From NCBI RefSeq assembly GCF_000757825.1, contig NZ_CP009451.1, forward strand, positions 248,001 to 312,000: DNA of 64,000 nucleotides, written 5' to 3'. A program made the translations under genes and the position numbers. Positions 1 through 64,000 of the stretch are shown one piece after another. The notes under the pieces were generated by a model. That model was not told the DNA's origin, did no database searches, and saw nothing but the letters and a program-made list of their open reading frames with translations. Origin of the DNA: Cedecea neteri. GTDB lineage: Bacteria; Pseudomonadota; Gammaproteobacteria; Enterobacterales; Enterobacteriaceae. Each line of letters starts with the position of its first letter. The stretch's first letter is position 1.

Positions 1-819
1 CAGTCTGACGCCGGCCTTGCTGTCGGCAAAGTCATGGGAGTTTTTTCCGAAGGTACCGATATCAACCATTCGGGCTCGGTTTGCAGCCCCGGAGGCCTGG
101 CTTGTGTAGGCGCTGAACATCTGCTGCGGCAGCGGCCGCGGCCAAAGTTCATCGTTATCGCCGTAGAACCAAAGCGACGGGTAACGCGCCCGTTGCCCGA
201 TACTGCCGTAGGCGTTCACCAGGTTTTGCTGCCAGCCAGCACAGGTCTTCATGCGTAGCCCGCCGGAAAAGTTAATCACGCCCAGTACGCCGGGGATTTG
301 TCGGGTACTCAGCGCCATGGTCACCAGCCCGCCATCAGACTGACCGGCAACCACGATGCGTGTGCGATCGACATACGGCAAGTTTACCAGCGCACTGAGG
401 GCGGCGGCAGAATCTTTGGCCTCGTCAAACGCGTGGCGGCGAACGTCACACCCGTCGCGCGGATACTGCCCGCCTGATGCCGCAAAACCTTCCCGCATAG
501 GTATGGCGACCACAAACCCGCGGTGAACAAATACCGAGGCAATTTCAAGGTGACGTGAACGAGGCTGCGTGCGGGCGTTGCCGGGATTTTTGCCGTGATT
601 CATTAACAGCAGAGGGAAAGGACCGTTGCCCGGAGGCTTGTAGAGCGTGGTTTGCAGCTCAACGATTTTCCCGTCAGTTTCGACCGGCAGCATCACAACC
701 TGTTCGTTGAGTCGGCGATCCAGCCGCATTGATGAAGCAGAAGCGTCAGGGGCAGAGCGGCAGCCGCTGAGGGTGAGGGTGAGGAATAGCACCGAAACTG
801 TGATGCTTTTGAGAGCCAT
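1..819 (-). CDS. Alpha/beta hydrolase lipoprotein, 3' end outside window
   Basis: The open frame runs off the left edge without a stop, so the C-terminus is missing. The N-terminus is a lipoprotein signal: a hydrophobic stretch ending in LSGC about 20 residues in, so the protein is probably anchored to a membrane facing the periplasm. It has the features of a dienelactone-hydrolase-like alpha/beta hydrolase: a nucleophile elbow GQSDGG (serine), an acidic residue in DNDELWP and a late histidine in SHDFA. The oxyanion region is MNHGKNPGN. Substrate is unknown. An in-frame ATG 57 bases upstream (876) would lengthen the signal peptide; I prefer 819 because it gives a normal-length lipoprotein signal. 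Confidence 0.8.
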   Translation of the reverse strand, partial: MALKSITVSVLFLTLTLSGCRSAPDASASSMRLDRRLNEQVVMLPVETDGKIVELQTTLYKPPGNGPFPLLLMNHGKNPGNARTQPRSRHLEIASVFVHRGFVVAIPMREGFAASGGQYPRDGCDVRRHAFDEAKDSAAALSALVNLPYVDRTRIVVAGQSDGGLVTMALSTRQIPGVLGVINFSGGLRMKTCAGWQQNLVNAYGSIGQRARYPSLWFYGDNDELWPRPLPQQMFSAYTSQASGAANRARMVDIGTFGKNSHDFADSKAGVRL

Positions 820-908
820 TCCGGAGCGCTTTGGCTCCTGGGGTAAAGACGCTATCAGCCACTTCAAAGAACCCATCTGTCTGTCCTGGCAAAAAAATCG
901 CGGTTGAA

Positions 909-1556
909 TTACGCCGTGTCGTCCACGGTCGGCTGTTGTTTTGCATACAGATAAACCGACGCCCGCGAAACGCCCAGATGCTGCGCCACGGTTTCCATCG
1001 ATTTACGGATATCCAGTAATCCTTCTTTTTTCAGCGTCTGCAACAGCTCAATTCTTTCCGAAGTTTTCAGCGCGCGCGGCGTCGTCGCCAGCCCGGCAGC
1101 ATACTGGTCGATTCTCAGCCTTATGGCCTCAGAACCTACGGGTTCAATGTGCTCTTCCACCGGACCCGCGTGGGTTTCAGTGAAGCGCGACAGCATGCTT
1201 TGCATCCCTCTGAACAAGGTCATATCCAGATTCAGGCACAGCGCGGCGACGTACTCCCCGGAGGCATCTTTCAGCCCGATGGAGGTACTTTTTACCGGGC
1301 GACCATCGGCAAACTGGTTGGCGTAATTGGCAACCACTGCCGGAAAATCCGGGGAGGCAATGCGAGCCAGCCCCATTTCGGTTGCGGCCTGGCCGACTTT
1401 TCGGCCCGACAGATTGTTATGTATGGAGAGAATAGAGTGTTGCGGCTGTTGCAGGTCATGCACTACCACCTCACAAAACGGCGCGAAGGTCTCGCTTATC
1501 CCCTGGGCAATATTGTCGAGCTGCTCTAGCAGGGTATTGTCTGCTGGTTTTGTCAC
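909..1556 (-). CDS. YheO-like PAS / HTH transcriptional regulator (DauR type)
   Basis: 215 residues. The N-terminal two thirds match the YheO-like PAS domain (opening with an effector region around FAPFCEVVVHDL) and the C-terminus is a short HTH, ending around GVSRASVYLYAKQQ. The family includes DauR, a regulator of D-amino-acid catabolism. The start is GTG (1554-1556), supported by AGGAGAG a few bases upstream. It is the last gene of a three-gene minus-strand operon, 18 bp after the ammonia-lyase gene, so it probably senses the substrate or product of that enzyme and controls its own operon. The ligand is inferred, not shown. Confidence 0.8.
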   Translation of the reverse strand: MTKPADNTLLEQLDNIAQGISETFAPFCEVVVHDLQQPQHSILSIHNNLSGRKVGQAATEMGLARIASPDFPAVVANYANQFADGRPVKSTSIGLKDASGEYVAALCLNLDMTLFRGMQSMLSRFTETHAGPVEEHIEPVGSEAIRLRIDQYAAGLATTPRALKTSERIELLQTLKKEGLLDIRKSMETVAQHLGVSRASVYLYAKQQPTVDDTA

Positions 1557-1574
1557 GCTATTCTCTCCTGATGT

Positions 1575-2555
1575 TTAACGCTGTGCGGCCCTGGCGAGTA
1601 ACTCGCCGTAGCGGCTGATGTCGACGTTACCGCCGCTAAGGATGATGCCCACACGCTTGCCGCGAAGGCTCTCTTTCATCCCGCGTGCGGCAGCAAAACC
1701 AAGGCAACCCGTCGGCTCGACGACCATTTTCATGCGCTCGGCGAAAAACTTCATCGAGTCGATCAGTTCGTCATCGCTGGCGGTAAAGATATCGTCCACG
1801 TTCTGGCGAATCATCTCGAAGGTATAGTCGCCCAGGAAGGTGGTCTGCGCGCCGTCTGCTATCGTTTTTGGCGTATCGATGCGCACAATCTTACCGCGTC
1901 GGAAGGACTGTTGCGCGTCATTCCCCGCCTCCGGCTCAACGCCATAAACCTTACAGTGGGGAGAAAGCCTGCGTGCCGCCAGCGAGCAGCCGGAAATTAA
2001 GCCACCGCCCCCCAGGCAGACAAACAGCGCGTCCAGTTCGCCGACCTCGTCAAACAGCTCTTTTGCCGCCGTCCCCTGGCCCGCAATCACGTGTGGATGA
2101 TCGTAAGGAGGGATCAGGGTCAGGCCGTATTTCTCAGCCAGATCGTTGCCGATCTGCTGGCGATCTTCGGTGTAGCGGTTATAGAGAATGACTTTCCCGC
2201 CGTATTCACGCGTCGCGGCTATTTTGGCCGCCGGGGCATCTTCCGGCATCACGATAGTGGCCGGAATACCCAACAGCCTGGCGGCCAGCGCAATCGCCTG
2301 GGCGTGGTTCCCGGAGGAGAAGGCCACCACGCCAGCTTCTTTCTGCGCGGGCGTGAACTGGGCGAGGGCGTTCATTGCGCCGCGAAACTTAAAAGCGCCC
2401 ATGCGCTGGTAATTTTCACATTTGAAAAAGACTTCTGCGCCAAACTCTTCATTCACGGTGCGGGAAGTCATCACCGGCGTGCGGTTGGCATGGTCTTTAA
2501 TACGCTGAGCTGCGGCCACCACATCGTCATAAACGGGAAGAACTAGTTCACTCAT
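1575..2555 (-). CDS. PLP-dependent threo-3-hydroxyaspartate ammonia-lyase / threonine dehydratase-like enzyme
   Basis: 326 residues, a fold-type II PLP enzyme of the serine racemase / threonine dehydratase group without the C-terminal ACT domain of biosynthetic IlvA. The PLP lysine is in GAFKFRGA and the phosphate-binding glycine loop is CLGGGGLISG. The length and SSGNHAQAIALAA fit threo-3-hydroxy-L-aspartate ammonia-lyases, which convert hydroxyaspartate to oxaloacetate and ammonia. Serine or threonine dehydratase and serine racemase remain possible. The start has a strong AAGGAGG. It lies between RidA, which hydrolyses the reactive enamine/imine such enzymes release, and a DauR-type regulator, which supports an amino-acid deamination role. 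Confidence 0.75.
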   Translation of the reverse strand: MSELVLPVYDDVVAAAQRIKDHANRTPVMTSRTVNEEFGAEVFFKCENYQRMGAFKFRGAMNALAQFTPAQKEAGVVAFSSGNHAQAIALAARLLGIPATIVMPEDAPAAKIAATREYGGKVILYNRYTEDRQQIGNDLAEKYGLTLIPPYDHPHVIAGQGTAAKELFDEVGELDALFVCLGGGGLISGCSLAARRLSPHCKVYGVEPEAGNDAQQSFRRGKIVRIDTPKTIADGAQTTFLGDYTFEMIRQNVDDIFTASDDELIDSMKFFAERMKMVVEPTGCLGFAAARGMKESLRGKRVGIILSGGNVDISRYGELLARAAQR

Positions 2556-2578
2556 TATGCCTCCTTCAATCGGTTGTC

Positions 2579-2968
2579 TTATTCAGAGAGCGCCACGGCT
2601 TCAACTTCAAGCGCTGCGCCGTAATGGAGCTGTGAAACGCCGGCTACCGCGCGGGAAGGGCGATGCTCGCCAATCCACTCCGCGTAGATTTTGTTAAATA
2701 GCGGCCAGAGATTGATATCCGTGATGTACACCCGCACGGAAACAAGGTGCTGCTTTGTTACGCCCGCGCAGCCGAGGCAGGATTCTATGTTCTGCAGCAC
2801 CAGCCGGGCCTGCTCCTCAAAAGGCGCATCGCAGCGTGGGCTGCCGTCAGCGGCAACGGGTAGCTGCCCGGAAATAAACACCAATCCGCCTGCGGTAGTG
2901 GTGTGCGAATAGTGCCCGACGGGAGCAGGCACGTGCTCGATATTGCGCAGCGTGATATCCGGGGTCAT
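2579..2968 (-). CDS. RidA family enamine/imine deaminase
   Basis: 129 residues with the chosen ATG; a TTG four codons upstream (2980) is possible but gives an unusual N-terminus. RidA proteins hydrolyse 2-aminoacrylate and related imines released by PLP dehydratases. The family signatures are visible: YSHTTTAGGLVFISGQLP near the N-terminus, the active-site arginine region VSVRVYITD, and RPSRAVAGVSQL. It is the first gene of the operon with the ammonia-lyase (23 bp gap) and the YheO-like regulator, so it probably detoxifies that enzyme's product. Confidence 0.85.
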   Translation of the reverse strand: MTPDITLRNIEHVPAPVGHYSHTTTAGGLVFISGQLPVAADGSPRCDAPFEEQARLVLQNIESCLGCAGVTKQHLVSVRVYITDINLWPLFNKIYAEWIGEHRPSRAVAGVSQLHYGAALEVEAVALSE

Positions 2969-3176
2969 ATTTTCTCTCAAGCGCGTTCAGATTTAGACAA
3001 ATAATCTATATCTGGACTAAATGTTGATCAAGTAGTTTTCAACATGGAAAGCAGCAAGGGAGGTAGTGGTGAGCTGGAAGGGAGGAGAAAGTCAGGATCG
3101 TGGTCGTTAGAGCGGGAAATGGCAATGTGTTACTATAATAAAAACGGGGTCTTAAGTGTTTAGGGATTAAAACTAT

Positions 3177-3623
3177 ATGAGATTTTATGGCATCGACTAT
3201 CTACAAACGCAGTCTAATATTAATGATTATTTAAAATACATCATTATATTTAGTGCTTTATTTATCCTGATCGTTTTTTTTAGCCTCTACATGCGTCATC
3301 GCTTACAAACTAAATATCGAGACCTAACAATAATCGTATTTTTATTTTTACTGTTCATTTCTGGTGTTCAGTATGCAGATTATACTGATAGTCAAAATAT
3401 ACACTCTCAATCATCACAAATGGTGAGCTTTGTTAAATTGTTATCAAAAGAAAAAGAAGTGGGTATGGATTCTATATTTTCAAATTCAGTACAGCTCTCG
3501 GATGGCATTATCGTTAAAATTAATGATCTTTACTATCGCGTTAATTTAAGTCCGGATCAAAAAACATATAGTTTAGTTGAGGTGTCGTTAGTAAACCCAG
3601 GCATAGAAATCATAAAAAACTGA
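3177..3623 (+). CDS. DUF3290 family membrane protein
   Basis: 148 residues with two N-terminal membrane segments (about residues 20-40 and 50-65) and a soluble C-terminal domain. Such proteins are nearly always paired with a DUF421 (YetF-like) protein, as here: the next gene begins 9 bp downstream. The pair is common in low-GC Gram-positive bacteria. This gene is clearly more AT-rich and uses more A/T-ending codons than its neighbours, which suggests transfer. Function is unknown; a role in envelope or stress physiology would be guesswork. The upstream 200 bp contains no other gene and must hold the promoter. Confidence 0.75.
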   Translation: MRFYGIDYLQTQSNINDYLKYIIIFSALFILIVFFSLYMRHRLQTKYRDLTIIVFLFLLFISGVQYADYTDSQNIHSQSSQMVSFVKLLSKEKEVGMDSIFSNSVQLSDGIIVKINDLYYRVNLSPDQKTYSLVEVSLVNPGIEIIKN

Positions 3624-3632
3624 GGAACAGAA

Positions 3633-4268
3633 ATGATAATTTATACGCCAATCATGATAAAATTGGGTCTGGGGATACTGTGCCTGATTATTCAAATAAA
3701 TCTCATGGGGAAGGGTAATCTGGCTCCTTCATCCGCAATGGACCAGGTTCAGAACTATGTGCTCGGGGGGATTATCGGTGGCGTAATTTATAATGAATCG
3801 ATAACAGTACTACAGTTTGTTTTGGTGTTAATTATATGGACCTTCCTCGTTTTTGTCCTTAAATTTTTAAAAGAGAACAATCGTCTAGTTAAAAGGATTA
3901 TTGATGGCAAGCCTATCACCCTGGTACATAATGGCAGTGTCAATGTTAAGGAGTGTTTACGCAATGGTGTTTCTGCAAATGATTTGATGTTCAAGTTAAG
4001 GGCGAATGGCATTTATGAAATAGAACAATTGAAGCGCGTAGTTCTCGAACAGAATGGGCAATTAACCATTATACAAAGTGGTGATGAAAATATACGCTAT
4101 CCAATTATAGTTGATGGTTTAGCTAATCATGATCTGCTCGAAATCCTTAACAAGGACAATGACTGGTTAGAAAATGAAGTTATCAAGCAAGGCTTTAATA
4201 AAATCAGCGAAGTATATTTAGGTGAGTATCTCTCGGGCAGGATTAATTTATACGGATATGAAAGATAA
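3633..4268 (+). CDS. DUF421 family membrane protein (YetF-like)
   Basis: 211 residues: three membrane segments in the first 85 residues, then a cytoplasmic DUF421 domain containing the RIIDGKPITLVHNG region and the GVSANDLMFKLRANGIYEIEQLKRVVLEQNGQ-type core (given here only as landmarks at about residues 113-147). It is homologous to Bacillus YetF/YdfS-type proteins. It is co-transcribed with the DUF3290 gene, 9 bp apart with a GAGG ribosome site, and shares its AT-rich composition. Molecular function is unknown; DUF421 proteins of spore formers affect germination, but nothing here indicates that role. Confidence 0.8.
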   Translation: MIIYTPIMIKLGLGILCLIIQINLMGKGNLAPSSAMDQVQNYVLGGIIGGVIYNESITVLQFVLVLIIWTFLVFVLKFLKENNRLVKRIIDGKPITLVHNGSVNVKECLRNGVSANDLMFKLRANGIYEIEQLKRVVLEQNGQLTIIQSGDENIRYPIIVDGLANHDLLEILNKDNDWLENEVIKQGFNKISEVYLGEYLSGRINLYGYER

Positions 4269-4474
4269 TATCTAAAACCAAGCGTCTGACCTATTAGGTT
4301 ATAGATAAAAAAGGAATGCACTTAATCTCTTATATGTCACTTTCCAAGGGGAGCCTTGAGGTCTTCCCAGGATTTTCGGCTTAAAGGAGGGCTCTCTCGT
4401 CGAGGCAGTGTTGTACTGATGATGATGCCGCCCATCGCTGGCTTAGAGATAGCTTCAGTCCAGCATGACGGCAT

Positions 4475-4498
4475 AAAAACCCCACCGCAAGGGTGGGG
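4475..4498 (-). terminator. Rho-independent terminator of the acid phosphatase gene
   Basis: On the minus strand a 7-bp GC stem (CCCCACC / GGTGGGG, loop of five) is followed by five T residues, 10 bases after the stop codon of the class C phosphatase gene. Confidence 0.85.
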
Positions 4499-4507
4499 CG
4501 AGACAGT

Positions 4508-5314
4508 TTATTTCCCGGACCAGCCACGCAGCGCATTTTCACGCGCTTCTGCCTGCTGGGCCGTGTTCAGCTTGAAGTAGTTTGGCGCTAAGGCACCTTC
4601 CCAGTCGCCGTACATTGGGTTAGGCAGCACGATGAACTGGGTGCCGAACTTGCTGCGGTTGTCGCTGGCAAACTGCTGACGCTGCGCCTGATCTTTATGG
4701 TAAGTCGCTTTGCCAAAGTCATTCAGGTTGTCGCCGATGTACATCACCACGTCATAACCTTCGGCCTTGATCGCATCAAAGCGAGCCTGCTTGTTGGAGC
4801 TGTCGGTTTTCAGGCGCACGGTTTTGTCGCTCACGCCGGTAAAGCCCAACGTTTTCATGTTGGCGACGGTCGCGTCAAAGTCTTTGCTGTCGCGGTTTGA
4901 CACATAGAACATGGTGCCGCCGTGGCTGTTAACATAGTTAGCAAAATCCACCGCGCCGGGGACGGCCAGCGCCTGGCGAGCCTGGGTCCACTGGGACCAG
5001 GTTTTGTCGTCAAACGCTTTGTTATTTTTCGCCTGCCATGCGCTGTAGGCGCTGTTGTCGAGCATGGTTTCATCCAGATCGACAATCACCGCGCGCTTAG
5101 CGTTACCCTGTTTGGCCGACCGATCCCAGGCCAGGCGAGCGCTGTTAAACGACTGATACGCCAGCGCACGGTATTCGCCGGACTGCTGGAACCAGTCAAC
5201 CGCCATCACCGTCTGGCTGGCCAGTTTTTGATCGGCCGCCTGCTGCTGATTTGCACAGCCCGTCAGGCTGACCAGCACCAGCGCCATCGCGCCACTCAAT
5301 AAACTTTTCTTCAT
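4508..5314 (-). CDS. Class C acid phosphatase lipoprotein (e(P4)-like 5'-nucleotidase)
   Basis: 268 residues. The N-terminus is a lipoprotein signal with lipobox LTGC. The enzyme belongs to the HAD superfamily class C (DDDD) phosphatases typified by Haemophilus e(P4), which dephosphorylate nucleotides such as NMN at the outer membrane. The catalytic signature is VDLDETMLDN, followed by the YVSNRD segment and the MYIGDNLNDF acidic motif. The start at 5314 has an AAGGAT ribosome site; an upstream in-frame ATG (5350) lacks one and would spoil the signal peptide. It is divergent from the Ppx/GppA-like gene across 175 bp. Confidence 0.9.
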   Translation of the reverse strand: MKKSLLSGAMALVLVSLTGCANQQQAADQKLASQTVMAVDWFQQSGEYRALAYQSFNSARLAWDRSAKQGNAKRAVIVDLDETMLDNSAYSAWQAKNNKAFDDKTWSQWTQARQALAVPGAVDFANYVNSHGGTMFYVSNRDSKDFDATVANMKTLGFTGVSDKTVRLKTDSSNKQARFDAIKAEGYDVVMYIGDNLNDFGKATYHKDQAQRQQFASDNRSKFGTQFIVLPNPMYGDWEGALAPNYFKLNTAQQAEARENALRGWSGK

Positions 5315-5489
5315 CTTTTTATCCTTACCCTTGCTTATCATTAACGCCATTGATACCTGCCGGCCCCTGTACTGAACAATGCAGCGACTTTTTCTAACAA
5401 AATCAGCAGGTATTATTAAAAAGTGTTTTACCGAATATTAAAGCTACGTTATCAATAGCTTTTTAATGGATCGACACTGGATACTCAAT

Positions 5490-6509
5490 ATGACAAAAAT
5501 ATTTCGACGCAATTTTTTTCCCCTGATGGTGGTGGCGGCCTTACCCGGCGTGAGCTTTGCGGCCCATGCCGCTGGCTGTGAAGAGACTCGCGCGGGCATC
5601 GACATGGGCTCCGGCACCACCAAGCTGGTGGTCGCCAAAGTGGATACCTGCAAACAGCGCATCAACAAAGTGCTGTTCGAGGATCAGCGCCCAATCGCTT
5701 TTAACGAAGATCTGTCCAAATCTGCGGACAACACCCTCAGCCCGGCGATACAGCGGCAGGGCCAGGCTGCGCTGCAGGAGCTGACGGCGGAAGCCGCTCG
5801 CTATCATCCAACACGTTTTAACGGCGTTGCGACCGCTGTTTTCCGCAGCGCCTCTAACGCACAGCAGGTTATCGATGCGTTTAACCGCTCCGCGCAGGTT
5901 AACTTAAAAATTATATCCCAGGCGCAGGAAGCCGAGCTGGGCTTCCTGTCCGCCAAAGCCTCGATGCCGGTGCCGCTGGCAGACGATCAGATGGTGGTCT
6001 GGGACATCGGCGGTGGGTCGATGCAGATGACCACCTGGCTGCAAAAGCACGACAAATGGCAGCCGGAGATTTACCAGGGCAAGTTGGCTTCCGTCACGCT
6101 GAAGAACTACATCATCGACGTGGTGAAAAACAAAGACCTGCATGAGGTCAGTTCGCCAAATCCGATTGGTTCTCTGCGCGACGGCGTGCTGCGTTTTGTT
6201 CGCTTCTATGCCACAACCCACGTCAGCCCGGAGATGAAACAGGCGCTGGCAAAGCGTACCGTTGTGGGCATTGGCGGGGTGCATGATTTCTCCGTCAGCA
6301 AGCAGTTGAACGAAAAAGTTTACACCCTCGCCGATCTGCAAAAAGCCTCCGCCGGCCAGGTGTGGAAAGGGGACTCAGAGCTGCGCGGTGATTACCGGGC
6401 TACGGACGTCAGCAACCTGCTGCTGGTTCAGGGCTACATGGAAGCGCTGAAAATTCCACAGGTGACCGTGGTAAAAGCTAACCTGGTGCAGGGCGTGTTG
6501 ATTCAATAG
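5490..6509 (+). CDS. Exported Ppx/GppA-family phosphatase-like protein
   Basis: 339 residues. The N-terminus is a classical signal peptide (basic MTKIFRRN, hydrophobic core, cleavage near AAHAA), unusual because the Ppx/GppA family (exopolyphosphatase / pppGpp phosphatase) is normally cytoplasmic. Actin-fold phosphate loops are visible: GIDMGSGTTKLVVA near residue 37 of the preprotein and WDIGGGSMQM near residue 175. It lacks the C-terminal HD domain of E. coli Ppx. ATG at 5490 is preferred over 5466 because the signal peptide then starts normally. Role inferred: phosphate scavenging from a periplasmic substrate, in line with the divergent acid phosphatase. Confidence 0.8.
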   Translation: MTKIFRRNFFPLMVVAALPGVSFAAHAAGCEETRAGIDMGSGTTKLVVAKVDTCKQRINKVLFEDQRPIAFNEDLSKSADNTLSPAIQRQGQAALQELTAEAARYHPTRFNGVATAVFRSASNAQQVIDAFNRSAQVNLKIISQAQEAELGFLSAKASMPVPLADDQMVVWDIGGGSMQMTTWLQKHDKWQPEIYQGKLASVTLKNYIIDVVKNKDLHEVSSPNPIGSLRDGVLRFVRFYATTHVSPEMKQALAKRTVVGIGGVHDFSVSKQLNEKVYTLADLQKASAGQVWKGDSELRGDYRATDVSNLLLVQGYMEALKIPQVTVVKANLVQGVLIQ

Positions 6510-6559
6510 CGCCCTTTGAAATCTGCGGCGGCCGTTCTGGCGTGCCGCCGCCTTTCACA

Positions 6560-7771
6560 TCAGCCGCGCTTTCTTCGCCCAATCATATGGATAAGTAGCC
6601 CGGCGAGGCTCAACAGGCCGCCCAGCAGCGAGGCCATTTCCCAGCCTCCCAGTCGCCATACCAGGCTTGCTCCCCATGAGCCCAGCGCCCCGCCGATAAA
6701 CATCCCGCTCATAAACACGGTATTAATGCGGCTCCGGGCTTCCGGACGCAGGGCATAAATCACGTGCTGATTGGAAATAAGCGCCGACTGTTCGCCAAGA
6801 TCCATCAGGATAATGCCGATCACCAGCCCGGTTAGCGACGTCCACAGGCCAAGCACCGCAAACGAAATAACCATCACCAGCGCGCCAAGTCCGATCACCG
6901 CATAAGGTCCCCGGCGGTCGGCAATTCGCCCGGCAAGCGGAGCAATCAGGATCCCGACGGCACCGACAATGCCCATCATGCCGGCAACGTCTGCGCCGAG
7001 GTGGAACGCGGCGTGCAGCTGCAGCGCCAGAATCGTCCACAGGCCTATAAACGATCCGAACAGGGCGGCCTGAATCCACGTTGCCCGGCGTAGCAAAGGT
7101 TCTTCGCGCCATAGCGAAACCAGCGATCGCATCAGGCTCATATAGGTCTGCTTGTTGCGAGGCGTATGGTGCGGCAGGGTGAAGAACAGCATGAGCCAGC
7201 CGCAGGCGGTAGCCACACAACCCAGCCAGAATGTGGCTCGCCATCCCCAGTGCTCGCCGCTAAAACCGCCGACGGCCCGGCCCAGCAGAATGCCGCAGAG
7301 CACGCCGCTCATCACCGTGCCGACCACCTGCCCACGGCGTTCCGGTTTGGCGAGTTCGGCGGCAAACGGCACAATCTGCTGCGCCACGGAGCCCGTCACG
7401 CCTACCGCCGCAGATGCAATAATAATGGTCACGACGTTGGGCGCTAATGCCAGGCAGGCCAGCGCCACCGCAAGCCCCGCCGACTGGCAAAGGATAAGCG
7501 TCCGGCGGTTAATTTTGTCGCCAAGGGGAACGAGTAAAAACAGCCCACAGGCAAAACCCAGCTGGGTTGCCGTGGGCGCGAGGCTCACCAGGGCTAACTG
7601 CCGGGGAAAAGCCTGTTGCAGCAGCTCCAGCAGCGGCTGGTTGTAGTAAACGTTGGCGACAAAAACGCCGCAGGCCAGCGCCATGATCAGCAGCAAAGTG
7701 GAGGTTAAAGGCGAGTGTTCTTCGGCCTCGGGCAGGCGTTTAAGGGTAACGTCGAGCGGGTTATCCGACAT
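6560..7771 (-). CDS. MFS transporter (DHA1-type exporter)
   Basis: 403 residues with about 12 membrane segments. MFS signatures include the loop 2-3 motif PLGDKINRRTL and its echo AGRIADRRGPYAV between the two halves. The N-terminal part VANVYYNQPLLELLQ is typical of a DHA1-like group of enterobacterial efflux proteins. It is divergent from the STAND-type regulator at 7880, with a perfect dyad in the 108-bp gap, so that regulator probably controls it. Substrate is unknown. Confidence 0.85.
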   Translation of the reverse strand: MSDNPLDVTLKRLPEAEEHSPLTSTLLLIMALACGVFVANVYYNQPLLELLQQAFPRQLALVSLAPTATQLGFACGLFLLVPLGDKINRRTLILCQSAGLAVALACLALAPNVVTIIIASAAVGVTGSVAQQIVPFAAELAKPERRGQVVGTVMSGVLCGILLGRAVGGFSGEHWGWRATFWLGCVATACGWLMLFFTLPHHTPRNKQTYMSLMRSLVSLWREEPLLRRATWIQAALFGSFIGLWTILALQLHAAFHLGADVAGMMGIVGAVGILIAPLAGRIADRRGPYAVIGLGALVMVISFAVLGLWTSLTGLVIGIILMDLGEQSALISNQHVIYALRPEARSRINTVFMSGMFIGGALGSWGASLVWRLGGWEMASLLGGLLSLAGLLIHMIGRRKRG

Positions 7772-7839
7772 GATTATTTCTCACAGGTGATGACGAACCC
7801 TGATGCTGAACGATTGTCCACCAGCAATCTTTGCCCTAA

Positions 7840-7859
7840 AATTTCAGACTTCTGAAATT
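7840..7859. promoter_or_regulatory. Perfect 9-2-9 dyad between divergent MFS and STAND regulator genes
   Basis: AATTTCAGA-CT-TCTGAAATT is a perfect inverted repeat centred in the 108-bp intergenic region. It is a likely operator for the winged-helix regulator encoded 20-65 bases downstream, but it also overlaps the region where promoter elements should lie. Inference only. Confidence 0.55.
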
Positions 7860-7879
7860 ACCTGAAAGCGACCGCACCG

Positions 7880-10570
7880 ATGCCTGTCGACAACGCCCAA
7901 ACCCGCCCGGAAAGAGATGACGATATGGTGGTCTTTGGCCGCTACCAGCTGTTTCCTGACCTTGGCCTGCTGCTGAGGGACGGCGTTCGCCTTGAGCCGG
8001 GCGAGCGGGCGATGGCGGTGTTAAAGCTGCTGGTCAGCGAGGCCGGGCAGGTGGTGGCGAAAGAGACGCTGCTGGAAACCGTCTGGCCAAAAGAGATCGT
8101 TGAAGAAAACAACCTGCAGGCGCAAATTTCCGCGTTGCGCAAAATTTTCGGCGCTGACCGCAATCTGATAACGACCGTTTTTGGGCGCGGTTACTGCTTT
8201 ACCGCCGCGGTCAATAAGCTGCAGGCGGCTACTTCATCATTGCCGGTCAGCCCCACATCAACCAGTCTGCCTCGCCCACGTTCGCCGCTGATTGGCCGCG
8301 AAAGAGAGCTGGGTGAGATAAGAAAACTGCTGCTCGAAAATACTCTTTGTACTCTGGCCGGGCCCGCCGGTATTGGCAAAACCAGGCTGCTGCTGGAGGT
8401 TGTGCGCGAAGCCGCCGGGCTTTATCCAGACGGCATATTTTTTGCTGATTTATCCAGCCTGAACGGCGGCTCAGATCCGGTTCCGGTCCTGCGCGCGGCA
8501 GTAGCCGGCATTCGCGGAGCGGGGAGACAGCATTCTCACCCGGCGCTGCTTGTTATCGATAACTGTGAGCATCTGGCAACCGCCTGTGCGCAGGAAATTG
8601 AACGCCTGCTGCAGGCGAATGAATTGCTCAGCGTTTTGCTAACCAGTCAGACTCCGCTGGGCATTGAGGGCGAACAGGTGTATCGCATTGGGCCGCTGGC
8701 TCTACCGTCTGCGCAGGTGAACGTCAGCGAGGCACAAAGTTACAGCGCGGTTGAGTTTCTCGTCCAGCGCATTCAGGCGGCGGATTACCAGTTTCGCCTG
8801 ACGGAAGAAAACGTGCGGCCCGTAGCGGCGCTTTGCCGGCTGCTTGATGCGGTCCCGCTGGCGCTGGAGATTGTGGCCGCCAGGGTTGCCAGCCTGGGGC
8901 CGGAAGCGGTGCTGGCCGACCTTGCGGGGCGAGAATCGCTGCCTGACGCTCCCAGTCTCACCAGGACCTCACGCCACAGAACGTTAGCCGACGCGTTGGA
9001 CTGGAGTTACCGGCTGCTGACGGCAGACGAGCAGCGAGTCTTTCAGGCTTTGGCTATTTTTCCCGGCGAGTTCGACCTCGCGGCAGCGAAAGGGCTGTTA
9101 AACCAGGAGCACACCAGTGACGTTGTAGCGAAAATGGTCGCGAAATCATTGCTGGTATTTCAAGCGGGTGCCAGACCGGCAAGGTATCGCTATCTCACGA
9201 TTGTGCGCACCTACGCTCGCGGGCTGCTGGCAGGCGATAGCGAGCCGCTTTCTCTCAGCCATGCGCATCTGACCGCAGACAACCTGGTGCAGGCAAAGGA
9301 AGCCTGGACGGAAGCATCCAGCCCGCACTGGCGTCGTCAGTATGGTTATTTGATTGACGATCTTCGGGCCGCGGCTGACTGGTGTTTTGGCGCAGGTCAA
9401 AACGCGCCGCTTGGCCGCAGTATTCTCGCTAACGCCACGCCTTTTTGGATCCAGCTTTCGCTGCACGGCGAATGCCGCCAGCGTATCACCGCGGCCATTA
9501 ACAATCCGCAAAACGGGCACGCCACGCAGCGTGAAGAGATGCTGATGCAGGCGGCTTTAGGTTCTGCCCTGGGCTGGGCGCAGGGGCCGGTTGAGGAAAA
9601 CGGCCAGGCCTGGCGGCGGGCCGGAGAGCTTGCCGGCACGCTCGGGGACCGAGAAATACAGCTGCAGGCAGAATACGGACTGTGGCTGTATCACCTGCGC
9701 AGCGGCCGCTATCAGCAGGCCGGGAACAACGGCAAAAAAATGGCCGCGCTTGCCGCCGAAATCGGTGACTATGGCGCTTTATTGACCGCCCGGCGTCTGG
9801 TGGGTACCGCGCTGCATTTTTCCGGCGATCAGCAGGCTGCGATCGGCGAAATTCAGGCATTGCTGGATCGCGCCGTGGATGATGACAGCCAGAGAGCGCC
9901 ATTCCGTTTTGGACTGGATCAGCGCGTGGCTGGCTGGGCTTTCCTGGTCCGCACGCTGTGGGTGACCGGCGATATCGCCAAAGCCAGAAGAGCGGCGCAA
10001 TTGGCGGTGGAGGAAGCAAGGGAGCTCGATCATGCCTGCTCGCTGTGTGCCGCGCTCGCGGAAGGCAGCTGCACGCTGGCGGCCTTAACCGGCGATATAG
10101 ACCAGGTGCTGCTGATTGCCTCGCAGATCGAGACAATTGCCGTTGAGCATGGCCTGGGATTCTGGCGGCTTTATGCCTCGGCGTTTACGTTCTGGGGCAG
10201 GTTACGCAGGCAGCCAGAAGCTATTCTCCCGCCACAAATTCACGCGATGCTCGCCACCTTACGTGCCAATGGCTTTGATCCGGCTTATTCGATTTTTCTC
10301 TCTGATTTTGCCGCTGCTTTGGCGCAGAAAGGTCAGCGGGAGGCGGCGGATACGCTTCTCAGCGAACCCCTGTCCGTGCTCGACGTGAACCAGTCGCTGT
10401 GGAACCTGCCCGAACTGATGCGGGTGCAGGCGCAAATCCGCTATTCCGACAGGCCAGAACATGTTCTGGAGTACAGCCTGGCGTTACAGGCCGCGCTGCT
10501 ACTGGCGCAGAGCCAAACGGCCAAAGGCTGGATTCAGCGCATAGAGGCCGACATGCGCACTTCTGGTTAA
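7880..10570 (+). CDS. Winged-helix STAND-type ATPase transcriptional regulator
   Basis: Up to 896 residues. Residues about 17-110 are an OmpR/CadC-type winged helix (VFGRYQLFPD to FGRGYCF). Next comes an NTPase: P-loop AGPAGIGKTR near residue 160 and Walker B LLVIDNCEHL near 223, followed by the ALEIVAAR sensor region. The last 450 residues are alpha-helical and repeat-like, probably a TPR ligand- or partner-binding array. This architecture is typical of large ATP-dependent activators. ATG at 7880 has no clear ribosome site; the in-frame ATG at 7925 directly precedes the winged helix and may be the true start. It is divergent from an MFS exporter, its most likely target. Confidence 0.85.
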   Translation: MPVDNAQTRPERDDDMVVFGRYQLFPDLGLLLRDGVRLEPGERAMAVLKLLVSEAGQVVAKETLLETVWPKEIVEENNLQAQISALRKIFGADRNLITTVFGRGYCFTAAVNKLQAATSSLPVSPTSTSLPRPRSPLIGRERELGEIRKLLLENTLCTLAGPAGIGKTRLLLEVVREAAGLYPDGIFFADLSSLNGGSDPVPVLRAAVAGIRGAGRQHSHPALLVIDNCEHLATACAQEIERLLQANELLSVLLTSQTPLGIEGEQVYRIGPLALPSAQVNVSEAQSYSAVEFLVQRIQAADYQFRLTEENVRPVAALCRLLDAVPLALEIVAARVASLGPEAVLADLAGRESLPDAPSLTRTSRHRTLADALDWSYRLLTADEQRVFQALAIFPGEFDLAAAKGLLNQEHTSDVVAKMVAKSLLVFQAGARPARYRYLTIVRTYARGLLAGDSEPLSLSHAHLTADNLVQAKEAWTEASSPHWRRQYGYLIDDLRAAADWCFGAGQNAPLGRSILANATPFWIQLSLHGECRQRITAAINNPQNGHATQREEMLMQAALGSALGWAQGPVEENGQAWRRAGELAGTLGDREIQLQAEYGLWLYHLRSGRYQQAGNNGKKMAALAAEIGDYGALLTARRLVGTALHFSGDQQAAIGEIQALLDRAVDDDSQRAPFRFGLDQRVAGWAFLVRTLWVTGDIAKARRAAQLAVEEARELDHACSLCAALAEGSCTLAALTGDIDQVLLIASQIETIAVEHGLGFWRLYASAFTFWGRLRRQPEAILPPQIHAMLATLRANGFDPAYSIFLSDFAAALAQKGQREAADTLLSEPLSVLDVNQSLWNLPELMRVQAQIRYSDRPEHVLEYSLALQAALLLAQSQTAKGWIQRIEADMRTSG

Positions 10571-10688
10571 TCAACGACAAATCTCAGTCGGCAAAGAAGT
10601 CGCTTGCCTGTCATCTTCATCACCATTAATCTCAAAATAAGATTTAAATTAAAAAACATTTCCATTACGAGATTAAAGGTGAGGCGTC

Positions 10689-11864
10689 ATGACAATGCAT
10701 TTCAGGCCAGAAATACGCGCGCTGCTGCTGGCGCTTGCGGGCGCGGTCGTGCTGGCTATCGGCATGGGCTACGGGCGTTTTTCCTATACCGGGATCCTGC
10801 CGGTAATGCTGAAAGAAGGGCTGCTGTCGCTGCACCAGGGGAACCTGGCCGCCTCGGCTAATTACGCAGGTTATCTTTTAGGGGCGCTGCTGCTGGCAAA
10901 GGCGAAGCCTGGCGATGCCCGGCGATTAAACATGGTCTCCGTGGGGTTAACGATTGGCTTCCTGCTTCTGCTGGCATGGACGAGATCGCCGTGGGCGGTT
11001 GTGGCGGTGCGCGGCTTTGCCGGGCTGTTAAGCGCGGTATCGCTGATTGCGGCTTCGCTGTGGCTCCTGCAGCACATGAAACACCAGGCCGGCGCGCCGG
11101 TACTCTATTCCGGCGTAGGGCTGGGGATCTTTTTGTCCGCCGAATTTATCGCGCTCGGCAAGGCGTACGGCTATTCCAGCCAACAGATTTGGCTGCTGTG
11201 CGGCATTACCGCGCTGCTGCTTTTTGTGCTGGTGTTTCGGCTGTTGCTCAGCCCGCCGGATTACCTGGTGGACTACCAGCCCCAGGCGGTGGGTCAGGTT
11301 GAGCAAGTCAAAGGGCCAGTGAGAGACGCCTGGCGGCTGCTGGCTATTTACGGCCTGGCCGGATTTGGCTACATCATTACCGCCACCTATTTGCCGCTTT
11401 TTCTCTCCGGGCAGCTTAGCTCGCTGGATCCGGTGCAGCTTTGGGCTATCTTTGGCCTGGCCGCCGTGCCGTCCTGTTTTGTCTGGCACAAGGTCGTGCT
11501 GAAGTACGGCTATCGCCGCGCGTTTACCGCGAATCTTCTGGTGCAGGCCGCTGGCGTGGTACTTCCGGCTTTTAGCCAGTCGCTGCTGTTTTGCCTGTTG
11601 AGCGCTCTGCTGGTGGGCTTTACCTTTACCGGCACGGTCACCATTGCTTTGCCGGAAGCCAAAAGGCTGGCACACCTTGTCCGCTTCAATATGATTGCGG
11701 CAATGACCGCTATTTATGGCATCGGGCAGATTATTGGCCCGCTGGTCGCCGGGGAACTTTACGGTATTACCGGCAGTTTTAACGGAGCGCTGATGGCAGC
11801 CACCGGCGCGCTGCTGCTGGCCGGTGGGCTGGTGATGGCAGGGCGTTCAAAGGTTACTGGCTGA
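10689..11864 (+). CDS. YbfB/YjiJ family MFS transporter
   Basis: 391 residues with 12 predicted membrane segments. The opening AIGMGYGRFSYTGILPVML is characteristic of the YbfB/YjiJ group. Its stop overlaps the end of the convergent LysR gene by 18 bp. The ribosome site is AAAGGTGAG before the ATG. The upstream 118 bp holds AAATAAGAT (10635-10643), a 9-mer also present in the LysR gene's own promoter region, so that regulator may control this exporter. Substrate unknown. Confidence 0.85.
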   Translation: MTMHFRPEIRALLLALAGAVVLAIGMGYGRFSYTGILPVMLKEGLLSLHQGNLAASANYAGYLLGALLLAKAKPGDARRLNMVSVGLTIGFLLLLAWTRSPWAVVAVRGFAGLLSAVSLIAASLWLLQHMKHQAGAPVLYSGVGLGIFLSAEFIALGKAYGYSSQQIWLLCGITALLLFVLVFRLLLSPPDYLVDYQPQAVGQVEQVKGPVRDAWRLLAIYGLAGFGYIITATYLPLFLSGQLSSLDPVQLWAIFGLAAVPSCFVWHKVVLKYGYRRAFTANLLVQAAGVVLPAFSQSLLFCLLSALLVGFTFTGTVTIALPEAKRLAHLVRFNMIAAMTAIYGIGQIIGPLVAGELYGITGSFNGALMAATGALLLAGGLVMAGRSKVTG

Positions 11865-12692
11865 GGCAAGTACCTGCTTCATTGCCTCCAGCGCGGGGGA
11901 GCTGTAACCCTTACGCCAGACCAGCTGGGTGAGGGCCTGCGTTACAAACTGCTGCCGGGTGTCCTGCGGCAGGACAAGGGTTGCGGCCACGCTTTCCGGC
12001 AGCACGCAGCTGCAGCGCCCGGCGGCAAGGTTGGCGACCATCGAATGGTAAGAACTGACGTCCTGCACCTCAGCGGCCTGGATGTTGAGCAAAGCTTCGC
12101 CGCGTGCACGGTAAGAACAGCCTTTAGGGAAAGCGGCAAGACGAACTTCGTCGTGGCTGACGGAAGCTGGCGTGAGCAAAACCAGGCTTTCGTTAAAAAC
12201 GTTAACGAATTCGAGATCCGGAGGGCATTCGATAATGCCTTCCGCGTCAGGCAGCAGGCTAACCAGGGCACAGTCCAGCGAGGCATTGCGAACGCGCTCC
12301 AGCAGCTGCTGTGTCGGCAAGGTCTTTAAGCTCAGACTGACCTCCGGACACTGACCGTGAAACTGCTGAAAGACCGGCATCAGGCGGCTAGCGGCCGTCG
12401 CCTCCATTGAACCGATTTTCAGTGCGCCAGCGGGCTTACCCGGGTGCAGCGCCTGCCTGGCTTCTTCGGCCAGGCTAAGAATTTTTTGGGCATAGGAGAG
12501 GAAGCTTACCCCCTCCGGCGAAAGCGTCATTTTTTTGCTGTCGCGCATGAACAGGGCCACGCCAAGCTCTTCTTCCAGCTGCTGAATGCGGGTGGTGATG
12601 TTCGACTGCACGCGGCCAAGCCTTTTCGCCGCTTTGGTCACGCTTTGCTCTTCGGCGACGATTTTGAACATCTGCAGTGTGGTGTGGTTCAT
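11847..12692 (-). CDS. LysR-type transcriptional regulator
   Basis: 281 residues: N-terminal winged HTH (MFKIVAEEQSVTKAAKRLG) followed by a substrate-binding-like effector domain. ATG at 12692 is preferred; a TTG five codons upstream is the alternative. Convergent with and overlapping the YbfB/YjiJ MFS gene, which is probably its target given the shared AAATAAGAT element. Cysteine residues in the effector domain (GRCSCVLPES) are noticeable but of unknown meaning. Confidence 0.85.
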   Translation of the reverse strand: MNHTTLQMFKIVAEEQSVTKAAKRLGRVQSNITTRIQQLEEELGVALFMRDSKKMTLSPEGVSFLSYAQKILSLAEEARQALHPGKPAGALKIGSMEATAASRLMPVFQQFHGQCPEVSLSLKTLPTQQLLERVRNASLDCALVSLLPDAEGIIECPPDLEFVNVFNESLVLLTPASVSHDEVRLAAFPKGCSYRARGEALLNIQAAEVQDVSSYHSMVANLAAGRCSCVLPESVAATLVLPQDTRQQFVTQALTQLVWRKGYSSPALEAMKQVLASASNL

Positions 12693-12723
12693 ATTTTTAA
12701 TTCTCAATATGACAATAATGTTG

Positions 12724-12746
12724 ATCTTATCATCTTCAAATAAGAT
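12724..12746. promoter_or_regulatory. Candidate LysR operator upstream of the LysR gene
   Basis: Inverted repeat ATCTTAT-N9-ATAAGAT, 32 bp upstream of the LysR start, with the 9-mer AAATAAGAT repeated upstream of the MFS gene at 10635-10643. The position and size fit LysR autoregulatory sites. Confidence 0.45.
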
Positions 12747-12891
12747 GTTAAGCCATCAATCTCTTCCATCATACAGGCCCCCATGGCGGGCGTCTCCACC
12801 CGGCGCGGACATGACTCATGCTATCTCCGGCCGCGCGGCCAGCTGAATTACTGCGAACGCTGGTGCGCGAGGCGGGGCTGTAGAGTGCCCC

Positions 12892-13779
12892 CTATTTTAA
12901 CAGCGCCATCAGGATGGCGGCGACATGCTGCAGGGCGATATCCTGGCTACGGCGCTTGTGCCAGGCCAGGTGCAGCGAAAACCCTGCCAGTTTTATCGGT
13001 GAGGGGAAGGCAACAAGCCCCTGAGTGAAGGGCATTACGCGGGAGGGCAGCAGCGCCAGCAGATCTGATGCGGCCAGCAGCTGCGGCACCATCTGGAAAT
13101 TAGGCAATACCAGGCCGACCCGGCGGCTTAACCCATGCCTGGCAAGTTCAGCATCAACGGGCGTTACGCTTTCACCTTTGCCGGAGGTAATGATATGTGG
13201 AAATGCCAGCCAACGATGGAGGTCAAACTCTTCTGCCGCCGGATGACCTTTCCGCATCGCCACCACATAATGCTCATTCATCAGCAGCTCGCTGTGGATG
13301 TCCGCTGCGGGCTGGGGAAAAACGGAAATGGCGATGTCCGTCGTGCCGTTCAGCAGCGCGGTTTCCGCCTGCTCAGCGCCGCTCCACGCCTGCACGACAG
13401 GATCAATGCCCGGGGCCGACAGCTGTAGCTTTTGCATCAGCGGCACCAGCACGAATAGCGCCGGATAATCCGCCATGGTGATCCGCAGCTTCTGGCTAAT
13501 TTGGTGCAGTGGAATCGCCGGAGGGTCGATAAGCTCGGTGATACCGCCCAGGACAGATTTCAGCGGCGCGCGCAGGGACTGGGCCAAAGGCGTTAGCCTC
13601 ATGGTTCCTCGCCCACGTTCGAGAAGCTCATCGTGGAAAAGGTCGCGGCAGCGGGCAAGCGCGGCAGAAGTGGCCGACTGCGACAGGCACAGCCTGTCCG
13701 CAGCGCGGGTGACGTGCGCTTCGTCGAGCAGGGCGTCCAGCACGACCAGGAGGTTGAGATCCAACGTTCTTAAATTCAT
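12892..13779 (-). CDS. LysR-type transcriptional regulator
   Basis: 295 residues beginning MNLRTLDLNLLVVLDALLDE, the NodD/LinR-like subgroup start. The HTH is LDEAHVTRAADRLCLSQSAT and an effector-binding domain follows. It is divergent from the flavodoxin-fold oxidoreductase gene at 13869 across 89 bp that contain a perfect inverted repeat, so it very probably regulates that gene. Inducer is unknown, possibly a quinone or electrophile as for related pairs. Confidence 0.88.
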   Translation of the reverse strand: MNLRTLDLNLLVVLDALLDEAHVTRAADRLCLSQSATSAALARCRDLFHDELLERGRGTMRLTPLAQSLRAPLKSVLGGITELIDPPAIPLHQISQKLRITMADYPALFVLVPLMQKLQLSAPGIDPVVQAWSGAEQAETALLNGTTDIAISVFPQPAADIHSELLMNEHYVVAMRKGHPAAEEFDLHRWLAFPHIITSGKGESVTPVDAELARHGLSRRVGLVLPNFQMVPQLLAASDLLALLPSRVMPFTQGLVAFPSPIKLAGFSLHLAWHKRRSQDIALQHVAAILMALLK

Positions 13780-13784
13780 GTCAT

Positions 13785-13809
13785 AGATAATAGATTATCT
13801 CTATTATCT
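13785..13809. promoter_or_regulatory. Perfect 10-5-10 inverted repeat, likely LysR operator
   Basis: AGATAATAGA-TTATC-TCTATTATCT begins 5 bases before the LysR ATG on one side and ends 59 bases before the divergent oxidoreductase ATG. The length and symmetry fit a LysR-type recognition site. Confidence 0.6.
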
Positions 13810-13868
13810 GTTGGAGTAATTTCTCAGGCCTCGCCATTCTCGTCTCATCAATCCAAGGAGACGACATC

Positions 13869-14423
13869 ATGCACAAAACCCTGATCCTGCTGTTCCACCC
13901 GGACCTGTCCCGCTCAAACGCCAACGCCGCGCTGGGGCAGGAGGCGGCAAACCTGGATAACGTTGAAGTGGTCGATATCCAGGCACTGTATCCTGAAGGC
14001 ATCGACATTTACCGCGACGGCGAGCGTGAAGCCGCAAGGCTGCTGGGTGCCGACCGCATTGTGCTGCAGTTTCCGATTCACTGGTACTCCATGCCCGCGA
14101 TTATGCGTCAGTGGCAGGACGCGGTACTGACCAGAATGTTCTACCTGAATTACGAAGAGGAAGGGCAAAAGCTGGAAGGGACGCCGCTGTTTGTGGCGGT
14201 GACCGCAGGCAACGTTGAAGAGTCTTACCGGCCCGATGGGCGCAATCTCTTTACCATTGAATCACTGCTGGCTCCACTTCGTGCCACCGCACATCGCTGT
14301 GGTCTCATCTGGCGTTCACCGTTTGTGGTCTACACTGCCGATAAGCTTGAGCCCGTGGGCCTGAAAGCAAAGGCCGAAGAGTACGTTATGGCCCTTCATC
14401 TGTGGCGTGAGGAAAAAATTTGA
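13869..14423 (+). CDS. NAD(P)H-dependent flavodoxin-fold oxidoreductase
   Basis: 184 residues of the NAD(P)H dehydrogenase (quinone) / KefF-MdaB superfamily, FMN-binding, probably a quinone reductase. Visible features: TLILLFHPDLSRSNAN opening strand and phosphate loop, and the characteristic QFPIHWYSMPAIMRQWQD segment with the active-site aromatic residues. The ribosome site is AAGGAG. It is transcribed away from its LysR neighbour. Physiological substrate is unknown; detoxification of quinones or electrophiles is the usual role. Confidence 0.85.
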   Translation: MHKTLILLFHPDLSRSNANAALGQEAANLDNVEVVDIQALYPEGIDIYRDGEREAARLLGADRIVLQFPIHWYSMPAIMRQWQDAVLTRMFYLNYEEEGQKLEGTPLFVAVTAGNVEESYRPDGRNLFTIESLLAPLRATAHRCGLIWRSPFVVYTADKLEPVGLKAKAEEYVMALHLWREEKI

Positions 14424-14513
14424 GGATTTTTCATTTTTTTTAGCAATATTTCTCACGCTGATTCGTCTACCTCATCACCAGTGATTATCTGTAACCGTAA
14501 CGAGGTAAACATA

Positions 14514-14966
14514 ATGAGAGATTTTGATATGCACCGACATGACCATCATCGCCGCGGATTCTGTGGCCACAGAATGGGCAAACCAATTTTGCTGTGCGTG
14601 GCGCTTTTTGTTGTGCTCGGCCTGGTCGTAATGACGCTATGGAATGCGGTGTTACCGGGGCTGCTGGGCGTTAAGGCCATCGGTTTTTGGCAATCTTTAG
14701 GCCTGCTGGCGCTATGCCGGATCCTGTTCGGTGGCCTGGGCTTCCGTCCCGGCATGTTTGGTAAAGCCCGTCGCCGCATGCACGAACGCTGGATGCAAAT
14801 GACGCCGGAGCAGCGCGAAGAGTTCATGCAGCATCGCCGCGAGAAGTTTGGTTTTGGCCATCGTGACCGCTGCGGCTGGCATGCTCGCGGGGATGAAAGA
14901 ATGGATCCACGTCCGCAGCAGCCATCGCCGGAAGAAAACAGCGCCAAAAAACCGGACGCTGAGTGA
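14514..14966 (+). CDS. His-rich two-helix membrane protein paired with ECF sigma factor
   Basis: 150 residues. The N-terminus has a dense histidine/cysteine cluster (MHRHDHHRRGFCGHRMG), followed by two hydrophobic segments at about residues 22-50 and 56-75, then a basic helical tail with MTPEQREEFMQHRREKFG, which resembles the LTxxQ-like repeats of periplasmic metal and envelope-stress sensors. The ATG at 14514 has GAGG eight bases upstream. The stop overlaps the possible GTG start of the sigma factor gene. I do not recognise a named family; a role as anti-sigma or signal-input protein for the adjacent sigma factor is inferred from position. Confidence 0.7.
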   Translation: MRDFDMHRHDHHRRGFCGHRMGKPILLCVALFVVLGLVVMTLWNAVLPGLLGVKAIGFWQSLGLLALCRILFGGLGFRPGMFGKARRRMHERWMQMTPEQREEFMQHRREKFGFGHRDRCGWHARGDERMDPRPQQPSPEENSAKKPDAE

Positions 14967-14971
14967 CGCCG

Positions 14972-15532
14972 ATGAAAGCCGGAATGGCAGGGGAATCTCT
15001 GCTGGTGACAGCGCTGAACGGCTGCCGGACCCGACTTAAAGCTTTTATTCGCGGGCGAACGGCGAGGCGTGAAGATGCCGACGATATCCTGCAGGAGGTC
15101 AGCTACCAGCTGATGAAAGTGGAGCAGCCGGTGGAGAACGTCGCCGCCTGGCTGTTCCGCGCCGCCCGCAACGAAATGACCGACCGGGCGAGGAAAAAGC
15201 GCGAGCTGCCTCTGGCAGGCTGGTTCGGTGGCGAAGACGAGGATGATTATCCGGAAGATGAGCTGGCCGAAACGCTTTTTGGCACTCCGCAAACGCCGGA
15301 GGACGAATACCTGAAGCAGCTGCTATGGGAAGAGCTGGAAACGGCGCTGTCCGAGCTGCCTCCGGCTCAGCGGGACGTATTTATCAAAACCGAGCTGCAA
15401 GACTATAGCGTAAAAGACCTTGCTGGCGAGAGCGGCGACACCGTGCAGGCGCTGCTCTCCCGCAAACACAAAGCCGTTCTGTATCTGCGCACCCGGCTGC
15501 GCAACTTGTATGACGACCTGGCTGGTCACTGA
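14972..15532 (+). CDS. ECF-type RNA polymerase sigma factor
   Basis: 186 residues from ATG; a GTG at 14963 overlapping the upstream stop is equally possible. Sigma-70 region 2 is visible as DADDILQEVSYQLMK with VAAWLFRAARNEMTDRARKK, followed by an acidic linker and region 4 (LSELPPAQRDVFIKTELQDYSVKDLA). No anti-sigma gene follows; the upstream His-rich membrane protein is the only candidate partner. A rho-independent terminator follows directly. Confidence 0.85.
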   Translation: MKAGMAGESLLVTALNGCRTRLKAFIRGRTARREDADDILQEVSYQLMKVEQPVENVAAWLFRAARNEMTDRARKKRELPLAGWFGGEDEDDYPEDELAETLFGTPQTPEDEYLKQLLWEELETALSELPPAQRDVFIKTELQDYSVKDLAGESGDTVQALLSRKHKAVLYLRTRLRNLYDDLAGH

Positions 15533-15540
15533 CACAGCCC

Positions 15541-15577
15541 CCGGATCTGCCCAGGGACGGGCGATCCGGTTTTTTTT
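15541..15577 (+). terminator. Rho-independent terminator after ECF sigma operon
   Basis: GC-rich stem CCGGATC-T-GCCC pairing with GGGCGATCCGG, followed by eight T residues, between the sigma gene stop and the convergent digH gene. Confidence 0.85.
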
Positions 15578-15583
15578 AGCCAA

Positions 15584-16879
15584 TCATTCCCCCCAACGCT
15601 CCTTGATGTAATTCACCGCCTGCCGGGTCTGTGGCTGGTTCAGGTAGTTTTCCCTGAACAGGATCGTGCCGTTAATGTGCGGCAGGGATTCGTTCAAATC
15701 GAGCTGCTTTTTCAGCTCTGGAACGCCGCCGTTAACCGTCCAGTCAGGCTCATTCTTTGAAGGTTCCCCGACTTTGTACAGCGCAATGCCAATATAGAGG
15801 CGCGTATGGGTCGGCTTCACGACGTCCGCCCACCATTTCGCCAGCACGTCATAGCGTGCAGCGCTGCGCGAGAAGGGCCAGTAGATCTGCGGGGCGATAT
15901 AGTCCAGCAGGCCTTTTTGTACCCAAAGCCGTGTATCCGCAAACGACTCGTCATAGGCCGCCGCGCCGCGAGTCTGCGACCCGGCGGGATCGTGGGAAAT
16001 ATTGCGCCATACGCCAGCGGGGCTGACGCCAAACTCAACGCCGGGTTTTAGCTGCCTGATAGTGCGGGAAACCTGCTCAATCAGCAGTTGGGTATTATGC
16101 CGCCGCCAGTCGGCTTTCGACGCGTAGCCCTGGCCGTAAGTTCTGTAGGTTTGATTATCGTTAAGCGTGGAGCCCGGGGATTCGGTATAGAAGTAATCAT
16201 CAAACTGCACGCCGTCGATGGCATACGTTGAAACGACTTCGGCGACGATGCTGGTTATCCAGTCACGGACTTCCGGAATACCGGGGTCGAGTACGAAGCG
16301 GTCGCCAGAGGTTCTTATCCAGTCACGGTGCAGCACAAAGACGCTGGCGGGCTGGAGAGAAAGCGTGCGGTTCAATGCTGCAACAGTGCCGGGCGTGGTG
16401 TTCGTGGAAACGCGGTAGGGGTTAAACCATGCGTGCACCTTCATGCCGCGTTTGTGTGCTTCGTCGAGCATAAACTGCAACGGGTCGTAACCGGGATCTT
16501 CGCCAATGTTGCCCGTCAGCATATCTGACCACGGCAATATCTTTGAATGCCAAAGGGCGGTACCGTCAGGTTTAACCTGGAAGAACACGGTGTTAATCCC
16601 GAGCGACTTCAGCTTATCCAGTTTGTCTTTCAAGGCCTGCTGCTGTTGGTTAATGCGCCCCGATGCGCTACTGCCGTTAACGGAAGAAACCGGCGGCCAG
16701 TCCAGCCGGGAAACCGTTGCCAGCCAGACGCCACGCATTGGCTGATTGTTCTGCGCAGGCTGCGGGACATTCGGCTTACCCGATGGAAAGGGCGTCACCA
16801 GAGAAACCGGCGGTTTAGAGGCGCAGCTGGCAAGAAACAGCGCGGCGGCAAGCATGGCAGCAGGCTTTTTAATCTTCAT
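15584..16879 (-). CDS. digH: Glycosyl hydrolase DigH (YddW), divisome-associated lipoprotein
   Basis: 431 residues, close to E. coli DigH (439). The lipoprotein signal has lipobox LASC and the rest is a GH10-like (DUF187) TIM barrel. Landmarks are RGVWLATVSRLDWPP, KVHAWFNPYRVS, the acidic active-site region DGVQFDDYFY and PQIYWPFSRSAARY. DigH cleaves denuded peptidoglycan glycan strands and is thought to act at the septum with SPOR-domain proteins. It is divergent from the LeuC paralogue across 333 bp. Confidence 0.9.
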   Translation of the reverse strand: MKIKKPAAMLAAALFLASCASKPPVSLVTPFPSGKPNVPQPAQNNQPMRGVWLATVSRLDWPPVSSVNGSSASGRINQQQQALKDKLDKLKSLGINTVFFQVKPDGTALWHSKILPWSDMLTGNIGEDPGYDPLQFMLDEAHKRGMKVHAWFNPYRVSTNTTPGTVAALNRTLSLQPASVFVLHRDWIRTSGDRFVLDPGIPEVRDWITSIVAEVVSTYAIDGVQFDDYFYTESPGSTLNDNQTYRTYGQGYASKADWRRHNTQLLIEQVSRTIRQLKPGVEFGVSPAGVWRNISHDPAGSQTRGAAAYDESFADTRLWVQKGLLDYIAPQIYWPFSRSAARYDVLAKWWADVVKPTHTRLYIGIALYKVGEPSKNEPDWTVNGGVPELKKQLDLNESLPHINGTILFRENYLNQPQTRQAVNYIKERWGE

Positions 16880-17212
16880 AACAGAGAGAAAGCGGCGTGA
16901 AGAGGCGATGATGTGCTCCAGATTTTTGCCGATCGTTAGATGACATGCATTTTCTTACTATTCAATATCAAGTCAATCTCTAACGCCTTTAAGTAAAGCA
17001 GACCCTGACTAACCTTGCTTACGATCAAAATCCTTATTTATCATCACAATAAATAGAACACATTTCGTGTTTTATCCTATTACGATTGTGCACCATGCCT
17101 TTGCTGACAGCTTAATCGCCCGATTGCTACTATCCCTTCGTTAATTGCTCATTTTTTATCTGCGTGTCCGCACGCCGTTATTTTTTGCTGTAGAGAAGCA
17201 AGGTGACCCGTA
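16880..17212. other. Intergenic promoter region between digH and the LeuC paralogue
   Basis: 333 bp, AT-rich, with no convincing gene. It must hold both divergent promoters. It contains the short dyad AACAC-N5-GTGTT at 17057-17071, which could be an operator for the LysR regulator at the end of the plus-strand operon. Confidence 0.5.
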
Positions 17213-18637
17213 ATGAAGCCTAAAACGCTGTACGATAAAATCATCGATACCCACGTCATCCGCCCTCTGGACGATCAGGGCAATGTCCTGCTGTATATCG
17301 ACCGCTCTATCCTCAATGAATACACCAGCCCACAGGCCTTTAGCGGCCTGCGTGACGCTAATCGTCAGGTCTGGCAGCCAAAGAGTATTCTGCTCAACGT
17401 CGACCACGTTAACCCGACACGGCCCGAGCGCACGCCAGAGATGACTGACCCTGGCGGTGAGCTTCAGGTTCGCTACTTTGAGTCCAACAGCCGTGATTTT
17501 GGCCTCGAACTGTTTGACGTTATGGACCCCCGGCAGGGTATCGAGCACGTGGTTGCGCACGAGCAGGGGATCGTCCTGCCGGGCATGGTGATTGCCGCAG
17601 GCGACAGCCATACCACAACCTACGGCGCCTTCGGCGCGTTTGGATTCGGCATCGGCACCTCAGAAATAGAACATATGCTGGCGACTCAGACGCTGGCTTA
17701 CAAAAAGCTAAAAACGCTGCGCGTGACGGTGAACGGTGAGCTGCCGTTTGCCACGACGGCGAAAGACATTGTGATGCTGCTTATCGCCGAAATAGGCGCA
17801 GATGGCGCGACAGGTTTTGCCATTGAGTTTTGCGGCAGCGCGATTGACGCGCTGAGCGTGGAAGGGCGTATGACCATTTGTAATATGGCGGTTGAAGCCG
17901 GGGCGCGCGGCGCTTTTATGGCGCCGGATGAGAAAGTTTATGCCTATATCAAACCAGCACCTCGCGTGCCTGAAGGCGAGATGTGGGAGCTGGCGCTCAA
18001 GTACTGGCGCACGCTGCGCAGCGATGCCGACGCGGTCTTCGATAAAGAAGTCGTGCTCGACTGCGCGAACTTAACGCCTCGCGTGACGTGGGGCACAAGC
18101 CCGGACCAGGGCGGAAGTATTACGGACCTGGTGCCCGATCCCGCCGCTGAGCCCACAGCGGCAAAACGCCGTGACGTTGAAAATGCGCTGAGCTATATGG
18201 GCCTTACGCCCGGCACGCCGCTCAGCCAGATCCCCATTACCCATGCATTTATTGGTTCCTGTACTAACGGGCGTATTGAAGATCTCAGGGCCGTGGCGCA
18301 GGTGCTGCGTCACAGGAAAATCGCGCCGGGTGTAAGAGGTATTATCGTGCCGGGGTCAACGCAGGTTCGTGCGCGTGCCGAGCAGGAAGGATTAGCCAAA
18401 ATCTTTATCGACGCAGGTTTTGAGTGGAGGCAGTCAGGCTGCTCAATGTGCCTCGCCATGAACGAGGACGTGCTGCAACCGGGCGACCGCTGCGCTTCGA
18501 GCACAAACCGTAACTTCGCGGGGCGGCAGGGGGCCGGGGCAAGAACCCACTTAATGAGCCCGGCGATGGTCGCGGCGGCGGCAGTGGCAGGCCATCTGAC
18601 GGATGTCCGTCCGTTTTTACTTCAGGGGGAAGCGTAA
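17213..18637 (+). CDS. LeuC-like hydro-lyase large subunit (isopropylmalate dehydratase paralogue)
   Basis: 474 residues. Aconitase-superfamily large subunit with 4Fe-4S ligands in IGSCTNGRIEDL and SGCSMCLAMN. Although it resembles LeuC, it sits away from leuAB, with an LeuD-like subunit, a hydrolase and a LysR regulator. It is therefore more likely a catabolic dehydratase/isomerase (for example on methylmalate, citraconate or another substituted malate) than the leucine enzyme. The ribosome site is AAGGTG. It abuts the small-subunit gene without a gap. Confidence 0.85.
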   Translation: MKPKTLYDKIIDTHVIRPLDDQGNVLLYIDRSILNEYTSPQAFSGLRDANRQVWQPKSILLNVDHVNPTRPERTPEMTDPGGELQVRYFESNSRDFGLELFDVMDPRQGIEHVVAHEQGIVLPGMVIAAGDSHTTTYGAFGAFGFGIGTSEIEHMLATQTLAYKKLKTLRVTVNGELPFATTAKDIVMLLIAEIGADGATGFAIEFCGSAIDALSVEGRMTICNMAVEAGARGAFMAPDEKVYAYIKPAPRVPEGEMWELALKYWRTLRSDADAVFDKEVVLDCANLTPRVTWGTSPDQGGSITDLVPDPAAEPTAAKRRDVENALSYMGLTPGTPLSQIPITHAFIGSCTNGRIEDLRAVAQVLRHRKIAPGVRGIIVPGSTQVRARAEQEGLAKIFIDAGFEWRQSGCSMCLAMNEDVLQPGDRCASSTNRNFAGRQGAGARTHLMSPAMVAAAAVAGHLTDVRPFLLQGEA

Positions 18638-19252
18638 ATGGAACCCTTTAACCGTGTGACCGGCGTGGCCGCGCCGATGATGGCAGCCAACATTGATACC
18701 GATGTGATCATGCCGAAGCAGTTCCTGAAGGGCATTGACCGCAACAACCTGGACCGGGGCGTTTTCTTTGACCAGCGTTTCCAGACTGATGGCTCGCCGA
18801 ACCCGGATTTTATCCTTAACAAACCCGCATGGCAGGGCGCTCAGTTTCTTATTGTCGGCCCTAACTTTGGCTGTGGCTCCAGCCGCGAACATGCGGTGTG
18901 GGGATTACGTCAGCTTGGCATCCGCGCGCTTATCGGCACCAGCTTTGCCGGTATTTTTAACGATAACTGCCAGCGTAACGGCGTGCTGACCCTGACGCTG
19001 CCGACGGCGGATATTGACCAACTGGCGCAGGCCGCAGGCAACCCGGAGACCAACCGCATTATTGTCGATCTTGCTCAGCAGCAGATTAGCGTGGGGGAGA
19101 ATCATCTTGCCTTTACGGTCGATGAGCTGAAAAAGCATATGCTGCTGGAAGGCCATGATGCCATTAGCTATACGATGCAATACCAGCAGGAGATTCGGGA
19201 CTTCGAACAGCGCCACTTTGCCGCGCATCCGTGGCTACTGACCCAGGACTAA
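18638..19252 (+). CDS. LeuD-like hydro-lyase small subunit
   Basis: 204 residues, the swivelling small subunit that completes the active site of the adjacent large subunit. Family features are visible: DTDVIMPKQFLKGI near the N-terminus and the substrate-recognition loop GPNFGCGSSREHAVWGL around residue 72. Its ATG starts one base after the large-subunit stop codon, implying translational coupling. The substrate of the pair is unknown, as stated for the large subunit. Confidence 0.85.
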   Translation: MEPFNRVTGVAAPMMAANIDTDVIMPKQFLKGIDRNNLDRGVFFDQRFQTDGSPNPDFILNKPAWQGAQFLIVGPNFGCGSSREHAVWGLRQLGIRALIGTSFAGIFNDNCQRNGVLTLTLPTADIDQLAQAAGNPETNRIIVDLAQQQISVGENHLAFTVDELKKHMLLEGHDAISYTMQYQQEIRDFEQRHFAAHPWLLTQD

Positions 19253-19258
19253 CATTCA

Positions 19259-20182
19259 ATGATGAAAGATAACGCTGACTTTGTTTGTGACCGGGGGGAG
19301 TCTCCTTTTATTCCTGGTTTCCAGTTAATGGACGTGACGCTGGATAACGGTATTTCACTTCGCGCCGCCGTAGGAGGCCAGGGCGAACCGCTGGTTTTAC
19401 TGCACGGTCACCCGCAAAACCACGTCACCTGGCGTAAAATTGCGCCGGTTCTGGCACGGCATTTTACCGTCATCATGCCGGATATTCGCGGCTACGGAGA
19501 CAGCGCTAAACCCGCCAGCGACGAAGATCACCGCAGCTATTCCAAGCGTGAGATGGCGAAAGATATCGTTCTGCTGGTGGCACGGCTGGGGTTCCATGCA
19601 GGCTTTGCTTTTATGGGGCACGACCGGGGGGCTCGCGTTGGGCATCGTCTGGCGCTGGATTATCCTGAGCAGGTTAAACGCAGTATCTTTATTGACATCG
19701 CCCCGACGGCAACCATGTATGCGCTGACCGACAAGACGTTTGCCACCCGCTATTTCTGGTGGTTCTTCCTGATCCAGCCTGCGCCGATGCCGGAGAAAAT
19801 GATCGCCGCAGATCCGGCATTTTTCCTGCGTAAGCACATCGATGGCCAGCTTAAAACGCCCGGCGCTACGGAACCGGAGGTGTTCGCCGAATATCTGCGT
19901 TGTTATCAGAGTGCCGATACGCTACGGGCTATATGTGAGGATTACCGCGCCTCGGCCACCCTCGACCTTGAGGATGACGACGCCGATAAGCATCTGCGCA
20001 TCACCAGCCCTTTGCTGGTGCTTTGGGGGGAGAAAGGCACCGTGGGCCAGCTTTACGATGTCATCGCAACGTGGCAGGAAAAGGCGCTGGACGTGCGCGG
20101 CAAAGCTATGCCTTGCGGACACAGCCCACAAGAAGAGTGTCCTGATGCGCTGCTCGGCGCTATCATGCCGTTCTTAACCTGA
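19259..20182 (+). CDS. Alpha/beta hydrolase of the haloacetate dehalogenase / epoxide hydrolase group
   Basis: 307 residues. The nucleophile is aspartate (D122 in GHDRGARVGHR), with R123 and R126 placed like the carboxylate-binding arginines of fluoroacetate dehalogenase, the tyrosine of CEDYRASA conserved, and general-base histidine H288 in CGHSPQEE. The oxyanion loop is HGHPQNH. The position occupied by the fluoride-stabilising histidine in defluorinating enzymes appears to be tryptophan here (WW before FFLIQPAP). So a chloro- or bromo-acid dehalogenase, or a related ester/epoxide hydrolase, is more likely than a defluorinase. It is the third gene of the LeuCD-paralogue operon, 6 bp after LeuD. 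Confidence 0.75.
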   Translation: MMKDNADFVCDRGESPFIPGFQLMDVTLDNGISLRAAVGGQGEPLVLLHGHPQNHVTWRKIAPVLARHFTVIMPDIRGYGDSAKPASDEDHRSYSKREMAKDIVLLVARLGFHAGFAFMGHDRGARVGHRLALDYPEQVKRSIFIDIAPTATMYALTDKTFATRYFWWFFLIQPAPMPEKMIAADPAFFLRKHIDGQLKTPGATEPEVFAEYLRCYQSADTLRAICEDYRASATLDLEDDDADKHLRITSPLLVLWGEKGTVGQLYDVIATWQEKALDVRGKAMPCGHSPQEECPDALLGAIMPFLT

Positions 20183-20202
20183 CTCCAGACGATGGCATAA
20201 CG

Positions 20203-21150
20203 ATGAGCCCCAATGAAAATCCGCGCGCCCCGTGGCCGCTTATTGAAGACCTGAACGTGTTTGTCACCGTGGTTCGCAAAGAAAGCTTTGCCAACGCGGC
20301 GGCGGAGCTGGGGCTCTCACCGTCTTACGTCAGTAAACGCATTGCTCTACTGGAAAAAAGCCTCGGCATGCGGCTGTTTCACCGCAGCGCACGCGCCATT
20401 CATTTAACGGCAGACGGCCATAAGGCGATGACGGGGGCGCTGTCGGTTCTGGAGAGCATGGGCGATTTTGTTTCGGGGCTTGCCGCCTGGAGAGAGACCC
20501 TTGAGGGTAATATCCAGATGAGCTGTTCGTTTGGTTTTGGCTCAACCTATATGCCCGATGCACTGTCGGCGCTGGCGGAACGTTATCCGGCGTTAAACAT
20601 TAAGCTGACGCTGACCGACAGGGTCGTTGATTTGATAGAAGAGGGCGTTGACGTTGAAATTCGCGTCGGCGACGATATTAAAGATCTGTATATCACCCGC
20701 CAGCTCTCTGCTAACCAGCGTGTACTTTGCGCCTCCGCGGACTACCTCACACAGCACGGCACGCCGCAGCAGATAGCCGATCTCCGGCACCATAAATGCC
20801 TGGTGATTCAGGAACGCAGCTCGCAGTTCGGCGTATGGCCGTTAACCAATGGCATAGAAACTCAGCAGACCCACGTCAGTAGCCAGCTCTCATCCAATAA
20901 CGGCAGCGTAGTCCTGAAATGGGCGTTGAAAGGGCACGGAATTATTCTGCGCTCGCAGTGGGAAGTGCAGCACTATATTGCCCGCGGCGAGCTGGTGCAG
21001 GTTTTGCCGGAGTGGTACCAGGCCGCGAATATCTGGGCGGTGTATTCCAACCGCACCAGCGGTTCGGCGAAGCTAAAAGTCTGTATCGATTTTCTGCTGG
21101 ACTATTTTCAACAGTTTCCGCCGGTGGAAGCGTCAGGCATGGCTAAATAA
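20203..21150 (+). CDS. LysR-type transcriptional regulator of the LeuCD-paralogue operon
   Basis: 315 residues: an HTH (FANAAAELGLSPSYVSKRI) and a type-2 periplasmic-binding effector domain beginning about residue 100. It resembles the DmlR/YafC group that responds to small organic acids. It is the last gene of the operon, 20 bp behind the hydrolase and in the same direction, an arrangement suggesting autoregulation together with its targets. The inducer would be expected to be the hydroxy- or halo-acid substrate, but this is inferred. Confidence 0.85.
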   Translation: MSPNENPRAPWPLIEDLNVFVTVVRKESFANAAAELGLSPSYVSKRIALLEKSLGMRLFHRSARAIHLTADGHKAMTGALSVLESMGDFVSGLAAWRETLEGNIQMSCSFGFGSTYMPDALSALAERYPALNIKLTLTDRVVDLIEEGVDVEIRVGDDIKDLYITRQLSANQRVLCASADYLTQHGTPQQIADLRHHKCLVIQERSSQFGVWPLTNGIETQQTHVSSQLSSNNGSVVLKWALKGHGIILRSQWEVQHYIARGELVQVLPEWYQAANIWAVYSNRTSGSAKLKVCIDFLLDYFQQFPPVEASGMAK

Positions 21151-21320
21151 TTTCAGCGCCTGAATGCGAGAGATCCCCGTCCAGATGCATCGATGAGCTG
21201 AGATAGACCAGGCGTTAAACCTGAAAGATCCATTCATCGGGCTGTTTTTATTGCTATAAAACGCTATGATTTCCCTGGTAATAATTCGCGGCGTTGCGTG
21301 AAAAACAGGAGAGATAAAAA

Positions 21321-21647
21321 TTGAGTAAAACGTCATTACAGGTCAAGCGGGTGCCTCTTGTCAGCCTTCTTAAAATTTTTGGTATCGGTTTATCTATACC
21401 CATGACCATACTTGGCCTTATCAGCGGGATCATGGGCTTTTTAGGATTTAACGGCGTAATGCTGAACGGGCAGCAGGTGTACGGTTTTTCCGCCCTGGTG
21501 GCAGGCCCACTTATTAGCATTATTGTTACGTTATTTTTGGTCTTATTTTTCGGTTTTATTTCATGGCTGGGGTTGAGAGTCTTCTGTAAATTCCGCGTGC
21601 TTAACCTAAGCATTCATCTGGATAAAATAGAGCCAGCCCGGGAGTAA
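21321..21647 (+). CDS. Small membrane protein, unknown function
   Basis: 108 residues from a TTG start supported by AGGAGAG eight bases upstream. Two strongly hydrophobic segments (about residues 15-42 and 58-88) flank a short loop, and the C-terminal tail is charged. Probably an inner-membrane protein. No named family recognised. It is followed after 22 bp by the CDP-diglyceride hydrolase gene and may be co-transcribed with it. Confidence 0.6.
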   Translation: MSKTSLQVKRVPLVSLLKIFGIGLSIPMTILGLISGIMGFLGFNGVMLNGQQVYGFSALVAGPLISIIVTLFLVLFFGFISWLGLRVFCKFRVLNLSIHLDKIEPARE

Positions 21648-21669
21648 CAAATTTGCTGACGCTTATCTA

Positions 21670-22464
21670 ATGCGCACAAATGTAATAACCACGCCGGTTT
21701 CCGCCAGCCTTTGTCGTGGGTTTTTACTTCTGGGAATATTTATGCTGGTGGGCTGCGCCCGCTCCGACGCGCTGTGGGGCGTGGTCGATAAGGTGTGCAT
21801 GACCAACTATCAGCAAACGAGCAGTCCGGCACCTTGCCAACAGATCTACATGCCGGAGGGGAAGGCTCACGGTTTTAGCGTTATCCAGAACCCGCGTTAT
21901 CCCTACCATTTTATTCTGGTGCCCACGGAGAAGTTGAGCGGCATTGAAAGCCCGGAACTGGCGGCAGAAGGCCGCACGGATTACTTTGGCTACGCCTGGC
22001 TTATGCGCCGTCTTTTGGCGTACCAGTACGGAGCCCCTGTGCCGGACGACAGGCTAGGCCTGGCCATTAACTCGGCCTACGGTCGTAGCCAAAATCAGCT
22101 GCATATCCACCTGACTTGTCTGCGTGAGGACGTCAGGCGTCAAATGCTGGCAGAACGCCCCTTTATAACGGAAGAATGGCAACCGTTGCCCGATAAGCTC
22201 CTGCGTTACACCTGGTACGCGCGGCGGGTGATGCAGCCGACCGTCATGGGTATTGACCCGATTAACAGCGTCGCGAGTCATTTCCATTTAACGCCTGAAC
22301 AGCTGGCGGAGTGGGGCGTGGCCGTCATTCCCACAACCTACGGTAAGCAAAAAGGGTTTATTTTGCTTACCACTAAGCGGGGCTGGGACCGTAATAATCG
22401 TGCCTCGGTGGAAGCATTGCTGGATAAAGAGTGTGCTATTTTGCCGTCGCGAAGCAGTGATTAA
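21670..22464 (+). CDS. cdh: CDP-diacylglycerol diphosphatase
   Basis: 264 residues, close to E. coli Cdh (251). The N-terminal hydrophobic segment ends in MLVGC, which looks like a lipobox or signal anchor. The HIT-like catalytic motif is NQLHIHLTC. The enzyme hydrolyses CDP-diacylglycerol to phosphatidate and CMP in the cytoplasmic membrane. Other landmarks are the conserved DKVC near the mature start and GFSVIQNPRYPYHFILVPT. Its position next to a small membrane protein and nlpA is not informative. It could be a second copy rather than the housekeeping one. Confidence 0.85.
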   Translation: MRTNVITTPVSASLCRGFLLLGIFMLVGCARSDALWGVVDKVCMTNYQQTSSPAPCQQIYMPEGKAHGFSVIQNPRYPYHFILVPTEKLSGIESPELAAEGRTDYFGYAWLMRRLLAYQYGAPVPDDRLGLAINSAYGRSQNQLHIHLTCLREDVRRQMLAERPFITEEWQPLPDKLLRYTWYARRVMQPTVMGIDPINSVASHFHLTPEQLAEWGVAVIPTTYGKQKGFILLTTKRGWDRNNRASVEALLDKECAILPSRSSD

Positions 22465-22637
22465 ATATTGCGTCCCCGCTATCGGCAATGTACACGGCGT
22501 CAGACTTTTTTATACATAGGTTATGTCTTTTTCTTATTTGCCAGTATTAGTGCAGTTTGAAAAACTCTTCCGGCCGCACCTGAACGGTGGGTAATTTCAA
22601 ATTTGTTATTTTTATTGGTTTAAGGAAGACGTAATTT

Positions 22638-23462
22638 ATGCGCTCGGCGATAAAACATACTGTAAAAATTTCTCTGCTGGCTGCTTCAATGGCAGGGGTT
22701 ATGCTGCTTGCAGGCTGTGGGCCTAAGCAGGACGCGAACCATATTAAAGTAGGCATCAGCGCAGGTATCGATCAACCGCTTTGGGATACCGTCAAAAAGG
22801 TCGCCAAAGAAAAATACAATCTTGACGTAGAAGTGGTGACCTTCACCGACTATGTGCTGCCTAACTCTGCGCTGAGCAGCGGCGATATCGACGCTAACTC
22901 CTTCCAGCACGGCCCTTATCTGGATAAGCAAATAAAAGAACGTGGCTATAAGCTGGCCGCCGTGGGCAATACTTTTGTTTATCCTATCGCCGGTTATTCC
23001 CGCAAAATTAAAGCCGTATCAGAACTGAAGAATGGGGCGCAGGTGGCCGTACCCAATGATCCAACAAACCTTGGCCGCTCGCTGCTGCTGCTCCAGACGC
23101 AGGGACTTATCAAGCTCAAGGATAACGTCGGGCTGCTGCCAACCTCTCTCGATATCGTCGAAAACCCTAAGCAGCTGAAAATTGTTGAGGTAGAAGCGGC
23201 TCAACTTACCCGAGCTATTGATGATGATAAAATCGATCTCGCGATTATCAATACCAACTATTCAAGCCAGATTGGGCTGACTCCCGCAAAAAATGGCCTG
23301 TTTGTTGAAGATAAAAACTCGCCCTACGTGAACATTATCGTTGCCCGGGAAGATAATAAAGACAGCGAAAATGTGAAAAACCTTGTGAAGGCATACCAGA
23401 CCGATGAAGTGGCCGCCGCCGCTGATAAGATTTATCACGGTGATGCCGTAAAAGGGTGGTAA
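22638..23462 (+). CDS. nlpA: NlpA/MetQ family substrate-binding lipoprotein
   Basis: 274 residues, as long as E. coli NlpA (272). Lipobox LAGC. The mature domain is a MetQ-type solute-binding fold (HIKVGISAGIDQPLWDTVKKVA, SLDIVENPKQLKIVEVEAAQ). No ATPase (MetN) or permease (MetI) gene is adjacent, so it is an orphan like NlpA, which is attached to the inner membrane and contributes little to methionine uptake. The ribosome site is AAGGAAG. Confidence 0.85.
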   Translation: MRSAIKHTVKISLLAASMAGVMLLAGCGPKQDANHIKVGISAGIDQPLWDTVKKVAKEKYNLDVEVVTFTDYVLPNSALSSGDIDANSFQHGPYLDKQIKERGYKLAAVGNTFVYPIAGYSRKIKAVSELKNGAQVAVPNDPTNLGRSLLLLQTQGLIKLKDNVGLLPTSLDIVENPKQLKIVEVEAAQLTRAIDDDKIDLAIINTNYSSQIGLTPAKNGLFVEDKNSPYVNIIVAREDNKDSENVKNLVKAYQTDEVAAAADKIYHGDAVKGW

Positions 23463-23474
23463 ATGCTATGTCAG

Positions 23475-23495
23475 GATCCCGATATTCGGGATCCT
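23475..23495 (+). terminator. Hairpin after nlpA
   Basis: Perfect 9-bp stem GGATCCCGA-TAT-TCGGGATCC, 12 bases after the nlpA stop. It has no T run, so it may be a processing or stability hairpin rather than an intrinsic terminator. Confidence 0.5.
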
Positions 23496-23685
23496 AAGTA
23501 CTCAAGATGAATATCATGAAATTTTTTATGGTGATAACCTCACCCTGATGCAATAGCAGTACGCTAAAACAACGTGATGAAGAACAGGGCAGAGTAATTT
23601 TTCGCTCAGGCGCGTTCATCGATGAAAGGGCATTGCAGCCAGGGTCAAACTTCACCTGATGATTGACTAAAATAACCTCAGACAC
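23494..23685 (-). pseudogene. N-terminal remnant of a CadC-like winged-helix regulator
   Basis: 63 codons whose translation looks like the first part of CadC/GrlA-like enterobacterial winged-helix regulators: VILVNHQVKFDPGCNALSS, then LPCSSSRCFSVLLLHQGEVIT. The similarity stops abruptly inside the first helices of the winged helix, and the frame ends in a stop next to the nlpA hairpin. The rest of the DNA-binding domain, membrane segment and sensor domain are absent. I read it as a deletion remnant. Confidence 0.55.
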
Positions 23686-23805
23686 TCCATATCCTCCAGC
23701 ATCCCCGATCTCATTTACGTTCGTTCATTTTTAAGAACATGTTACGAGCATGTAATTAAAGACATAGAATAAATTAATATTTCATAGATATCATTAAATT
23801 AACCA

Positions 23806-23991
23806 TTAATTCAGATGCGGATAAACACATAATATTTTAACAACACTAAATAAAAATAATGTCTGGTATATCAGGGTGGAAATAGCCACTACGTCCTCGT
23901 AAGATAATTCCCAGGCAAGCAAGAAAGCGAGCAGAAATAAGTTTAAAACCTCAAATCGAATTAGAGCCATTAAACGATCGGTTATTCTCAT
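23806..23991 (-). CDS. Small two-helix membrane protein next to Tc toxin gene, hypothetical
   Basis: 61 residues with two hydrophobic segments (about residues 12-27 and 34-57) and strongly AT-rich DNA. It lies on the opposite strand, 25 bp from the Tc toxin ATG. There is no good ribosome site, so expression is uncertain. It could be an unrelated transferred fragment or a small protein linked to the toxin, such as an immunity factor; there is no direct evidence for that. Confidence 0.35.
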   Translation of the reverse strand: MRITDRLMALIRFEVLNLFLLAFLLAWELSYEDVVAISTLIYQTLFLFSVVKILCVYPHLN

Positions 23992-24016
23992 CTGAACGTT
24001 AAAAAAGGAGAACACC

Positions 24017-26998
24017 ATGAACACATCACCGTTCAGCAACACCCCGACCATCACGGTCCTCGACAACCGCGGCCTGACCGTGCGCGACATCGCGTACCAC
24101 CGCCACCCGGATACCCCGGACGTCACCAGCGGGCGCATCACCCGCCACCGGTACGACGCCCGCGGCTTTCTGATGCAGAGCGCTGACCCGCGCCTGCATG
24201 AAACGGGGTTGGCAAACTTCAGCTACCTCACGGACCTGGCCGGCAGCGTCCTGCGTACCGTCAGCGTAGACGCCGGAACCACCGTGGCACTGAACGACGC
24301 CGCAGGCCGCCCCTTTATCGCAGTCAGCAATATCCGCACCGCAGGTGACGGTACGGAAGACTTAAGCCAGGCGGTGACCCACACCTGGCAGTATGAGGAC
24401 ACAGCGCTGCCGGGCCGTACGGTAAGCATCACGGAGCAGCTCACCGGCGAAGCCGCCCGCATCACGGAGCGCTTCGTGTATGCCGGCCACACAGCCGAGG
24501 AGAAGGCACTGAACCTGGCGGGTGCGTGCGTCAGCCACTACGACACGGCCGGCCTGACACGGACCGAGGGCGTGGCCCTGATCGGCGTCCCGCTCTCCGT
24601 CACCCGACGTCTGCTGAAGGACGCGGATAACCCTGACGTCGTGGCCGACTGGCAGGGCGGGGATACCCCGGCCTGGAATGACCTGCTCGTTGGGGAGAGT
24701 GAGGGGCATACCAGCCTGACCACCGCCGACGCCACTGGCACGGTGCTGACCACCACGGATGCACGGGGTAATATGCAGCGGGTGGCGTACGACGTGGCCG
24801 GGCAACTGTCGGGCAGTTGGCTGACCCTGAAGGATGGTACGGAGCAGGTTATCGTGGCCTCCCTAACCTATTCGGCCGCCGGACAGAAGCTGCGCGAGGA
24901 GCACGGCAACGGCATGGTGACCACCTACACGTATGAAGCAGAGACACAGCGCCTGACTGGAATTAAAACGGCGCGTAAGGCCGGGCATGTCTCTGGCGCG
25001 AGGGTACTACAGGACCTGCGCTATAAGTACGACCCGGTGGGCAATGTATTAAAAATTACTAACGATGCGGAAGAGACCCGCTTCTGGCGCAACCAGAAAG
25101 TGGTGCCGGAGAACACGTACGTCTACGACAGCCTGTACCAACTGGTCAGCGCCACCGGGCGCGAGATGGCAAACGCCGGCCAGCAGGGTAGCCGGTTACC
25201 ATCAGCCACTGTTCCCCTTCCCGCCGACGACGCCGCATACACAAACTACACCCGCACATACACCTACGACGAAGCCGGCAACATGACGCAAATCCGCCAC
25301 AGCGCGCCGGCCACAGGCAACAGTTACACCACAAACATTACGGTGAGCAGCTGCAGCAACCGGGGCGTGCTCAGCACGCTGACGAAAAAACCTGACGACG
25401 TCGACGCCTTTTTCACCGCCGGCGGGCAGCAGAAACAGCTGCAGCCGGGGCAGGACCTGGTCTGGACGCCGCGTAATGAACTGCAGACGGTGGCGCCGGT
25501 GGTGCGTGACGGAGGCACAGATGACAGTGAAAACTACTGCTATGACGCGGGCAGTCAGCGCGTGCTGAAGATGAGCGTGCAGGAAACGAAAACCAGCACC
25601 CAAAAGCAGCAGGTGCTGTATCTGCCGGGGCTGGAGCTGCGTAGCACACAGAGCGGTAACACGGAGACGGAGAGTCTGGAGGTGATTACAGTGGGAGAGG
25701 CGGGCCGGGCGCAGGTGCGGGTGCTGCACTGGACATCCGGCAGGCCGGCAGAAATCACCGGCGACCAGATAAGGTACAGTTACGATAACCTGACGGGCAG
25801 CAGCGGGCTGGAGCTGGACGGTGACGGCAACATTATCAGCGCGGAGGAGTACTACCCGTACGGAGGCACGGCGGTGTGGACGGCGCGCAACGCGGTGGAG
25901 GCGGACTACAAAACCCTCCGCTACTCGGGCAAGGAGCGTGATGCGACCGGGCTGTACTACTACGGTTACCGGTACTACCAGCCGTGGGCTGGTAGGTGGC
26001 TCTCTACCGATCCTGCTGGCACAATAGACGGTATTAACTTGTTCAGGATGGTACGAAATAATCCCGTGACGCTAAGAGATAACGATGGCCTTTCTCCCGA
26101 AAGTATCGCCAGACGCTGGCTGGAAATAAGTAGAAAAAAACGTGCTGATAACAGTTTTCTACGAATGCAAAATAATGGCTCATTATTGAGAGATGGCTTT
26201 TTATCTGAGGCTGCATCCATGCCTGGATTCTCAGGGGGGGCGTTTTATCTCACGTCGAGTCTGCTATTTAAATTTCCTAATGCCTTCGGTTCAGAGCGGG
26301 ACATTAAGGGGCAAGCATTACAAAATCAGAATTCCTTGCGTGCCAGTGAATTCAATACACAAGAAGTTGATTTTATTAAAAACCTCATCAAAGAAGATTT
26401 TTATTTGGCACACGCCACAAATGCAAACATCGAAAGTGAAAATGGAAACATAAATTTCTATTCAAGGAAAATGCTGCAAGATAAAAAAATTATTTTCAAC
26501 GAGTCTAACTCCGATTTGGATGATGTTTATGGGTTAGGTAACGATGATTATGCGTTCTTCTCTCTGGAGATAGGCCCTGCTTTGAAAAAACAGAAAAGTC
26601 GGTTTGGCAACACCGTTTATAAAGTTTCAGCATCAAATGGCGCATTTAAGTTCGCATCACTATCACTCGTCGATCAGCTAACTATGGAACTCCCAGAGCC
26701 AAAAATACCCGGATTGTCATCTGAAGGTAGTGTTCAATTAGCTGGACGTCCTTCCTTAAAAAGAGAAGAGGTTTTTTTCCATGGTCTGGATGATTCAATT
26801 CTATCTCTGGCGAGACATATCGCTCTTTCCACAAGAGTTCTTTCTAAGCAGTCGGATAGAGATGTGATACTTAATGAGCGTAACCCGGACAAACTGGATC
26901 GCATAACGAACTATTTATTCAGGCCGGAGGTACGAGTTCCAAGAATGGCGGGGATCAAGAATGGAGGATATTTCAAGTACCGATTTGGAAATAGATAA
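24017..26998 (+). CDS. Orphan Tc-toxin C component (TccC family) with hypervariable C-terminal effector
   Basis: 993 residues. The first 692 form the conserved TccC core with RHS/YD repeats. It begins TITVLDNRGLTVRDI and includes the YYPYGGTA, YSGKERDATGLYYYGYRYY and NPVTLRDNDGL signatures. In TccC proteins the core forms a shell with TcB, and an aspartyl autoprotease cuts after the DxxGL motif, releasing the effector inside. Here the effector would start at residue 693 (base 26093) and has 301 residues. Its DNA is much more AT-rich than the core. It contains LAHATNANI, INFYSRKML and DDYAFFSLEIG; an ADP-ribosyltransferase-like fold is possible but unproven. No TcA or TcB gene is in the window. 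AAGGAG precedes the ATG. Confidence 0.85.
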   Translation: MNTSPFSNTPTITVLDNRGLTVRDIAYHRHPDTPDVTSGRITRHRYDARGFLMQSADPRLHETGLANFSYLTDLAGSVLRTVSVDAGTTVALNDAAGRPFIAVSNIRTAGDGTEDLSQAVTHTWQYEDTALPGRTVSITEQLTGEAARITERFVYAGHTAEEKALNLAGACVSHYDTAGLTRTEGVALIGVPLSVTRRLLKDADNPDVVADWQGGDTPAWNDLLVGESEGHTSLTTADATGTVLTTTDARGNMQRVAYDVAGQLSGSWLTLKDGTEQVIVASLTYSAAGQKLREEHGNGMVTTYTYEAETQRLTGIKTARKAGHVSGARVLQDLRYKYDPVGNVLKITNDAEETRFWRNQKVVPENTYVYDSLYQLVSATGREMANAGQQGSRLPSATVPLPADDAAYTNYTRTYTYDEAGNMTQIRHSAPATGNSYTTNITVSSCSNRGVLSTLTKKPDDVDAFFTAGGQQKQLQPGQDLVWTPRNELQTVAPVVRDGGTDDSENYCYDAGSQRVLKMSVQETKTSTQKQQVLYLPGLELRSTQSGNTETESLEVITVGEAGRAQVRVLHWTSGRPAEITGDQIRYSYDNLTGSSGLELDGDGNIISAEEYYPYGGTAVWTARNAVEADYKTLRYSGKERDATGLYYYGYRYYQPWAGRWLSTDPAGTIDGINLFRMVRNNPVTLRDNDGLSPESIARRWLEISRKKRADNSFLRMQNNGSLLRDGFLSEAASMPGFSGGAFYLTSSLLFKFPNAFGSERDIKGQALQNQNSLRASEFNTQEVDFIKNLIKEDFYLAHATNANIESENGNINFYSRKMLQDKKIIFNESNSDLDDVYGLGNDDYAFFSLEIGPALKKQKSRFGNTVYKVSASNGAFKFASLSLVDQLTMELPEPKIPGLSSEGSVQLAGRPSLKREEVFFHGLDDSILSLARHIALSTRVLSKQSDRDVILNERNPDKLDRITNYLFRPEVRVPRMAGIKNGGYFKYRFGNR

Positions 26999-27009
26999 CC
27001 ATCCCTGAA

Positions 27010-27195
27010 CCAGCTTTATCTTCTCCAGGGCACGTCCCAGCCGCTTGTTATCGATGATGGCGCCCTGGTCAAGTTCTCCCAGACGGTCGTAAGTGATAAA
27101 GGGCAGGGAAGTGCCACTGGCCCGGAGCTCGATAGTGCCGTCCGGATACTGACAGACATCGATGTATTTCCCCTGAAAACGATGGTTTTCTTCAT
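27010..27195 (-). mobile_element. 3' remnant of an ISNCY-type transposase gene
   Basis: In one minus-strand frame the translation reads NHRFQGKYIDVCQYPDGTIE followed by TYDRLGELDQGAIIDNKRLG, which I recognise as the C-terminal region of ISNCY-family transposases found beside rhs-like genes. There is no start and the upstream half is missing. The matching N-terminal remnant lies at about 27459-27590. Confidence 0.6.
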
Positions 27196-27205
27196 TAGCA
27201 GCTCC

Positions 27206-27436
27206 TTAGTATCTGTTTCTGTCATGTATCCAATAAAGAATGCCACAGCCGATTATTAAAATTGCGAAAAATACGATGGTTTGAGCTGTACTTGTTCCAT
27301 ACCACGCCACTTCTGGTTGAAAAGAATTTTCAGGTCGCCATCCTGCTTTGTAATCGAGAATTGGAGTGAAGCATGCCCAAAGTGTTGCTAGTGCAATTGG
27401 TATAACTGAGCGTAAAAAACCGCTATAGGTAATCAA
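27206..27436 (-). CDS. Small membrane protein fragment inside a disrupted transposase, hypothetical
   Basis: 76 codons from a TTG. The frame stays open for a further dozen codons upstream and reads LVWLVVFGLITYSGFLRS, so the real start may have been lost. Two membrane segments are clear (about residues 8-28 and 52-70), separated by a loop with WRPENSFQPEVAWYG. It occupies the place where the middle of the ISNCY transposase should be. It is antisense to, and 3' of, the Tc toxin gene. It might be an immunity-like gene or simply an insertion; no family recognised. Confidence 0.4.
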   Translation of the reverse strand: MITYSGFLRSVIPIALATLWACFTPILDYKAGWRPENSFQPEVAWYGTSTAQTIVFFAILIIGCGILYWIHDRNRY

Positions 27437-27458
27437 GCCAAAAACAACAAGCCATACT

Positions 27459-27666
27459 AATGTCTGTCTGAGATCTCCAGCCGGCTGGCTGCAAGGCGTG
27501 TTGTCAGACGCCGGTCAATAACGTCCTGAAGGATCCTGAGTCGGTTCACATCGTTCATCGAGAAAAACTCCGTTCCGTATGCCGTCATGAGTCTCATCCT
27601 TTGGAAGCAGCGATCGCTGTGGTGAGACTGTAGCGCGGACATGTCTATTTGGTCAGAGACGGACAT
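27459..27666 (-). mobile_element. 5' remnant of an ISNCY-type transposase gene
   Basis: The minus-strand frame gives a typical transposase N-terminus with HTH: MNDVNRLRILQDVIDRRLTT followed by RLAASRLEISDRH, starting about 27558. It stops at 27459 exactly where the membrane-protein fragment begins. Upstream the frame remains open to 27666, probably covering the old IS end. Together with the 27010-27195 piece this is one element whose centre was replaced. Confidence 0.6.
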
Positions 27667-27689
27667 CTCAATTTAGCTACCACATCCTT

Positions 27690-27717
27690 GGTGCGCATAA
27701 TGTATATTATGTTAAAT
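27690..27717 (+). other. dif: Chromosome dimer resolution site dif
   Basis: 28 bases identical to E. coli dif: XerC arm GGTGCGCATAA (27690-27700), central TGTATA (27701-27706) and XerD arm TTATGTTAAAT (27707-27717). XerC/XerD recombine chromosome dimers here under FtsK control, so this marks the replication terminus. Only one copy is present in the window, so there is no sign of a dif-integrated phage flanked by duplicated sites. Confidence 0.95.
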
Positions 27718-28204
27718 TGAATACGCACCAGTCCTGTCCATATCCGATGCATACCTCCTCCTGGCATTATGACCTTACCTTATGCTGTAGCTTCTATTCC
27801 TCGAACCGTAATGGAAGATCGTTGATCGGCGGACGCACTTCGATTTCGACCGGCAGTAATACCCTGCCTTGGTAGACCTGCGCCAGGCGTGGCTGTGGCT
27901 GGGGGCTTCCGGGTTTTGCTCCATCACAACGCCTGATACACCGGTGATTCACTTAACACTTTTTATTCAAAAGTGGCCGGCATGGCAAAGAAGATGAAGA
28001 ACCGATCAATATGCCGCCGTTAATGCCATGATTATAAAGGAATTAGTGGATTACCCGTGCGCTACGTGAATTCTGGTATTTTGGCAGTACCACAATGCGT
28101 CAGAATTCACATATGGAATGCAAACTCATGTTCAAGAAAACGCCCCCTCATTATCTGAAGCTGTAGAGCATTGTGCTATTAAGCTTCCTCGTATGTTCTT
28201 GAAC
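27718..28204. other. Gene-poor stretch between dif and uacR
   Basis: 487 bp without an intact gene. A minus-strand frame ending at 27794 reads LAQVYQGRVLLPVEIEVRPP and continues to a FEE stop, but it has no start and appears frameshifted upstream. It looks like a decayed gene end of unknown identity. The uacR terminator should lie near 28150-28204, but I see no convincing hairpin. Confidence 0.4.
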
Positions 28205-29989
28205 CTATGCGATATTAAGGTCATATTTTTTTATCTTGCGGTACAGCGTAGCAATCCCAATGCCTAGTTCGTCTGCCGCCTGTTTTTTGTTGCTATACCG
28301 GGTTAAGGCATCGCGAATCATCTGCCGCTCCATCTCCTCCAGCCCGGTAACGCCCTCCTCTTCTTTTGCGGTCATGACGCGGGCAAGTGGCGTTGTCGGC
28401 TCAATGCGCTCATTCAATTTTCCGCTGTTGATCAGATTTGGTGGCAACAAAGACACGTCAATCACTTCACCAGACGGCACGACATGCACCAAATACTCCA
28501 TCAAGTTGCTCAGCTCGCGGATATTGCCCGGCCACCGATACTGCTTCAGCAGCGTTATCACTTCAGGCGCAACGCCGGGATACACCAGCTCAAGTCGTCG
28601 GGTATGCAAATGAAGAAAATAATGAATCAGAAGCTCAATATCATCTTGTCGCTCCCGCAGCGGCGGCAGCCGGAGCGGAATAACGTTCAGCCGGTAGTAA
28701 AGATCCTCGCGAAATTTGCCGTCGGTGATAAATTGGTTAAGGTTTTGGTTGGTCGCCGAAATAATACGAATATCCACCGGTACGGGGTGGCTGGCACCCA
28801 CCGGTTGAATTTCACGAGATTCAATTGCGCGCAGCAGTTTCGCCTGGAGCGTTAACGGCATATCGCCAATTTCATCGAGAAATAAAGTACCGTTATTTGC
28901 CGCCTGAATAAGCCCGATTTTGCCGTTAGCCGAAGCGCCGGTAAACGCCCCTTTTACGTAGCCAAAAAGCTCACTTTCCAGCAGCTGCTCTGGAATCGCA
29001 GCACAGTTAATAGCGATAAACGGCTTATCTTTACGGTCGCTGAGCGTATGTACCGCCCTGGCGACAACTTCTTTGCCGGTACCGCTTTCCCCTGCAATCA
29101 TCACGCTGGTAGGGCTTGGTGCTATACGGCTAATTAACTTTTTTAGCTGCCGCATTGGCCGGCACTCTCCCACCATTTGCTCAATCTGCGGCCCCTCCTG
29201 CGGCGTCGAAATATCGGCTGAAGTATGTGACTGATGAAACGCCATGAGAAACAGCCATTGATCCTGGACAGCATGAAGCTGGCCAATGATCAGTTCTTTT
29301 TTATCATCGATAGAAATAACGTGCTGCATATGACCACGAATAAAATTTTGAGCAAAAGTCAGAGGGCGAAAATTAATCGCTTTACCCATTATACTGTCCT
29401 GACTTACCCCAAGTATTTTTAACGCCGCTTGATTGACGAACTTGATATTTTGCTCCTGACTGACGACCAATACTCCCTGATCCATGTTATCAATCATCGT
29501 TAAAAACATTTTTTGGATATTATCACCGCCACTTTGATCTTCAAGTAAGCGCGAAACAAATATAGAGGATACGTGACGAACGTAATCGGAAAACTCGGTG
29601 ATGTTATCGTTTATTCTTTCTTGCTGATCGCACGTTAATGCGACCAGACTAATCACGCCTACGCACTGCTCTTGATAAATAATGGGAGTGCCGAGGAAGG
29701 CTTTTTCTTTACAGGTTTCTTTACTCTCACAACCTTTACACAGTGGATCAAAGCGTGAGTGGGCGACTACCTTTTCCTTTTTTGTTTCGATAATGTAACG
29801 AAGAAGTCGCGAGTCTGTATTTAATTTTCGCCCAAGAAACTTTCCGTAAGTTCCCGTGCCGGCAACCCGGCACAGCGCATTGTCGACAATTTCAACCTCA
29901 AGTTGAAGTACGCTCGAGAGCATACGGGCAAAGCGTTGAATAGTAGGCTGAATTTGCATCAAAATGGATGGTGTATTCGAAGGTATCAT
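28205..29989 (-). CDS. uacR: Sigma-54 dependent activator of purine/urate genes
   Basis: 594 residues, colinear with E. coli YgeV/UacR (592). Order: an N-terminal sensor domain with a cysteine cluster (CKGCESKETC) that may bind a metal or Fe-S cluster, a PAS domain (TMIDNMDQGVLVVS), an AAA+ domain with Walker A GESGTGKE and the sigma-54 contact loop GAFTGA, and a Fis-type HTH (KKQAADELGIGIATLYRKIK). ATG at 29989 is chosen because it matches the family N-terminus; the frame stays open to 30139. It is divergent from ygeW and should act on the four sigma-54 type promoters in this island. E. coli UacR controls urate genes. Confidence 0.93.
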   Translation of the reverse strand: MIPSNTPSILMQIQPTIQRFARMLSSVLQLEVEIVDNALCRVAGTGTYGKFLGRKLNTDSRLLRYIIETKKEKVVAHSRFDPLCKGCESKETCKEKAFLGTPIIYQEQCVGVISLVALTCDQQERINDNITEFSDYVRHVSSIFVSRLLEDQSGGDNIQKMFLTMIDNMDQGVLVVSQEQNIKFVNQAALKILGVSQDSIMGKAINFRPLTFAQNFIRGHMQHVISIDDKKELIIGQLHAVQDQWLFLMAFHQSHTSADISTPQEGPQIEQMVGECRPMRQLKKLISRIAPSPTSVMIAGESGTGKEVVARAVHTLSDRKDKPFIAINCAAIPEQLLESELFGYVKGAFTGASANGKIGLIQAANNGTLFLDEIGDMPLTLQAKLLRAIESREIQPVGASHPVPVDIRIISATNQNLNQFITDGKFREDLYYRLNVIPLRLPPLRERQDDIELLIHYFLHLHTRRLELVYPGVAPEVITLLKQYRWPGNIRELSNLMEYLVHVVPSGEVIDVSLLPPNLINSGKLNERIEPTTPLARVMTAKEEEGVTGLEEMERQMIRDALTRYSNKKQAADELGIGIATLYRKIKKYDLNIA

Positions 29990-30132
29990 AATATCACTCA
30001 CTGAAAGCAATGCCGGGTGAACAACCGTACGTGTGGTTTTTGATGATACTACCTCAGCGCCAGGCAATAATTGATTCAGGCAGACTCTCTTTTGTACACT
30101 TAAAGGAAATATGGAATTCGCATCACACTTTA

Positions 30133-30147
30133 TTATCAATATGATAA
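30133..30147. promoter_or_regulatory. Dyad TTATCA-N3-TGATAA, candidate UacR site (uacR/ygeW)
   Basis: The perfect dyad extends to 7-3-7 (ATTATCA-ATA-TGATAAT). It lies 200 bp upstream of the ygeW sigma-54 promoter and upstream of uacR, a normal distance for an enhancer. A half-site TTATCAATT follows at 30162. The same dyad recurs at 39654-39668 and, with one mismatch, at 55050-55064. Confidence 0.55.
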
Positions 30148-30346
30148 TTGATGATGCTATTTTATCAATTATGTAAATTTCTCGCCCGGCATGTAATCCC
30201 CTCCCCCCTTAATCGGTATGCAAATATATACATAACGATTCCGGACATTAAACCTACGACAAAAAACCTCATTCGATTGTCTTGATTTCGTGACGCCCCT
30301 CTCATAACTCCGTCATTTTCACGTTCAAAACCGAATTAATCAGCAG

Positions 30347-30363
30347 TTGGCATGTTTATTGTT
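30347..30363 (+). promoter_or_regulatory. Sigma-54 type promoter of ygeW operon
   Basis: TTGGCATGTTTATTGTT: GG and GT separated by exactly 10 bases (-24/-12), with -24 TTGGCA good and -12 TTGT instead of TTGC. It lies 74 bp upstream of the ygeW ATG. Confidence 0.6.
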
Positions 30364-30437
30364 AGTTGAATTACAGCGCTGGCCTTAATACACCGCCACC
30401 AACAATTAACAAGCTGCTTCACTACCAGGATTGAAAA

Positions 30438-31625
30438 ATGAAAACTGTTAACGAACTGATTAAGGATATCAACAAGCTTAATTCCAGCCTGCATGAGAAA
30501 GACTTTCTGCTAACGTGGGAACAGTCTCCTGACGAACTGAAACAGGTACTGGACGTGGCTGAGGCGTTAAAGACCCTGCGAGCCGAAAATATTGCCACCA
30601 AAGTGTTTAACAGCGGTCTGGGAATTTCCGTGTTCCGGGATAACTCAACCCGCACCCGTTTCTCTTATGCCTCCGCGTTGAACCTGCTGGGGCTGGCACA
30701 GCAGGATTTAGACGAAGGAAAGTCACAGATTGCACACGGTGAAACGGTGCGTGAAACCGCCAATATGATTTCCTTCTGCGCCGATGCCATTGGGATCCGT
30801 GATGATATGTTCCTGGGGGCCGGTAACGCCTATATGCGTGAAGTGGGTGAAGCGTTGGACGATGGCCACAAACAGGGCGTTCTGCCTCAACGCCCTGCGC
30901 TGATTAACCTGCAGTGTGATATCGACCATCCTACGCAATCCATGGCCGACCTTGCCTGGCTCAGTGAACATTTCGGCTCGCTGGAAAACCTCAAAGGCAA
31001 AAAAATCGCCATGACCTGGGCGTATTCACCAAGCTACGGCAAGCCACTCTCTGTACCACAGGGCATTATCGGCCTGATGACTCGTTTTGGGATGGACGTC
31101 ACCTTAGCGCATCCGGAAGGCTATGACCTGATCCCGGATGTGATTGAGGTGGCTAAAAACAATGCTAAAGCTTCCGGCGGAAGCTTCCGTCAGGTGACCG
31201 ATATGGCCGAAGCCTTTAAAGATGCGGATATCGTCTATCCGAAGTCCTGGGCGCCTTATCAGGTGATGGAACAGCGTACCGAACTGCTCCGTGCCAATGA
31301 CCATGAAGGCCTTAAAGCGCTGGAAAAAGCCTGTCTGGCGCAAAACGCGCAGCACAAAGACTGGCATTGCACCGAAGAGATGATGGCAAAAACGCGCGAC
31401 GGTGAAGCGCTGTATATGCACTGCCTGCCTGCCGATATCAGCGGCGTTTCCTGTGAAGAAGGTGAAGTGGCCGATACCGTGTTCGAAAAATACCGTATCG
31501 CAACCTACAAAGAAGCCAGCTGGAAGCCCTACATCATCGCCGCCATGATCCTCTGCCGTAAATATGCCCAACCTGGACAACTGCTCGAAGAGCTGCTCAG
31601 CGAAGCGCAAAAGCGCATCAAATAA
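30438..31625 (+). CDS. ygeW: Carbamoyltransferase YgeW
   Basis: 395 residues, the size of E. coli YgeW. It has the transcarbamylase carbamoyl-phosphate motif FRDNSTRTRFSYASAL, the HPTQSMADL motif and HCLP near the C-terminus. YgeW-type transcarbamylases have an unknown second substrate; purine breakdown could supply a ureido compound, with the enzyme running in the phosphorolytic direction to give carbamoyl phosphate for the carbamate kinase encoded later in the operon. First gene of ygeW-ygeX-ygeY-hyuA-yqeA. Confidence 0.93.
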   Translation: MKTVNELIKDINKLNSSLHEKDFLLTWEQSPDELKQVLDVAEALKTLRAENIATKVFNSGLGISVFRDNSTRTRFSYASALNLLGLAQQDLDEGKSQIAHGETVRETANMISFCADAIGIRDDMFLGAGNAYMREVGEALDDGHKQGVLPQRPALINLQCDIDHPTQSMADLAWLSEHFGSLENLKGKKIAMTWAYSPSYGKPLSVPQGIIGLMTRFGMDVTLAHPEGYDLIPDVIEVAKNNAKASGGSFRQVTDMAEAFKDADIVYPKSWAPYQVMEQRTELLRANDHEGLKALEKACLAQNAQHKDWHCTEEMMAKTRDGEALYMHCLPADISGVSCEEGEVADTVFEKYRIATYKEASWKPYIIAAMILCRKYAQPGQLLEELLSEAQKRIK

Positions 31626-31633
31626 CCTCTCCG

Positions 31634-31651
31634 GCTGGCCTACGGGCCAGC
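31634..31651 (+). other. UACG-tetraloop hairpin between ygeW and ygeX
   Basis: Seven-pair stem GCTGGCC / GGCCAGC closed by TACG, a very stable UNCG-type loop, without a T run. Probably an mRNA stability or processing element rather than a terminator. Confidence 0.45.
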
Positions 31652-31688
31652 TCTACAGTTTCATCATCATGACGAATAAGGACAGAAC

Positions 31689-32888
31689 ATGTCTGCTTTC
31701 TCACTGAAAATGGATATCGCCGATAATCAGTTTTTCACAGGTGAAACCTCGCCGCTGTTTTCCCGCGGACAGGCACAACAGGCGCGGCATTTTCATCAAA
31801 AAATAGCGGGTTATAAACCGACGCCGCTGTATGCACTGAACGAATTGGCCGCGCTGTTTGGCGTGCGAAAAATCCTGGTTAAAGATGAGTCACAGCGCTT
31901 TGGCCTCAACGCTTTCAAGATGCTTGGAGGCTCCTATGCTATCGCCCGGCTGCTGTGCGAAAAGTATCAGCTGAATATCGATGATCTGTCGCTCGAAGAT
32001 CTTAAAACGCGCATTACCGAAAAGATGACCTTTGCCACTACCACCGATGGCAACCACGGACGTGGCGTTGCATGGGCCGCTAAACAGCTTGGGCAAAACG
32101 CGGTGGTGTATATGCCTAAAGGCTCGGCACAAGAACGCGTTGACGCCATTGTGCGTCTGGGTGCCGAGTGCATCGTCACCGACATGAACTACGACGATAC
32201 CGTACGTTTCACCCTGCAAACCGCGCAGAAAAACGGCTGGGAAGTCGTGCAGGACACGGCCTGGGATGGCTACACCAAAATTCCAACCTGGATTATGCAG
32301 GGTTACGCCACGTTAGCCGATGAGGCCGTCGAACAAATGGCTGCAATGGGCATTCCCCACCCTACTCACGTGTTCTTACAGGCAGGCGTTGGTGCTATGG
32401 CCGGCGGCGTGCTGGGCTATCTGGCTGATGTATACGGCGCCCGTAACCTGCATTCGGTGATTGTCGAGCCGGAACTGGCCGACTGTATCTATCGCTCCGG
32501 CATTAAAGGTCAGATCGTTAACGTCGGTGGTGATATGGCCACCATTATGGCCGGTCTGGCCTGCGGTGAACCAAATCCGCTCGGCTGGGAACTGCTGCGC
32601 AACTGCTCTACACAATTTATCTCCTGTCAGGACTCGGTCGCCGCTCTGGGAATGCGTGTGCTGGGTAACCCGCTCGGCCAGGACCCTCGCGTTATTTCCG
32701 GTGAATCCGGCGCAGTCGGCCTGGGCATATTGACTGCTATCCACTACCACCCTCAGCGCGAAGCGCTCATGAACAAACTGCAGCTGGGCAGCGACTCCGT
32801 CGTGCTGGTTATCAGCACCGAAGGCGACACCGACGTGAAACACTATCGGGAAGTCGTCTGGGCGGGTAAGTACCCGGCCGCACTGTAA
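31689..32888 (+). CDS. ygeX: 2,3-diaminopropionate ammonia-lyase
   Basis: 399 residues. Fold-type II PLP enzyme that splits 2,3-diaminopropionate into pyruvate and two ammonia. The PLP lysine lies in NAFKMLGGSYA, and DGNHGRGVAWAA and QAGVGAMAGGVLGY form the substrate and phosphate loops. Length and sequence match E. coli YgeX. In anaerobic purine degradation, diaminopropionate is a plausible ring-opening product of urate, which explains its place in the operon. Confidence 0.93.
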   Translation: MSAFSLKMDIADNQFFTGETSPLFSRGQAQQARHFHQKIAGYKPTPLYALNELAALFGVRKILVKDESQRFGLNAFKMLGGSYAIARLLCEKYQLNIDDLSLEDLKTRITEKMTFATTTDGNHGRGVAWAAKQLGQNAVVYMPKGSAQERVDAIVRLGAECIVTDMNYDDTVRFTLQTAQKNGWEVVQDTAWDGYTKIPTWIMQGYATLADEAVEQMAAMGIPHPTHVFLQAGVGAMAGGVLGYLADVYGARNLHSVIVEPELADCIYRSGIKGQIVNVGGDMATIMAGLACGEPNPLGWELLRNCSTQFISCQDSVAALGMRVLGNPLGQDPRVISGESGAVGLGILTAIHYHPQREALMNKLQLGSDSVVLVISTEGDTDVKHYREVVWAGKYPAAL

Positions 32889-32921
32889 TGCACAACAAAT
32901 TCAGAACTGGAGAACATATTC

Positions 32922-34133
32922 ATGGCTAAGCATATTCCGTTTAAATTGATTCTTGAAAAAGCAAACCACTACCAGCAGGACATGACCCGTTTCCTGCGCG
33001 ATATGATTGCCATTCCGAGCGAAAGCAGCGACGAAAAACGCGTCGTTCACCGTATAAAAGAAGAGATGGAGAAAGTCGGCTTCGACAAAGTAGAAATTGA
33101 CCCAATGGGCAACGTACTGGGCTATATCGGTCACGGCCCGCGCCTGGTGGCAATGGATGCGCATATTGATACCGTAGGTATCGGCAACGTCAAAAACTGG
33201 AGCTTTGATCCGTATCAGGGGATGGAAACCGATGAGCTGATTGGCGGTCGCGGCGCGTCTGACCAGGAAGGCGGAATGGCATCGATGGTTTATGCCGGGA
33301 AAATCATCAAAGATCTCGGTCTGGAAGACGAATATACACTGCTGGTTACCGGCACGGTGCAGGAAGAAGACTGCGACGGCCTGTGCTGGCAGTACATCAT
33401 TGAACAGTCCGGTATCCGCCCGGAATTTGTCGTCAGTACCGAGCCAACCGACTGTCAAATCTATCGCGGGCATCGCGGGCGTATGGAAATTCGCGTCGAT
33501 GTCCAGGGCGTCAGCTGCCACGGCTCTGCGCCAGAACGCGGTGATAATGCCATTTTCAAAATGGGCCCAATCCTTAACGAGTTGCAGGGGCTTTCACAGA
33601 ATCTGGGTAATGACGAGTTCCTCGGCAAAGGTACCCTGACCGTTTCCGAAATTTTCTTTACCTCCCCAAGTCGTTGTGCGGTGGCTGACAGCTGTGCGGT
33701 GTCTATCGACCGTCGTCTGACATGGGGGGAAACATGGGAAGGGGCGCTGGAAGAAATACGCGCCCTGCCGGCGGTACAAAACGCGGGGGCAGCCGTGTCG
33801 ATGTATCACTACGATCGCCCGTCATGGACTGGCCTTGTGTACCCAACCGAATGCTACTTCCCAACCTGGAAAGTTGAAGAAAACCACTTCACCGTCCGGG
33901 CGTTGAGCAATGCCTACGAAGGTCTGTTCGGCAAAGCGCCGGTGGTTGATAAATGGACATTCTCCACCAACGGCGTGTCTATCATGGGCCGCCACGGTAT
34001 TCCGGTCATCGGTTTTGGCCCTGGCAAAGAGCCTGAAGCCCATGCGCCAAATGAAAAAACCTGGAAATCACATCTGGTGACCTGTGCTGCGATGTATGCC
34101 TCCATCCCTCTGAGCTGGCTGGCAACCGAGTAG
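32922..34133 (+). CDS. ygeY: M20-family metallohydrolase YgeY
   Basis: 403 residues of the ArgE/DapE/CPG2 family. Zinc-site landmarks are [10 protein letters not shown] (His-Asp), the bridging acidic region SDQEGGMAS and catalytic TVQEEDCDG, with a dimerisation insert in the middle. It probably hydrolyses an N-acyl or N-carbamoyl intermediate of purine breakdown, upstream of the diaminopropionate step. It matches E. coli YgeY. The ribosome site is GGAG; 33 bp follow ygeX. Confidence 0.92.
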
Positions 34134-34149
34134 CTCTGCCCCGTCATTC

Positions 34150-34171
34150 CTCCCGTCGTTCGCGGCGGGAG
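34150..34171 (+). other. UUCG-tetraloop hairpin between ygeY and hyuA
   Basis: Nine-pair GC stem CTCCCGTCG / CGGCGGGAG around TTCG, with no T run. A second extra-stable intergenic hairpin in this operon, suggesting differential mRNA stability. Confidence 0.45.
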
Positions 34172-34184
34172 TCTGGAGTTCTCT

Positions 34185-35600
34185 ATGCGCGTATTGATTA
34201 AAAACGGCATTGTGGTCAACGCTGACGGCCAGGCAAAACAGGACCTCCTGATTGAGAATGGCCTGGTCAGCCAGCTTGCCGATGATATAGACGAAATCAC
34301 CGTGGAGCAGCCCTGCGAAATTATCGATGCCAGCGGATGTTATGTGATGCCCGGCGGCGTTGATGTTCACACTCACTTCAATATTGATACCGGGCTGGCC
34401 CGCAGCTGCGACGACTTCTTTACCGGCACTCGCGCAGCGGCCTGCGGTGGCACGACCACTATTGTTGATCATATGGGCTTTGGTCCGGTGGGCTGCAGGT
34501 TGCGCCATCAGCTTGAAACCTACCATGGTTACGCAGCCTACAAAGCGGTTATCGATTACAGCTTTCACGGCGTGATTCAGCATATTAACCACGCCATCCT
34601 CGATGAAATTCCAATGATGGTTGAAGCGGGGATCAGCAGCTTCAAGCTCTATCTCACCTACCAGTACAAACTCAACGATGATGAAGTACTTCAGGCGTTG
34701 CGGCATCTGCATCGCGCCGGAGCTCTGGCCACCGTTCACCCTGAAAATGATGCCGCAATAGCCCGCAAACGCGCTGAGTTTTTAGCAGCAGGTAACACCG
34801 CCCCCCGCTATCACGCTCTTAGCCGTCCGTTAGAATGTGAAGCGGAAGCCATTGCCCGCATGATCAATCTCGCCCAGCTCGCGGGTAATGCACCGCTGTA
34901 TATCGTGCATCTCTCTAACGGTCTGGGGCTGGAATATCTGCGTCTTGCCCGTTCGCGCCACCAGCCGGTGTGGGTCGAAACCTGCCCGCAGTACCTTCTG
35001 CTGGATGACCGCTGCTACGAACGTGAAGATGCGTTGAAGTATCTGCTCAGCCCACCACTGCGCAATGCCAGCAATAACGATGCGCTGTGGTGCGGCATTG
35101 CCGAGGGCCAAATTGACGTGCTGGCGACCGACCACTGTGCGTTTTCTATGGCGCAGCGGCTGCATCTTTCCGGCGGTGATTTTAGCCGCTGTCCGAATGG
35201 CCTGCCGGGCGTAGAAAACCGCCTGCTGCTGCTGTTTTCGCACGGCGTGATGACCGGGCGAATAACGCCTGAGCATTTTGTCTCGCTCACCAGTGCTAAC
35301 CCGGCAAAACTCTTTGGCCTGTGGCCGCAAAAAGGTCGACTTGCTCCCGGAGCCGATGGCGATGTGGTGATTATCGATCCGCGTCGAACCACGACCATTC
35401 GCCACGAAATGCTGCACGACAACGCAGATTATTCACCGTGGGAAGGCTTTGTCTGTCAGGGCTCTATTCGCCAGACTTTGTCTCACGGTCGGATAATTTT
35501 TAATAACGGCAGCTTCACCGGCATCGCAGGTCAGGGGCGTTTTATCCGCCGAGCCCCCTTTTCCGCCGCCCATTTACCAATGCGCGGCAATGCATCCTAA
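34185..35600 (+). CDS. hyuA: Dihydropyrimidinase / D-phenylhydantoinase
   Basis: 471 residues, cyclic amidohydrolase family with a binuclear zinc site: VDVHTHFN, the lysine that is carbamylated in SSFKLYLTYQ, VHPEN, IVHLSN and the catalytic aspartate in ATDHCAFS. E. coli HyuA hydrolyses 5-substituted hydantoins; in this setting it would open a hydantoin or related ring formed from urate. Fourth gene of the operon, 12 bp before the carbamate kinase gene. Confidence 0.93.
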   Translation: MRVLIKNGIVVNADGQAKQDLLIENGLVSQLADDIDEITVEQPCEIIDASGCYVMPGGVDVHTHFNIDTGLARSCDDFFTGTRAAACGGTTTIVDHMGFGPVGCRLRHQLETYHGYAAYKAVIDYSFHGVIQHINHAILDEIPMMVEAGISSFKLYLTYQYKLNDDEVLQALRHLHRAGALATVHPENDAAIARKRAEFLAAGNTAPRYHALSRPLECEAEAIARMINLAQLAGNAPLYIVHLSNGLGLEYLRLARSRHQPVWVETCPQYLLLDDRCYEREDALKYLLSPPLRNASNNDALWCGIAEGQIDVLATDHCAFSMAQRLHLSGGDFSRCPNGLPGVENRLLLLFSHGVMTGRITPEHFVSLTSANPAKLFGLWPQKGRLAPGADGDVVIIDPRRTTTIRHEMLHDNADYSPWEGFVCQGSIRQTLSHGRIIFNNGSFTGIAGQGRFIRRAPFSAAHLPMRGNAS

Positions 35601-35612
35601 AGTGAGGAATCC

Positions 35613-36545
35613 ATGAGTAAAAGAATTGTGCTCGCCCTCGGCGGCAACGCCTTAGGCGAGGATCTGGCCGGGCAAATGCAGGCCGTAAAACAAACATCGC
35701 AAGCTATCGTCGACCTGATTGCTCAAGGCCATCAGGTAGTCGTCACCCACGGCAATGGGCCGCAGGTAGGGATGATTAACCTGGCTTTCGAAGCCGCCGC
35801 CAAAACCGATGCACATACGCCAATGCTGCCGATGTCGGTCTGTGTGGCACTCAGCCAGGGCTATATTGGTTACGATCTCCAAAACGCTCTGCGTGAAGAG
35901 TTACTGTCTCGCAATATGCATATTCCCGTGGCGACGCTGATTACTCAGGTGGAAGTGGATGCCAACGATCCGGCGTTCAATAATCCAACCAAACCTATCG
36001 GTTCGTTTTTCAACAAGGAAGAGGCAGACCAGCTTTCCCTTAAGGGGTATGTGCTGAAAGAAGATGCCGGACGTGGCTACCGCCGGGTCGTCGCCTCGCC
36101 AAAACCGATTGATATCATTGAAAAAGAAACGGTTAAAGCGATGATGGATGCCTGCCACGTAGTGATCACCGCCGGCGGCGGCGGGATCCCGGTGATCCGC
36201 GAAGGTAACCATCTGCGGGGCGCTAGCGCGGTTATCGACAAAGACTGGGCCAGTGCCAGGCTGGCGGCGATGATTGACGCAGATATGCTGATAATCCTTA
36301 CGGCGGTGGAAAAAGTGGCCATCAACTTCGGTAAACCAAACGAACAGTGGCTGGATAATTTGTCGCTGAGCGATGCCGAGCGATTTATTGCTGCAGGCCA
36401 TTTCGCCAAAGGTTCAATGTTGCCGAAGGTGGAGGCCGCCGCTTCTTTTGCCCGTTCACGCCCTGGTCGCAAAGCGCTGATCACCGTATTGAGCAAAGCA
36501 AAAGAAGGTATTGAGGGTAAAACAGGGACCGTCATTCAGGGGTAG
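35613..36545 (+). CDS. yqeA: Carbamate kinase
   Basis: 310 residues of the amino-acid kinase family, matching E. coli YqeA. Landmarks: LALGGNALGEDL at the N-terminus, THGNGPQVG, PKPIDIIE, ITAGGGGIPVI and KGSMLPKVEAA. It makes ATP and carbamate from carbamoyl phosphate, so it would harvest energy from the YgeW reaction. Last gene of the ygeW operon; ribosome site GTGAGG. Confidence 0.93.
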   Translation: MSKRIVLALGGNALGEDLAGQMQAVKQTSQAIVDLIAQGHQVVVTHGNGPQVGMINLAFEAAAKTDAHTPMLPMSVCVALSQGYIGYDLQNALREELLSRNMHIPVATLITQVEVDANDPAFNNPTKPIGSFFNKEEADQLSLKGYVLKEDAGRGYRRVVASPKPIDIIEKETVKAMMDACHVVITAGGGGIPVIREGNHLRGASAVIDKDWASARLAAMIDADMLIILTAVEKVAINFGKPNEQWLDNLSLSDAERFIAAGHFAKGSMLPKVEAAASFARSRPGRKALITVLSKAKEGIEGKTGTVIQG

Positions 36546-36556
36546 GTTAACTAATC

Positions 36557-36586
36557 TGGCCAACACATTACACATCGTGTCGGCCA
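36557..36586. terminator. Hairpin between convergent yqeA and yqeB
   Basis: TGGCC-A-ACAC pairs with GTGT-C-GGCCA around a 10-base loop. It is positioned between two converging stop codons and has only short T/A runs. Likely a bidirectional terminator. Confidence 0.55.
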
Positions 36587-36602
36587 AATTAACAAAGCGA
36601 GA

Positions 36603-38228
36603 TCAGGCCATCGTCAGTAACGTTTTATTCTTCTTCACGTTTTGATTCATTAAGGTCATCAATGCCTCAAGCACCCCACCGCCTATCGCACGGGCTTTAT
36701 CCGACACGCTGGTGTAATCCGCCTTCTCGCCCCGAGGATCGATATCACTAATCTTAAAACCGGTATCCACCACCAGCCCGTCGTTCAATAAGCCTCGAAC
36801 CATGCCGCTTAACGGTGCCAGGATCTCTACATCGCCTACGGTAGCAATCACCTCACCTTCACTGACAATATCCCCCAGCTGCACTCGGGAACACATTACG
36901 CCCGCACCCGGCGAGCGAATCACCCGCCTTGAGGTGTGCCCCATGATATTCCCCGGTACGCCAGTATTTTCCTGCGACCGGCCCTCATATATGACCTTCC
37001 CCAGCCAGTGACCGCGATTCGTTTCAATCACTGCGTGACAGTCCTGCCCGGCGTTAAAGCCAGGACCAAGCGCGATAACCGCTGGCGCCAGTTCCCGGTG
37101 CGTGCCCAGATTTTCTTTCGCCAGGATAGCATCCACCACACAGCCTGGCTGCAGTTCCTGAAGGGATTCGCATAGCGGGTCGACAAGCACCGGAATCGCG
37201 CCATTATCCGCTAGTCGCAGCGCTTCCTGCACCGTAGAGACACGTTTCGCTTTTACCCCTTCAACCGTCATTTCACCGTCAAATACCGCCTGAGCAAACG
37301 CAACGGTACGGCGGATAACCGTGGGTTTTTCAACTTCCAGCATGATGACCTTAAAGCCCGCGTGCCATAGCCGCAGCGCCACGCCGGTGGCGATATCGCC
37401 AGCGCCACGGATCGCAACCCGCAGCGGCCGGGACGGTATTTCCGTGCTCATCATCAGCCCGCCTGGAGCCTTGTTTTTAACCTGTAAAATCTCGGCCAGC
37501 ACGCTTATGGCAATCTCATTCGGCGTTTCTGCGCCAATGTTATAGCCCACCGGGGCATGTAATCGGGCAATTTTCTCTTCCGCCACGCCGTTTTCACGCA
37601 GCTGGCGCAAAAAGACCTGCACCTTACGTTGGCTCGCCAGCAGCCCCAGCCAGGCGCCTGGCAGCGCTATAAGCCGGTCTAAGGCTTCACGATCTTTATT
37701 ATTGGTGGCAATCAGCACAAAATTATCGGGGCGAATTGCCAGTTTCTCTACCGCAGCACTGAAGGTGTCCGCATGTAGTAGCTGCGTTAGCGGCGGAAAA
37801 AATGCGGGGTTAAGACTTTCCGGATAGATATCCGCCACTGAGATTTCAAATCCCAGCAGTGCGGCACTTTGGGCGACTGCACGGTTAACGTGCCCTGCGC
37901 CAATAAGTACCAGCCGCGGGCGCAGGCCGTGAACGCTGATATATACCGACATCGCACCGCCGCAGTCAGAGCCCACGGCGTCGTTGCCGTTTCTCACCAT
38001 ACGGCCATGAAACATTCTTGCGGCTTTTTCATTAATCGCTTCAAGCGCTTCATCAATGACCCTGCGCTCCACCATGCCGCCTCCGATAGTTCCCAGGATA
38101 CTGCCATCATCGAGGATCAACATTTGAGCGGAATGCCGTGGCGTGGAACCTCTGCTATCGACAATCTGAGCCAAAGCAAAGGGACGGTTTTGTTCTTCCA
38201 GTCTTGCAGCTTCTGAGAAAATATTCAT
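36603..38228 (-). CDS. yqeB: Selenium-dependent molybdenum hydroxylase maturation protein YqeB (XdhC-like)
   Basis: 541 residues, equal to E. coli YqeB. The first half is XdhC/CoxI-like (GSTPRHSAQMLI, GTIGGGMVERR, SDCGGAMSV, NAD-type loop LIGAGHVNRAVAQSAALLG); the second half (about 270 on) is the EF2563/YqeB domain with AIRGAGDIATGVALRLWHAG. Such proteins travel with selD and labile-selenium molybdenum hydroxylases and are thought to help place sulfur or selenium on the cofactor. ATG 38228 matches the family start, rather than 38255. It is likely co-transcribed with yqeC 42 bp upstream. Confidence 0.92.
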   Translation of the reverse strand: MNIFSEAARLEEQNRPFALAQIVDSRGSTPRHSAQMLILDDGSILGTIGGGMVERRVIDEALEAINEKAARMFHGRMVRNGNDAVGSDCGGAMSVYISVHGLRPRLVLIGAGHVNRAVAQSAALLGFEISVADIYPESLNPAFFPPLTQLLHADTFSAAVEKLAIRPDNFVLIATNNKDREALDRLIALPGAWLGLLASQRKVQVFLRQLRENGVAEEKIARLHAPVGYNIGAETPNEIAISVLAEILQVKNKAPGGLMMSTEIPSRPLRVAIRGAGDIATGVALRLWHAGFKVIMLEVEKPTVIRRTVAFAQAVFDGEMTVEGVKAKRVSTVQEALRLADNGAIPVLVDPLCESLQELQPGCVVDAILAKENLGTHRELAPAVIALGPGFNAGQDCHAVIETNRGHWLGKVIYEGRSQENTGVPGNIMGHTSRRVIRSPGAGVMCSRVQLGDIVSEGEVIATVGDVEILAPLSGMVRGLLNDGLVVDTGFKISDIDPRGEKADYTSVSDKARAIGGGVLEALMTLMNQNVKKNKTLLTMA

Positions 38229-38270
38229 AACAACCTCAAATGGATATCCTTTCATTACCCCGAAATGGAG

Positions 38271-39029
38271 TCACTTTCTCACTCGTCTGCGCGTAATGGC
38301 CTGGTTCTCCTGTACCGACCCGGCCCATATCACGTCTACCGCACCGCCTGTCAACAGATCACCTTCCTGTAAATTCTCATTTTGAGAAAGTTGGTTAAGC
38401 AGCCAGATGCGTCGACAACCCGGCGGTGTTCCTTTGAACGCGCCCTGTGGATGTTGAATCAGGCGATGCAGCATGGGCCAATTCAGCCTGTCACCCTCGG
38501 AGGAACCGGTTATGCGGGAAAAAAAGGGCCAGCGATGCACTGTCGCTGGCCCAAGGGCTTTTCCAAGCATACCAGCGCCCGTGATAGCAACTACGCAACA
38601 ACAGGATAATGGGATGCAAGGTTCATGCTCATTTGGCGCTTTTATGGCAAAACCGTGAGCACCGTCCGCTTCTACCAGCACAACGTCAACATTACCTGCA
38701 GCCAGCAAGGCATCAAGCTGCGCGGGCGTAAAACCTTTGACCTTGCCCACGTTCGGCAACCAGGCTGAAAAACAAGCTTGCAGAGGGCTTTGCCATACCT
38801 CTGCGGGTAAAGCCAGGGGATCGCGACAGAAGGTAACCGGCAGGTGCCGCGGCAGGAACATATGAGTGGTGGTTGTTAGCAGAACTCGTCGCCCTGCCTG
38901 CTGCAATACCCTCGCCAGCCATAATAAAGTACTGGTTTTCCCTCCCGCCCCAACGGCAGAAATTAGCAACGGGCCGACGGTGACGTTTAAATCACAAAAA
39001 AGTACGCCTGCATGAGGTATATTTTCCAT
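38271..39029 (-). CDS. yqeC: Selenium cofactor biosynthesis protein YqeC
   Basis: 252 residues. P-loop-like AVGAGGKTSTLLWLARVL near the N-terminus and LVEADGAHGFAIKAPNEHEP in the middle are the YqeC family signatures. The family is tied to selenium-dependent molybdenum hydroxylases. The frame is open to 39203 but ATG 39029 matches the family length (about 256). It is divergent from mocA with only 34 bp between starts, so promoters may overlap the opposite coding region. Confidence 0.88.
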   Translation of the reverse strand: MENIPHAGVLFCDLNVTVGPLLISAVGAGGKTSTLLWLARVLQQAGRRVLLTTTTHMFLPRHLPVTFCRDPLALPAEVWQSPLQACFSAWLPNVGKVKGFTPAQLDALLAAGNVDVVLVEADGAHGFAIKAPNEHEPCIPLSCCCVVAITGAGMLGKALGPATVHRWPFFSRITGSSEGDRLNWPMLHRLIQHPQGAFKGTPPGCRRIWLLNQLSQNENLQEGDLLTGGAVDVIWAGSVQENQAITRRRVRK

Positions 39030-39063
39030 TGTGTTTTGACGACTCCATAATGTTGAAGGGGAT

Positions 39064-39651
39064 ATGAAACAAGTCGACTGTATTATTCCTGCTGCAGGCC
39101 TTTCTTCACGCATGGGCCAATGGAAAATGATGTTACCCTGGCACAGTGGCACAATACTTGACGCAAGCATTAAAAATGCGCAGCAATTTTGTTCGCATAT
39201 CATTCTGGTGACAGGTCATCGCCATGAAGAGCTTGAAGCTCGATATTTTCGACAACCCGGCATTACCCTTGTTCATAATCCAGATTATCAACAAGGGCTT
39301 TTTTCATCGGTATCCGTGGGCGTAAATAAGGCCGCGGCAGATTATTGCTTCATTAGCCTGGGAGATTTGCCCTGCCTGCATCGGAACGTATTCGACTCAC
39401 TGTGGGAACAACGAATTAATGGCGCATTACTGCCTCAGTACCAGGGGACGCCGGGCCACCCAATTCTGGCGAAACGTGATATTTTGCAGAAATGTTTACA
39501 ACACTATAGCGGGCAGTCAGTTCGTTGCGCCCTGCTGGCCAACAAGCATAAAATTATAGCGCTGGATTATCCTGAAATTATTTTTGATGTCGACACACCA
39601 GAAGACTTCAGCCGCCTGCAGCATTATCAAAAGCCCCCCAACCGTCAGTGA
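39064..39651 (+). CDS. mocA: Molybdenum cofactor cytidylyltransferase
   Basis: 195 residues, as E. coli MocA (192). MobA-like nucleotidyltransferase fold: IIPAAGLSSRMGQWKMMLPW (CTP and cofactor binding), ISLGDLPCL acidic metal motif and GHPILA. It converts Mo-molybdopterin to the cytosine dinucleotide form used by xanthine dehydrogenase-family enzymes, matching the molybdenum hydroxylase at 51.1-54.8 kb. AAGGGG precedes the ATG. Confidence 0.92.
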   Translation: MKQVDCIIPAAGLSSRMGQWKMMLPWHSGTILDASIKNAQQFCSHIILVTGHRHEELEARYFRQPGITLVHNPDYQQGLFSSVSVGVNKAAADYCFISLGDLPCLHRNVFDSLWEQRINGALLPQYQGTPGHPILAKRDILQKCLQHYSGQSVRCALLANKHKIIALDYPEIIFDVDTPEDFSRLQHYQKPPNRQ

Positions 39652-39653
39652 AA

Positions 39654-39668
39654 TTATCATATTGATAG
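39654..39668. promoter_or_regulatory. Dyad TTATCA-N3-TGATAG, candidate UacR site upstream of ygfK
   Basis: One base short of the perfect dyad seen at 30133-30147, and placed about 150 bp upstream of the ygfK sigma-54 promoter, a typical enhancer distance. A further half-site TTATCAAAA lies at 39624 inside mocA. Confidence 0.5.
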
Positions 39669-39814
39669 GTAAGTATTGTTTTTGAGAAATAGGGGAAAAA
39701 GATTTTATTAAGTGATTTTAATTCGTATTTCCGCGCCCCGCTCTGGTTCACAAACCCCAAACAACATTAGATCTCACTCACAATATTTTGCCGTCTCAAT
39801 CATATAAAAAATAC

Positions 39815-39831
39815 CTGGTGTGATTGTTGCT
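39815..39831 (+). promoter_or_regulatory. Sigma-54 type promoter of ygfK-ssnA
   Basis: CTGGTGTGATTGTTGCT: GG and GC exactly 10 bases apart, with a perfect TTGCT -12 box. The predicted transcript start (about 39842) leaves a 56-base leader before the ygfK ATG at 39898 and excludes translation from the upstream ATT/ATG region. Confidence 0.75.
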
Positions 39832-39897
39832 ACTCCTCTCCCTAACCGCCGGTTCTCCGGCTTATTCGATTTAACAGGTCAGCCTAAGGAGAGGATT

Positions 39898-42800
39898 ATG
39901 GGAGATATCATGCGCCCCATTCCGTTTGAGGATTTATTGACGCGCATTTTTGATGAATACCACAATCACCAGTCTATCTTCGGTATTCCAGAACAGCAGT
40001 TTTATTCCCCCGCCAGCCAACAGCGCCTGAGTGTTTTTGGCGAGACGTGTGTAACCCCTGTCGGCCCTGCTGCCGGGCCGCACACTCAGCTGGCGCAAAA
40101 CATTATTACCGCCTGGCTGACCGGCGGGAGGTTTATTGAGCTGAAAACGGTTCAAATCCTCGACCGGCTGGAACTGGAAAAACCTTGTATCGATGCGGAA
40201 GATGAATGCTTTAACACCGAATGGTCGACGGAATTCACGCTTCTGAAGGCGTGGGATGAATATCTGAAAGCCTGGTTTATCCTGCATCTGCTGGAGAAAG
40301 TGCTGCCGCTAACGCCGGTGAAAGAAGGTAAATCGTTTATTTTCAATATGAGCGTCGGCTACAACCTGGACGGCATTAAACAACCTGCGATGCGGCAGTT
40401 TATCGATAACATGATGAACGCCGCCGGCCATCCAAAATTTGAGCAATACCGTGAAACGCTCAACCGTTGGCTGCACAATACCGACTTCTGCGCCCGTTAT
40501 CCGCAGCCTGAACTAAAGACGCTGAGCCAGTGTATCCCGGCAGATATGGTTCATGGCGTTACGCTATCGACAATGCACGGCTGCCCGCCGGACGAAATCG
40601 AAGCGATTTGCCGCTATATGCTGGAAGACAAACAGCTTAATACCTTTGTGAAGCTCAACCCAACGCTGCTGGGCTATCCACGTGTGCGTGAAATACTCGA
40701 TAGCTGCGGCTTTGATTACATTGGCCTTAATGAAGAATCATTTGATCATGACCTGAAAATTGGCCAGGCGCTGGAGATGCTGCAACGCCTGATGCAGTTA
40801 GCGAAAACGAAGAACCTTGGCTTCGGCGTGAAGCTGACCAACACGCTGGGCACGGTGAACAACAAAGGCGCGCTGCCGGGCGATGAAATGTATATGTCCG
40901 GGCGAGCCCTGTTCCCACTCTCTATCAACGTCGCTGCCCTGCTTTCCCGCGAATTTGACGGCAAACTGCCTATTTCCTATTCCGGGGGGGCGAACCAGCT
41001 TAATATCCGCGAAATTTTCGAAACCGGTATTCGCCCCATCACAATGGCAACGGATCTGCTTAAACCGGGCGGTTATCTGCGCCTGAGCGAGTGTCTGCGT
41101 GAGCTGGAGCAGTCCGATGGCTGGAATATGACGCAGGTTGATGTTGTCCGACTGAATGCGCTGGCAGAGAAAGCCGTTAGCATGGCGTATACCCAGAAAC
41201 AGTGGAAACCGGACGACCGCATCGACGTGGGCGAAAAATTACCGGTGACCGACTGTTATGTCGCCCCCTGCGTTACCGCCTGCGCCATCAAGCAGGACAT
41301 TCCGGAATACATTCGGCTGATGGGTGAACAACGCTATGCCGATGCCCTGGAGCTTATCTACCAGCGTAACGCGCTGCCGGCGATCACCGGCCATATTTGC
41401 GATCACCAGTGCCAGTACAACTGTACCCGCCTGGATTACGATAGCGCACTGAACATCCGCGAGATGAAAAAAATCGCCCTCGAAAAAGGCTGGAATGAAT
41501 ACCGGCAGCGCTGGCATAAACCTGCGGGCTCCGGGATGCGGCACCCGGTGGCGGTGATTGGGGCGGGCCCGGCCGGGCTGGCCGCGGGGTACTTCCTCGC
41601 CCGCTCAGGTTACAGTGTCACATTATTTGAGAGGGAAACTAATGCCGGTGGCGTAGTACGTAATATCATTCCGCAATTCCGTATTCCCGGCGAACTAATC
41701 CAGCAAGATATTGATTTTGTTGTGAACCACGGCGTTAACATCGTTTACGGATGCGACCCACACCTGAGTGTCGAAAAGCTTCAACAACAGGGGTTCCGCT
41801 ACGTACTGATCGGCACAGGAACCGATAAAAACAGCGGCGTGAAGCTACACGGCGATAACCAGAACGTGCATAAGTCGCTTCAGTTCCTGCGTGAATTTAA
41901 CCGTGGAGATAACCTCCATCTCGGCAAACATGTCGCTGTCGTTGGCGCCGGGAATACCGCGATGGACTGTGCCCGTGCTGCGCTCCGCGTACCCGGCGTA
42001 GAAAAAGCGACCGTGATTTACCGCCGCTCTCAGCAAGAGATGCCCGCGTGGCGCGAAGAGTACGAAGAAGCGGTACATGATGGCGTAGCGTTCCGGTTCC
42101 TCAATAACCCGGAACAGTTCGACGCCGACGGTACGCTGACCGTGCGCGTTATGGCTTTGGGTGAAATGGACGACAAAGGTCGCCGTCGCCCGGTTGAAAC
42201 CGAAGAAACCTGTACCCTGCAGGTCGACACGTTGATTACTGCCGTAGGCGAACAGCAGGACGGCGAAGCGCTGGCTGCGATGGGCATTCCGCTGGATGAA
42301 CACGGCTGGCCAGAAGTTAACGCCGACGGTGAAACTCGTCATTCTGGCGTATTCCTGATTGGCGACGTCCAGCGCGGCCCTTCCTCCATTGTTTCCGCCA
42401 TCGGCAATGCTCGTCGCGCCACCGACACCATTCTGGCCCGGGAGAACATTCGCAGCCATCACGGTGAAAAGCGCTGGAATAACGTCGATCCTGCGGAAGT
42501 CTATCGTCGCAAAGGCACCATCGTCGTGGCGCAGGCGGATAAAGACGACCGCGATGCCTTTGCCGCCCAGGAGGCTGCACGCTGCCTGGAATGTAATTAT
42601 GTGTGCAGCAAATGTGTCGACGTTTGCCCGAACCGCGCCAATGTTTCTATTGCCGTACCCGGCTTCCAGAACAGGTATCAAACTCTACACCTCGATGCTT
42701 ACTGCAACGAATGCGGCAACTGCGCTCAGTTCTGTCCGTGGCAAGGCAAGCCATACAAAGACAAAATTACCGTCTTTAGCCTGCCTCAGGACTTCAACAA

Positions 42801-42990
42801 CAGCAGCAATCCGGGGTTCCTGGTTGAAGGCAACCGCGTGCATATCCGCCAGGAGGAACGGACCTGGCTGTTAACTCTTGATGAACGAGGGCAGTTTACC
42901 AGGATACCGCCTCAGTTGGATGATATGTGCCGCATCATCAGCCACATCCACCGTCACCATCATTACCTGCTGGGAGTCGTTGAAGCATGA
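39898..42990 (+). CDS. ygfK: YgfK, Fe-S flavoprotein of anaerobic urate/purine degradation
   Basis: 1030 residues, colinear with E. coli YgfK (1032). N-terminal dihydroorotate-dehydrogenase-like barrel (VTLSTMHGCPPDEIEAICRY, NTLGTVNNKGALPG), then a cysteine region (PCVTACAIKQDIPEY, HICDHQCQYNC), a GltD-like FAD/NAD(P)H part with AVIGAGPAGLAAGYFLA near 550 and VVGAGNTAMDCARAAL near 680, and two C-terminal 4Fe-4S sets (CLECNYVCSKCVDVC, CNECGNCAQFC). YgfK is required for anaerobic urate degradation in gut bacteria and probably reduces the purine ring or an intermediate. Start 39898 follows AAGGAGAGG. Its end overlaps ssnA by ATGA. Confidence 0.93.
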   Translation: MGDIMRPIPFEDLLTRIFDEYHNHQSIFGIPEQQFYSPASQQRLSVFGETCVTPVGPAAGPHTQLAQNIITAWLTGGRFIELKTVQILDRLELEKPCIDAEDECFNTEWSTEFTLLKAWDEYLKAWFILHLLEKVLPLTPVKEGKSFIFNMSVGYNLDGIKQPAMRQFIDNMMNAAGHPKFEQYRETLNRWLHNTDFCARYPQPELKTLSQCIPADMVHGVTLSTMHGCPPDEIEAICRYMLEDKQLNTFVKLNPTLLGYPRVREILDSCGFDYIGLNEESFDHDLKIGQALEMLQRLMQLAKTKNLGFGVKLTNTLGTVNNKGALPGDEMYMSGRALFPLSINVAALLSREFDGKLPISYSGGANQLNIREIFETGIRPITMATDLLKPGGYLRLSECLRELEQSDGWNMTQVDVVRLNALAEKAVSMAYTQKQWKPDDRIDVGEKLPVTDCYVAPCVTACAIKQDIPEYIRLMGEQRYADALELIYQRNALPAITGHICDHQCQYNCTRLDYDSALNIREMKKIALEKGWNEYRQRWHKPAGSGMRHPVAVIGAGPAGLAAGYFLARSGYSVTLFERETNAGGVVRNIIPQFRIPGELIQQDIDFVVNHGVNIVYGCDPHLSVEKLQQQGFRYVLIGTGTDKNSGVKLHGDNQNVHKSLQFLREFNRGDNLHLGKHVAVVGAGNTAMDCARAALRVPGVEKATVIYRRSQQEMPAWREEYEEAVHDGVAFRFLNNPEQFDADGTLTVRVMALGEMDDKGRRRPVETEETCTLQVDTLITAVGEQQDGEALAAMGIPLDEHGWPEVNADGETRHSGVFLIGDVQRGPSSIVSAIGNARRATDTILARENIRSHHGEKRWNNVDPAEVYRRKGTIVVAQADKDDRDAFAAQEAARCLECNYVCSKCVDVCPNRANVSIAVPGFQNRYQTLHLDAYCNECGNCAQFCPWQGKPYKDKITVFSLPQDFNNSSNPGFLVEGNRVHIRQEERTWLLTLDERGQFTRIPPQLDDMCRIISHIHRHHHYLLGVVEA

Positions 42991-44321
42991 GTATCTTAAT
43001 TCTGAAAAACGCCACAGCTGCACAGATTTATCCGGCGATGGTGCGTGAGAATATCGACATCGCCATCGAAAACGATGAAATTATCGCCGTAGGGAGCAAC
43101 CTCAGGAGTACATTTCCACAGGCCAATATTAAAGACATGCATGGTCGCTTAGTGATGCCGGGAATGGTCTGTTCCCATAACCACTTCTACTCAGGATTAT
43201 CGCGTGGTATTCAGGCAAATATTGCCCCCAGCCCGGACTTTATCTCGACGCTGAAAAACCTGTGGTGGCGGCTGGACCGTGCGTTAGATGAGGAGTCGCT
43301 ATACTACAGCGGGCTGATTTGCGCCCTCGAAGCAATTCGCAGTGGCTGCACGGCGGTAATAGACCATCATGCATCCCCTGACTATATCGCCGGATCTCTC
43401 AGCCAACTGCGCAATGCCTTTCTGAAGACAGGATTACGCGGCATGACCTGTTTTGAAACCACTGACCGCAACGGCGGCTCGCAAGAGCTGCAGGCAGGCG
43501 TGGAGGAGAACATGCGTTTTGCATGTGAGATTGACCGGGCGCGTGAGGCAGGACTTGAGCCCTATCTGGTCGAAGCACATATTGGCGCACATGCCCCGTT
43601 CACCCTCAGTAATGAGGGGCTTTCGATGCTTGGTGAGGCCATAAAAGCAACCGGCCGCGGGTTACATATTCACGCGGCGGAAGACCGTTATGACGTGTCC
43701 CATAGTCACCATCATTACGGAAAAGATTTACTGGTACGGCTGGCCGAATATGATCTGCTTAACAGTAAAACGCTGGTCGCGCACGGTCTCTATCTTTCCG
43801 ATGCCGACATCGCGCTACTCAATGAGTGTGATGGTTTCCTGGTACACAACGCACGCTCTAATATGAACAACCATGTGGGCTACAACCAAAAGCTTGGCGC
43901 CTGGCGGAATCTGGCATTGGGTACGGATGGTATTGGTTCAGATATGTTTGAGGAGATGAAATTTGCCTTCTTCAAACATCGCGATGCCGGCGGCCCTCTT
44001 TGGCCAGACAGTTTTGCCCGTGCCCTCAGCAACGGAAACGCCCTGCTTAGCCGCAACTTCAACGCCAAATTTGGCCGCATTGAGGCTGGCTACAAGGCCG
44101 ACCTGACGATTATCGATTACCTGCCACCAACGCCGCTCATCGCAGAAAACATCGCCGGGCATATTGCCTTTGGCATGGGCTCAAACCATGTCCACAGCGT
44201 GATGGTTAACGGTGAGATGGTGTATGAAGACCGACAGTTCATGTTTGACTGCGCACCTGTTTTTGCTGAAGCACAAAAAGTGGCGGCGAAAATGTGGCGG
44301 CGAATGGACTCCCTGCCTTGA
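42987..44321 (+). CDS. ssnA: Putative aminohydrolase SsnA
   Basis: 444 residues of the amidohydrolase superfamily (guanine/chlorohydrolase-like). Metal ligands appear in CSHNHFYSGLSRG, HIHAAED, LVAHGLYL and LGTDGIGSDM. It is close to E. coli SsnA (442). Translation is coupled to ygfK by a 4-base overlap. Its substrate is not established; deamination or hydrolysis of an aminopurine-derived intermediate is the likely role, and it belongs to the conserved gene set for anaerobic urate catabolism. Confidence 0.92.
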   Translation: MSILILKNATAAQIYPAMVRENIDIAIENDEIIAVGSNLRSTFPQANIKDMHGRLVMPGMVCSHNHFYSGLSRGIQANIAPSPDFISTLKNLWWRLDRALDEESLYYSGLICALEAIRSGCTAVIDHHASPDYIAGSLSQLRNAFLKTGLRGMTCFETTDRNGGSQELQAGVEENMRFACEIDRAREAGLEPYLVEAHIGAHAPFTLSNEGLSMLGEAIKATGRGLHIHAAEDRYDVSHSHHHYGKDLLVRLAEYDLLNSKTLVAHGLYLSDADIALLNECDGFLVHNARSNMNNHVGYNQKLGAWRNLALGTDGIGSDMFEEMKFAFFKHRDAGGPLWPDSFARALSNGNALLSRNFNAKFGRIEAGYKADLTIIDYLPPTPLIAENIAGHIAFGMGSNHVHSVMVNGEMVYEDRQFMFDCAPVFAEAQKVAAKMWRRMDSLP

Positions 44322-44362
44322 TTAAGCGTTATTTACCCGGTGCCTGAGGCGCCGGATCATGC

Positions 44363-44387
44363 GCCCGGAACGGATATTGTTCCGGGC
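44363..44387. terminator. Hairpin between convergent ssnA and ygfS
   Basis: Nine-pair stem GCCCGGAAC-N7-GTTCCGGGC between two converging genes. No clear T run on either side. Probable bidirectional terminator. Confidence 0.6.
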
Positions 44388-44395
44388 ATAACTCA

Positions 44396-44875
44396 CTACC
44401 GAAGAAACAGACTCGCCGCAGCACACTCGCGCTGCTTTTGCATTTCCCTCAGTTGCTGCTCCCCCATCTTACTTAATGCCGATGTCGGACAAACATCAAT
44501 GCACGCCGGACCACGCTCGCGGCCGTTGCACAGGTCGCACTTGAGTATAGTTGCCGTCTTTTGCTCGGGATTAACGCCCACGCTGATTACCCCGAACGGA
44601 CACGCTACCACACAGCTTTGGCAGCCAATACAGCGTGAATCTTCGGCTTCGACACGCTCACTTCCCATCGTTAACGCTGCCACCGGGCAGGCGCTTACAC
44701 AGGGGGCATTTTCACATTGATGGCACATCACCGGCACGCTTACGGTATCGAGGCGTAGCACTTTGAGTCGCGGCCGAAACGCCGCGTCCTCAGTAACGTG
44801 CTCCATAGCGCAGGCGATCTCACAGGTACGGCAGCCAATACAGGATGCCGAATCGGCCAGAATAAAGCTGGTCAT
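44396..44875 (-). CDS. ygfS: 4Fe-4S electron transfer protein YgfS (HydN-like)
   Basis: 159 residues with four cysteine sets of the HydN/DmsB type: CIGCRTCEIAC, CHQCENAPCVSAC, CIGCQSCVVAC and CDLCNGRERGPACIDVC. This should bind four 4Fe-4S clusters and carry electrons between dehydrogenase partners. It begins inside the last codons of uacF (ATGA overlap). HydN is linked to formate dehydrogenase H in E. coli; a formate dehydrogenase H gene lies 4 kb away here, so this may be its electron acceptor for urate reduction. Confidence 0.9.
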   Translation of the reverse strand: MTSFILADSASCIGCRTCEIACAMEHVTEDAAFRPRLKVLRLDTVSVPVMCHQCENAPCVSACPVAALTMGSERVEAEDSRCIGCQSCVVACPFGVISVGVNPEQKTATILKCDLCNGRERGPACIDVCPTSALSKMGEQQLREMQKQRECAAASLFLR

Positions 44876-46812
44876 GCTCCCTCCTTGCCCTTAAACATCG
44901 CCAGCATTTCACTGGCCGCCTGCCGGCCGGCAACCATCGCCGTGACCACCAGGTCCGCACCATGTACCGCATCGCCACCAGCATAGATTTTGTCATTACT
45001 GGTTTGCGTTGTGCCGCGCCCTTTCCCGCCGGTGCAAATCTGCCCCCAACGGTCAAGCTGCACGCCGTGACCACGCAGCCACGGCATATCATGCGCCTGA
45101 AAACCGAATGCCATAATGAGTACGTCAACGGGTAGCTCAAAGTCGGAACCCGCCACAGGCCGCGGACGACGGCGGCCATCAGGACCCGGGTCACCCATCT
45201 CGGTACGGATCATGCCGATCGCCGTTACCTTGCCTTTGCGATCGCGCTGGATGTATTGAGGCTGCACGTTAAACTGGAACTCAACGCCTTCTTCTCTGGC
45301 GTTAACTACCTCTTTTTTCGAGCCCGGCATGCTCAGCTCATCGCGACGGTAGGCGCAGGTGACGCTCGCAGCCCCACGGCGTATTGCGGTACGCAGGCAG
45401 TCCATTGCGGTATCACCACCGCCAAGCACCACAACGTGTTTATCTTTAATGTTGATCATCGGGTATTCCTCGTTCTCCTCCAGCCCCATCACTTCGCGAG
45501 TGCTGGCAATCAGAAATGGCAACGCCTGAATTACGCCGGGAGCATCTTCACCCTCCAGTCCCGCCGCCATAAGGCCGTAGGTACCTACGCCAAGGAATAC
45601 CGCGTCATAGTTCACCATCAGGTCGTTAAATTGTATATTGCGCCCAACTTCATGATTAAGGTGAAAACGGATGCCCATTTCACTGAAAATGCTTCGTCTG
45701 ACGCCCAGAATACCTTTGTCCAGTTTGAACGGTGGAATACCGAAAGTGAGTAATCCTCCAATTTCTGGATGTTTGTCAAAGACATCAACCTGAACGCCAG
45801 CGCGAGCCAAAATATCAGCACATCCCAGCCCGGCAGGACCCGCACCGACAATCGCCACACGTTCTTTACGCGGCACAATATCACTTATCTGAGGTCGCCA
45901 GCCCGACGCCAGCGCGGTGTCGGTGATATAGCGCTCCAGGTTGCCAATGGTCACCGAACCACCCTCATTTTTCAGCGTACAAGCCCCTTCGCACAGGCGA
46001 TCCTGCGGGCAAACGCGGCCACAGATTTCCGGCAAAGAACTTGTTTGATGGCACAATTCAGCCGCCTCGATAATCTTCTCTTCATTTACGAGCCTGATGA
46101 AGTCGGGAATAGAGTTATGCAGCGGGCATGTCCAGTTACACCAGGCTTTTTGTGCGCAGTGCAGGCAGCGATCGCTTTCATACTCAGCATCACGACTGCC
46201 AAGCCCGTAATAGATCTCTTCGAATTGCGTTTTGCGAATGCCGGCTTCTACTTTTTTTGCTCCCACGCGAGGTGGTTTGCTGATAAATGTTTCCCGGCGA
46301 CCAGGTTGACGAACCTGCGCCGCCTGCCCTTGTACGCTTCGGATTTGCCGCTTACTGCGTAGGTTTTCTAATTCGGCATCGTCCATCAGGCGCAGCGCTT
46401 GTGTTGGGCAAACGCTGACGCAGGCAGGTTTTCCTGTGGGATGTTCGCTGCACAAGTCACATTTTTGCGCCAGCTGCGGGGCGCTGTCATCGGCAGACAC
46501 CATCTCGATGGCGCCAAAGGGACAGGCGATCGCGCAACTCTTACAGCCAATGCATTTCTCTTGCTTTAATTGAATGCTGTTATTAACAAAAGAGAGCGCG
46601 TCGGTTGGGCAGGATGCGACACATGGCGCATCGTTACAGTGGTGACAGGTTGTCGCATTGCTCTCTTTACGGTGGAAAACAACGTGGATCCGCGGCTGAA
46701 AATCCGCCCGCTTCAACGGCCATCTGTCCTGGTGATGAGCCGTCACGCAGGCAACCTCGCAGGCATGGCAGCCAATACAGCTCGTGGCATCGGCAACAAT
46801 AAATCTGTTCAT
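44872..46812 (-). CDS. uacF: Urate-degradation Fe-S/FAD oxidoreductase UacF (YgfT, AegA-like)
   Basis: 646 residues. The first 190 form a polyferredoxin with four cysteine sets (CIGCHACEVAC, CHHCNDAPCVASC, CIGCKSCAIAC, CDLCSEHPTGKPACVSVC). Next come a GltD-type cysteine linker (CPLHNSIPDFI, CGRVCPQDRLCEGAC) and FAD/NAD(P)H domains with AIVGAGPAGLGCADILA and VVLGGGDTAMDCLRTA. It matches E. coli UacF/YgfT and AegA, which with formate dehydrogenase H are needed for formate-dependent urate breakdown. It is translationally coupled to ygfS and divergent from uacT across 471 bp. Confidence 0.92.
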   Translation of the reverse strand: MNRFIVADATSCIGCHACEVACVTAHHQDRWPLKRADFQPRIHVVFHRKESNATTCHHCNDAPCVASCPTDALSFVNNSIQLKQEKCIGCKSCAIACPFGAIEMVSADDSAPQLAQKCDLCSEHPTGKPACVSVCPTQALRLMDDAELENLRSKRQIRSVQGQAAQVRQPGRRETFISKPPRVGAKKVEAGIRKTQFEEIYYGLGSRDAEYESDRCLHCAQKAWCNWTCPLHNSIPDFIRLVNEEKIIEAAELCHQTSSLPEICGRVCPQDRLCEGACTLKNEGGSVTIGNLERYITDTALASGWRPQISDIVPRKERVAIVGAGPAGLGCADILARAGVQVDVFDKHPEIGGLLTFGIPPFKLDKGILGVRRSIFSEMGIRFHLNHEVGRNIQFNDLMVNYDAVFLGVGTYGLMAAGLEGEDAPGVIQALPFLIASTREVMGLEENEEYPMINIKDKHVVVLGGGDTAMDCLRTAIRRGAASVTCAYRRDELSMPGSKKEVVNAREEGVEFQFNVQPQYIQRDRKGKVTAIGMIRTEMGDPGPDGRRRPRPVAGSDFELPVDVLIMAFGFQAHDMPWLRGHGVQLDRWGQICTGGKGRGTTQTSNDKIYAGGDAVHGADLVVTAMVAGRQAASEMLAMFKGKEGA

Positions 46813-47283
46813 TTGCTTCCCTTTTATTATTCAATAAATACCTCAAGGGATACGATGCAATTTTCAGACGCATTTGTTGCTTTTAAGAAGAATGGATTTA
46901 TTTTTGAGAGATGTGTCAACAAAATGATTAACAACAAAAAAATCAGTATATTGAGATCCCCCCGTGCTCTTTAGATTATCGCCCCGATATTAACTGACTA
47001 CCAATATGAGAGATAAATTATCTCAATGTGATATTCCACGCGTCGCCTGTGTTTACCCCTCATTGCCTGCCCATCCTTTATAGCTCATCCGCCGTGATTT
47101 AATTCACAAATATATTCATCTGCAACCAAACCCTGCATTTTTGGCACAGCTTACGCATAGATAACGTCGTGTGCGCAATTTGCTGATGGCGACATCAGCT
47201 CAGGGAGGCATCTGCCTTCGAATCGTAACTTCCTCTCCGCCTATACGAACGAGAGCCGAAGTCGTACAGGAGATAATTACTTC
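46813..47283. other. Divergent control region uacF / uacT
   Basis: 471 AT-rich bases with no gene. It holds the uacT sigma-54 promoter and a cluster of imperfect dyads at about 47005-47033 (GAGATAAATTATCTC, then TTATCTCAATGTGATA) that resemble degenerate versions of the TTATCA-N3-TGATAA element. I see no clear sigma-54 promoter facing uacF. Confidence 0.55.
47141..47157 (+). promoter_or_regulatory. Sigma-54 type promoter of uacT-fdhF
   Basis: TTGGCACAGCTTACGCA: perfect -24 TTGGCAC, then GC exactly 10 bases after GG. The -12 box is weaker (ACGCA). The predicted start at about 47168 leaves a leader of some 115 bases before uacT. Confidence 0.75.
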
Positions 47284-48756
47284 ATGAAAGACTCTGCCAT
47301 TCCTGCCTCAAACGCTACGACATCAACCGAGCCAGTCGATGAGGTTCTACCTATTACACAAATGGTTCTTTATGGCCTGCAGCACGTACTGGTGATGTAC
47401 GCCGGTGCCGTGGCCGTGCCATTAGTGGTCGGTAATGCCGTCGGTTTACCCGCTGAACATATTATCTTGCTGATAAGCGCCGATCTGTTTATCTGCGGGG
47501 CTGCCACTATCGTGCAATCGTTAGGAATTCGCCCCTGGCTGGGCTGTCGATTACCGTTAATTCAGGGGTGTACCTTTGCCGCACTGATTCCAATGGTGCT
47601 GATCGGAAAAGAGTACGGAATCGGCACTATTTCAGGCTCGGTTATCGTCTCCGGGATCTTTATTTTATGCTGTGCTCCGTGGATAAGCCGTCTTATACGC
47701 TTCTTCCCCAAAGTCGTCATGGGCGGCATTGTTACCCTGATTGGCCTGTCGATTATGCCCGTTGCCGGTGGCTGGATTGGCGGCGGCAACAGCAACATGA
47801 ACGGGTTTGGAGATCTTTTTTCACTGCTGATGGCCGCTATTACGCTAATCATCATTCTTAATCTTTATACCTTCGCAACCGGCGTTGTAAAAAATACCGC
47901 CGTGCTCGTGGGGCTGATCATTGGCACAATTTTATGGAGCTTTTTTAAGCCGCTCGATTTCCATCTGGTTAACGTCACCCCGTGGATTCACTTTCCACAG
48001 CTGATGCAGTTTGCGCGCCCGGAATTCCATATTGTGCCGGTTGCCCTGCTGTCGATGGTCATGGTGGTAGTTATGGTTGAAACCATGTCTTCCATGATGG
48101 CCACCGGCGACATTGTCGGTAAGAAAGTGGACTCAGGCATGCTACGCAACGGCCTTAATACCTGCGGCTTAGCTACTACAATCTGCGGCTTCTTCAATCT
48201 CTTTCCTTACGCAGCCTTTGCCCAGAACGTCGGGCTTATCGGCTTAACCGGCGTACGTAGCCGTTTTGTGGTATCGGTCTCCGGAGTAATTCTCATTTTG
48301 ATGGGCGTATTTTCCAAACTCGCCGCGCTGGTGGTGCTTATCCCTAAGCCAGTGCTTGGTGGCGCGGGGATCGTGATGTTCGGCATGGTGGCGGTATCCG
48401 GCATTCGTACCCTTGGCCAGGTCAACTATCGAAATAACAACAACGGAATGGTGGTGGCATTAACGCTTGGCCTCGGCATGATGCCGGTGCTGGTGCCGAA
48501 CCTGTTTAGCCAGTTCCCCCCCATGATGCAGCTGTTTTTACACAGCGGGATAACTATCGGCACCTTGACCGCCATTGTTGCCAACTTAACGCTCAACGGT
48601 AGCGTACCACTCCGAGTCTCCCACGATGCCCTGGAACCCGATCCGGCTCCGCCTAGCGCCGCAGCGCGCAATATGGCCGTGCGTACTGTACGCATGTGGC
48701 TCCTGCTACGCAAAGTACAGAGGGAGCAACAGCCCCAGCAAAACGTGGGGAAATAA
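47284..48756 (+). CDS. uacT: Urate:proton symporter UacT (NCS2 family)
   Basis: 490 residues with about 14 membrane segments. NCS2 landmarks: QHVLVMYAGAVAVPLVVG (TM1 region with the conserved His), LIQGCTFAALIPM, GVVKNTAVLVGL and the signature PYAAFAQNVGLIGLTGVRSR. It matches E. coli UacT/YgfU (482), a high-capacity urate transporter. It supplies the substrate of the island. Its stop TAA overlaps the ATG of a 38-codon ORF, with fdhF just behind. Confidence 0.93.
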   Translation: MKDSAIPASNATTSTEPVDEVLPITQMVLYGLQHVLVMYAGAVAVPLVVGNAVGLPAEHIILLISADLFICGAATIVQSLGIRPWLGCRLPLIQGCTFAALIPMVLIGKEYGIGTISGSVIVSGIFILCCAPWISRLIRFFPKVVMGGIVTLIGLSIMPVAGGWIGGGNSNMNGFGDLFSLLMAAITLIIILNLYTFATGVVKNTAVLVGLIIGTILWSFFKPLDFHLVNVTPWIHFPQLMQFARPEFHIVPVALLSMVMVVVMVETMSSMMATGDIVGKKVDSGMLRNGLNTCGLATTICGFFNLFPYAAFAQNVGLIGLTGVRSRFVVSVSGVILILMGVFSKLAALVVLIPKPVLGGAGIVMFGMVAVSGIRTLGQVNYRNNNNGMVVALTLGLGMMPVLVPNLFSQFPPMMQLFLHSGITIGTLTAIVANLTLNGSVPLRVSHDALEPDPAPPSAAARNMAVRTVRMWLLLRKVQREQQPQQNVGK

Positions 48757-48872
48757 TGCCAGGCCGGATCTTACTCGCCCTGCTGGCGCTGGCATTGATG
48801 GCAATCCCCGCCGTGCAGCAGGCCATCGCCTTTGGCGTCAGCAGCCGTTTTAGCTTTGGGCTGTTGTTTTAG
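48756..48872 (+). CDS. 38-residue hydrophobic small protein between uacT and fdhF
   Basis: The ATG overlaps the uacT stop (TAATG), a classic coupling arrangement, and the frame ends 22 bp before fdhF. The peptide has one hydrophobic segment (about residues 5-20, LLALLALALMAIPAV) followed by an amphipathic, aromatic tail ending FGLLF; a single-pass membrane microprotein or a cleaved signal-like peptide. Possible roles are a UacT or formate dehydrogenase partner, or simply a coupling leader. I do not recognise a family. Confidence 0.5.
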   Translation: MPGRILLALLALALMAIPAVQQAIAFGVSSRFSFGLLF

Positions 48873-48897
48873 ATTTACCGTTAACTGGAGGGCCATG

Positions 48898-51045
48898 ATG
48901 AAAAAAGTGACCACCGTATGCCCATACTGTGCCGCAGGCTGCAAGCTGCAGCTGGTGGTAGAGAATGGGAAGATCGTGCGCGCTGAAGCGGCGATGGGCA
49001 AAAATAACCAAGGTACGCTGTGCCTGAAAGGCTATTACGGCTGGGACTTTGTCCACGATACCCGCATTTTGACGCCGCGCCTGCAAACCCCAATGATCCG
49101 CCGCCGCCGAGGCGGCAAGCTGGAGTCCGTACCCTGGGATGAGGCGCTTGATTATGTGGCTACTCGCCTCACCGAGATTAAAGAAAAGTATGGTCCGGAT
49201 GCTATCCAGACCACCGGTTCTTCCCGAGGTACGGGCAATGAAACCAATTACGTGATGCAAAAATTCGCCCGGGCGGTGATTGGCACCAATAACGTGGATT
49301 GCTGCGCGCGCGTCTGACACGGCCCTTCGGTTGCAGGTCTGCACCAGTCGGTCGGTAACGGCGCAATGAGCAATGCCATCACTGAGATTGATAACAGCGA
49401 TTTAGTGTTTATCTTCGGCTATAACCCGGCAGATTCACACCCTATCGTGGCAAATCACGTCCTGAATGCTAAACGCAACGGCGCTAAGATTATTGTCTGC
49501 GATCCCCGGCGAATTGAAACCGCTCGCATCGCGGATATGCACCTGGCGCTGAACAACGGCTCTAACATTGCGCTCCTTAATGCGCTTGGGCACGTCATTA
49601 TTGCTGAGGCTCTCTACGACAACGCGTTTGTTGCCCAGCGTTCTGAAGGTTTTGATGAATATCGTAAAATCGTGGCGGGCTATACGCCGGAATCCGTTGA
49701 GGCTATTACCGGAGTCAGCGCGCAAGAAATTCGCACCTGCGCTCGACTGTACGCCACGGCTAAGTCCGCCACCATTCTATGGGGAATGGGGGTGACCCAG
49801 TTTTATCAAGGTGTTGAAACAGTAAGATCGTTAACAAGCCTGGCTATTTTAACCGGCAATCTCGGTAAACCGGGCGTGGGCGTTAACCCTGTGCGTGGGC
49901 AGAATAACGTTCAGGGCGCCTGCGATATGGGCGCGTTACCTGATACTTTCCCTGGCTATCAGTTCGTTAAGGTTCCGGAAAACAGAGAAAAGTTTGCCCG
50001 GGCATGGGGAGTAGAAAGCTTACCTGCCCATACGGGCTATCGCATCAGTGAACTGCCGCATCGCGCTGAACACGGCGAAGTGCGAGCAGCCTACATTATG
50101 GGGGAAGATCCGCTGCAAACCGACGCCGAACTTTCGGCGGTGCGTAAGGCGTTTGAGACGCTGGAGCTGGTCATCGTACAGGATATTTTCATGACTAAAA
50201 CGGCAGCGGCGGCCGATGTTATTCTGCCCTCCACGTCCTGGGGCGAGCATGAAGGTGTCTACACTGCGGCGGACAGAGGCTTTCAGCGCTTCTTTAAGGC
50301 GGTGGAGCCAGAGTGGGATCTCAAAACCGACTGGCAGATTATCAGTGAAATTGCCACCCGGATGGGCTACCCGATGCAGTACAACAATACTCAGGAAATC
50401 TGGGATGAGCTGCGGCATCTGTGCCCGGATTTCTACGGTGCTACCTACGAGAAAATGGGCGAACTTGGCTACCTGCAGTGGCCATGCCGTGATGAGTCGG
50501 ATACGGACCAGGGGACGTCTTATCTGTTTAAAGAGGCATTTTCGACGCCGAACGGCCTGGCGCAGTTCTTTACCTGCGACTGGGTTGCGCCCCTCGATAA
50601 ACTTAGCGACGAGTTTCCGATGGTGCTTTCAACGGTGCGTGAGGTTGGCCACTACTCTTGCCGTTCGATGACCGGCAACTGTTCTGCACTGTCGACCCTG
50701 GCCGATGAGCCAGGCTATGCGCAAATCAACACCCTGGATGCCGCACGGCTGGGTATTGTTGATGAAGCGCTAGTGTGGGTGAACTCTCGCAAGGGGCGCA
50801 TTATCACCCGTGCAAAAGTCAGCGAGCGGCCCAATAAAGGCGCAATTTACATGACATACCAATGGTGGATTGGTGCCTGTAATGAGCTGGTAACGGAGAA
50901 TCTTAGCCCGATAACCAAAACGCCGGAGTACAAGTATTGCGCCGTTCGCGTTGAGCCGATTGCTGACCAACAGGCCGCCGAGCAGTACGTAGTGGATGAG
51001 TATCGCAAATTGAAGGCGCGGCTGCGGGAAAGCGCGGTGGGCTAA
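48898..51045 (+). CDS. fdhF: Formate dehydrogenase H, selenocysteine-containing
   Basis: 715 residues with an in-frame TGA at 49315-49317 read as selenocysteine 140, the same position as in E. coli FdhF (715). 4Fe-4S ligands are in CPYCAAGC and the following CLKG; Sec is followed by HGPSVAG. Molybdopterin-guanine-dinucleotide regions include GYNPADSHP, GVNPVRGQNNVQGACDMG and PSTSWGEHEGV. It oxidises formate to CO2. ATG 48898 is preferred to 48895 for spacing to GGAGGG and family match. In E. coli fdhF lies elsewhere under FhlA; here it follows uacT without a terminator, so it should share the urate-regulated sigma-54 promoter. Confidence 0.95.
49315..49352 (+). promoter_or_regulatory. Selenocysteine codon TGA and bSECIS hairpin
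   Basis: TGA 49315-49317 is followed by the apical SelB-binding hairpin GGTTGCAGGTCTGCACC at 49329-49345, with the GGTCT loop and bulged T known from the E. coli fdhF element. It lies at the correct 11-base distance from the TGA. The reading frame continues open on both sides, so this is recoding, not a nonsense mutation. Confidence 0.95.
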
Positions 51046-51077
51046 GCGTTGGGGAACTTCTTGTCGCGTTGGGGTGG

Positions 51078-51109
51078 GCCGGGCGGTGTGATACCGCCCG
51101 GCGTTTTTA
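51078..51109 (+). terminator. Rho-independent terminator after fdhF
   Basis: Ten-pair stem GCCGGGCGGT-GTGAT-ACCGCCCGGC followed by GTTTTTATTT, between the convergent fdhF and Fe-S subunit genes. Confidence 0.9.
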
Positions 51110-51115
51110 TTTCGT

Positions 51116-51574
51116 TCAGGATTTTAACGCGTGGTGAATGGAGTCGAGAATAGGCTGATAGCCGGTACAGCGGCAGATATTTCCTTCCAGTACATCTTTA
51201 AGCTGTTCGTCGCTGGGCTGCGGTTCTTTTTCCAGCAGCGCGGTGGTGCTGACCAGCACACCCGGCGTACAAAAGCCGCACTGTACACCGCCTTTTTCAA
51301 CAAATGCCTCCTGCAATTTCTGCGTGACAGGATTATCGTTCAGCCCCTCCAGGGTGGTGATTTCCGCCTCATCGCACTGCTCTGCCAGTACCAGGCAGGA
51401 GCAGACCGCGTTACCGTCCATAATGACCGTACACGCGCCGCATTCCCCAATGGAGCAGCCTTCTTTTGTGGCTGTCAGCCGCAATGTATTGCGGACCAGA
51501 TCCAACAGGCGCATATTGCCCTCCACTTTGGCTTCAACCAGCTTGCCGTTGACCTTTACTTTAATTGTGCTCAT
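51116..51574 (-). CDS. Molybdenum hydroxylase 2Fe-2S subunit (XdhC-like)
   Basis: 152 residues. The plant-type 2Fe-2S cluster ligands are in CSIGECGACTVIMDGNAVCSC and the second, alpha-helical cluster ligands in CGFCTPG and CRCTGY. This is the small electron-transfer subunit of xanthine dehydrogenase-type enzymes. It lies 42 bp behind the Mo-FAD fusion gene and must form the complex with it. Electrons from purine hydroxylation would pass through it to FAD or to the island's ferredoxin-like proteins. Confidence 0.92.
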   Translation of the reverse strand: MSTIKVKVNGKLVEAKVEGNMRLLDLVRNTLRLTATKEGCSIGECGACTVIMDGNAVCSCLVLAEQCDEAEITTLEGLNDNPVTQKLQEAFVEKGGVQCGFCTPGVLVSTTALLEKEPQPSDEQLKDVLEGNICRCTGYQPILDSIHHALKS

Positions 51575-51616
51575 GGCTCAGTCCCTGCAGGACGCCTTCG
51601 CGCCCTGTCCTCATGG

Positions 51617-54600
51617 TTATTTTTCCAACGCTTGCGCCATCATGTCGCGGAACATGCTGATAAACACCGGCTGCTTATAGGCCGCAGACCAGCGTTTACC
51701 GATAGCGGCGTAAATCAGCTTGTCGAGTACCTCGCAGGCACTGTCGATAGTGGCCGGGTTTAGCCGTTGGCCCAGCAGGCAGCGTTCAACATCAATAAGT
51801 CGCTGAGGCTTGCTGAACAGCGCACCATCAACCAGCCGGCAGTAGCTCACCGTGCCGTCGTCGGCAATTTCCAGCAGCATGGTCAGGCTTTGACGAGTAA
51901 TATTCAGCGCGTTTCGGCGACCCAGCTGATGGTAAAAGCCTTTAGCGTCAGGTTTTGTCGGCGGCGGCAGAATAAGACGGGTTAATAGCTCATCAGGCTC
52001 TCGCTGAGTTTTGTACCCCGAGATCAGAAACTCACCCAGCGACATCCGGCGCACGCCGCGATGAGACTGCAGCTCAATGCTGCCGTCGTAGAGGATGGCC
52101 GGTGGAATGGAATCACCACAAGGTGCGGCGTTGACGATATTGCCGCCGATGGTCGCCCGGTTACGAATCTGGTGCGAGCCCACCGTGTGGCAAGCCTGTA
52201 CCAACAGCGGATAACGTTCTCGAAGCAGCGTATTTTCGGTAATGCGGTTGAACGTTACTGCCGCACCAATAGAAATTTCATGCGATTGTGTATCTTCGAT
52301 CACCTGCGTCAGCTCGCCGAGGCGCGAAATATCCACCAGCTTCATGGCCCGGGTTTGCATGCGCCCCTGCACAATCACGTCCGTGCCGCCGGCAATAGCC
52401 GTGACACCGTCACTTTTTAGCAGTTCCAGGGCCTCACTTAGCGTTCCAGGCCGCGTCACGGTGACATCCGTCAGACGTAATACCTGTTTCTTATTCCCAG
52501 GCTCGATCATCAATTCACTCTGACGAGCCGGTTTTTTCAGGTTATAACCCAGAATCACCTGCTCCAGGGTTAACGGCAGCTTGTTGAAACGAGTCCCCAG
52601 CGCAAAGCTCACCGCGTTATTGATGGCCGCGGCGACTAACTCCGTGGCAGGCTCGCCAATCCCTTTCGCGCCTAGCGGGCCGGCCTTGTCCGGGTTCTCA
52701 ACGCCGATAACGGTAATCGGGGGAATATCTTTGATCGTCGGCAGCAGATAGCTGTCAAAGTTCTCGGACTTCACCTGCCCGTGCTCAATGTTGAAATCCT
52801 CTAACAGAGCATAGCCAAAGCCCTGTGCCACGCCGCCACAGACCTGCCCCTCAAACCCGACCGGGTTAAGAACCTGGCCGACATCGTGGGCGGCAGTAAC
52901 ATGCAGCAAGTCAGTTTTACCGGTGCTGATATTCACCCGCACCTCGGCCACCTGGCAGCCGTAAACCCAGGTAAAATACGGGCTGCCACAGCCTTTTTCT
53001 TCATCCCAGTGAATGGGCGGCGGCACAAACCAACCGTATTCAGTCAGGCTCACGCTGGCCCACTTAGTTTTATTCACCGCCGATTTGAAGTCGATACGCT
53101 GGCTATTATCATGTTTGTTGATAATAAAGCCGCCCTGCCACAGCGTATCCTCAAGATGAGCTACCCCGATGCTCTCACCGACGACGCCGAGAATGCGCCG
53201 TTTGATCTTCTGCGCAGCATCAATAATCGCTCCGCCGCCGACCATTGTTCCGCGCGTCGCCGCCGTGGAGCCCCCGTCGCCGATGACCGAAGTTGGCGGC
53301 TCCATAAAATGAAACTCGCTCATTTCGATGCCAAACGCTTCGGCGGCAATCAACGTCATCGTGGTTTGCAGCCCCTGTCCGTTTTCCGACACCGACGTCG
53401 AAAGGCTGACGCTACCGTCTTCGTTGACCTGAATCAGCGCCGTTGAGGTATCAACCCCTTCAGCACCGATCGAGCACCCGCGATAGCTCAACGCCAGGCC
53501 AATACCGTAACGGTAGACGCCGCCCTTCTCGTTAAGCGCCTGATAATGTTTTCGTTTCGCCATAAACTCGGCCGAATCGGTAGCCTTTGCCAGCACTTCA
53601 TGCGCGGAAACCGTATGTTGGTCAAACACCTGGCCGGTAATCGACGCATCGCCCTGGCGTAAGGCGTTAATTTCGCGCACCGTGACAGGCGACATCTTCA
53701 GATACTCAGCAATCTCATCCATTAGTGATTCGTGAGCGTAAACCACCTGCGGAGAACCGAAGCCGCGCATCGCGGAGGTGTAACTGTTGTTGGTGTACAC
53801 CGCCGTGACGTCGATATGCACGTTTGGGATGGCGTATGGGCCTGCGGCCTGCACTGACGAACGCCAGGTGACAAACGGTGACGAAGCCGCATAGCCACCG
53901 CTGTCGGCCAGGATATCAACTTTAATGGCCTGGATACGGCCGCTGTCGTCCAGCCCGACCTTGTATTTCATTTTATATGGATGGCGTTTGCAGCTTTCGA
54001 TAATTGACTGTTCGCGCGTGTAGGCAAATTTCACCGGTTTCCCGGTCAGATGCGTCAGCAGAGCCGAACGGCAGGCCAGATGGTCAATAACATCATCTTT
54101 GCCGCCGAACGAGCCCCCCATAACGGCGCGTTTTACGTTGATCATGCTTTGCGGGCAGCCCATGAACTTAGCGACGAAACCGCGAACGCGGTGCGGGTTT
54201 TGCACCGAGCCAGAAATAATCAGGCTGCCGTCGGTCGGGTCAAGCCAGGTTAGCACCACCTCGGGTTCAATATAAGCATGCTCCTGAAAACCCACTTCAT
54301 ATTCGCGCTCGAGGATATGACGCGACTGCGCGAAGCCTTTTTCAACATCACCTTTGAGGGTGTGATGATGCGCGGCAATATTGTCGCTGCGTTCCGGATG
54401 AATGCAGCGCGCGTCTGGCGCAAGCGCAGCTTCAACATCGGTCAATGGCGTGTATGGCGTATAGCGTACGTGGATTTTGTCGGCCGCTGTGCAGGCCGCT
54501 TCATAGGTAGTAGCGGCAACTACCGCAATAACGTCGCCGTGAAAAACCACCTCATCCTTAATAATTGGCAGGTAATCTTTGACGATAACACCAACAACCG

Positions 54601-54823
54601 GCGTGCCGGGGATGTCCTGCCAGGTGGCAATTTTAACCACCCCCTCGACCGCCAGCGCTTCGCTTAAGTCGAGCTGATCTATTTTCCCTGCCGGAATATC
54701 CGCATAACGACAGACGCCGTATAACATATCCGGCAAAGTAATATCATCGCCGTAGATGGCCGTTCCTTTGACCTTTGCCACTCCATCCACGCGTCCTGGC
54801 GACGCTGAACGCAAAGCACACAT
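51617..54823 (-). CDS. Molybdenum hydroxylase, fused Mo-cofactor and FAD subunits
   Basis: 1068 residues. Residues 1 to about 765 are the molybdopterin subunit of the xanthine dehydrogenase family: PGRVDGVAKVKGTAIYGDD, QNPHRVRGF, MGGSFGGKDD, AMRGFGSPQ and the catalytic glutamate in GAKGIGEPATE (near 722). From about 772 the chain becomes an FAD subunit (AIAGGTDVIVQGRMQ, RNRATIGGNIVNAAPCGDSI). In E. coli these domains are separate or arranged otherwise (XdhD lacks the FAD part). With yqeB, yqeC and mocA in the island it is probably a selenium-dependent xanthine/purine dehydrogenase. Transcribed first in its operon. Confidence 0.9.
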   Translation of the reverse strand: MCALRSASPGRVDGVAKVKGTAIYGDDITLPDMLYGVCRYADIPAGKIDQLDLSEALAVEGVVKIATWQDIPGTPVVGVIVKDYLPIIKDEVVFHGDVIAVVAATTYEAACTAADKIHVRYTPYTPLTDVEAALAPDARCIHPERSDNIAAHHHTLKGDVEKGFAQSRHILEREYEVGFQEHAYIEPEVVLTWLDPTDGSLIISGSVQNPHRVRGFVAKFMGCPQSMINVKRAVMGGSFGGKDDVIDHLACRSALLTHLTGKPVKFAYTREQSIIESCKRHPYKMKYKVGLDDSGRIQAIKVDILADSGGYAASSPFVTWRSSVQAAGPYAIPNVHIDVTAVYTNNSYTSAMRGFGSPQVVYAHESLMDEIAEYLKMSPVTVREINALRQGDASITGQVFDQHTVSAHEVLAKATDSAEFMAKRKHYQALNEKGGVYRYGIGLALSYRGCSIGAEGVDTSTALIQVNEDGSVSLSTSVSENGQGLQTTMTLIAAEAFGIEMSEFHFMEPPTSVIGDGGSTAATRGTMVGGGAIIDAAQKIKRRILGVVGESIGVAHLEDTLWQGGFIINKHDNSQRIDFKSAVNKTKWASVSLTEYGWFVPPPIHWDEEKGCGSPYFTWVYGCQVAEVRVNISTGKTDLLHVTAAHDVGQVLNPVGFEGQVCGGVAQGFGYALLEDFNIEHGQVKSENFDSYLLPTIKDIPPITVIGVENPDKAGPLGAKGIGEPATELVAAAINNAVSFALGTRFNKLPLTLEQVILGYNLKKPARQSELMIEPGNKKQVLRLTDVTVTRPGTLSEALELLKSDGVTAIAGGTDVIVQGRMQTRAMKLVDISRLGELTQVIEDTQSHEISIGAAVTFNRITENTLLRERYPLLVQACHTVGSHQIRNRATIGGNIVNAAPCGDSIPPAILYDGSIELQSHRGVRRMSLGEFLISGYKTQREPDELLTRLILPPPTKPDAKGFYHQLGRRNALNITRQSLTMLLEIADDGTVSYCRLVDGALFSKPQRLIDVERCLLGQRLNPATIDSACEVLDKLIYAAIGKRWSAAYKQPVFISMFRDMMAQALEK
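52401..52413. other. matS site (MatP binding, Ter macrodomain)
   Basis: GTGACACCGTCAC matches the matS consensus GTGACRNYGTCAC at all 13 positions. It lies inside the FAD part of the molybdenum hydroxylase gene, 24.7 kb from dif. matS sites are confined to the terminus macrodomain, agreeing with dif in this window. Confidence 0.8.
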
Positions 54824-54885
54824 AACGTTCCCCTTATTATCAAATCAGTAAGTCACTCACGGGAAAAACTCATCGTGCTAACAAA

Positions 54886-54902
54886 TCCAAGATTTGTGCC
54901 AA
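54886..54902 (-). promoter_or_regulatory. Sigma-54 type promoter of the molybdenum hydroxylase operon
   Basis: On the minus strand TTGGCACAAATCTTGGA: perfect -24 TTGGCAC, then exactly 10 bases to GG at the -12 position (TTGG instead of TTGC). Predicted start about 54875, 52 bases before the ATG. Confidence 0.6.
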
Positions 54903-55049
54903 AAATCAATGAGGTGGTGCCCGATGTGCATTTCTGTGATTAGACGTGCGAAAAAAAACGCTCAGGGAGCGAGAGCGGTTGTTCTGAGGAGAAAAGAGAA
55001 TGGTTTTTAAACCTTATGCTGCGGAAATTCTCAAAGTAATAATTACGAA

Positions 55050-55064
55050 TTATCAAAATAATAA
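55050..55064. promoter_or_regulatory. Dyad TTATCA-N3-TAATAA, candidate UacR site upstream of the hydroxylase operon
   Basis: One mismatch to the dyad at 30133-30147. It lies about 150 bp upstream of the minus-strand sigma-54 promoter at 54886-54902. Confidence 0.4.
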
Positions 55065-55178
55065 TGCACGGATTGACGGGTTGCCCGCCCGGCAAATTGA
55101 TTATCTGCGAGAAGCAGGTCCTTAGCTTTTCCCTCGTCTACAGTTAACTTATCCAACCCTCGTCGAATAAATTATCCC

Positions 55179-55838
55179 ATGAGCTTTTCGCTAAGGACTC
55201 ACCTCTTCGCCCGTCTGCGATTATTGATTTCGGTTGCTGCCGGGATCGTTTGTTATTACGTTCTGCCGGCCCAGCTCGGCACGCTTCAGCGACTGTTAAT
55301 CAGCTGGAATGTCCTGGCCTGGCTCTACCTGACGTTTATCTGGTTTCGCATGCTGCGCACTGATGTGAGCGAGATTCAGCGAATTGCCAGAATACAGGAC
55401 CAAAGCGCGGCGCTGGTATTAAGCATGGTTATCTTTGCCTGTATGGCCAGCATTGTGGCTATCCTGAGCGAGCTGCCGTCGTTACGTTCACTTTCTGGCA
55501 CTCCACTCGTGTTGCACATTGTTCTGACCGCAATCACGCTGCTGGCGTCCTGGACATTACTGCCCAGTTCGTTTGCCATGCATTACGCCCATCATCATTA
55601 TCTGCACCGCAGCAAAGACGTCACGCCGATGATCTTCCCTGAAAAACCAAAAGATCCCGGATATTGGGATTTTCTTTATTTTTCATTCACCATCGCCGTT
55701 GCGTCACAGACTGCCGACGTGGCGACGGGAACCACCGGGATGCGCAAAATTACGCTTTTGCAGTCGGTTATCTCGTTTCTCTTCAACCTGGCGATACTGG
55801 GATTATCCGTTAACGTGGGTGCCGGACTGCTGAGTTAA
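55179..55838 (+). CDS. DUF1345 family membrane protein
   Basis: 219 residues with five or six membrane segments. The C-terminal half has the family features MHYAHHHYLH, GYWDFLYFSFTIAVASQTAD and the final hydrophobic pair; the YFSFTIAVASQTADVAT segment resembles an ion-channel pore loop of two-TM channels. Function is not established. No ribosome site of note. It marks the end of the purine island. Confidence 0.8.
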   Translation: MSFSLRTHLFARLRLLISVAAGIVCYYVLPAQLGTLQRLLISWNVLAWLYLTFIWFRMLRTDVSEIQRIARIQDQSAALVLSMVIFACMASIVAILSELPSLRSLSGTPLVLHIVLTAITLLASWTLLPSSFAMHYAHHHYLHRSKDVTPMIFPEKPKDPGYWDFLYFSFTIAVASQTADVATGTTGMRKITLLQSVISFLFNLAILGLSVNVGAGLLS

Positions 55839-55916
55839 CGAGTTTGATATTTCGACGGCGAAAACAGAATAGACTATAATTTAACCAGCAAAGCTGCGCG
55901 GTAAAGGTGAAACACG

Positions 55917-55997
55917 ATGCCTAATCCATTTGATGCCTGCATGTCTATCCTGCTTATCCTGGGCGCTCTACATGAAATGGGGCTGATCCCCTGGTAA
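55917..55997 (+). CDS. Possible 26-residue small protein
   Basis: Starts with ATG eight bases after AAAGGTG and has a perfect -10 TATAAT at 55875-55880 with a weak -35 (TTCGAC) 18 bases before it. The peptide is hydrophobic in the middle (MSILLILGAL) and ends LIPW, in the style of enterobacterial membrane microproteins. Too short to be sure; no family recognised. Confidence 0.4.
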   Translation: MPNPFDACMSILLILGALHEMGLIPW

Positions 55998-56114
55998 TGC
56001 CTGACTCAAACAGGCGGTTCTCTGTTCTAAAAAGAACGACGCTCAAGGGAAATTGACAGCCAGCCAAATCTCATTATGGTGAGAGGCGTGCTTACGCTAT
56101 GTCTCAGGGAAACC

Positions 56115-57128
56115 ATGAACTCATCGCTTCTGAATTTTGCTGGCAGTTTGCTTCAGGACGAGAAAACGCTCGTCGCCTCCTACGATCTTGAGTCCTTGTG
56201 CCCTACTCAGCGGAACGCTCTGCAACTGCAGGCGCTGCATCAGCCGGGAATTTATAACTACGCCTTGCAGCCCTTTTCTCTCGACTACCGTAACGTTAAG
56301 CGGCTTTGTATTATCAATGGCATGGGCGTCACGCTGGGCGATTCACTGATTGGCATTGCGGCGTTGCAGGCTATTAAGGCCATCAACCCAAAACTTCACC
56401 TGACGGTGCTGCGCCCTCACACCTGCCAGGCCTATGTGGAAGAGATTTATCGGCTGGCGGGTAACGTCATCGATGAACTGCGCTATATGCCTGTGGAGCT
56501 TGCTGCGCTTGAGGGATTTGATGCGGTGATTGATGCCGGGAACCAGCTCTTCAGGGAGGATTTCGCCACTCTGGAAATGCATGACTTTTTCCTGCGCCAC
56601 CTTGGCATTGCCCCTGAATCCGTTGCCGATGATATTAAAACAAACCGCTGGCTTCGGGACGAAATGCCGAAGCAATCCCCTCCTCTGGAAGGCCGTTACG
56701 TACTGTTTAATCACCGCGCCAGCACCCCACTTCGCAACATCCCGGATGCCGTACTGGTAGAATTTGTCGAGCATCTCTTTAAGCGACACGGTATACCGGT
56801 TGCAGGATTCGGCGAGATAGACCACCCGCAGTTTATCGATTTGTCTTCACGTTCAAGAAATACCGCAGACTTTATTGCCATTATCCGGCATGCCAGCAAA
56901 GTCTATACCTGCGACTCATCGGCTCTGCACATTGCCGCCGCGTTTGGAGTACCCACGATGGGATACTTTAATGCCATCAAACCTGCGCTGCGGGCGGCCT
57001 GTTACCCATTATGTGAAAGTGTGGATATGGGTACGGAGAGTTCAGCCCTGCTTCATCAGAGCGACGATAACACCCTGCTGAGCGTTATTGAGGAGAATTA
57101 TCGCCGCTATCTTAACCTTTTGCCCTGA
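56115..57128 (+). CDS. Glycosyltransferase family 9-like protein
   Basis: 337 residues. Two Rossmann-like halves resembling heptosyltransferases (GT9, GT-B fold): GMGVTLGDSLIGIAALQAIK in the N-terminal half and TCDSSALHIAAAFGVPTMGYF in the C-terminal half, where the donor phosphates bind. ATG 56115 has AGGGA upstream; the frame is open to 56076. It stands alone, outside any LPS gene cluster, so its acceptor is unknown. The NHRASTPLRNIP segment is in the place of the usual GT9 nucleotide loop. Confidence 0.7.
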   Translation: MNSSLLNFAGSLLQDEKTLVASYDLESLCPTQRNALQLQALHQPGIYNYALQPFSLDYRNVKRLCIINGMGVTLGDSLIGIAALQAIKAINPKLHLTVLRPHTCQAYVEEIYRLAGNVIDELRYMPVELAALEGFDAVIDAGNQLFREDFATLEMHDFFLRHLGIAPESVADDIKTNRWLRDEMPKQSPPLEGRYVLFNHRASTPLRNIPDAVLVEFVEHLFKRHGIPVAGFGEIDHPQFIDLSSRSRNTADFIAIIRHASKVYTCDSSALHIAAAFGVPTMGYFNAIKPALRAACYPLCESVDMGTESSALLHQSDDNTLLSVIEENYRRYLNLLP

Positions 57129-57491
57129 CGCTGACCTTACCGGTCGATAAAACCGCAGACATTCCCTTCGCGAGAGCATATATGATATAATTTTGACCAA
57201 TTCATTGATTTTAAATAAAAGTAAAAAAATCGTATTAATATGAAACAACTCATCCTGGCACTCAGTATTCTGATGCCGTTCAAAATTTCAATGGCCTCAG
57301 TCAACGGCACTTTTGACGTGAGAATGACCATTCTTTCGAAACCCTTGCCGCCTAAAGTGACTAAAATTAAACTTTCAGACGAAAGCGTGATGATTATTAA
57401 TGAATGGTAGTGTTTTCATTCACCTGACAATCCCTATGGCGACAATTCGCGCCCACTAAAAAGCCGCTGAGGGGATCCACCAGCGGTTTTT
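57129..57491. other. Intergenic region with one possible small ORF and a terminator
   Basis: 363 bp. It contains the 56-codon ORF at 57240-57410 and a hairpin at its right end. Nothing else is recognisable. Confidence 0.5.
57240..57410 (+). CDS. Possible small secreted protein
   Basis: 56 residues. The first 19 look like a signal peptide (MKQLILALSILMPFKISMAS), followed by a short basic mature part with TKIKLSDESVMIINEW at the end. The ribosome site is poor (AAAG at a distance). It lies between the GT9-like gene and the convergent diguanylate cyclase. Could be a real exported peptide or a fragment of a lost gene. Confidence 0.4.
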   Translation: MKQLILALSILMPFKISMASVNGTFDVRMTILSKPLPPKVTKIKLSDESVMIINEW

Positions 57492-57493
57492 TT
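57459..57493. terminator. Bidirectional rho-independent terminator
   Basis: CCGCTG / CAGCGG stem flanked by an A run on the left and seven T residues on the right. It overlaps the stop of the minus-strand diguanylate cyclase gene and serves converging transcripts. Confidence 0.75.
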
Positions 57494-59072
57494 ATCGGCT
57501 GGAGCCCTTTTCCCCATACTTATTACGCTTATGCTGATACAGCAGTTCATCCGCCTTAAGAAGCGCGGTTTCTAACGTATCACCGGCTGCCATCTGATAG
57601 CTTCCGTAGGAAAACCCGACCAGTTTGTCTTCATCGATGGTCAGAAGGTAATCATGAATACGCGTGATAACTTCGTTAGATTTTGTCAGGCTGTAATCAA
57701 TCAGAATCAAACTGAACTCATCCCCGCCAAGGCGAATGCCGTAGTCGCTTTTGCGAATGGATTGCGCGAGCGCCCTGCCCAGGTACTGTATGGCCCGGTC
57801 ACCCATGTGATGCCCGAGCGTATCGTTAATCTTCTTCAGCCCGTCGCTATCAATAGAAATAACCGTTACGGCAATGTTATTACTCAGCAGCGCGTGAATC
57901 TTCTGCTCAAGCGAAGAAGTCAGCACTTTACGGTTATACAGGCCGGTCATCGCATCGGTCATATTATCGTGAGACAGCGACCGGTTACGGTCGAGCTGTT
58001 TTTTGGCATAGCGGCAAAGTAGCCAGGTCCCGAACAAATAGAGGGCGACTAACCAGAGAATAGAGATCAGGAAGTAAATCCCGTCCAGCTGGATGTGCAG
58101 CGTATAGTAGCCGGTGATTTTTTCCGCGTAAGAAATGGGCGTAAACGACTTCAGCACAGGATGGTGGAAGCTGATCTTAGCGCCGGTAACATTGTCCGTA
58201 ACGTAAAGGGAAAGAAAACGCCATAACAGCGGCCTTTCCGCCGTATAAAAGGACGTTGCGAGATCGTCGATATTAATATCGGTAATGAATATCCCTTTTA
58301 TTTCCTCGCGTTGAAATACCGGCGTAATCATGCTGATAATATTTTTGTGGGTATACCCATCTTTATAAATATGGGAGACAATGCTTTCTCCCTGGCGCAG
58401 ATCGGTTAACGCGGAGCCGTCAATATTAATGGTCTTCGCGCTACGGTCGATATCTATACGGCCATTTTCACTCACCAGCCAGTTATTAAAGGTATAATGC
58501 TTGCTGTCGACGATCTTATTGATATAAATATAGCTATTTTTCAGATCTATATAGTAGCGGATATTGTTAAAAACATAGCCACTGTAGTTGGAAAAACTGT
58601 ATTTAGACACGGCATTGGCGGCGTTTTCTTGCCCAACGATCAGCGACGCCGCATCGTTCTTCCAGCTGGCGCAGGATGGATTGCGAGTTTGCAACGTTCC
58701 CTTAAGTGTCGCTAATTTTTGGCCAGCGAGATTTAAACCATAAACACCATTTAATGATTCGGCATATTTACAAATATCAATATCTTTATTCGCAGCGGTT
58801 GTTATCCCTGACGGCGCAGAGGAGAAAGCACGAGACAGCCGGAAAGCCGTGTTCTGGTTAATATACTCTTCATGAAACAGCGCGGATTTTCCGTTTTCTG
58901 CAATGTACCCCATGTAGCTTTTCAGATCCCGGTATTCCCGAAATACAAACCCGGCAAAAATTAACGTTGTCAGAATAACGATCAGGATAATGGTGTTGAT
59001 GTATTTTAGCAGCGACAAGATGGTGTAATCCCTTGAAAAATCCCACTTGTTAGATAGGCTGGAGTATAGCAT
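57492..59072 (-). CDS. Membrane-bound diguanylate cyclase (GGDEF)
   Basis: 526 residues from the chosen ATG. Topology: a membrane segment near residues 25-45, a periplasmic sensor region of about 280 residues (dCache-like), a second membrane segment near residues 335-355, then a GGDEF domain. The active site is LGGDEFSLIL, preceded by an intact inhibitory RxxD site (RKSD), so it should make cyclic di-GMP with product feedback. The frame extends upstream to 59150, but that overlaps the neighbouring LysR gene. The ribosome site is weak, so the exact start is uncertain. Confidence 0.85.
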   Translation of the reverse strand: MLYSSLSNKWDFSRDYTILSLLKYINTIILIVILTTLIFAGFVFREYRDLKSYMGYIAENGKSALFHEEYINQNTAFRLSRAFSSAPSGITTAANKDIDICKYAESLNGVYGLNLAGQKLATLKGTLQTRNPSCASWKNDAASLIVGQENAANAVSKYSFSNYSGYVFNNIRYYIDLKNSYIYINKIVDSKHYTFNNWLVSENGRIDIDRSAKTINIDGSALTDLRQGESIVSHIYKDGYTHKNIISMITPVFQREEIKGIFITDINIDDLATSFYTAERPLLWRFLSLYVTDNVTGAKISFHHPVLKSFTPISYAEKITGYYTLHIQLDGIYFLISILWLVALYLFGTWLLCRYAKKQLDRNRSLSHDNMTDAMTGLYNRKVLTSSLEQKIHALLSNNIAVTVISIDSDGLKKINDTLGHHMGDRAIQYLGRALAQSIRKSDYGIRLGGDEFSLILIDYSLTKSNEVITRIHDYLLTIDEDKLVGFSYGSYQMAAGDTLETALLKADELLYQHKRNKYGEKGSSR

Positions 59073-59128
59073 ATCGACAGAACCGAGATTACCCGAAACG
59101 CAGAAAATTCCTGGTTGCAGCGTGTCAA

Positions 59129-60058
59129 CTAAGGCACCAGGGTGCGGCATACGTCCAGTATAAGGTGCCGCAGCCAGCGGTGTGCGAGGTCAGCTTCTGA
59201 GCGCGGGTGCCACATTTGAGAAACGGTGATGGTTCTCGTATCCACCGGCAGCTCGAACATTGCCAGCCTGGCATTGTCTCCCTCAACCTCACTAACAGAT
59301 TGATTAAGCAAGAAAGAAGATGGCACCAGGGCAATCAGATCGGACGCCTGCGCCACCTTTAACGACGCCGGAAACCCCGGCACTACGGCGGCAATTTTTC
59401 GCGTCAGTCCCCTTTTAGCCAGCGCATCATCTACGGGCCCGGGCGTTGAGCGTATGCGACGGGAAGCAACCACATGCCCATACGAAAGATACTGTTCTAC
59501 GGTGACTTCCGGTATCCCGGCAAGAGGATGACCGGCCCGAACCACGCCGACAAAACGATCGCGAAACAACGCCTGCAGCCGTATTTCCGGGCCCATTTCA
59601 CCCACAACGCCGATTTCAAGGTCGACCAGGCCTTCGCGCAGATGCCGGGGCCCTTTTTCTGGCTTCGAAGTAAAACACAGCTGAACTCCCGGCGCTTGTG
59701 CTGCGGCAGCGGCGATCAGCGACGGTGCAAATGCCTCGATAAAGCCGTCATTGGCTCTGATAATAAACACGCACTCCAGCGTGGAAAGGGACAGCTCTGC
59801 CGTGGAGGGGCTCAGTAAGGCGCGAGCCTCAAGCGCGGCGTTTCTCGCCCGGTCACGAATCGCTTCGGCATAGGGCGTCAGCACCATATTTCTTCCCGCT
59901 CTGACCAGAAGAGGATCGCCGGTTGCAGCCCGCAGGCGGCTGAGCGTACGGCTCATCGCCGATGAGCTTAACCCCAGGCGCCGGGCAGCGCCGGCCACGC
60001 TGCCCTCAGCCAGAAAGGTATCCAGCGCAAGCAGCAAATTCAGATCGGGTTCGTTCAT
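59129..60058 (-). CDS. LysR-type transcriptional regulator
   Basis: 309 residues. HTH: LAEGSVAGAARRLGLSSSAM; effector domain from about residue 90. It is divergent from a DHA2 MFS exporter across 140 bp and is the probable regulator of that gene. A TGCA-N9-TGCA repeat at 60091-60107 in the gap could be its site. Confidence 0.87.
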   Translation of the reverse strand: MNEPDLNLLLALDTFLAEGSVAGAARRLGLSSSAMSRTLSRLRAATGDPLLVRAGRNMVLTPYAEAIRDRARNAALEARALLSPSTAELSLSTLECVFIIRANDGFIEAFAPSLIAAAAAQAPGVQLCFTSKPEKGPRHLREGLVDLEIGVVGEMGPEIRLQALFRDRFVGVVRAGHPLAGIPEVTVEQYLSYGHVVASRRIRSTPGPVDDALAKRGLTRKIAAVVPGFPASLKVAQASDLIALVPSSFLLNQSVSEVEGDNARLAMFELPVDTRTITVSQMWHPRSEADLAHRWLRHLILDVCRTLVP

Positions 60059-60090
60059 TCTGGCATCCTGTAAAGAGATATGGCGTTTGG

Positions 60091-60107
60091 TGCAACTATT
60101 TAGTGCA
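60091..60107. promoter_or_regulatory. TGCA-N9-TGCA repeat, candidate LysR site
   Basis: TGCAACTATTTAGTGCA lies between the divergent LysR and MFS genes, 33 bases from the LysR ATG. The half-site TGCA recurs once more at 60150-60153 (GCTGCACTG). Weak but well placed. Confidence 0.35.
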
Positions 60108-60198
60108 CATCATGCGTCTTCCGCCTGTCTTTAAGTATCACTATATTTGCTGCACTGACAACCTGATACTGATTGCCGCCCAACGGTAAGGAACCATT

Positions 60199-61602
60199 AT
60201 GGAATTATTTTCAACCCAGCCAGGCGATGAAGGTTTACCCGGTCGCCAGCGCCTGATGGCGATGCTTGCCGTGATGACGACCGTGACGATGGCCGTATTC
60301 GATGGTTCAATGGTGAATATCGCATTACCCACTATAGCCAAAGCGCTCGGCGTGTCTGCCAGCGATGCCGTTTGGGTGGCTAACGGCTACCTGCTTGCCG
60401 CCGCGATGACGCTGGCGATTTTCGCCGCGCTGGCTACCCGGCTGGGCTTCAGGCAAATATTTGTTTTCGGGCTGGGCCTGTTTACCCTGGCATCCGCGGG
60501 CTGTGCGCTGTCTTCTTCACTCGATATGTTAGTGATAATGCGGATCTTACAGGGAGTCGGTGGCGCAGCGGTGCTGAGCATTTCCCCGGCAATCCTTCGT
60601 TCGATATTCCCAAACCGCCTGCTGGGCAGGATCCTGGGGCTTAACGCCTTTTTAATCGCCACCAGCACGGCCATTGCCCCGCTGCTTGGCGGGACGCTGC
60701 TTTCCACGCTGGGTTGGGAATGGCTTTTTGCGGTGAATATACCGTTAGGTATTGTGGCGCTCGTCCTGAGCCTGCGGGTGCTGCCTGGTGCAGCAGTTAT
60801 CAATCCTAAGCCCTTCGATTATGCAGGGGCACTTCTTTCAGCTCTCCTGCTAGGCTCGCTGATCATGGCCGCCGACAGCTTTACCAAAAGTGAAGGCATA
60901 ATTTCGGCAATAAATTACAGCGTCATCTCATTATTTGCCGGGGTGGCCTTTGTCTGGCGTGAGTGTCGTGCCGCACAGCCCCTGCTTCCGCTGACGCTGT
61001 TCGCCTCTTCGAGATTTTCGCTGGCGGCCATGACCTCGCTGGCTTCGTTCATCGGGCAAGGGATAACGTTTGTTGCCCTGCCGTTTTTATTCCAGAACGT
61101 TTATGGCTACAGCGCCTTTGCTTCAGCCCTGCTCTTTACGCCCTGGCCGGTCGGTATCATGCTCGCGGCGCCGCGTGCCGGGCGACTTGCCGACAAGCAT
61201 TCACCGGCGCTTATCGCCACCACGGGTTTAGGCGTGTTTACGGTTGGCCTGGTGCTTTTAGCCCTGCTGCCTGCCCACGCTCAGGCATGGGACATTGGTT
61301 TACGTAGCCTGGTGTGCGGCATTGGTTTCGGCATTTTCCAGAGTCCTAATAATCGGGAAATGATGGCGAACGCCTCGCGGGAAAACAGCGGTTACGCCTC
61401 GGGCATACTGGCCATTATGCGGACTTTCGGCCAATGCCTGGGCGCGGCGATCGTAGGGGTTATCCTGGCGTTTTACGGCAACGCAATATGGCAGGAGCCG
61501 CAGGCGATTCGACTCAGCCTTTGGGTTGCTGCTGGTGCGACGCTGCTGGCCATTAGCTTAAGTGGCCTGCGCACAAGGAAGCTAAAACAGCCGGGTTTCT
61601 GA
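60199..61602 (+). CDS. MFS transporter, DHA2 (EmrB/QacA) family
   Basis: 467 residues with about 14 membrane segments. DHA2 signatures: FDGSMVNIALPTIAKALG, WVANGYLLAAAMTLAIFA and the motif C region LNAFLIATSTAIAPLLGGTL with GWEWLFAVNIPLG. Proton-driven drug or metabolite efflux is expected. The ribosome site is AAGGAA. Regulated, by position, by the divergent LysR gene. Confidence 0.88.
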   Translation: MELFSTQPGDEGLPGRQRLMAMLAVMTTVTMAVFDGSMVNIALPTIAKALGVSASDAVWVANGYLLAAAMTLAIFAALATRLGFRQIFVFGLGLFTLASAGCALSSSLDMLVIMRILQGVGGAAVLSISPAILRSIFPNRLLGRILGLNAFLIATSTAIAPLLGGTLLSTLGWEWLFAVNIPLGIVALVLSLRVLPGAAVINPKPFDYAGALLSALLLGSLIMAADSFTKSEGIISAINYSVISLFAGVAFVWRECRAAQPLLPLTLFASSRFSLAAMTSLASFIGQGITFVALPFLFQNVYGYSAFASALLFTPWPVGIMLAAPRAGRLADKHSPALIATTGLGVFTVGLVLLALLPAHAQAWDIGLRSLVCGIGFGIFQSPNNREMMANASRENSGYASGILAIMRTFGQCLGAAIVGVILAFYGNAIWQEPQAIRLSLWVAAGATLLAISLSGLRTRKLKQPGF

Positions 61603-61631
61603 GGGACCAGGATCGCCGTTAGCTACTTTCC

Positions 61632-62273
61632 CTACCGTGCGATTTCAGGGTTTAAGCTATAGGTCGGGATTGTTCTGGTGGTGCCCGTCAGGCTATCGAA
61701 AACGTTGCGTTCCGCCGTGGCTATTGCCATGCCGGACTGCCTCAGAACGGAAATATCGGCCGCGATACGCTGCAGCCCAAGCCAGAACAGGCCGTCCAGG
61801 GCGTTGACCTGCAGCCCGGACTCTAGGGCAATTTTCAGCCGCTCTCTAGGGTTTCTGACCTGCAGCGCAATCTGCTGGTAAGCCGTCGCCGGGGTTCCGC
61901 CCGGCTCAATCCGGCGTATGCGGTTAGAAAAACGGTAGCGGAAGGCATCTGGCACGGCGCTAAGATCCGCCTTTATGCTGTAGACCTCACCGCGTTTATT
62001 GTCGTTAATGACCACGCTTTTCTGACTTAACTGCAGCTCATCGCGCAGCTTGTCGATTAACTGGGGCGCCCGCAGAAGCAACAGGCGAAAAGGCAGTTCA
62101 AAGCTGGTGACGTAATCCACGTTGAGCAGCGCCAGGCGCAGGCGCTGCTCCGCATCCTGAGGCTCTCTGTGGTATTCCTCCCTGACCTCTTCCCACTGCC
62201 GACTGAGGCGCGGCGTCTCTTCAATTTCCGTAAAACTGTACTTTTCAATCTGATAATCGATACGGTCGCTCAT
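61632..62273 (-). CDS. Hypothetical protein with possible C-terminal winged helix
   Basis: 213 residues, no membrane segment or signal peptide. The acidic N-terminal part is unfamiliar; the C-terminal 60 residues (NALDGLFWLGLQRIAADISV, then a beta-wing-like FDSLTGTTRTIPTYSL) resemble small winged-helix domains found in phage-type proteins. It is convergent with the MFS gene and 31 bp downstream of the GNAT gene. Function unknown. Confidence 0.6.
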   Translation of the reverse strand: MSDRIDYQIEKYSFTEIEETPRLSRQWEEVREEYHREPQDAEQRLRLALLNVDYVTSFELPFRLLLLRAPQLIDKLRDELQLSQKSVVINDNKRGEVYSIKADLSAVPDAFRYRFSNRIRRIEPGGTPATAYQQIALQVRNPRERLKIALESGLQVNALDGLFWLGLQRIAADISVLRQSGMAIATAERNVFDSLTGTTRTIPTYSLNPEIAR

Positions 62274-62304
62274 GAGGGCACCTTTTACGTTTTTAGTTTT
62301 CAGG

Positions 62305-62775
62305 CTAAATGTCGCAACTCATTTCAAAGCAGCGCAGAGATGCCCCGGCCAGTGCCGAAGGGTAAAGGCTTTCTTTTACGATGCTAAATCCCTGCGTCAG
62401 GTAAAAATCGCGGGCGTTCGGCGTGGCAGACAGCGTTAACGTGGTCATGCCCCGTGTTTTCGCCTCCTGCTTTATAGCGCCCATAATCTGCTTTGCCAGA
62501 CCTTTGCCTGTATATGCTGGCAAGGTAAATACCGCTTCTACAGCACAATTTTCCAAATCCAGATAACCCGTCGCGACCGGCTCGCCGTTTTCATTCTCGG
62601 CCACAAAAAAAGGGTTATTAATTATCTCGTGAAGGTAACCCGCAGGCATTAGCTCCGGCGTCCAGGCCTGCAGCACATCTTCGGGATAAACATCCCGGCA
62701 GCCGAAGCGAATAGCCTCGTTTCTTATCACCCACAGCGCCTGCGCCTCATCGGGTATGGCTCGTCTGATTGTCAC
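62305..62775 (-). CDS. GNAT family N-acetyltransferase
   Basis: 156 residues with a typical GNAT core: IRRAIPDEAQALWVIRNEAI at the N-terminus, acetyl-CoA pyrophosphate loop PAYTGKGLAKQIM and the C-terminal ARDFYLTQGFSIVKE strand-helix. Substrate unknown. Transcribed towards the hypothetical winged-helix gene and divergent from dsbG across 110 bp. Confidence 0.85.
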   Translation of the reverse strand: MTIRRAIPDEAQALWVIRNEAIRFGCRDVYPEDVLQAWTPELMPAGYLHEIINNPFFVAENENGEPVATGYLDLENCAVEAVFTLPAYTGKGLAKQIMGAIKQEAKTRGMTTLTLSATPNARDFYLTQGFSIVKESLYPSALAGASLRCFEMSCDI

Positions 62776-62885
62776 CGGCTGGCCTCCGAAATGCCCGGTT
62801 ACTTAAAGGAAAGTAAGTCTGATGACTTCACGTAAAAAGGAATGCTACCCTTTGATGAAAATAGCATTTAATCAAGGACTGCTCG

Positions 62886-63650
62886 ATGAAAAAAATCTCC
62901 GCCGTGTCCGTTTCGCTGGCCCTGCTTTTTAACGCCACGGCGTTTGCCGCCGACGGTAAATTGCCTGCCCCCATTGAAGCATTAGAGAAACAGGGCTTCG
63001 AAATAAAAGGGGAATTTAAAGCGCCCGGCGATCTACAGGGCTATGCGATGCAGTACCAGGGGCAAGGCACAACCGTTTATCTGACGCCGGACAAACAGCA
63101 CGCCATCATGGGTAACCTGGTAGATGCCGCAGGCAAAAACCTGAGCGACGCGGAAGTCGAGAAGTTTGTCTATGCCCCGATGGCGAAAGAGATGTGGCAG
63201 AGCCTCGAAAAGCACCGCTGGATAGCCGCCGGGGATGCAAAAGCGTCGCGCATTGTTTACGTGTTTGCCGATCCGTACTGCCCGTACTGCACCCAATTCT
63301 GGGAACAGGCTCAGCCCTGGCTGAAGTCCGGTAAAGTTCAGCTGCGCGTGCTGTTAGTCGGCATGCTGCGCCCGGACAGCGGCCAGAAAGCCGCGGCGAT
63401 CCTCATGTCGAAAGATCCGGCGAAAACGCTGGCCGACTATGAGAACAGCAAAGGCAAGCTGGCGCTGCAAAAGCCGGAGAAGATCGACCCGGTTATCGGG
63501 GAAGCGTTAAAAGATAACCTTACGCTGATGGATGACCTGGGCGGCAACGCCACGCCTGCCATTTACTACCTCAACGCCGAAGGTCGCCTGCAGCAGCATC
63601 AGGGCATGCCGGATGCCGAAACGCTCAACACCATTTTGGGCGATAAATAA
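62886..63650 (+). CDS. dsbG: Periplasmic disulfide isomerase/sulfenic acid reductase DsbG
   Basis: 254 residues (E. coli DsbG 248). Cleavable signal peptide ending AFA-A, an N-terminal dimerisation domain and a thioredoxin domain with the active site CPYC at residues 132-135 in FADPYCPYCTQFW, as in DsbG (DsbC has CGYC). The cis-proline is in NATPAIYY. It protects single cysteines from sulfenylation and is kept reduced by DsbD. Confidence 0.92.
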   Translation: MKKISAVSVSLALLFNATAFAADGKLPAPIEALEKQGFEIKGEFKAPGDLQGYAMQYQGQGTTVYLTPDKQHAIMGNLVDAAGKNLSDAEVEKFVYAPMAKEMWQSLEKHRWIAAGDAKASRIVYVFADPYCPYCTQFWEQAQPWLKSGKVQLRVLLVGMLRPDSGQKAAAILMSKDPAKTLADYENSKGKLALQKPEKIDPVIGEALKDNLTLMDDLGGNATPAIYYLNAEGRLQQHQGMPDAETLNTILGDK

Positions 63651-63653
63651 CGT

Positions 63654-64000
63654 CTACAGTTTTAACAGCGGTTTGCGCTGGCGGCCGGGTTCACGGAACA
63701 GCGCCAGCGCAAGCCGCCACTCCTCCAGCTTATAAACCTCTGCTTCTGGCTGCTGAGTCTCGCGCAGCAGTTGCCACAGGGAAGAAAACCAACCCTGCCA
63801 TTCCTCAACCGGCGTTACCGCCAGCGTATCCCGCAGATGAAATCGCTGCGCCGTGATATGCCTTCCACGCGGAGAGAAGCCCTTACCGCTGAGCAGGCCG
63901 TAAGAAATCATTACCGCCCGGCTATTGAGGTGATCGAGCATCAAAGTGGCTAATTCGCCCCCTACCGCGTCATAAACGACATCGACCTGCCTTGCCACTT
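63654..64000 (-). CDS. Quinone oxidoreductase-like MDR protein, 5' end outside window
   Basis: Only the C-terminal 115 residues are present; the frame is open to the right edge. VDVVYDAVGGELATLMLDHL is the post-Rossmann segment of medium-chain reductases/zeta-crystallin-like NADPH:quinone oxidoreductases, followed by AVMISYGLLSGK. The catalytic and first nucleotide-binding parts lie beyond the window. Confidence 0.75.
   Translation of the reverse strand, partial: VARQVDVVYDAVGGELATLMLDHLNSRAVMISYGLLSGKGFSPRGRHITAQRFHLRDTLAVTPVEEWQGWFSSLWQLLRETQQPEAEVYKLEEWRLALALFREPGRQRKPLLKL

Follow-up and report, generated by a model that had tools for sequence, protein, structure and literature searches.

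A selenocysteine formate dehydrogenase in an apparent operon with a urate-type permease suggests formate-fuelled anaerobic purine breakdown in Cedecea neteri

E. coli can lose urate anaerobically in a formate-dependent manner, with the formate enzyme encoded by an unlinked gene. Formate dehydrogenase H (FdhH, encoded by fdhF) is a reversible enzyme, and Iwadate and Kato reportedly found in 2019 that FdhF is needed for formate-dependent urate degradation in E. coli. The E. coli genome that we examined has yqfH (on the other strand) and idi after uacT-yqfG; fdhF of E. coli is located elsewhere. PMC12507026 cites Iwadate and Kato 2019 and does not mention fdhF itself.

Here we describe a 64,000-nucleotide stretch of Cedecea neteri DNA (the window) in which fdhF is located directly behind a permease gene of the uacT type. 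The features of this locus are the following.

28205..30139, minus strand: ygeV (UacR), sigma-54 enhancer-binding protein, named by synteny with ygeW
39820..42990, plus strand: ygfK, ring reductase of the urate pathway (TIGR03315, 1664 bits; cut-off 835)
42987..44321, plus strand: ssnA, named by synteny 3' of ygfK
44396..44875, minus strand: ygfS, HydN-like [4Fe-4S] protein (AegA, YgfT and HydN models: 157, 139 and 130 bits)
44872..46812, minus strand: ygfT/uacF, fusion of a HydN-like Fe-S domain and a GltD-like NAD(P)H oxidoreductase (NF009451, 1191.7 bits; cut-off 1154)
47007..47025, no strand assigned: palindrome TGAGAGATAAATTATCTCA, candidate UacR (YgeV) enhancer site, ~117 bp 5' of the sigma-54-like site
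47142..47157, plus strand: sigma-54-type promoter-like site TGGCACAGCTTACGCA, 5' of uacT-yqfG-fdhF
47284..48756, plus strand: uacT-type NCS2 permease, 490 aa (TIGR03173, 458.8 bits; cut-off 414)
48756..48872, plus strand: YqfG homologue, a 38-codon hydrophobic ORF overlapping the uacT stop (TAATG)
48898..51045, plus strand: fdhF, selenocysteine formate dehydrogenase H, urate-linked paralogue, 715 aa, Sec140
49310..49364, plus strand: SECIS element including the UGA codon at 49315-49317 (Rfam RF01988, 84.1 bits; gathering score 70)
51078..51102, plus strand: intrinsic terminator 3' of fdhF (-26.4 kcal/mol, z -2.9)
51116..51574, minus strand: XDH-type [2Fe-2S] subunit, convergent with fdhF, below equivalog cut-offs
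51617..54823, minus strand: fused XDH-type molybdenum and FAD subunit, 1068 aa, below the XdhD model cut-off

As the sequence-only reading had proposed, the uacT-type gene, the 38-codon ORF and an intact selenocysteine-containing fdhF are co-directional behind the sigma-54-type site, and a strong terminator is present after fdhF. A consensus scan found nothing resembling a terminator from the uacT stop to fdhF; it recorded a weak site (3 G-C pairs) within uacT at 48046 and, over 46800-51600 on both strands, five sites versus 6.1 in shuffled sequences. The promoter-like site is not special by score, with 15 sites scoring at least 11 in 64 kb versus a mean of 8.4 in 20 shuffles, the score being based on a literature consensus and not on a fitted model. 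A site of this type is located 101 to 142 bases 5' of uacT in all 12 uacT-fdhF loci compared, and one also precedes uacT in each of 10 additional uacT loci and in an E. coli genome. Sigma-54 sites, used in place of FhlA sites to compare linked with other fdhF genes, score at least 12.3 within 140 bp in 66 of 69 other fdhF loci, whereas none of 12 linked fdhF genes has one that reaches 9 within 300 bp upstream. In the window itself, no sigma-54 site scoring at least 9 is present in the 300 bp 5' of fdhF. An FhlA-site consensus, with up to 4 mismatches allowed, had no match in the E. albertii or K. pneumoniae loci and was therefore abandoned as a criterion.

The palindrome is the sole occurrence of TGAGA-N9-TCTCA in the window and forms part of a block that is conserved in an alignment of 11 ygfT-uacT intergenic regions, a set that does not include Mixta theicola (L087). 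The YgeV iModulon of E. coli includes uacT, ygfT and ygfK (PMC12132413), and a ChIP study of sigma-54 lists ygfT, ygfK and ygeW, with ygfU, the old name of uacT, absent from its text. The ygeV product matches enhancer-binding-protein models, although none of the 25 listed (of 34) is above its own cut-off. The conserved palindrome and the E. coli iModulon suggest that UacR may control uacT-fdhF.

The 38-codon ORF, a homologue of YqfG, accompanies uacT, though not in every locus. It was found in 9 of the 11 uacT-fdhF loci examined, its profile matches E. coli YqfG (E 1e-7), and differences at codon positions 1, 2 and 3 number 677, 422 and 1009 over 45 pairs. When 13 loci were scanned with the profile, nine matched at E <= 2.1e-5 and L099 at 0.45, with no match in L101, L104 or L107; L065 and L067 also lack the ORF, and no Pfam family was found for the window ORF or for E. 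coli YqfG. Like E. coli YqfG, the window ORF is positioned behind uacT, but it has 38 residues rather than 41 and is followed by fdhF. We rejected it as a partner of FdhF, as it is present behind uacT without an adjacent fdhF in L102 and L103. RseP cleaves YqfG (PMC10470546).

The window FdhF is full length (TIGR01591, 1029.1 bits; cut-off 666.25), with a single in-frame TGA, at codon 140, and an N-terminal four-cysteine cluster motif (C8, C11, C15 and C42). A check for further fdhF genes, as the sequence-only reading had advised, revealed two more in the genome, a solitary selenocysteine copy, positioned as in E. coli, and a cysteine copy adjoining FHL-type genes (L010) ~2.4 Mb from the window fdhF. 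Judged by its sequence, the window FdhH is a paralogue separate from both. Nor is the layout confined to this organism. Of 80 named FdhF loci, 11, belonging to three families, have fdhF behind a uacT-type permease with the gene order unchanged; 11/80 is not a frequency, because the 80 were the top-ranking ones among 586 relatives of the query and may lack records close to the genome of the window. Phylogeny, also suggested earlier, placed 12 of 15 linked FdhFs in one clade with support of 95/95 in a tree of 56 of 99 rows (all 15 linked sequences and a manual selection of the others); support for this clade was only 84 in a quick tree of larger size. Among 15 genomes with UacF at 65% or above, fdhF adjoins uacT in six, probably does so in one, and was not seen to do so in eight, one of which has UacF at a contig end. 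Neither ygfT nor ygfS was seen beside uacT-fdhF in Mixta theicola, and G042 was left out of the linked set, its contigs ending just after uacT and a YqfG-type ORF (L109) and inside fdhF (L122).

FdhF also accompanies UacF/AegA across the 149 genomes sampled. It was found in 54 of 54 genomes with full-length UacF/AegA versus 12 of 95 without and, among the 94 genomes without HycE/HyfG, in 11 of 11 with UacF/AegA versus 1 of 83 without; Fisher values on these counts are indicative only, because the 149-genome sample includes many reduced genomes lacking all of these genes and because of shared ancestry. In 8 of the 12 FdhF genomes without HycE, FdhF is not near UacF/AegA, a linkage assessed by comparing coordinates by eye and reading 18 stretches, and one that can be missed on draft contigs. 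HycE/HyfG was not found in 8 of 24 entries (23 distinct genomes) despite an FdhF in the urate cluster, the absence of HycE in G149-G159 being absence from assemblies whose completeness is not stated. In these eight genomes FdhF is located behind uacT (six) or behind ygfT-hydN (two), and in six of the eight the urate-cluster FdhF is the sole FdhF found. The proposal of a dedicated formate dehydrogenase is supported as far as the gene is concerned: it is a paralogue of its own, mostly of one clade, that lies in a urate cluster, lacks the promoter site typical of fdhF and is retained where no FHL hydrogenase was found, and the window's genome has separate FHL-linked and solitary copies.

Together, these data suggest that in this enterobacterium and various relatives a dedicated fdhF, in an apparent operon with a urate-type permease, allows anaerobic uric acid breakdown to be fuelled by formate, apart from the hydrogen-making machinery. 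We put the probability that the locus encodes a dedicated input of electrons from formate into the anaerobic breakdown of purines (urate-type) at roughly 0.7. UacR would activate RNA polymerase-sigma-54 at 47142 to give a single uacT-yqfG-fdhF transcript; FdhH, by family function, would convert formate to CO2 and pass electrons from its N-terminal [4Fe-4S] cluster to the HydN-like YgfS, to the HydN-like domain of UacF, or to both; and the GltD-like half of UacF would make NADPH or supply YgfK and the XDH-type enzyme, the ring reductases. The route by way of YgfS/UacF is presumed. In a two-hybrid study, AegA and FdhF gave no signal above the study's limit, HydN did interact, weakly, and deletion of aegA left H2 output unchanged (PMC6004506); the AegA results make direct FdhF-UacF contact doubtful.

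The N-terminal region may indicate the partner. M33 together with N36, diagnostic residues inside the [4Fe-4S] domain, is present in 15 of 15 linked FdhFs and 0 of 84 others, most solitary copies having Q33/T36 instead. In three genomes the linked fdhF has been homogenised with the solitary copy from codon 37 on, while the first 36 codons remain distinct; each converted copy shares 98.7-98.9% identity with the solitary copy of its genome, compared with 88-91% for those of the other genomes. On sequence grounds, this is gene conversion that spared the first 36 codons. We do not claim three independent breakpoints, as one ancestral conversion maintained by later homogenisation would give the same junction. 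A search for Chi sites near the junction, covering four of the six sequences (L016, L018, L012 and L022), found none. The first 36 residues thus appear to carry partner specificity. A tentative extension, which we hold to be somewhat less probable than its negation, is that FdhH serves as a plug-in donor of electrons and that these residues determine which partner it docks with, the linked [4Fe-4S] surface (M33, N36) committing it to YgfS/UacF and not HycB, and selection keeping the tip distinct while conversion homogenises the rest.

An alternative concerns the substrate: the operon would feed formate electrons into anaerobic breakdown of a non-urate purine such as xanthine, with the fused XDH as first enzyme. 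The permease, named UacT in the sequence-only reading, is 42% identical to E. coli UacT, and the model that it passes, TIGR03173, is one of a xanthine-permease subfamily. The model for XdhD, the known urate reductase, has no match above its cut-off anywhere in the genome (TIGR03313, best 217.6 bits; cut-off 1101.9), and an XDH-type Mo-FAD protein adjoins fdhF. However, UacF and YgfK both pass their equivalog cut-offs, and the window-type permease occupies the position that E. coli-type UacT has in other loci, its neighbours likewise being YqfG, UacF and a promoter-like site of this kind, so the substrate is probably shared. We consider a non-urate purine unlikely, at perhaps one chance in four.

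Less probable is a chance neighbourhood, in which a duplicated or horizontally moved fdhF behind uacT merely supplies extra FdhH for FHL. FdhF is otherwise an FHL subunit, present in 54 of 55 genomes with HycE/HyfG, and the conversion of three linked copies to the solitary sequence fits such a role. In G027 (L092), moreover, the urate cluster adjoins the canonical gltP-fdhF site and fdhF retains its own promoter site, so the neighbourhood can arise by insertion. Yet the gene order recurs over three families with the linked fdhF lacking a promoter site of its own, linked FdhF is retained where HycE/HyfG was not found, similar urate clusters contain a second arrangement with a Cys-type FdhF, and the first 36 codons have stayed distinct. 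That FdhH acts in reverse or as a redox valve, disposing of electrons from purine oxidation, would draw on its reversibility and on the electrons that XDH releases, but is very improbable, since these genes have been assigned to a reductive pathway and both E. coli and Enterococcus are reported to use formate as co-substrate when degrading urate (PMC12507026).

The recurring operon-like layout, the dedicated paralogue and the FdhF genomes in which no hydrogenlyase was found offer natural test strains for the electron path of dedicated formate input, and the two-residue signature provides a short residue list for the same question. These bear on uric acid removal by gut bacteria and on the ways in which a single molybdenum-selenium enzyme can be connected to several acceptors.

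Residues 1-714 of the window FdhF match solved E. coli FDH-H (1aa6, 1fdi, 1fdo, 2iv2 and 7z0t), but, unlike FdhF of FHL, its gene has neither hyc/hyp linkage nor its own sigma-54 promoter site, and its type persists in genomes in which HycE/HyfG was not found. The genome's own FHL locus has a HydN-FdhF(Cys) unit, in which FdhF is likewise paired with a HydN-like [4Fe-4S] protein, but that FdhF has Cys in place of Sec, is 66% identical to the window FdhF, and adjoins hycC-, hycE- and hycF-type genes. Relative to the formate-dependent urate system of E. coli, the window has an extra FdhF paralogue in an apparent operon and a permease with 42% identity to UacT, and XdhD was not found, yet the two share the UacF equivalog, YgfS, YgfK, a YgeV-type regulator, the permease-YqfG pair and an intact FdhF.

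The fdhF gene of the window lies directly behind a uacT-type permease gene and a 38-codon ORF, all three on one strand and at the places that the sequence-only reading had given them, and the terminator it had placed behind fdhF was also found (window coordinates):

47284-48756, same strand as fdhF: uacT-type permease ORF
48756-48872, same strand as fdhF: 38-codon ORF, overlapping the permease stop codon
48898-51045, same strand as the permease: fdhF, reading frame interrupted once, by a TGA (codon 140)
51078-51102, 3' of fdhF: strong terminator

RNA at the codon-140 TGA matched the SECIS_2 family (84.1 bits), the encoded FdhF scored above the cut-off of the formate dehydrogenase model, and it aligned across residues 1-714 with the solved FDH-H of E. 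coli. The arrangement is real, and it proved broader than that reading had stated; the mechanism it proposed, in which a UacR-controlled FdhF feeds electrons into urate breakdown, is one that we infer. Elsewhere in the window, 24017-26998 encodes an RHS/YD-repeat-like protein of 993 aa, identified by eye.

The 38-codon ORF is homologous to yqfG of E. coli and encodes a small hydrophobic protein; its sequence changes mainly at third codon positions, and the genome yielded no second copy at useful E-values. YqfG-type ORFs are frequent companions of uacT alongside both permease types described below, and follow uacT without an adjacent fdhF in loci L102 and L103, while none was recognised, if present, in L065, L067, L099, L101, L104 and L107. 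The YqfG-type protein is possibly a small subunit of the permease.

The genome, a single contig of 4.88 Mb, contains two further FdhF genes. One (L009) is a Sec copy flanked by als-type genes on one side and gltP-acs on the other, which we take to be the fdhF position of E. coli; the als, gltP and acs names were assigned by eye and synteny, and the proteins are 99-100% identical to those of a Cedecea neteri record (L084). The other (L010) encodes a Cys FdhF behind hydN; close by are genes matching formate hydrogenlyase (FHL) subunit 3, HycF and a protein of the HycE type, and a hypF-type neighbor named by eye. Because this third FdhF and the sole PF00374 match in the genome both lie at L010, a separate FdhF gene linked to FHL-type genes does exist, as the sequence-only reading had proposed looking for.

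Among 80 named FdhF loci (the best 80 of 586), fdhF was directly behind a uacT-type permease in 11, from Enterobacter sp. JUb54, Raoultella ornithinolytica, Enterobacter genomosp. O, Kluyvera georgiana, Serratia oryzae, Serratia sp. Ag1, Pluralibacter gergoviae, Klebsiella oxytoca, K. michiganensis, Cedecea colo and Mixta theicola. In 10 of these loci both UacF and YgfS could be identified next to the pair, and neither could in the eleventh, that of Mixta theicola, where Cys replaces Sec in the linked FdhF. The permeases are of two types, that of the window (79-92% identical, six loci) and another (41-43%, five loci). UacF of at least 65% identity occurs in 15 of 149 genomes spread across the family. 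Five of them (G000, G001, G074, G078 and G034) have uacF about 2.1 kb from fdhF; a sixth, G027, has fdhF behind uacT and uacF 21 kb away, in a cluster adjoining gltP-acs; and G042 probably has the layout in a locus interrupted by contig ends. The layout was not seen in the remaining eight, including G139, whose UacF sits at a contig end. In two other genomes, G016 and G148, a cluster of this kind includes ygfT, a gene for a HydN-like protein and a Cys fdhF, all co-directional. In G048 and G040 (loci L094 and L108), aegA-like, HydN-like and Cys fdhF genes stand in series, with no queried urate gene within the 18 kb read. Since the Cys FdhFs of these four genomes form their own tree group, apart from the Sec copies, adjacency of FdhF to the UacF/AegA family arose more than one way. 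The cluster also varies within the genus, as G071 showed neither a full-length match to UacF/AegA nor an fdhF close to a gene of that kind.

Linkage to uacT coincides with a particular distribution of promoter-like sites, scored against a literature consensus. A sigma-54-type site scoring at least 12.3 lies no more than 140 bp before fdhF in 66 of 69 loci not linked to uacT (the exceptions being L074, L075 and L082), and none of the 12 linked loci (the 11 and the window) reaches a score of 9 in the 300 bp before fdhF. All 12 have a site scoring at least 8.8 before uacT, as do 10 of 10 further uacT loci and one E. coli genome, and a conserved palindrome lies ~117 bp upstream of that site. In G027, fdhF lies 1.1 kb behind uacT and retains a strong site of its own (score 15.5), and this genome may illustrate one way in which the linkage originated. 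The urate cluster there (L092, G027:C1:1604000-1623000) adjoins gltP-acs, presumably the E. coli fdhF position. In the available text of the sources, the E. coli YgeV iModulon includes uacT, ygfT, ygfK and others (PMC12132413), and sigma-54 ChIP sites are given at ygfT, ygeW, ygfK and xdhA (PMC4591121); ygfU does not occur in that text of the latter, so it holds no uacT site under that name. A conserved block before ygfT in the window (46853-46874, minus strand), with a good -12 and a poor -24 element, resembles the sigma-54 site that has been reported for ygfT of E. coli.

The urate label is weakened because the window permease is 42% identical to E. coli UacT and no protein in the whole genome reached the threshold of the model for XdhD, the known urate reductase. 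Beside fdhF, 51116-54823 encodes an XDH-type enzyme whose Mo and FAD parts are fused in one subunit of 1068 aa and whose [2Fe-2S] subunit is separate; the enzyme may substitute for XdhD or act on another purine; the XDH-type neighbors in relatives are of two types, 85-95% and ~60-68% identical. YqeC-type and XdhC/CoxI-type proteins are present, the latter being YqeB by synteny. We found no description of fdhF behind uacT in the available text of the open-licence literature, most subscription papers lying beyond the scope of the search, and the word fdhF does not occur in that of PMC12507026; a search of this scope is not proof that the layout is absent from print.

FdhF and UacF/AegA also co-occur in genomes where no FHL hydrogenase was found. 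Searching 24 handles (23 distinct genomes, G154 repeating G074) with the HycE-like protein of L010 gave eight genomes with no match or only ~30% matches, taken as NuoCD: six with the uacT-fdhF layout (G034, G078, Serratia oryzae G153, Serratia Ag1 G155, Cedecea colo G158 and Mixta theicola G159) and two with the ygfT-hydN-fdhF layout (G016 and G148). The urate-cluster FdhF is the only one found in six of the eight; the two Serratia have an additional Cys copy. Full-length UacF/AegA is present in 54 of 149 genomes (G040 added by hand), all 54 with FdhF, which occurs in 12 of the 95 others. Among 94 genomes without HycE/HyfG, FdhF occurs in 12 and UacF/AegA in 11, each of which is one of those 12. 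Linked layouts explain four of the 12 (G016, G034, G078 and G148); in the other eight, FdhF was not seen near UacF/AegA.

In a tree of 56 rows, 12 of 15 uacT-linked FdhFs form one clade (95/95 support); the matching clade in an earlier quick tree (83 rows) held 10 of 12 linked copies (SH-aLRT 84). The FdhF of G027, excluded from the 15, branches outside. In the three exceptions, from JUb54, Raoultella and G001, the linked copy is sister to its own genome's solitary copy, with which gene conversion has homogenised it: DNA identity between the two is 93-100% per 150-base bin but 77-82% in the first. The last difference of the divergent stretch in these three falls on nucleotide 107 or 108, in codon 36; in five unconverted pairs, differences continue from 111, 114 or 120. 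Group-discriminating sites that passed the filter were 22, 33 and 36, all N-terminal. M33 and N36 occur jointly in 15 of 15 linked FdhFs versus 0 of 84 others, some of which have one or the other alone.

UacF combines HydN-like Fe-S and GltD-like domains, and YgfS is HydN-like. In the available text of an E. coli two-hybrid and mutant study (PMC6004506), HydN, YsaA and HycB interact with FdhF (weak class), an AegA-FdhF interaction was not found, AegA interacts strongly with HydN and YsaA, and YgfS and YgfT are absent from the interaction table. The order of ygfT, the HydN-like gene and fdhF in G016 and G148 would fit a chain from FdhF through the HydN-like protein to UacF. Because of this gene order, the negative AegA-FdhF result and the positive HydN-FdhF result, YgfS is likelier than UacF to be the first acceptor of electrons from FdhF. 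Residues 33 and 36 lie between two of the cluster cysteines, 15 and 42. According to the available text of PMC9474812 on the structure of E. coli FHL, FdhF meets HycB through hydrophobic contacts and hydrogen bonds, and electrons are relayed from the FdhF [4Fe-4S] cluster to the clusters of HycB.
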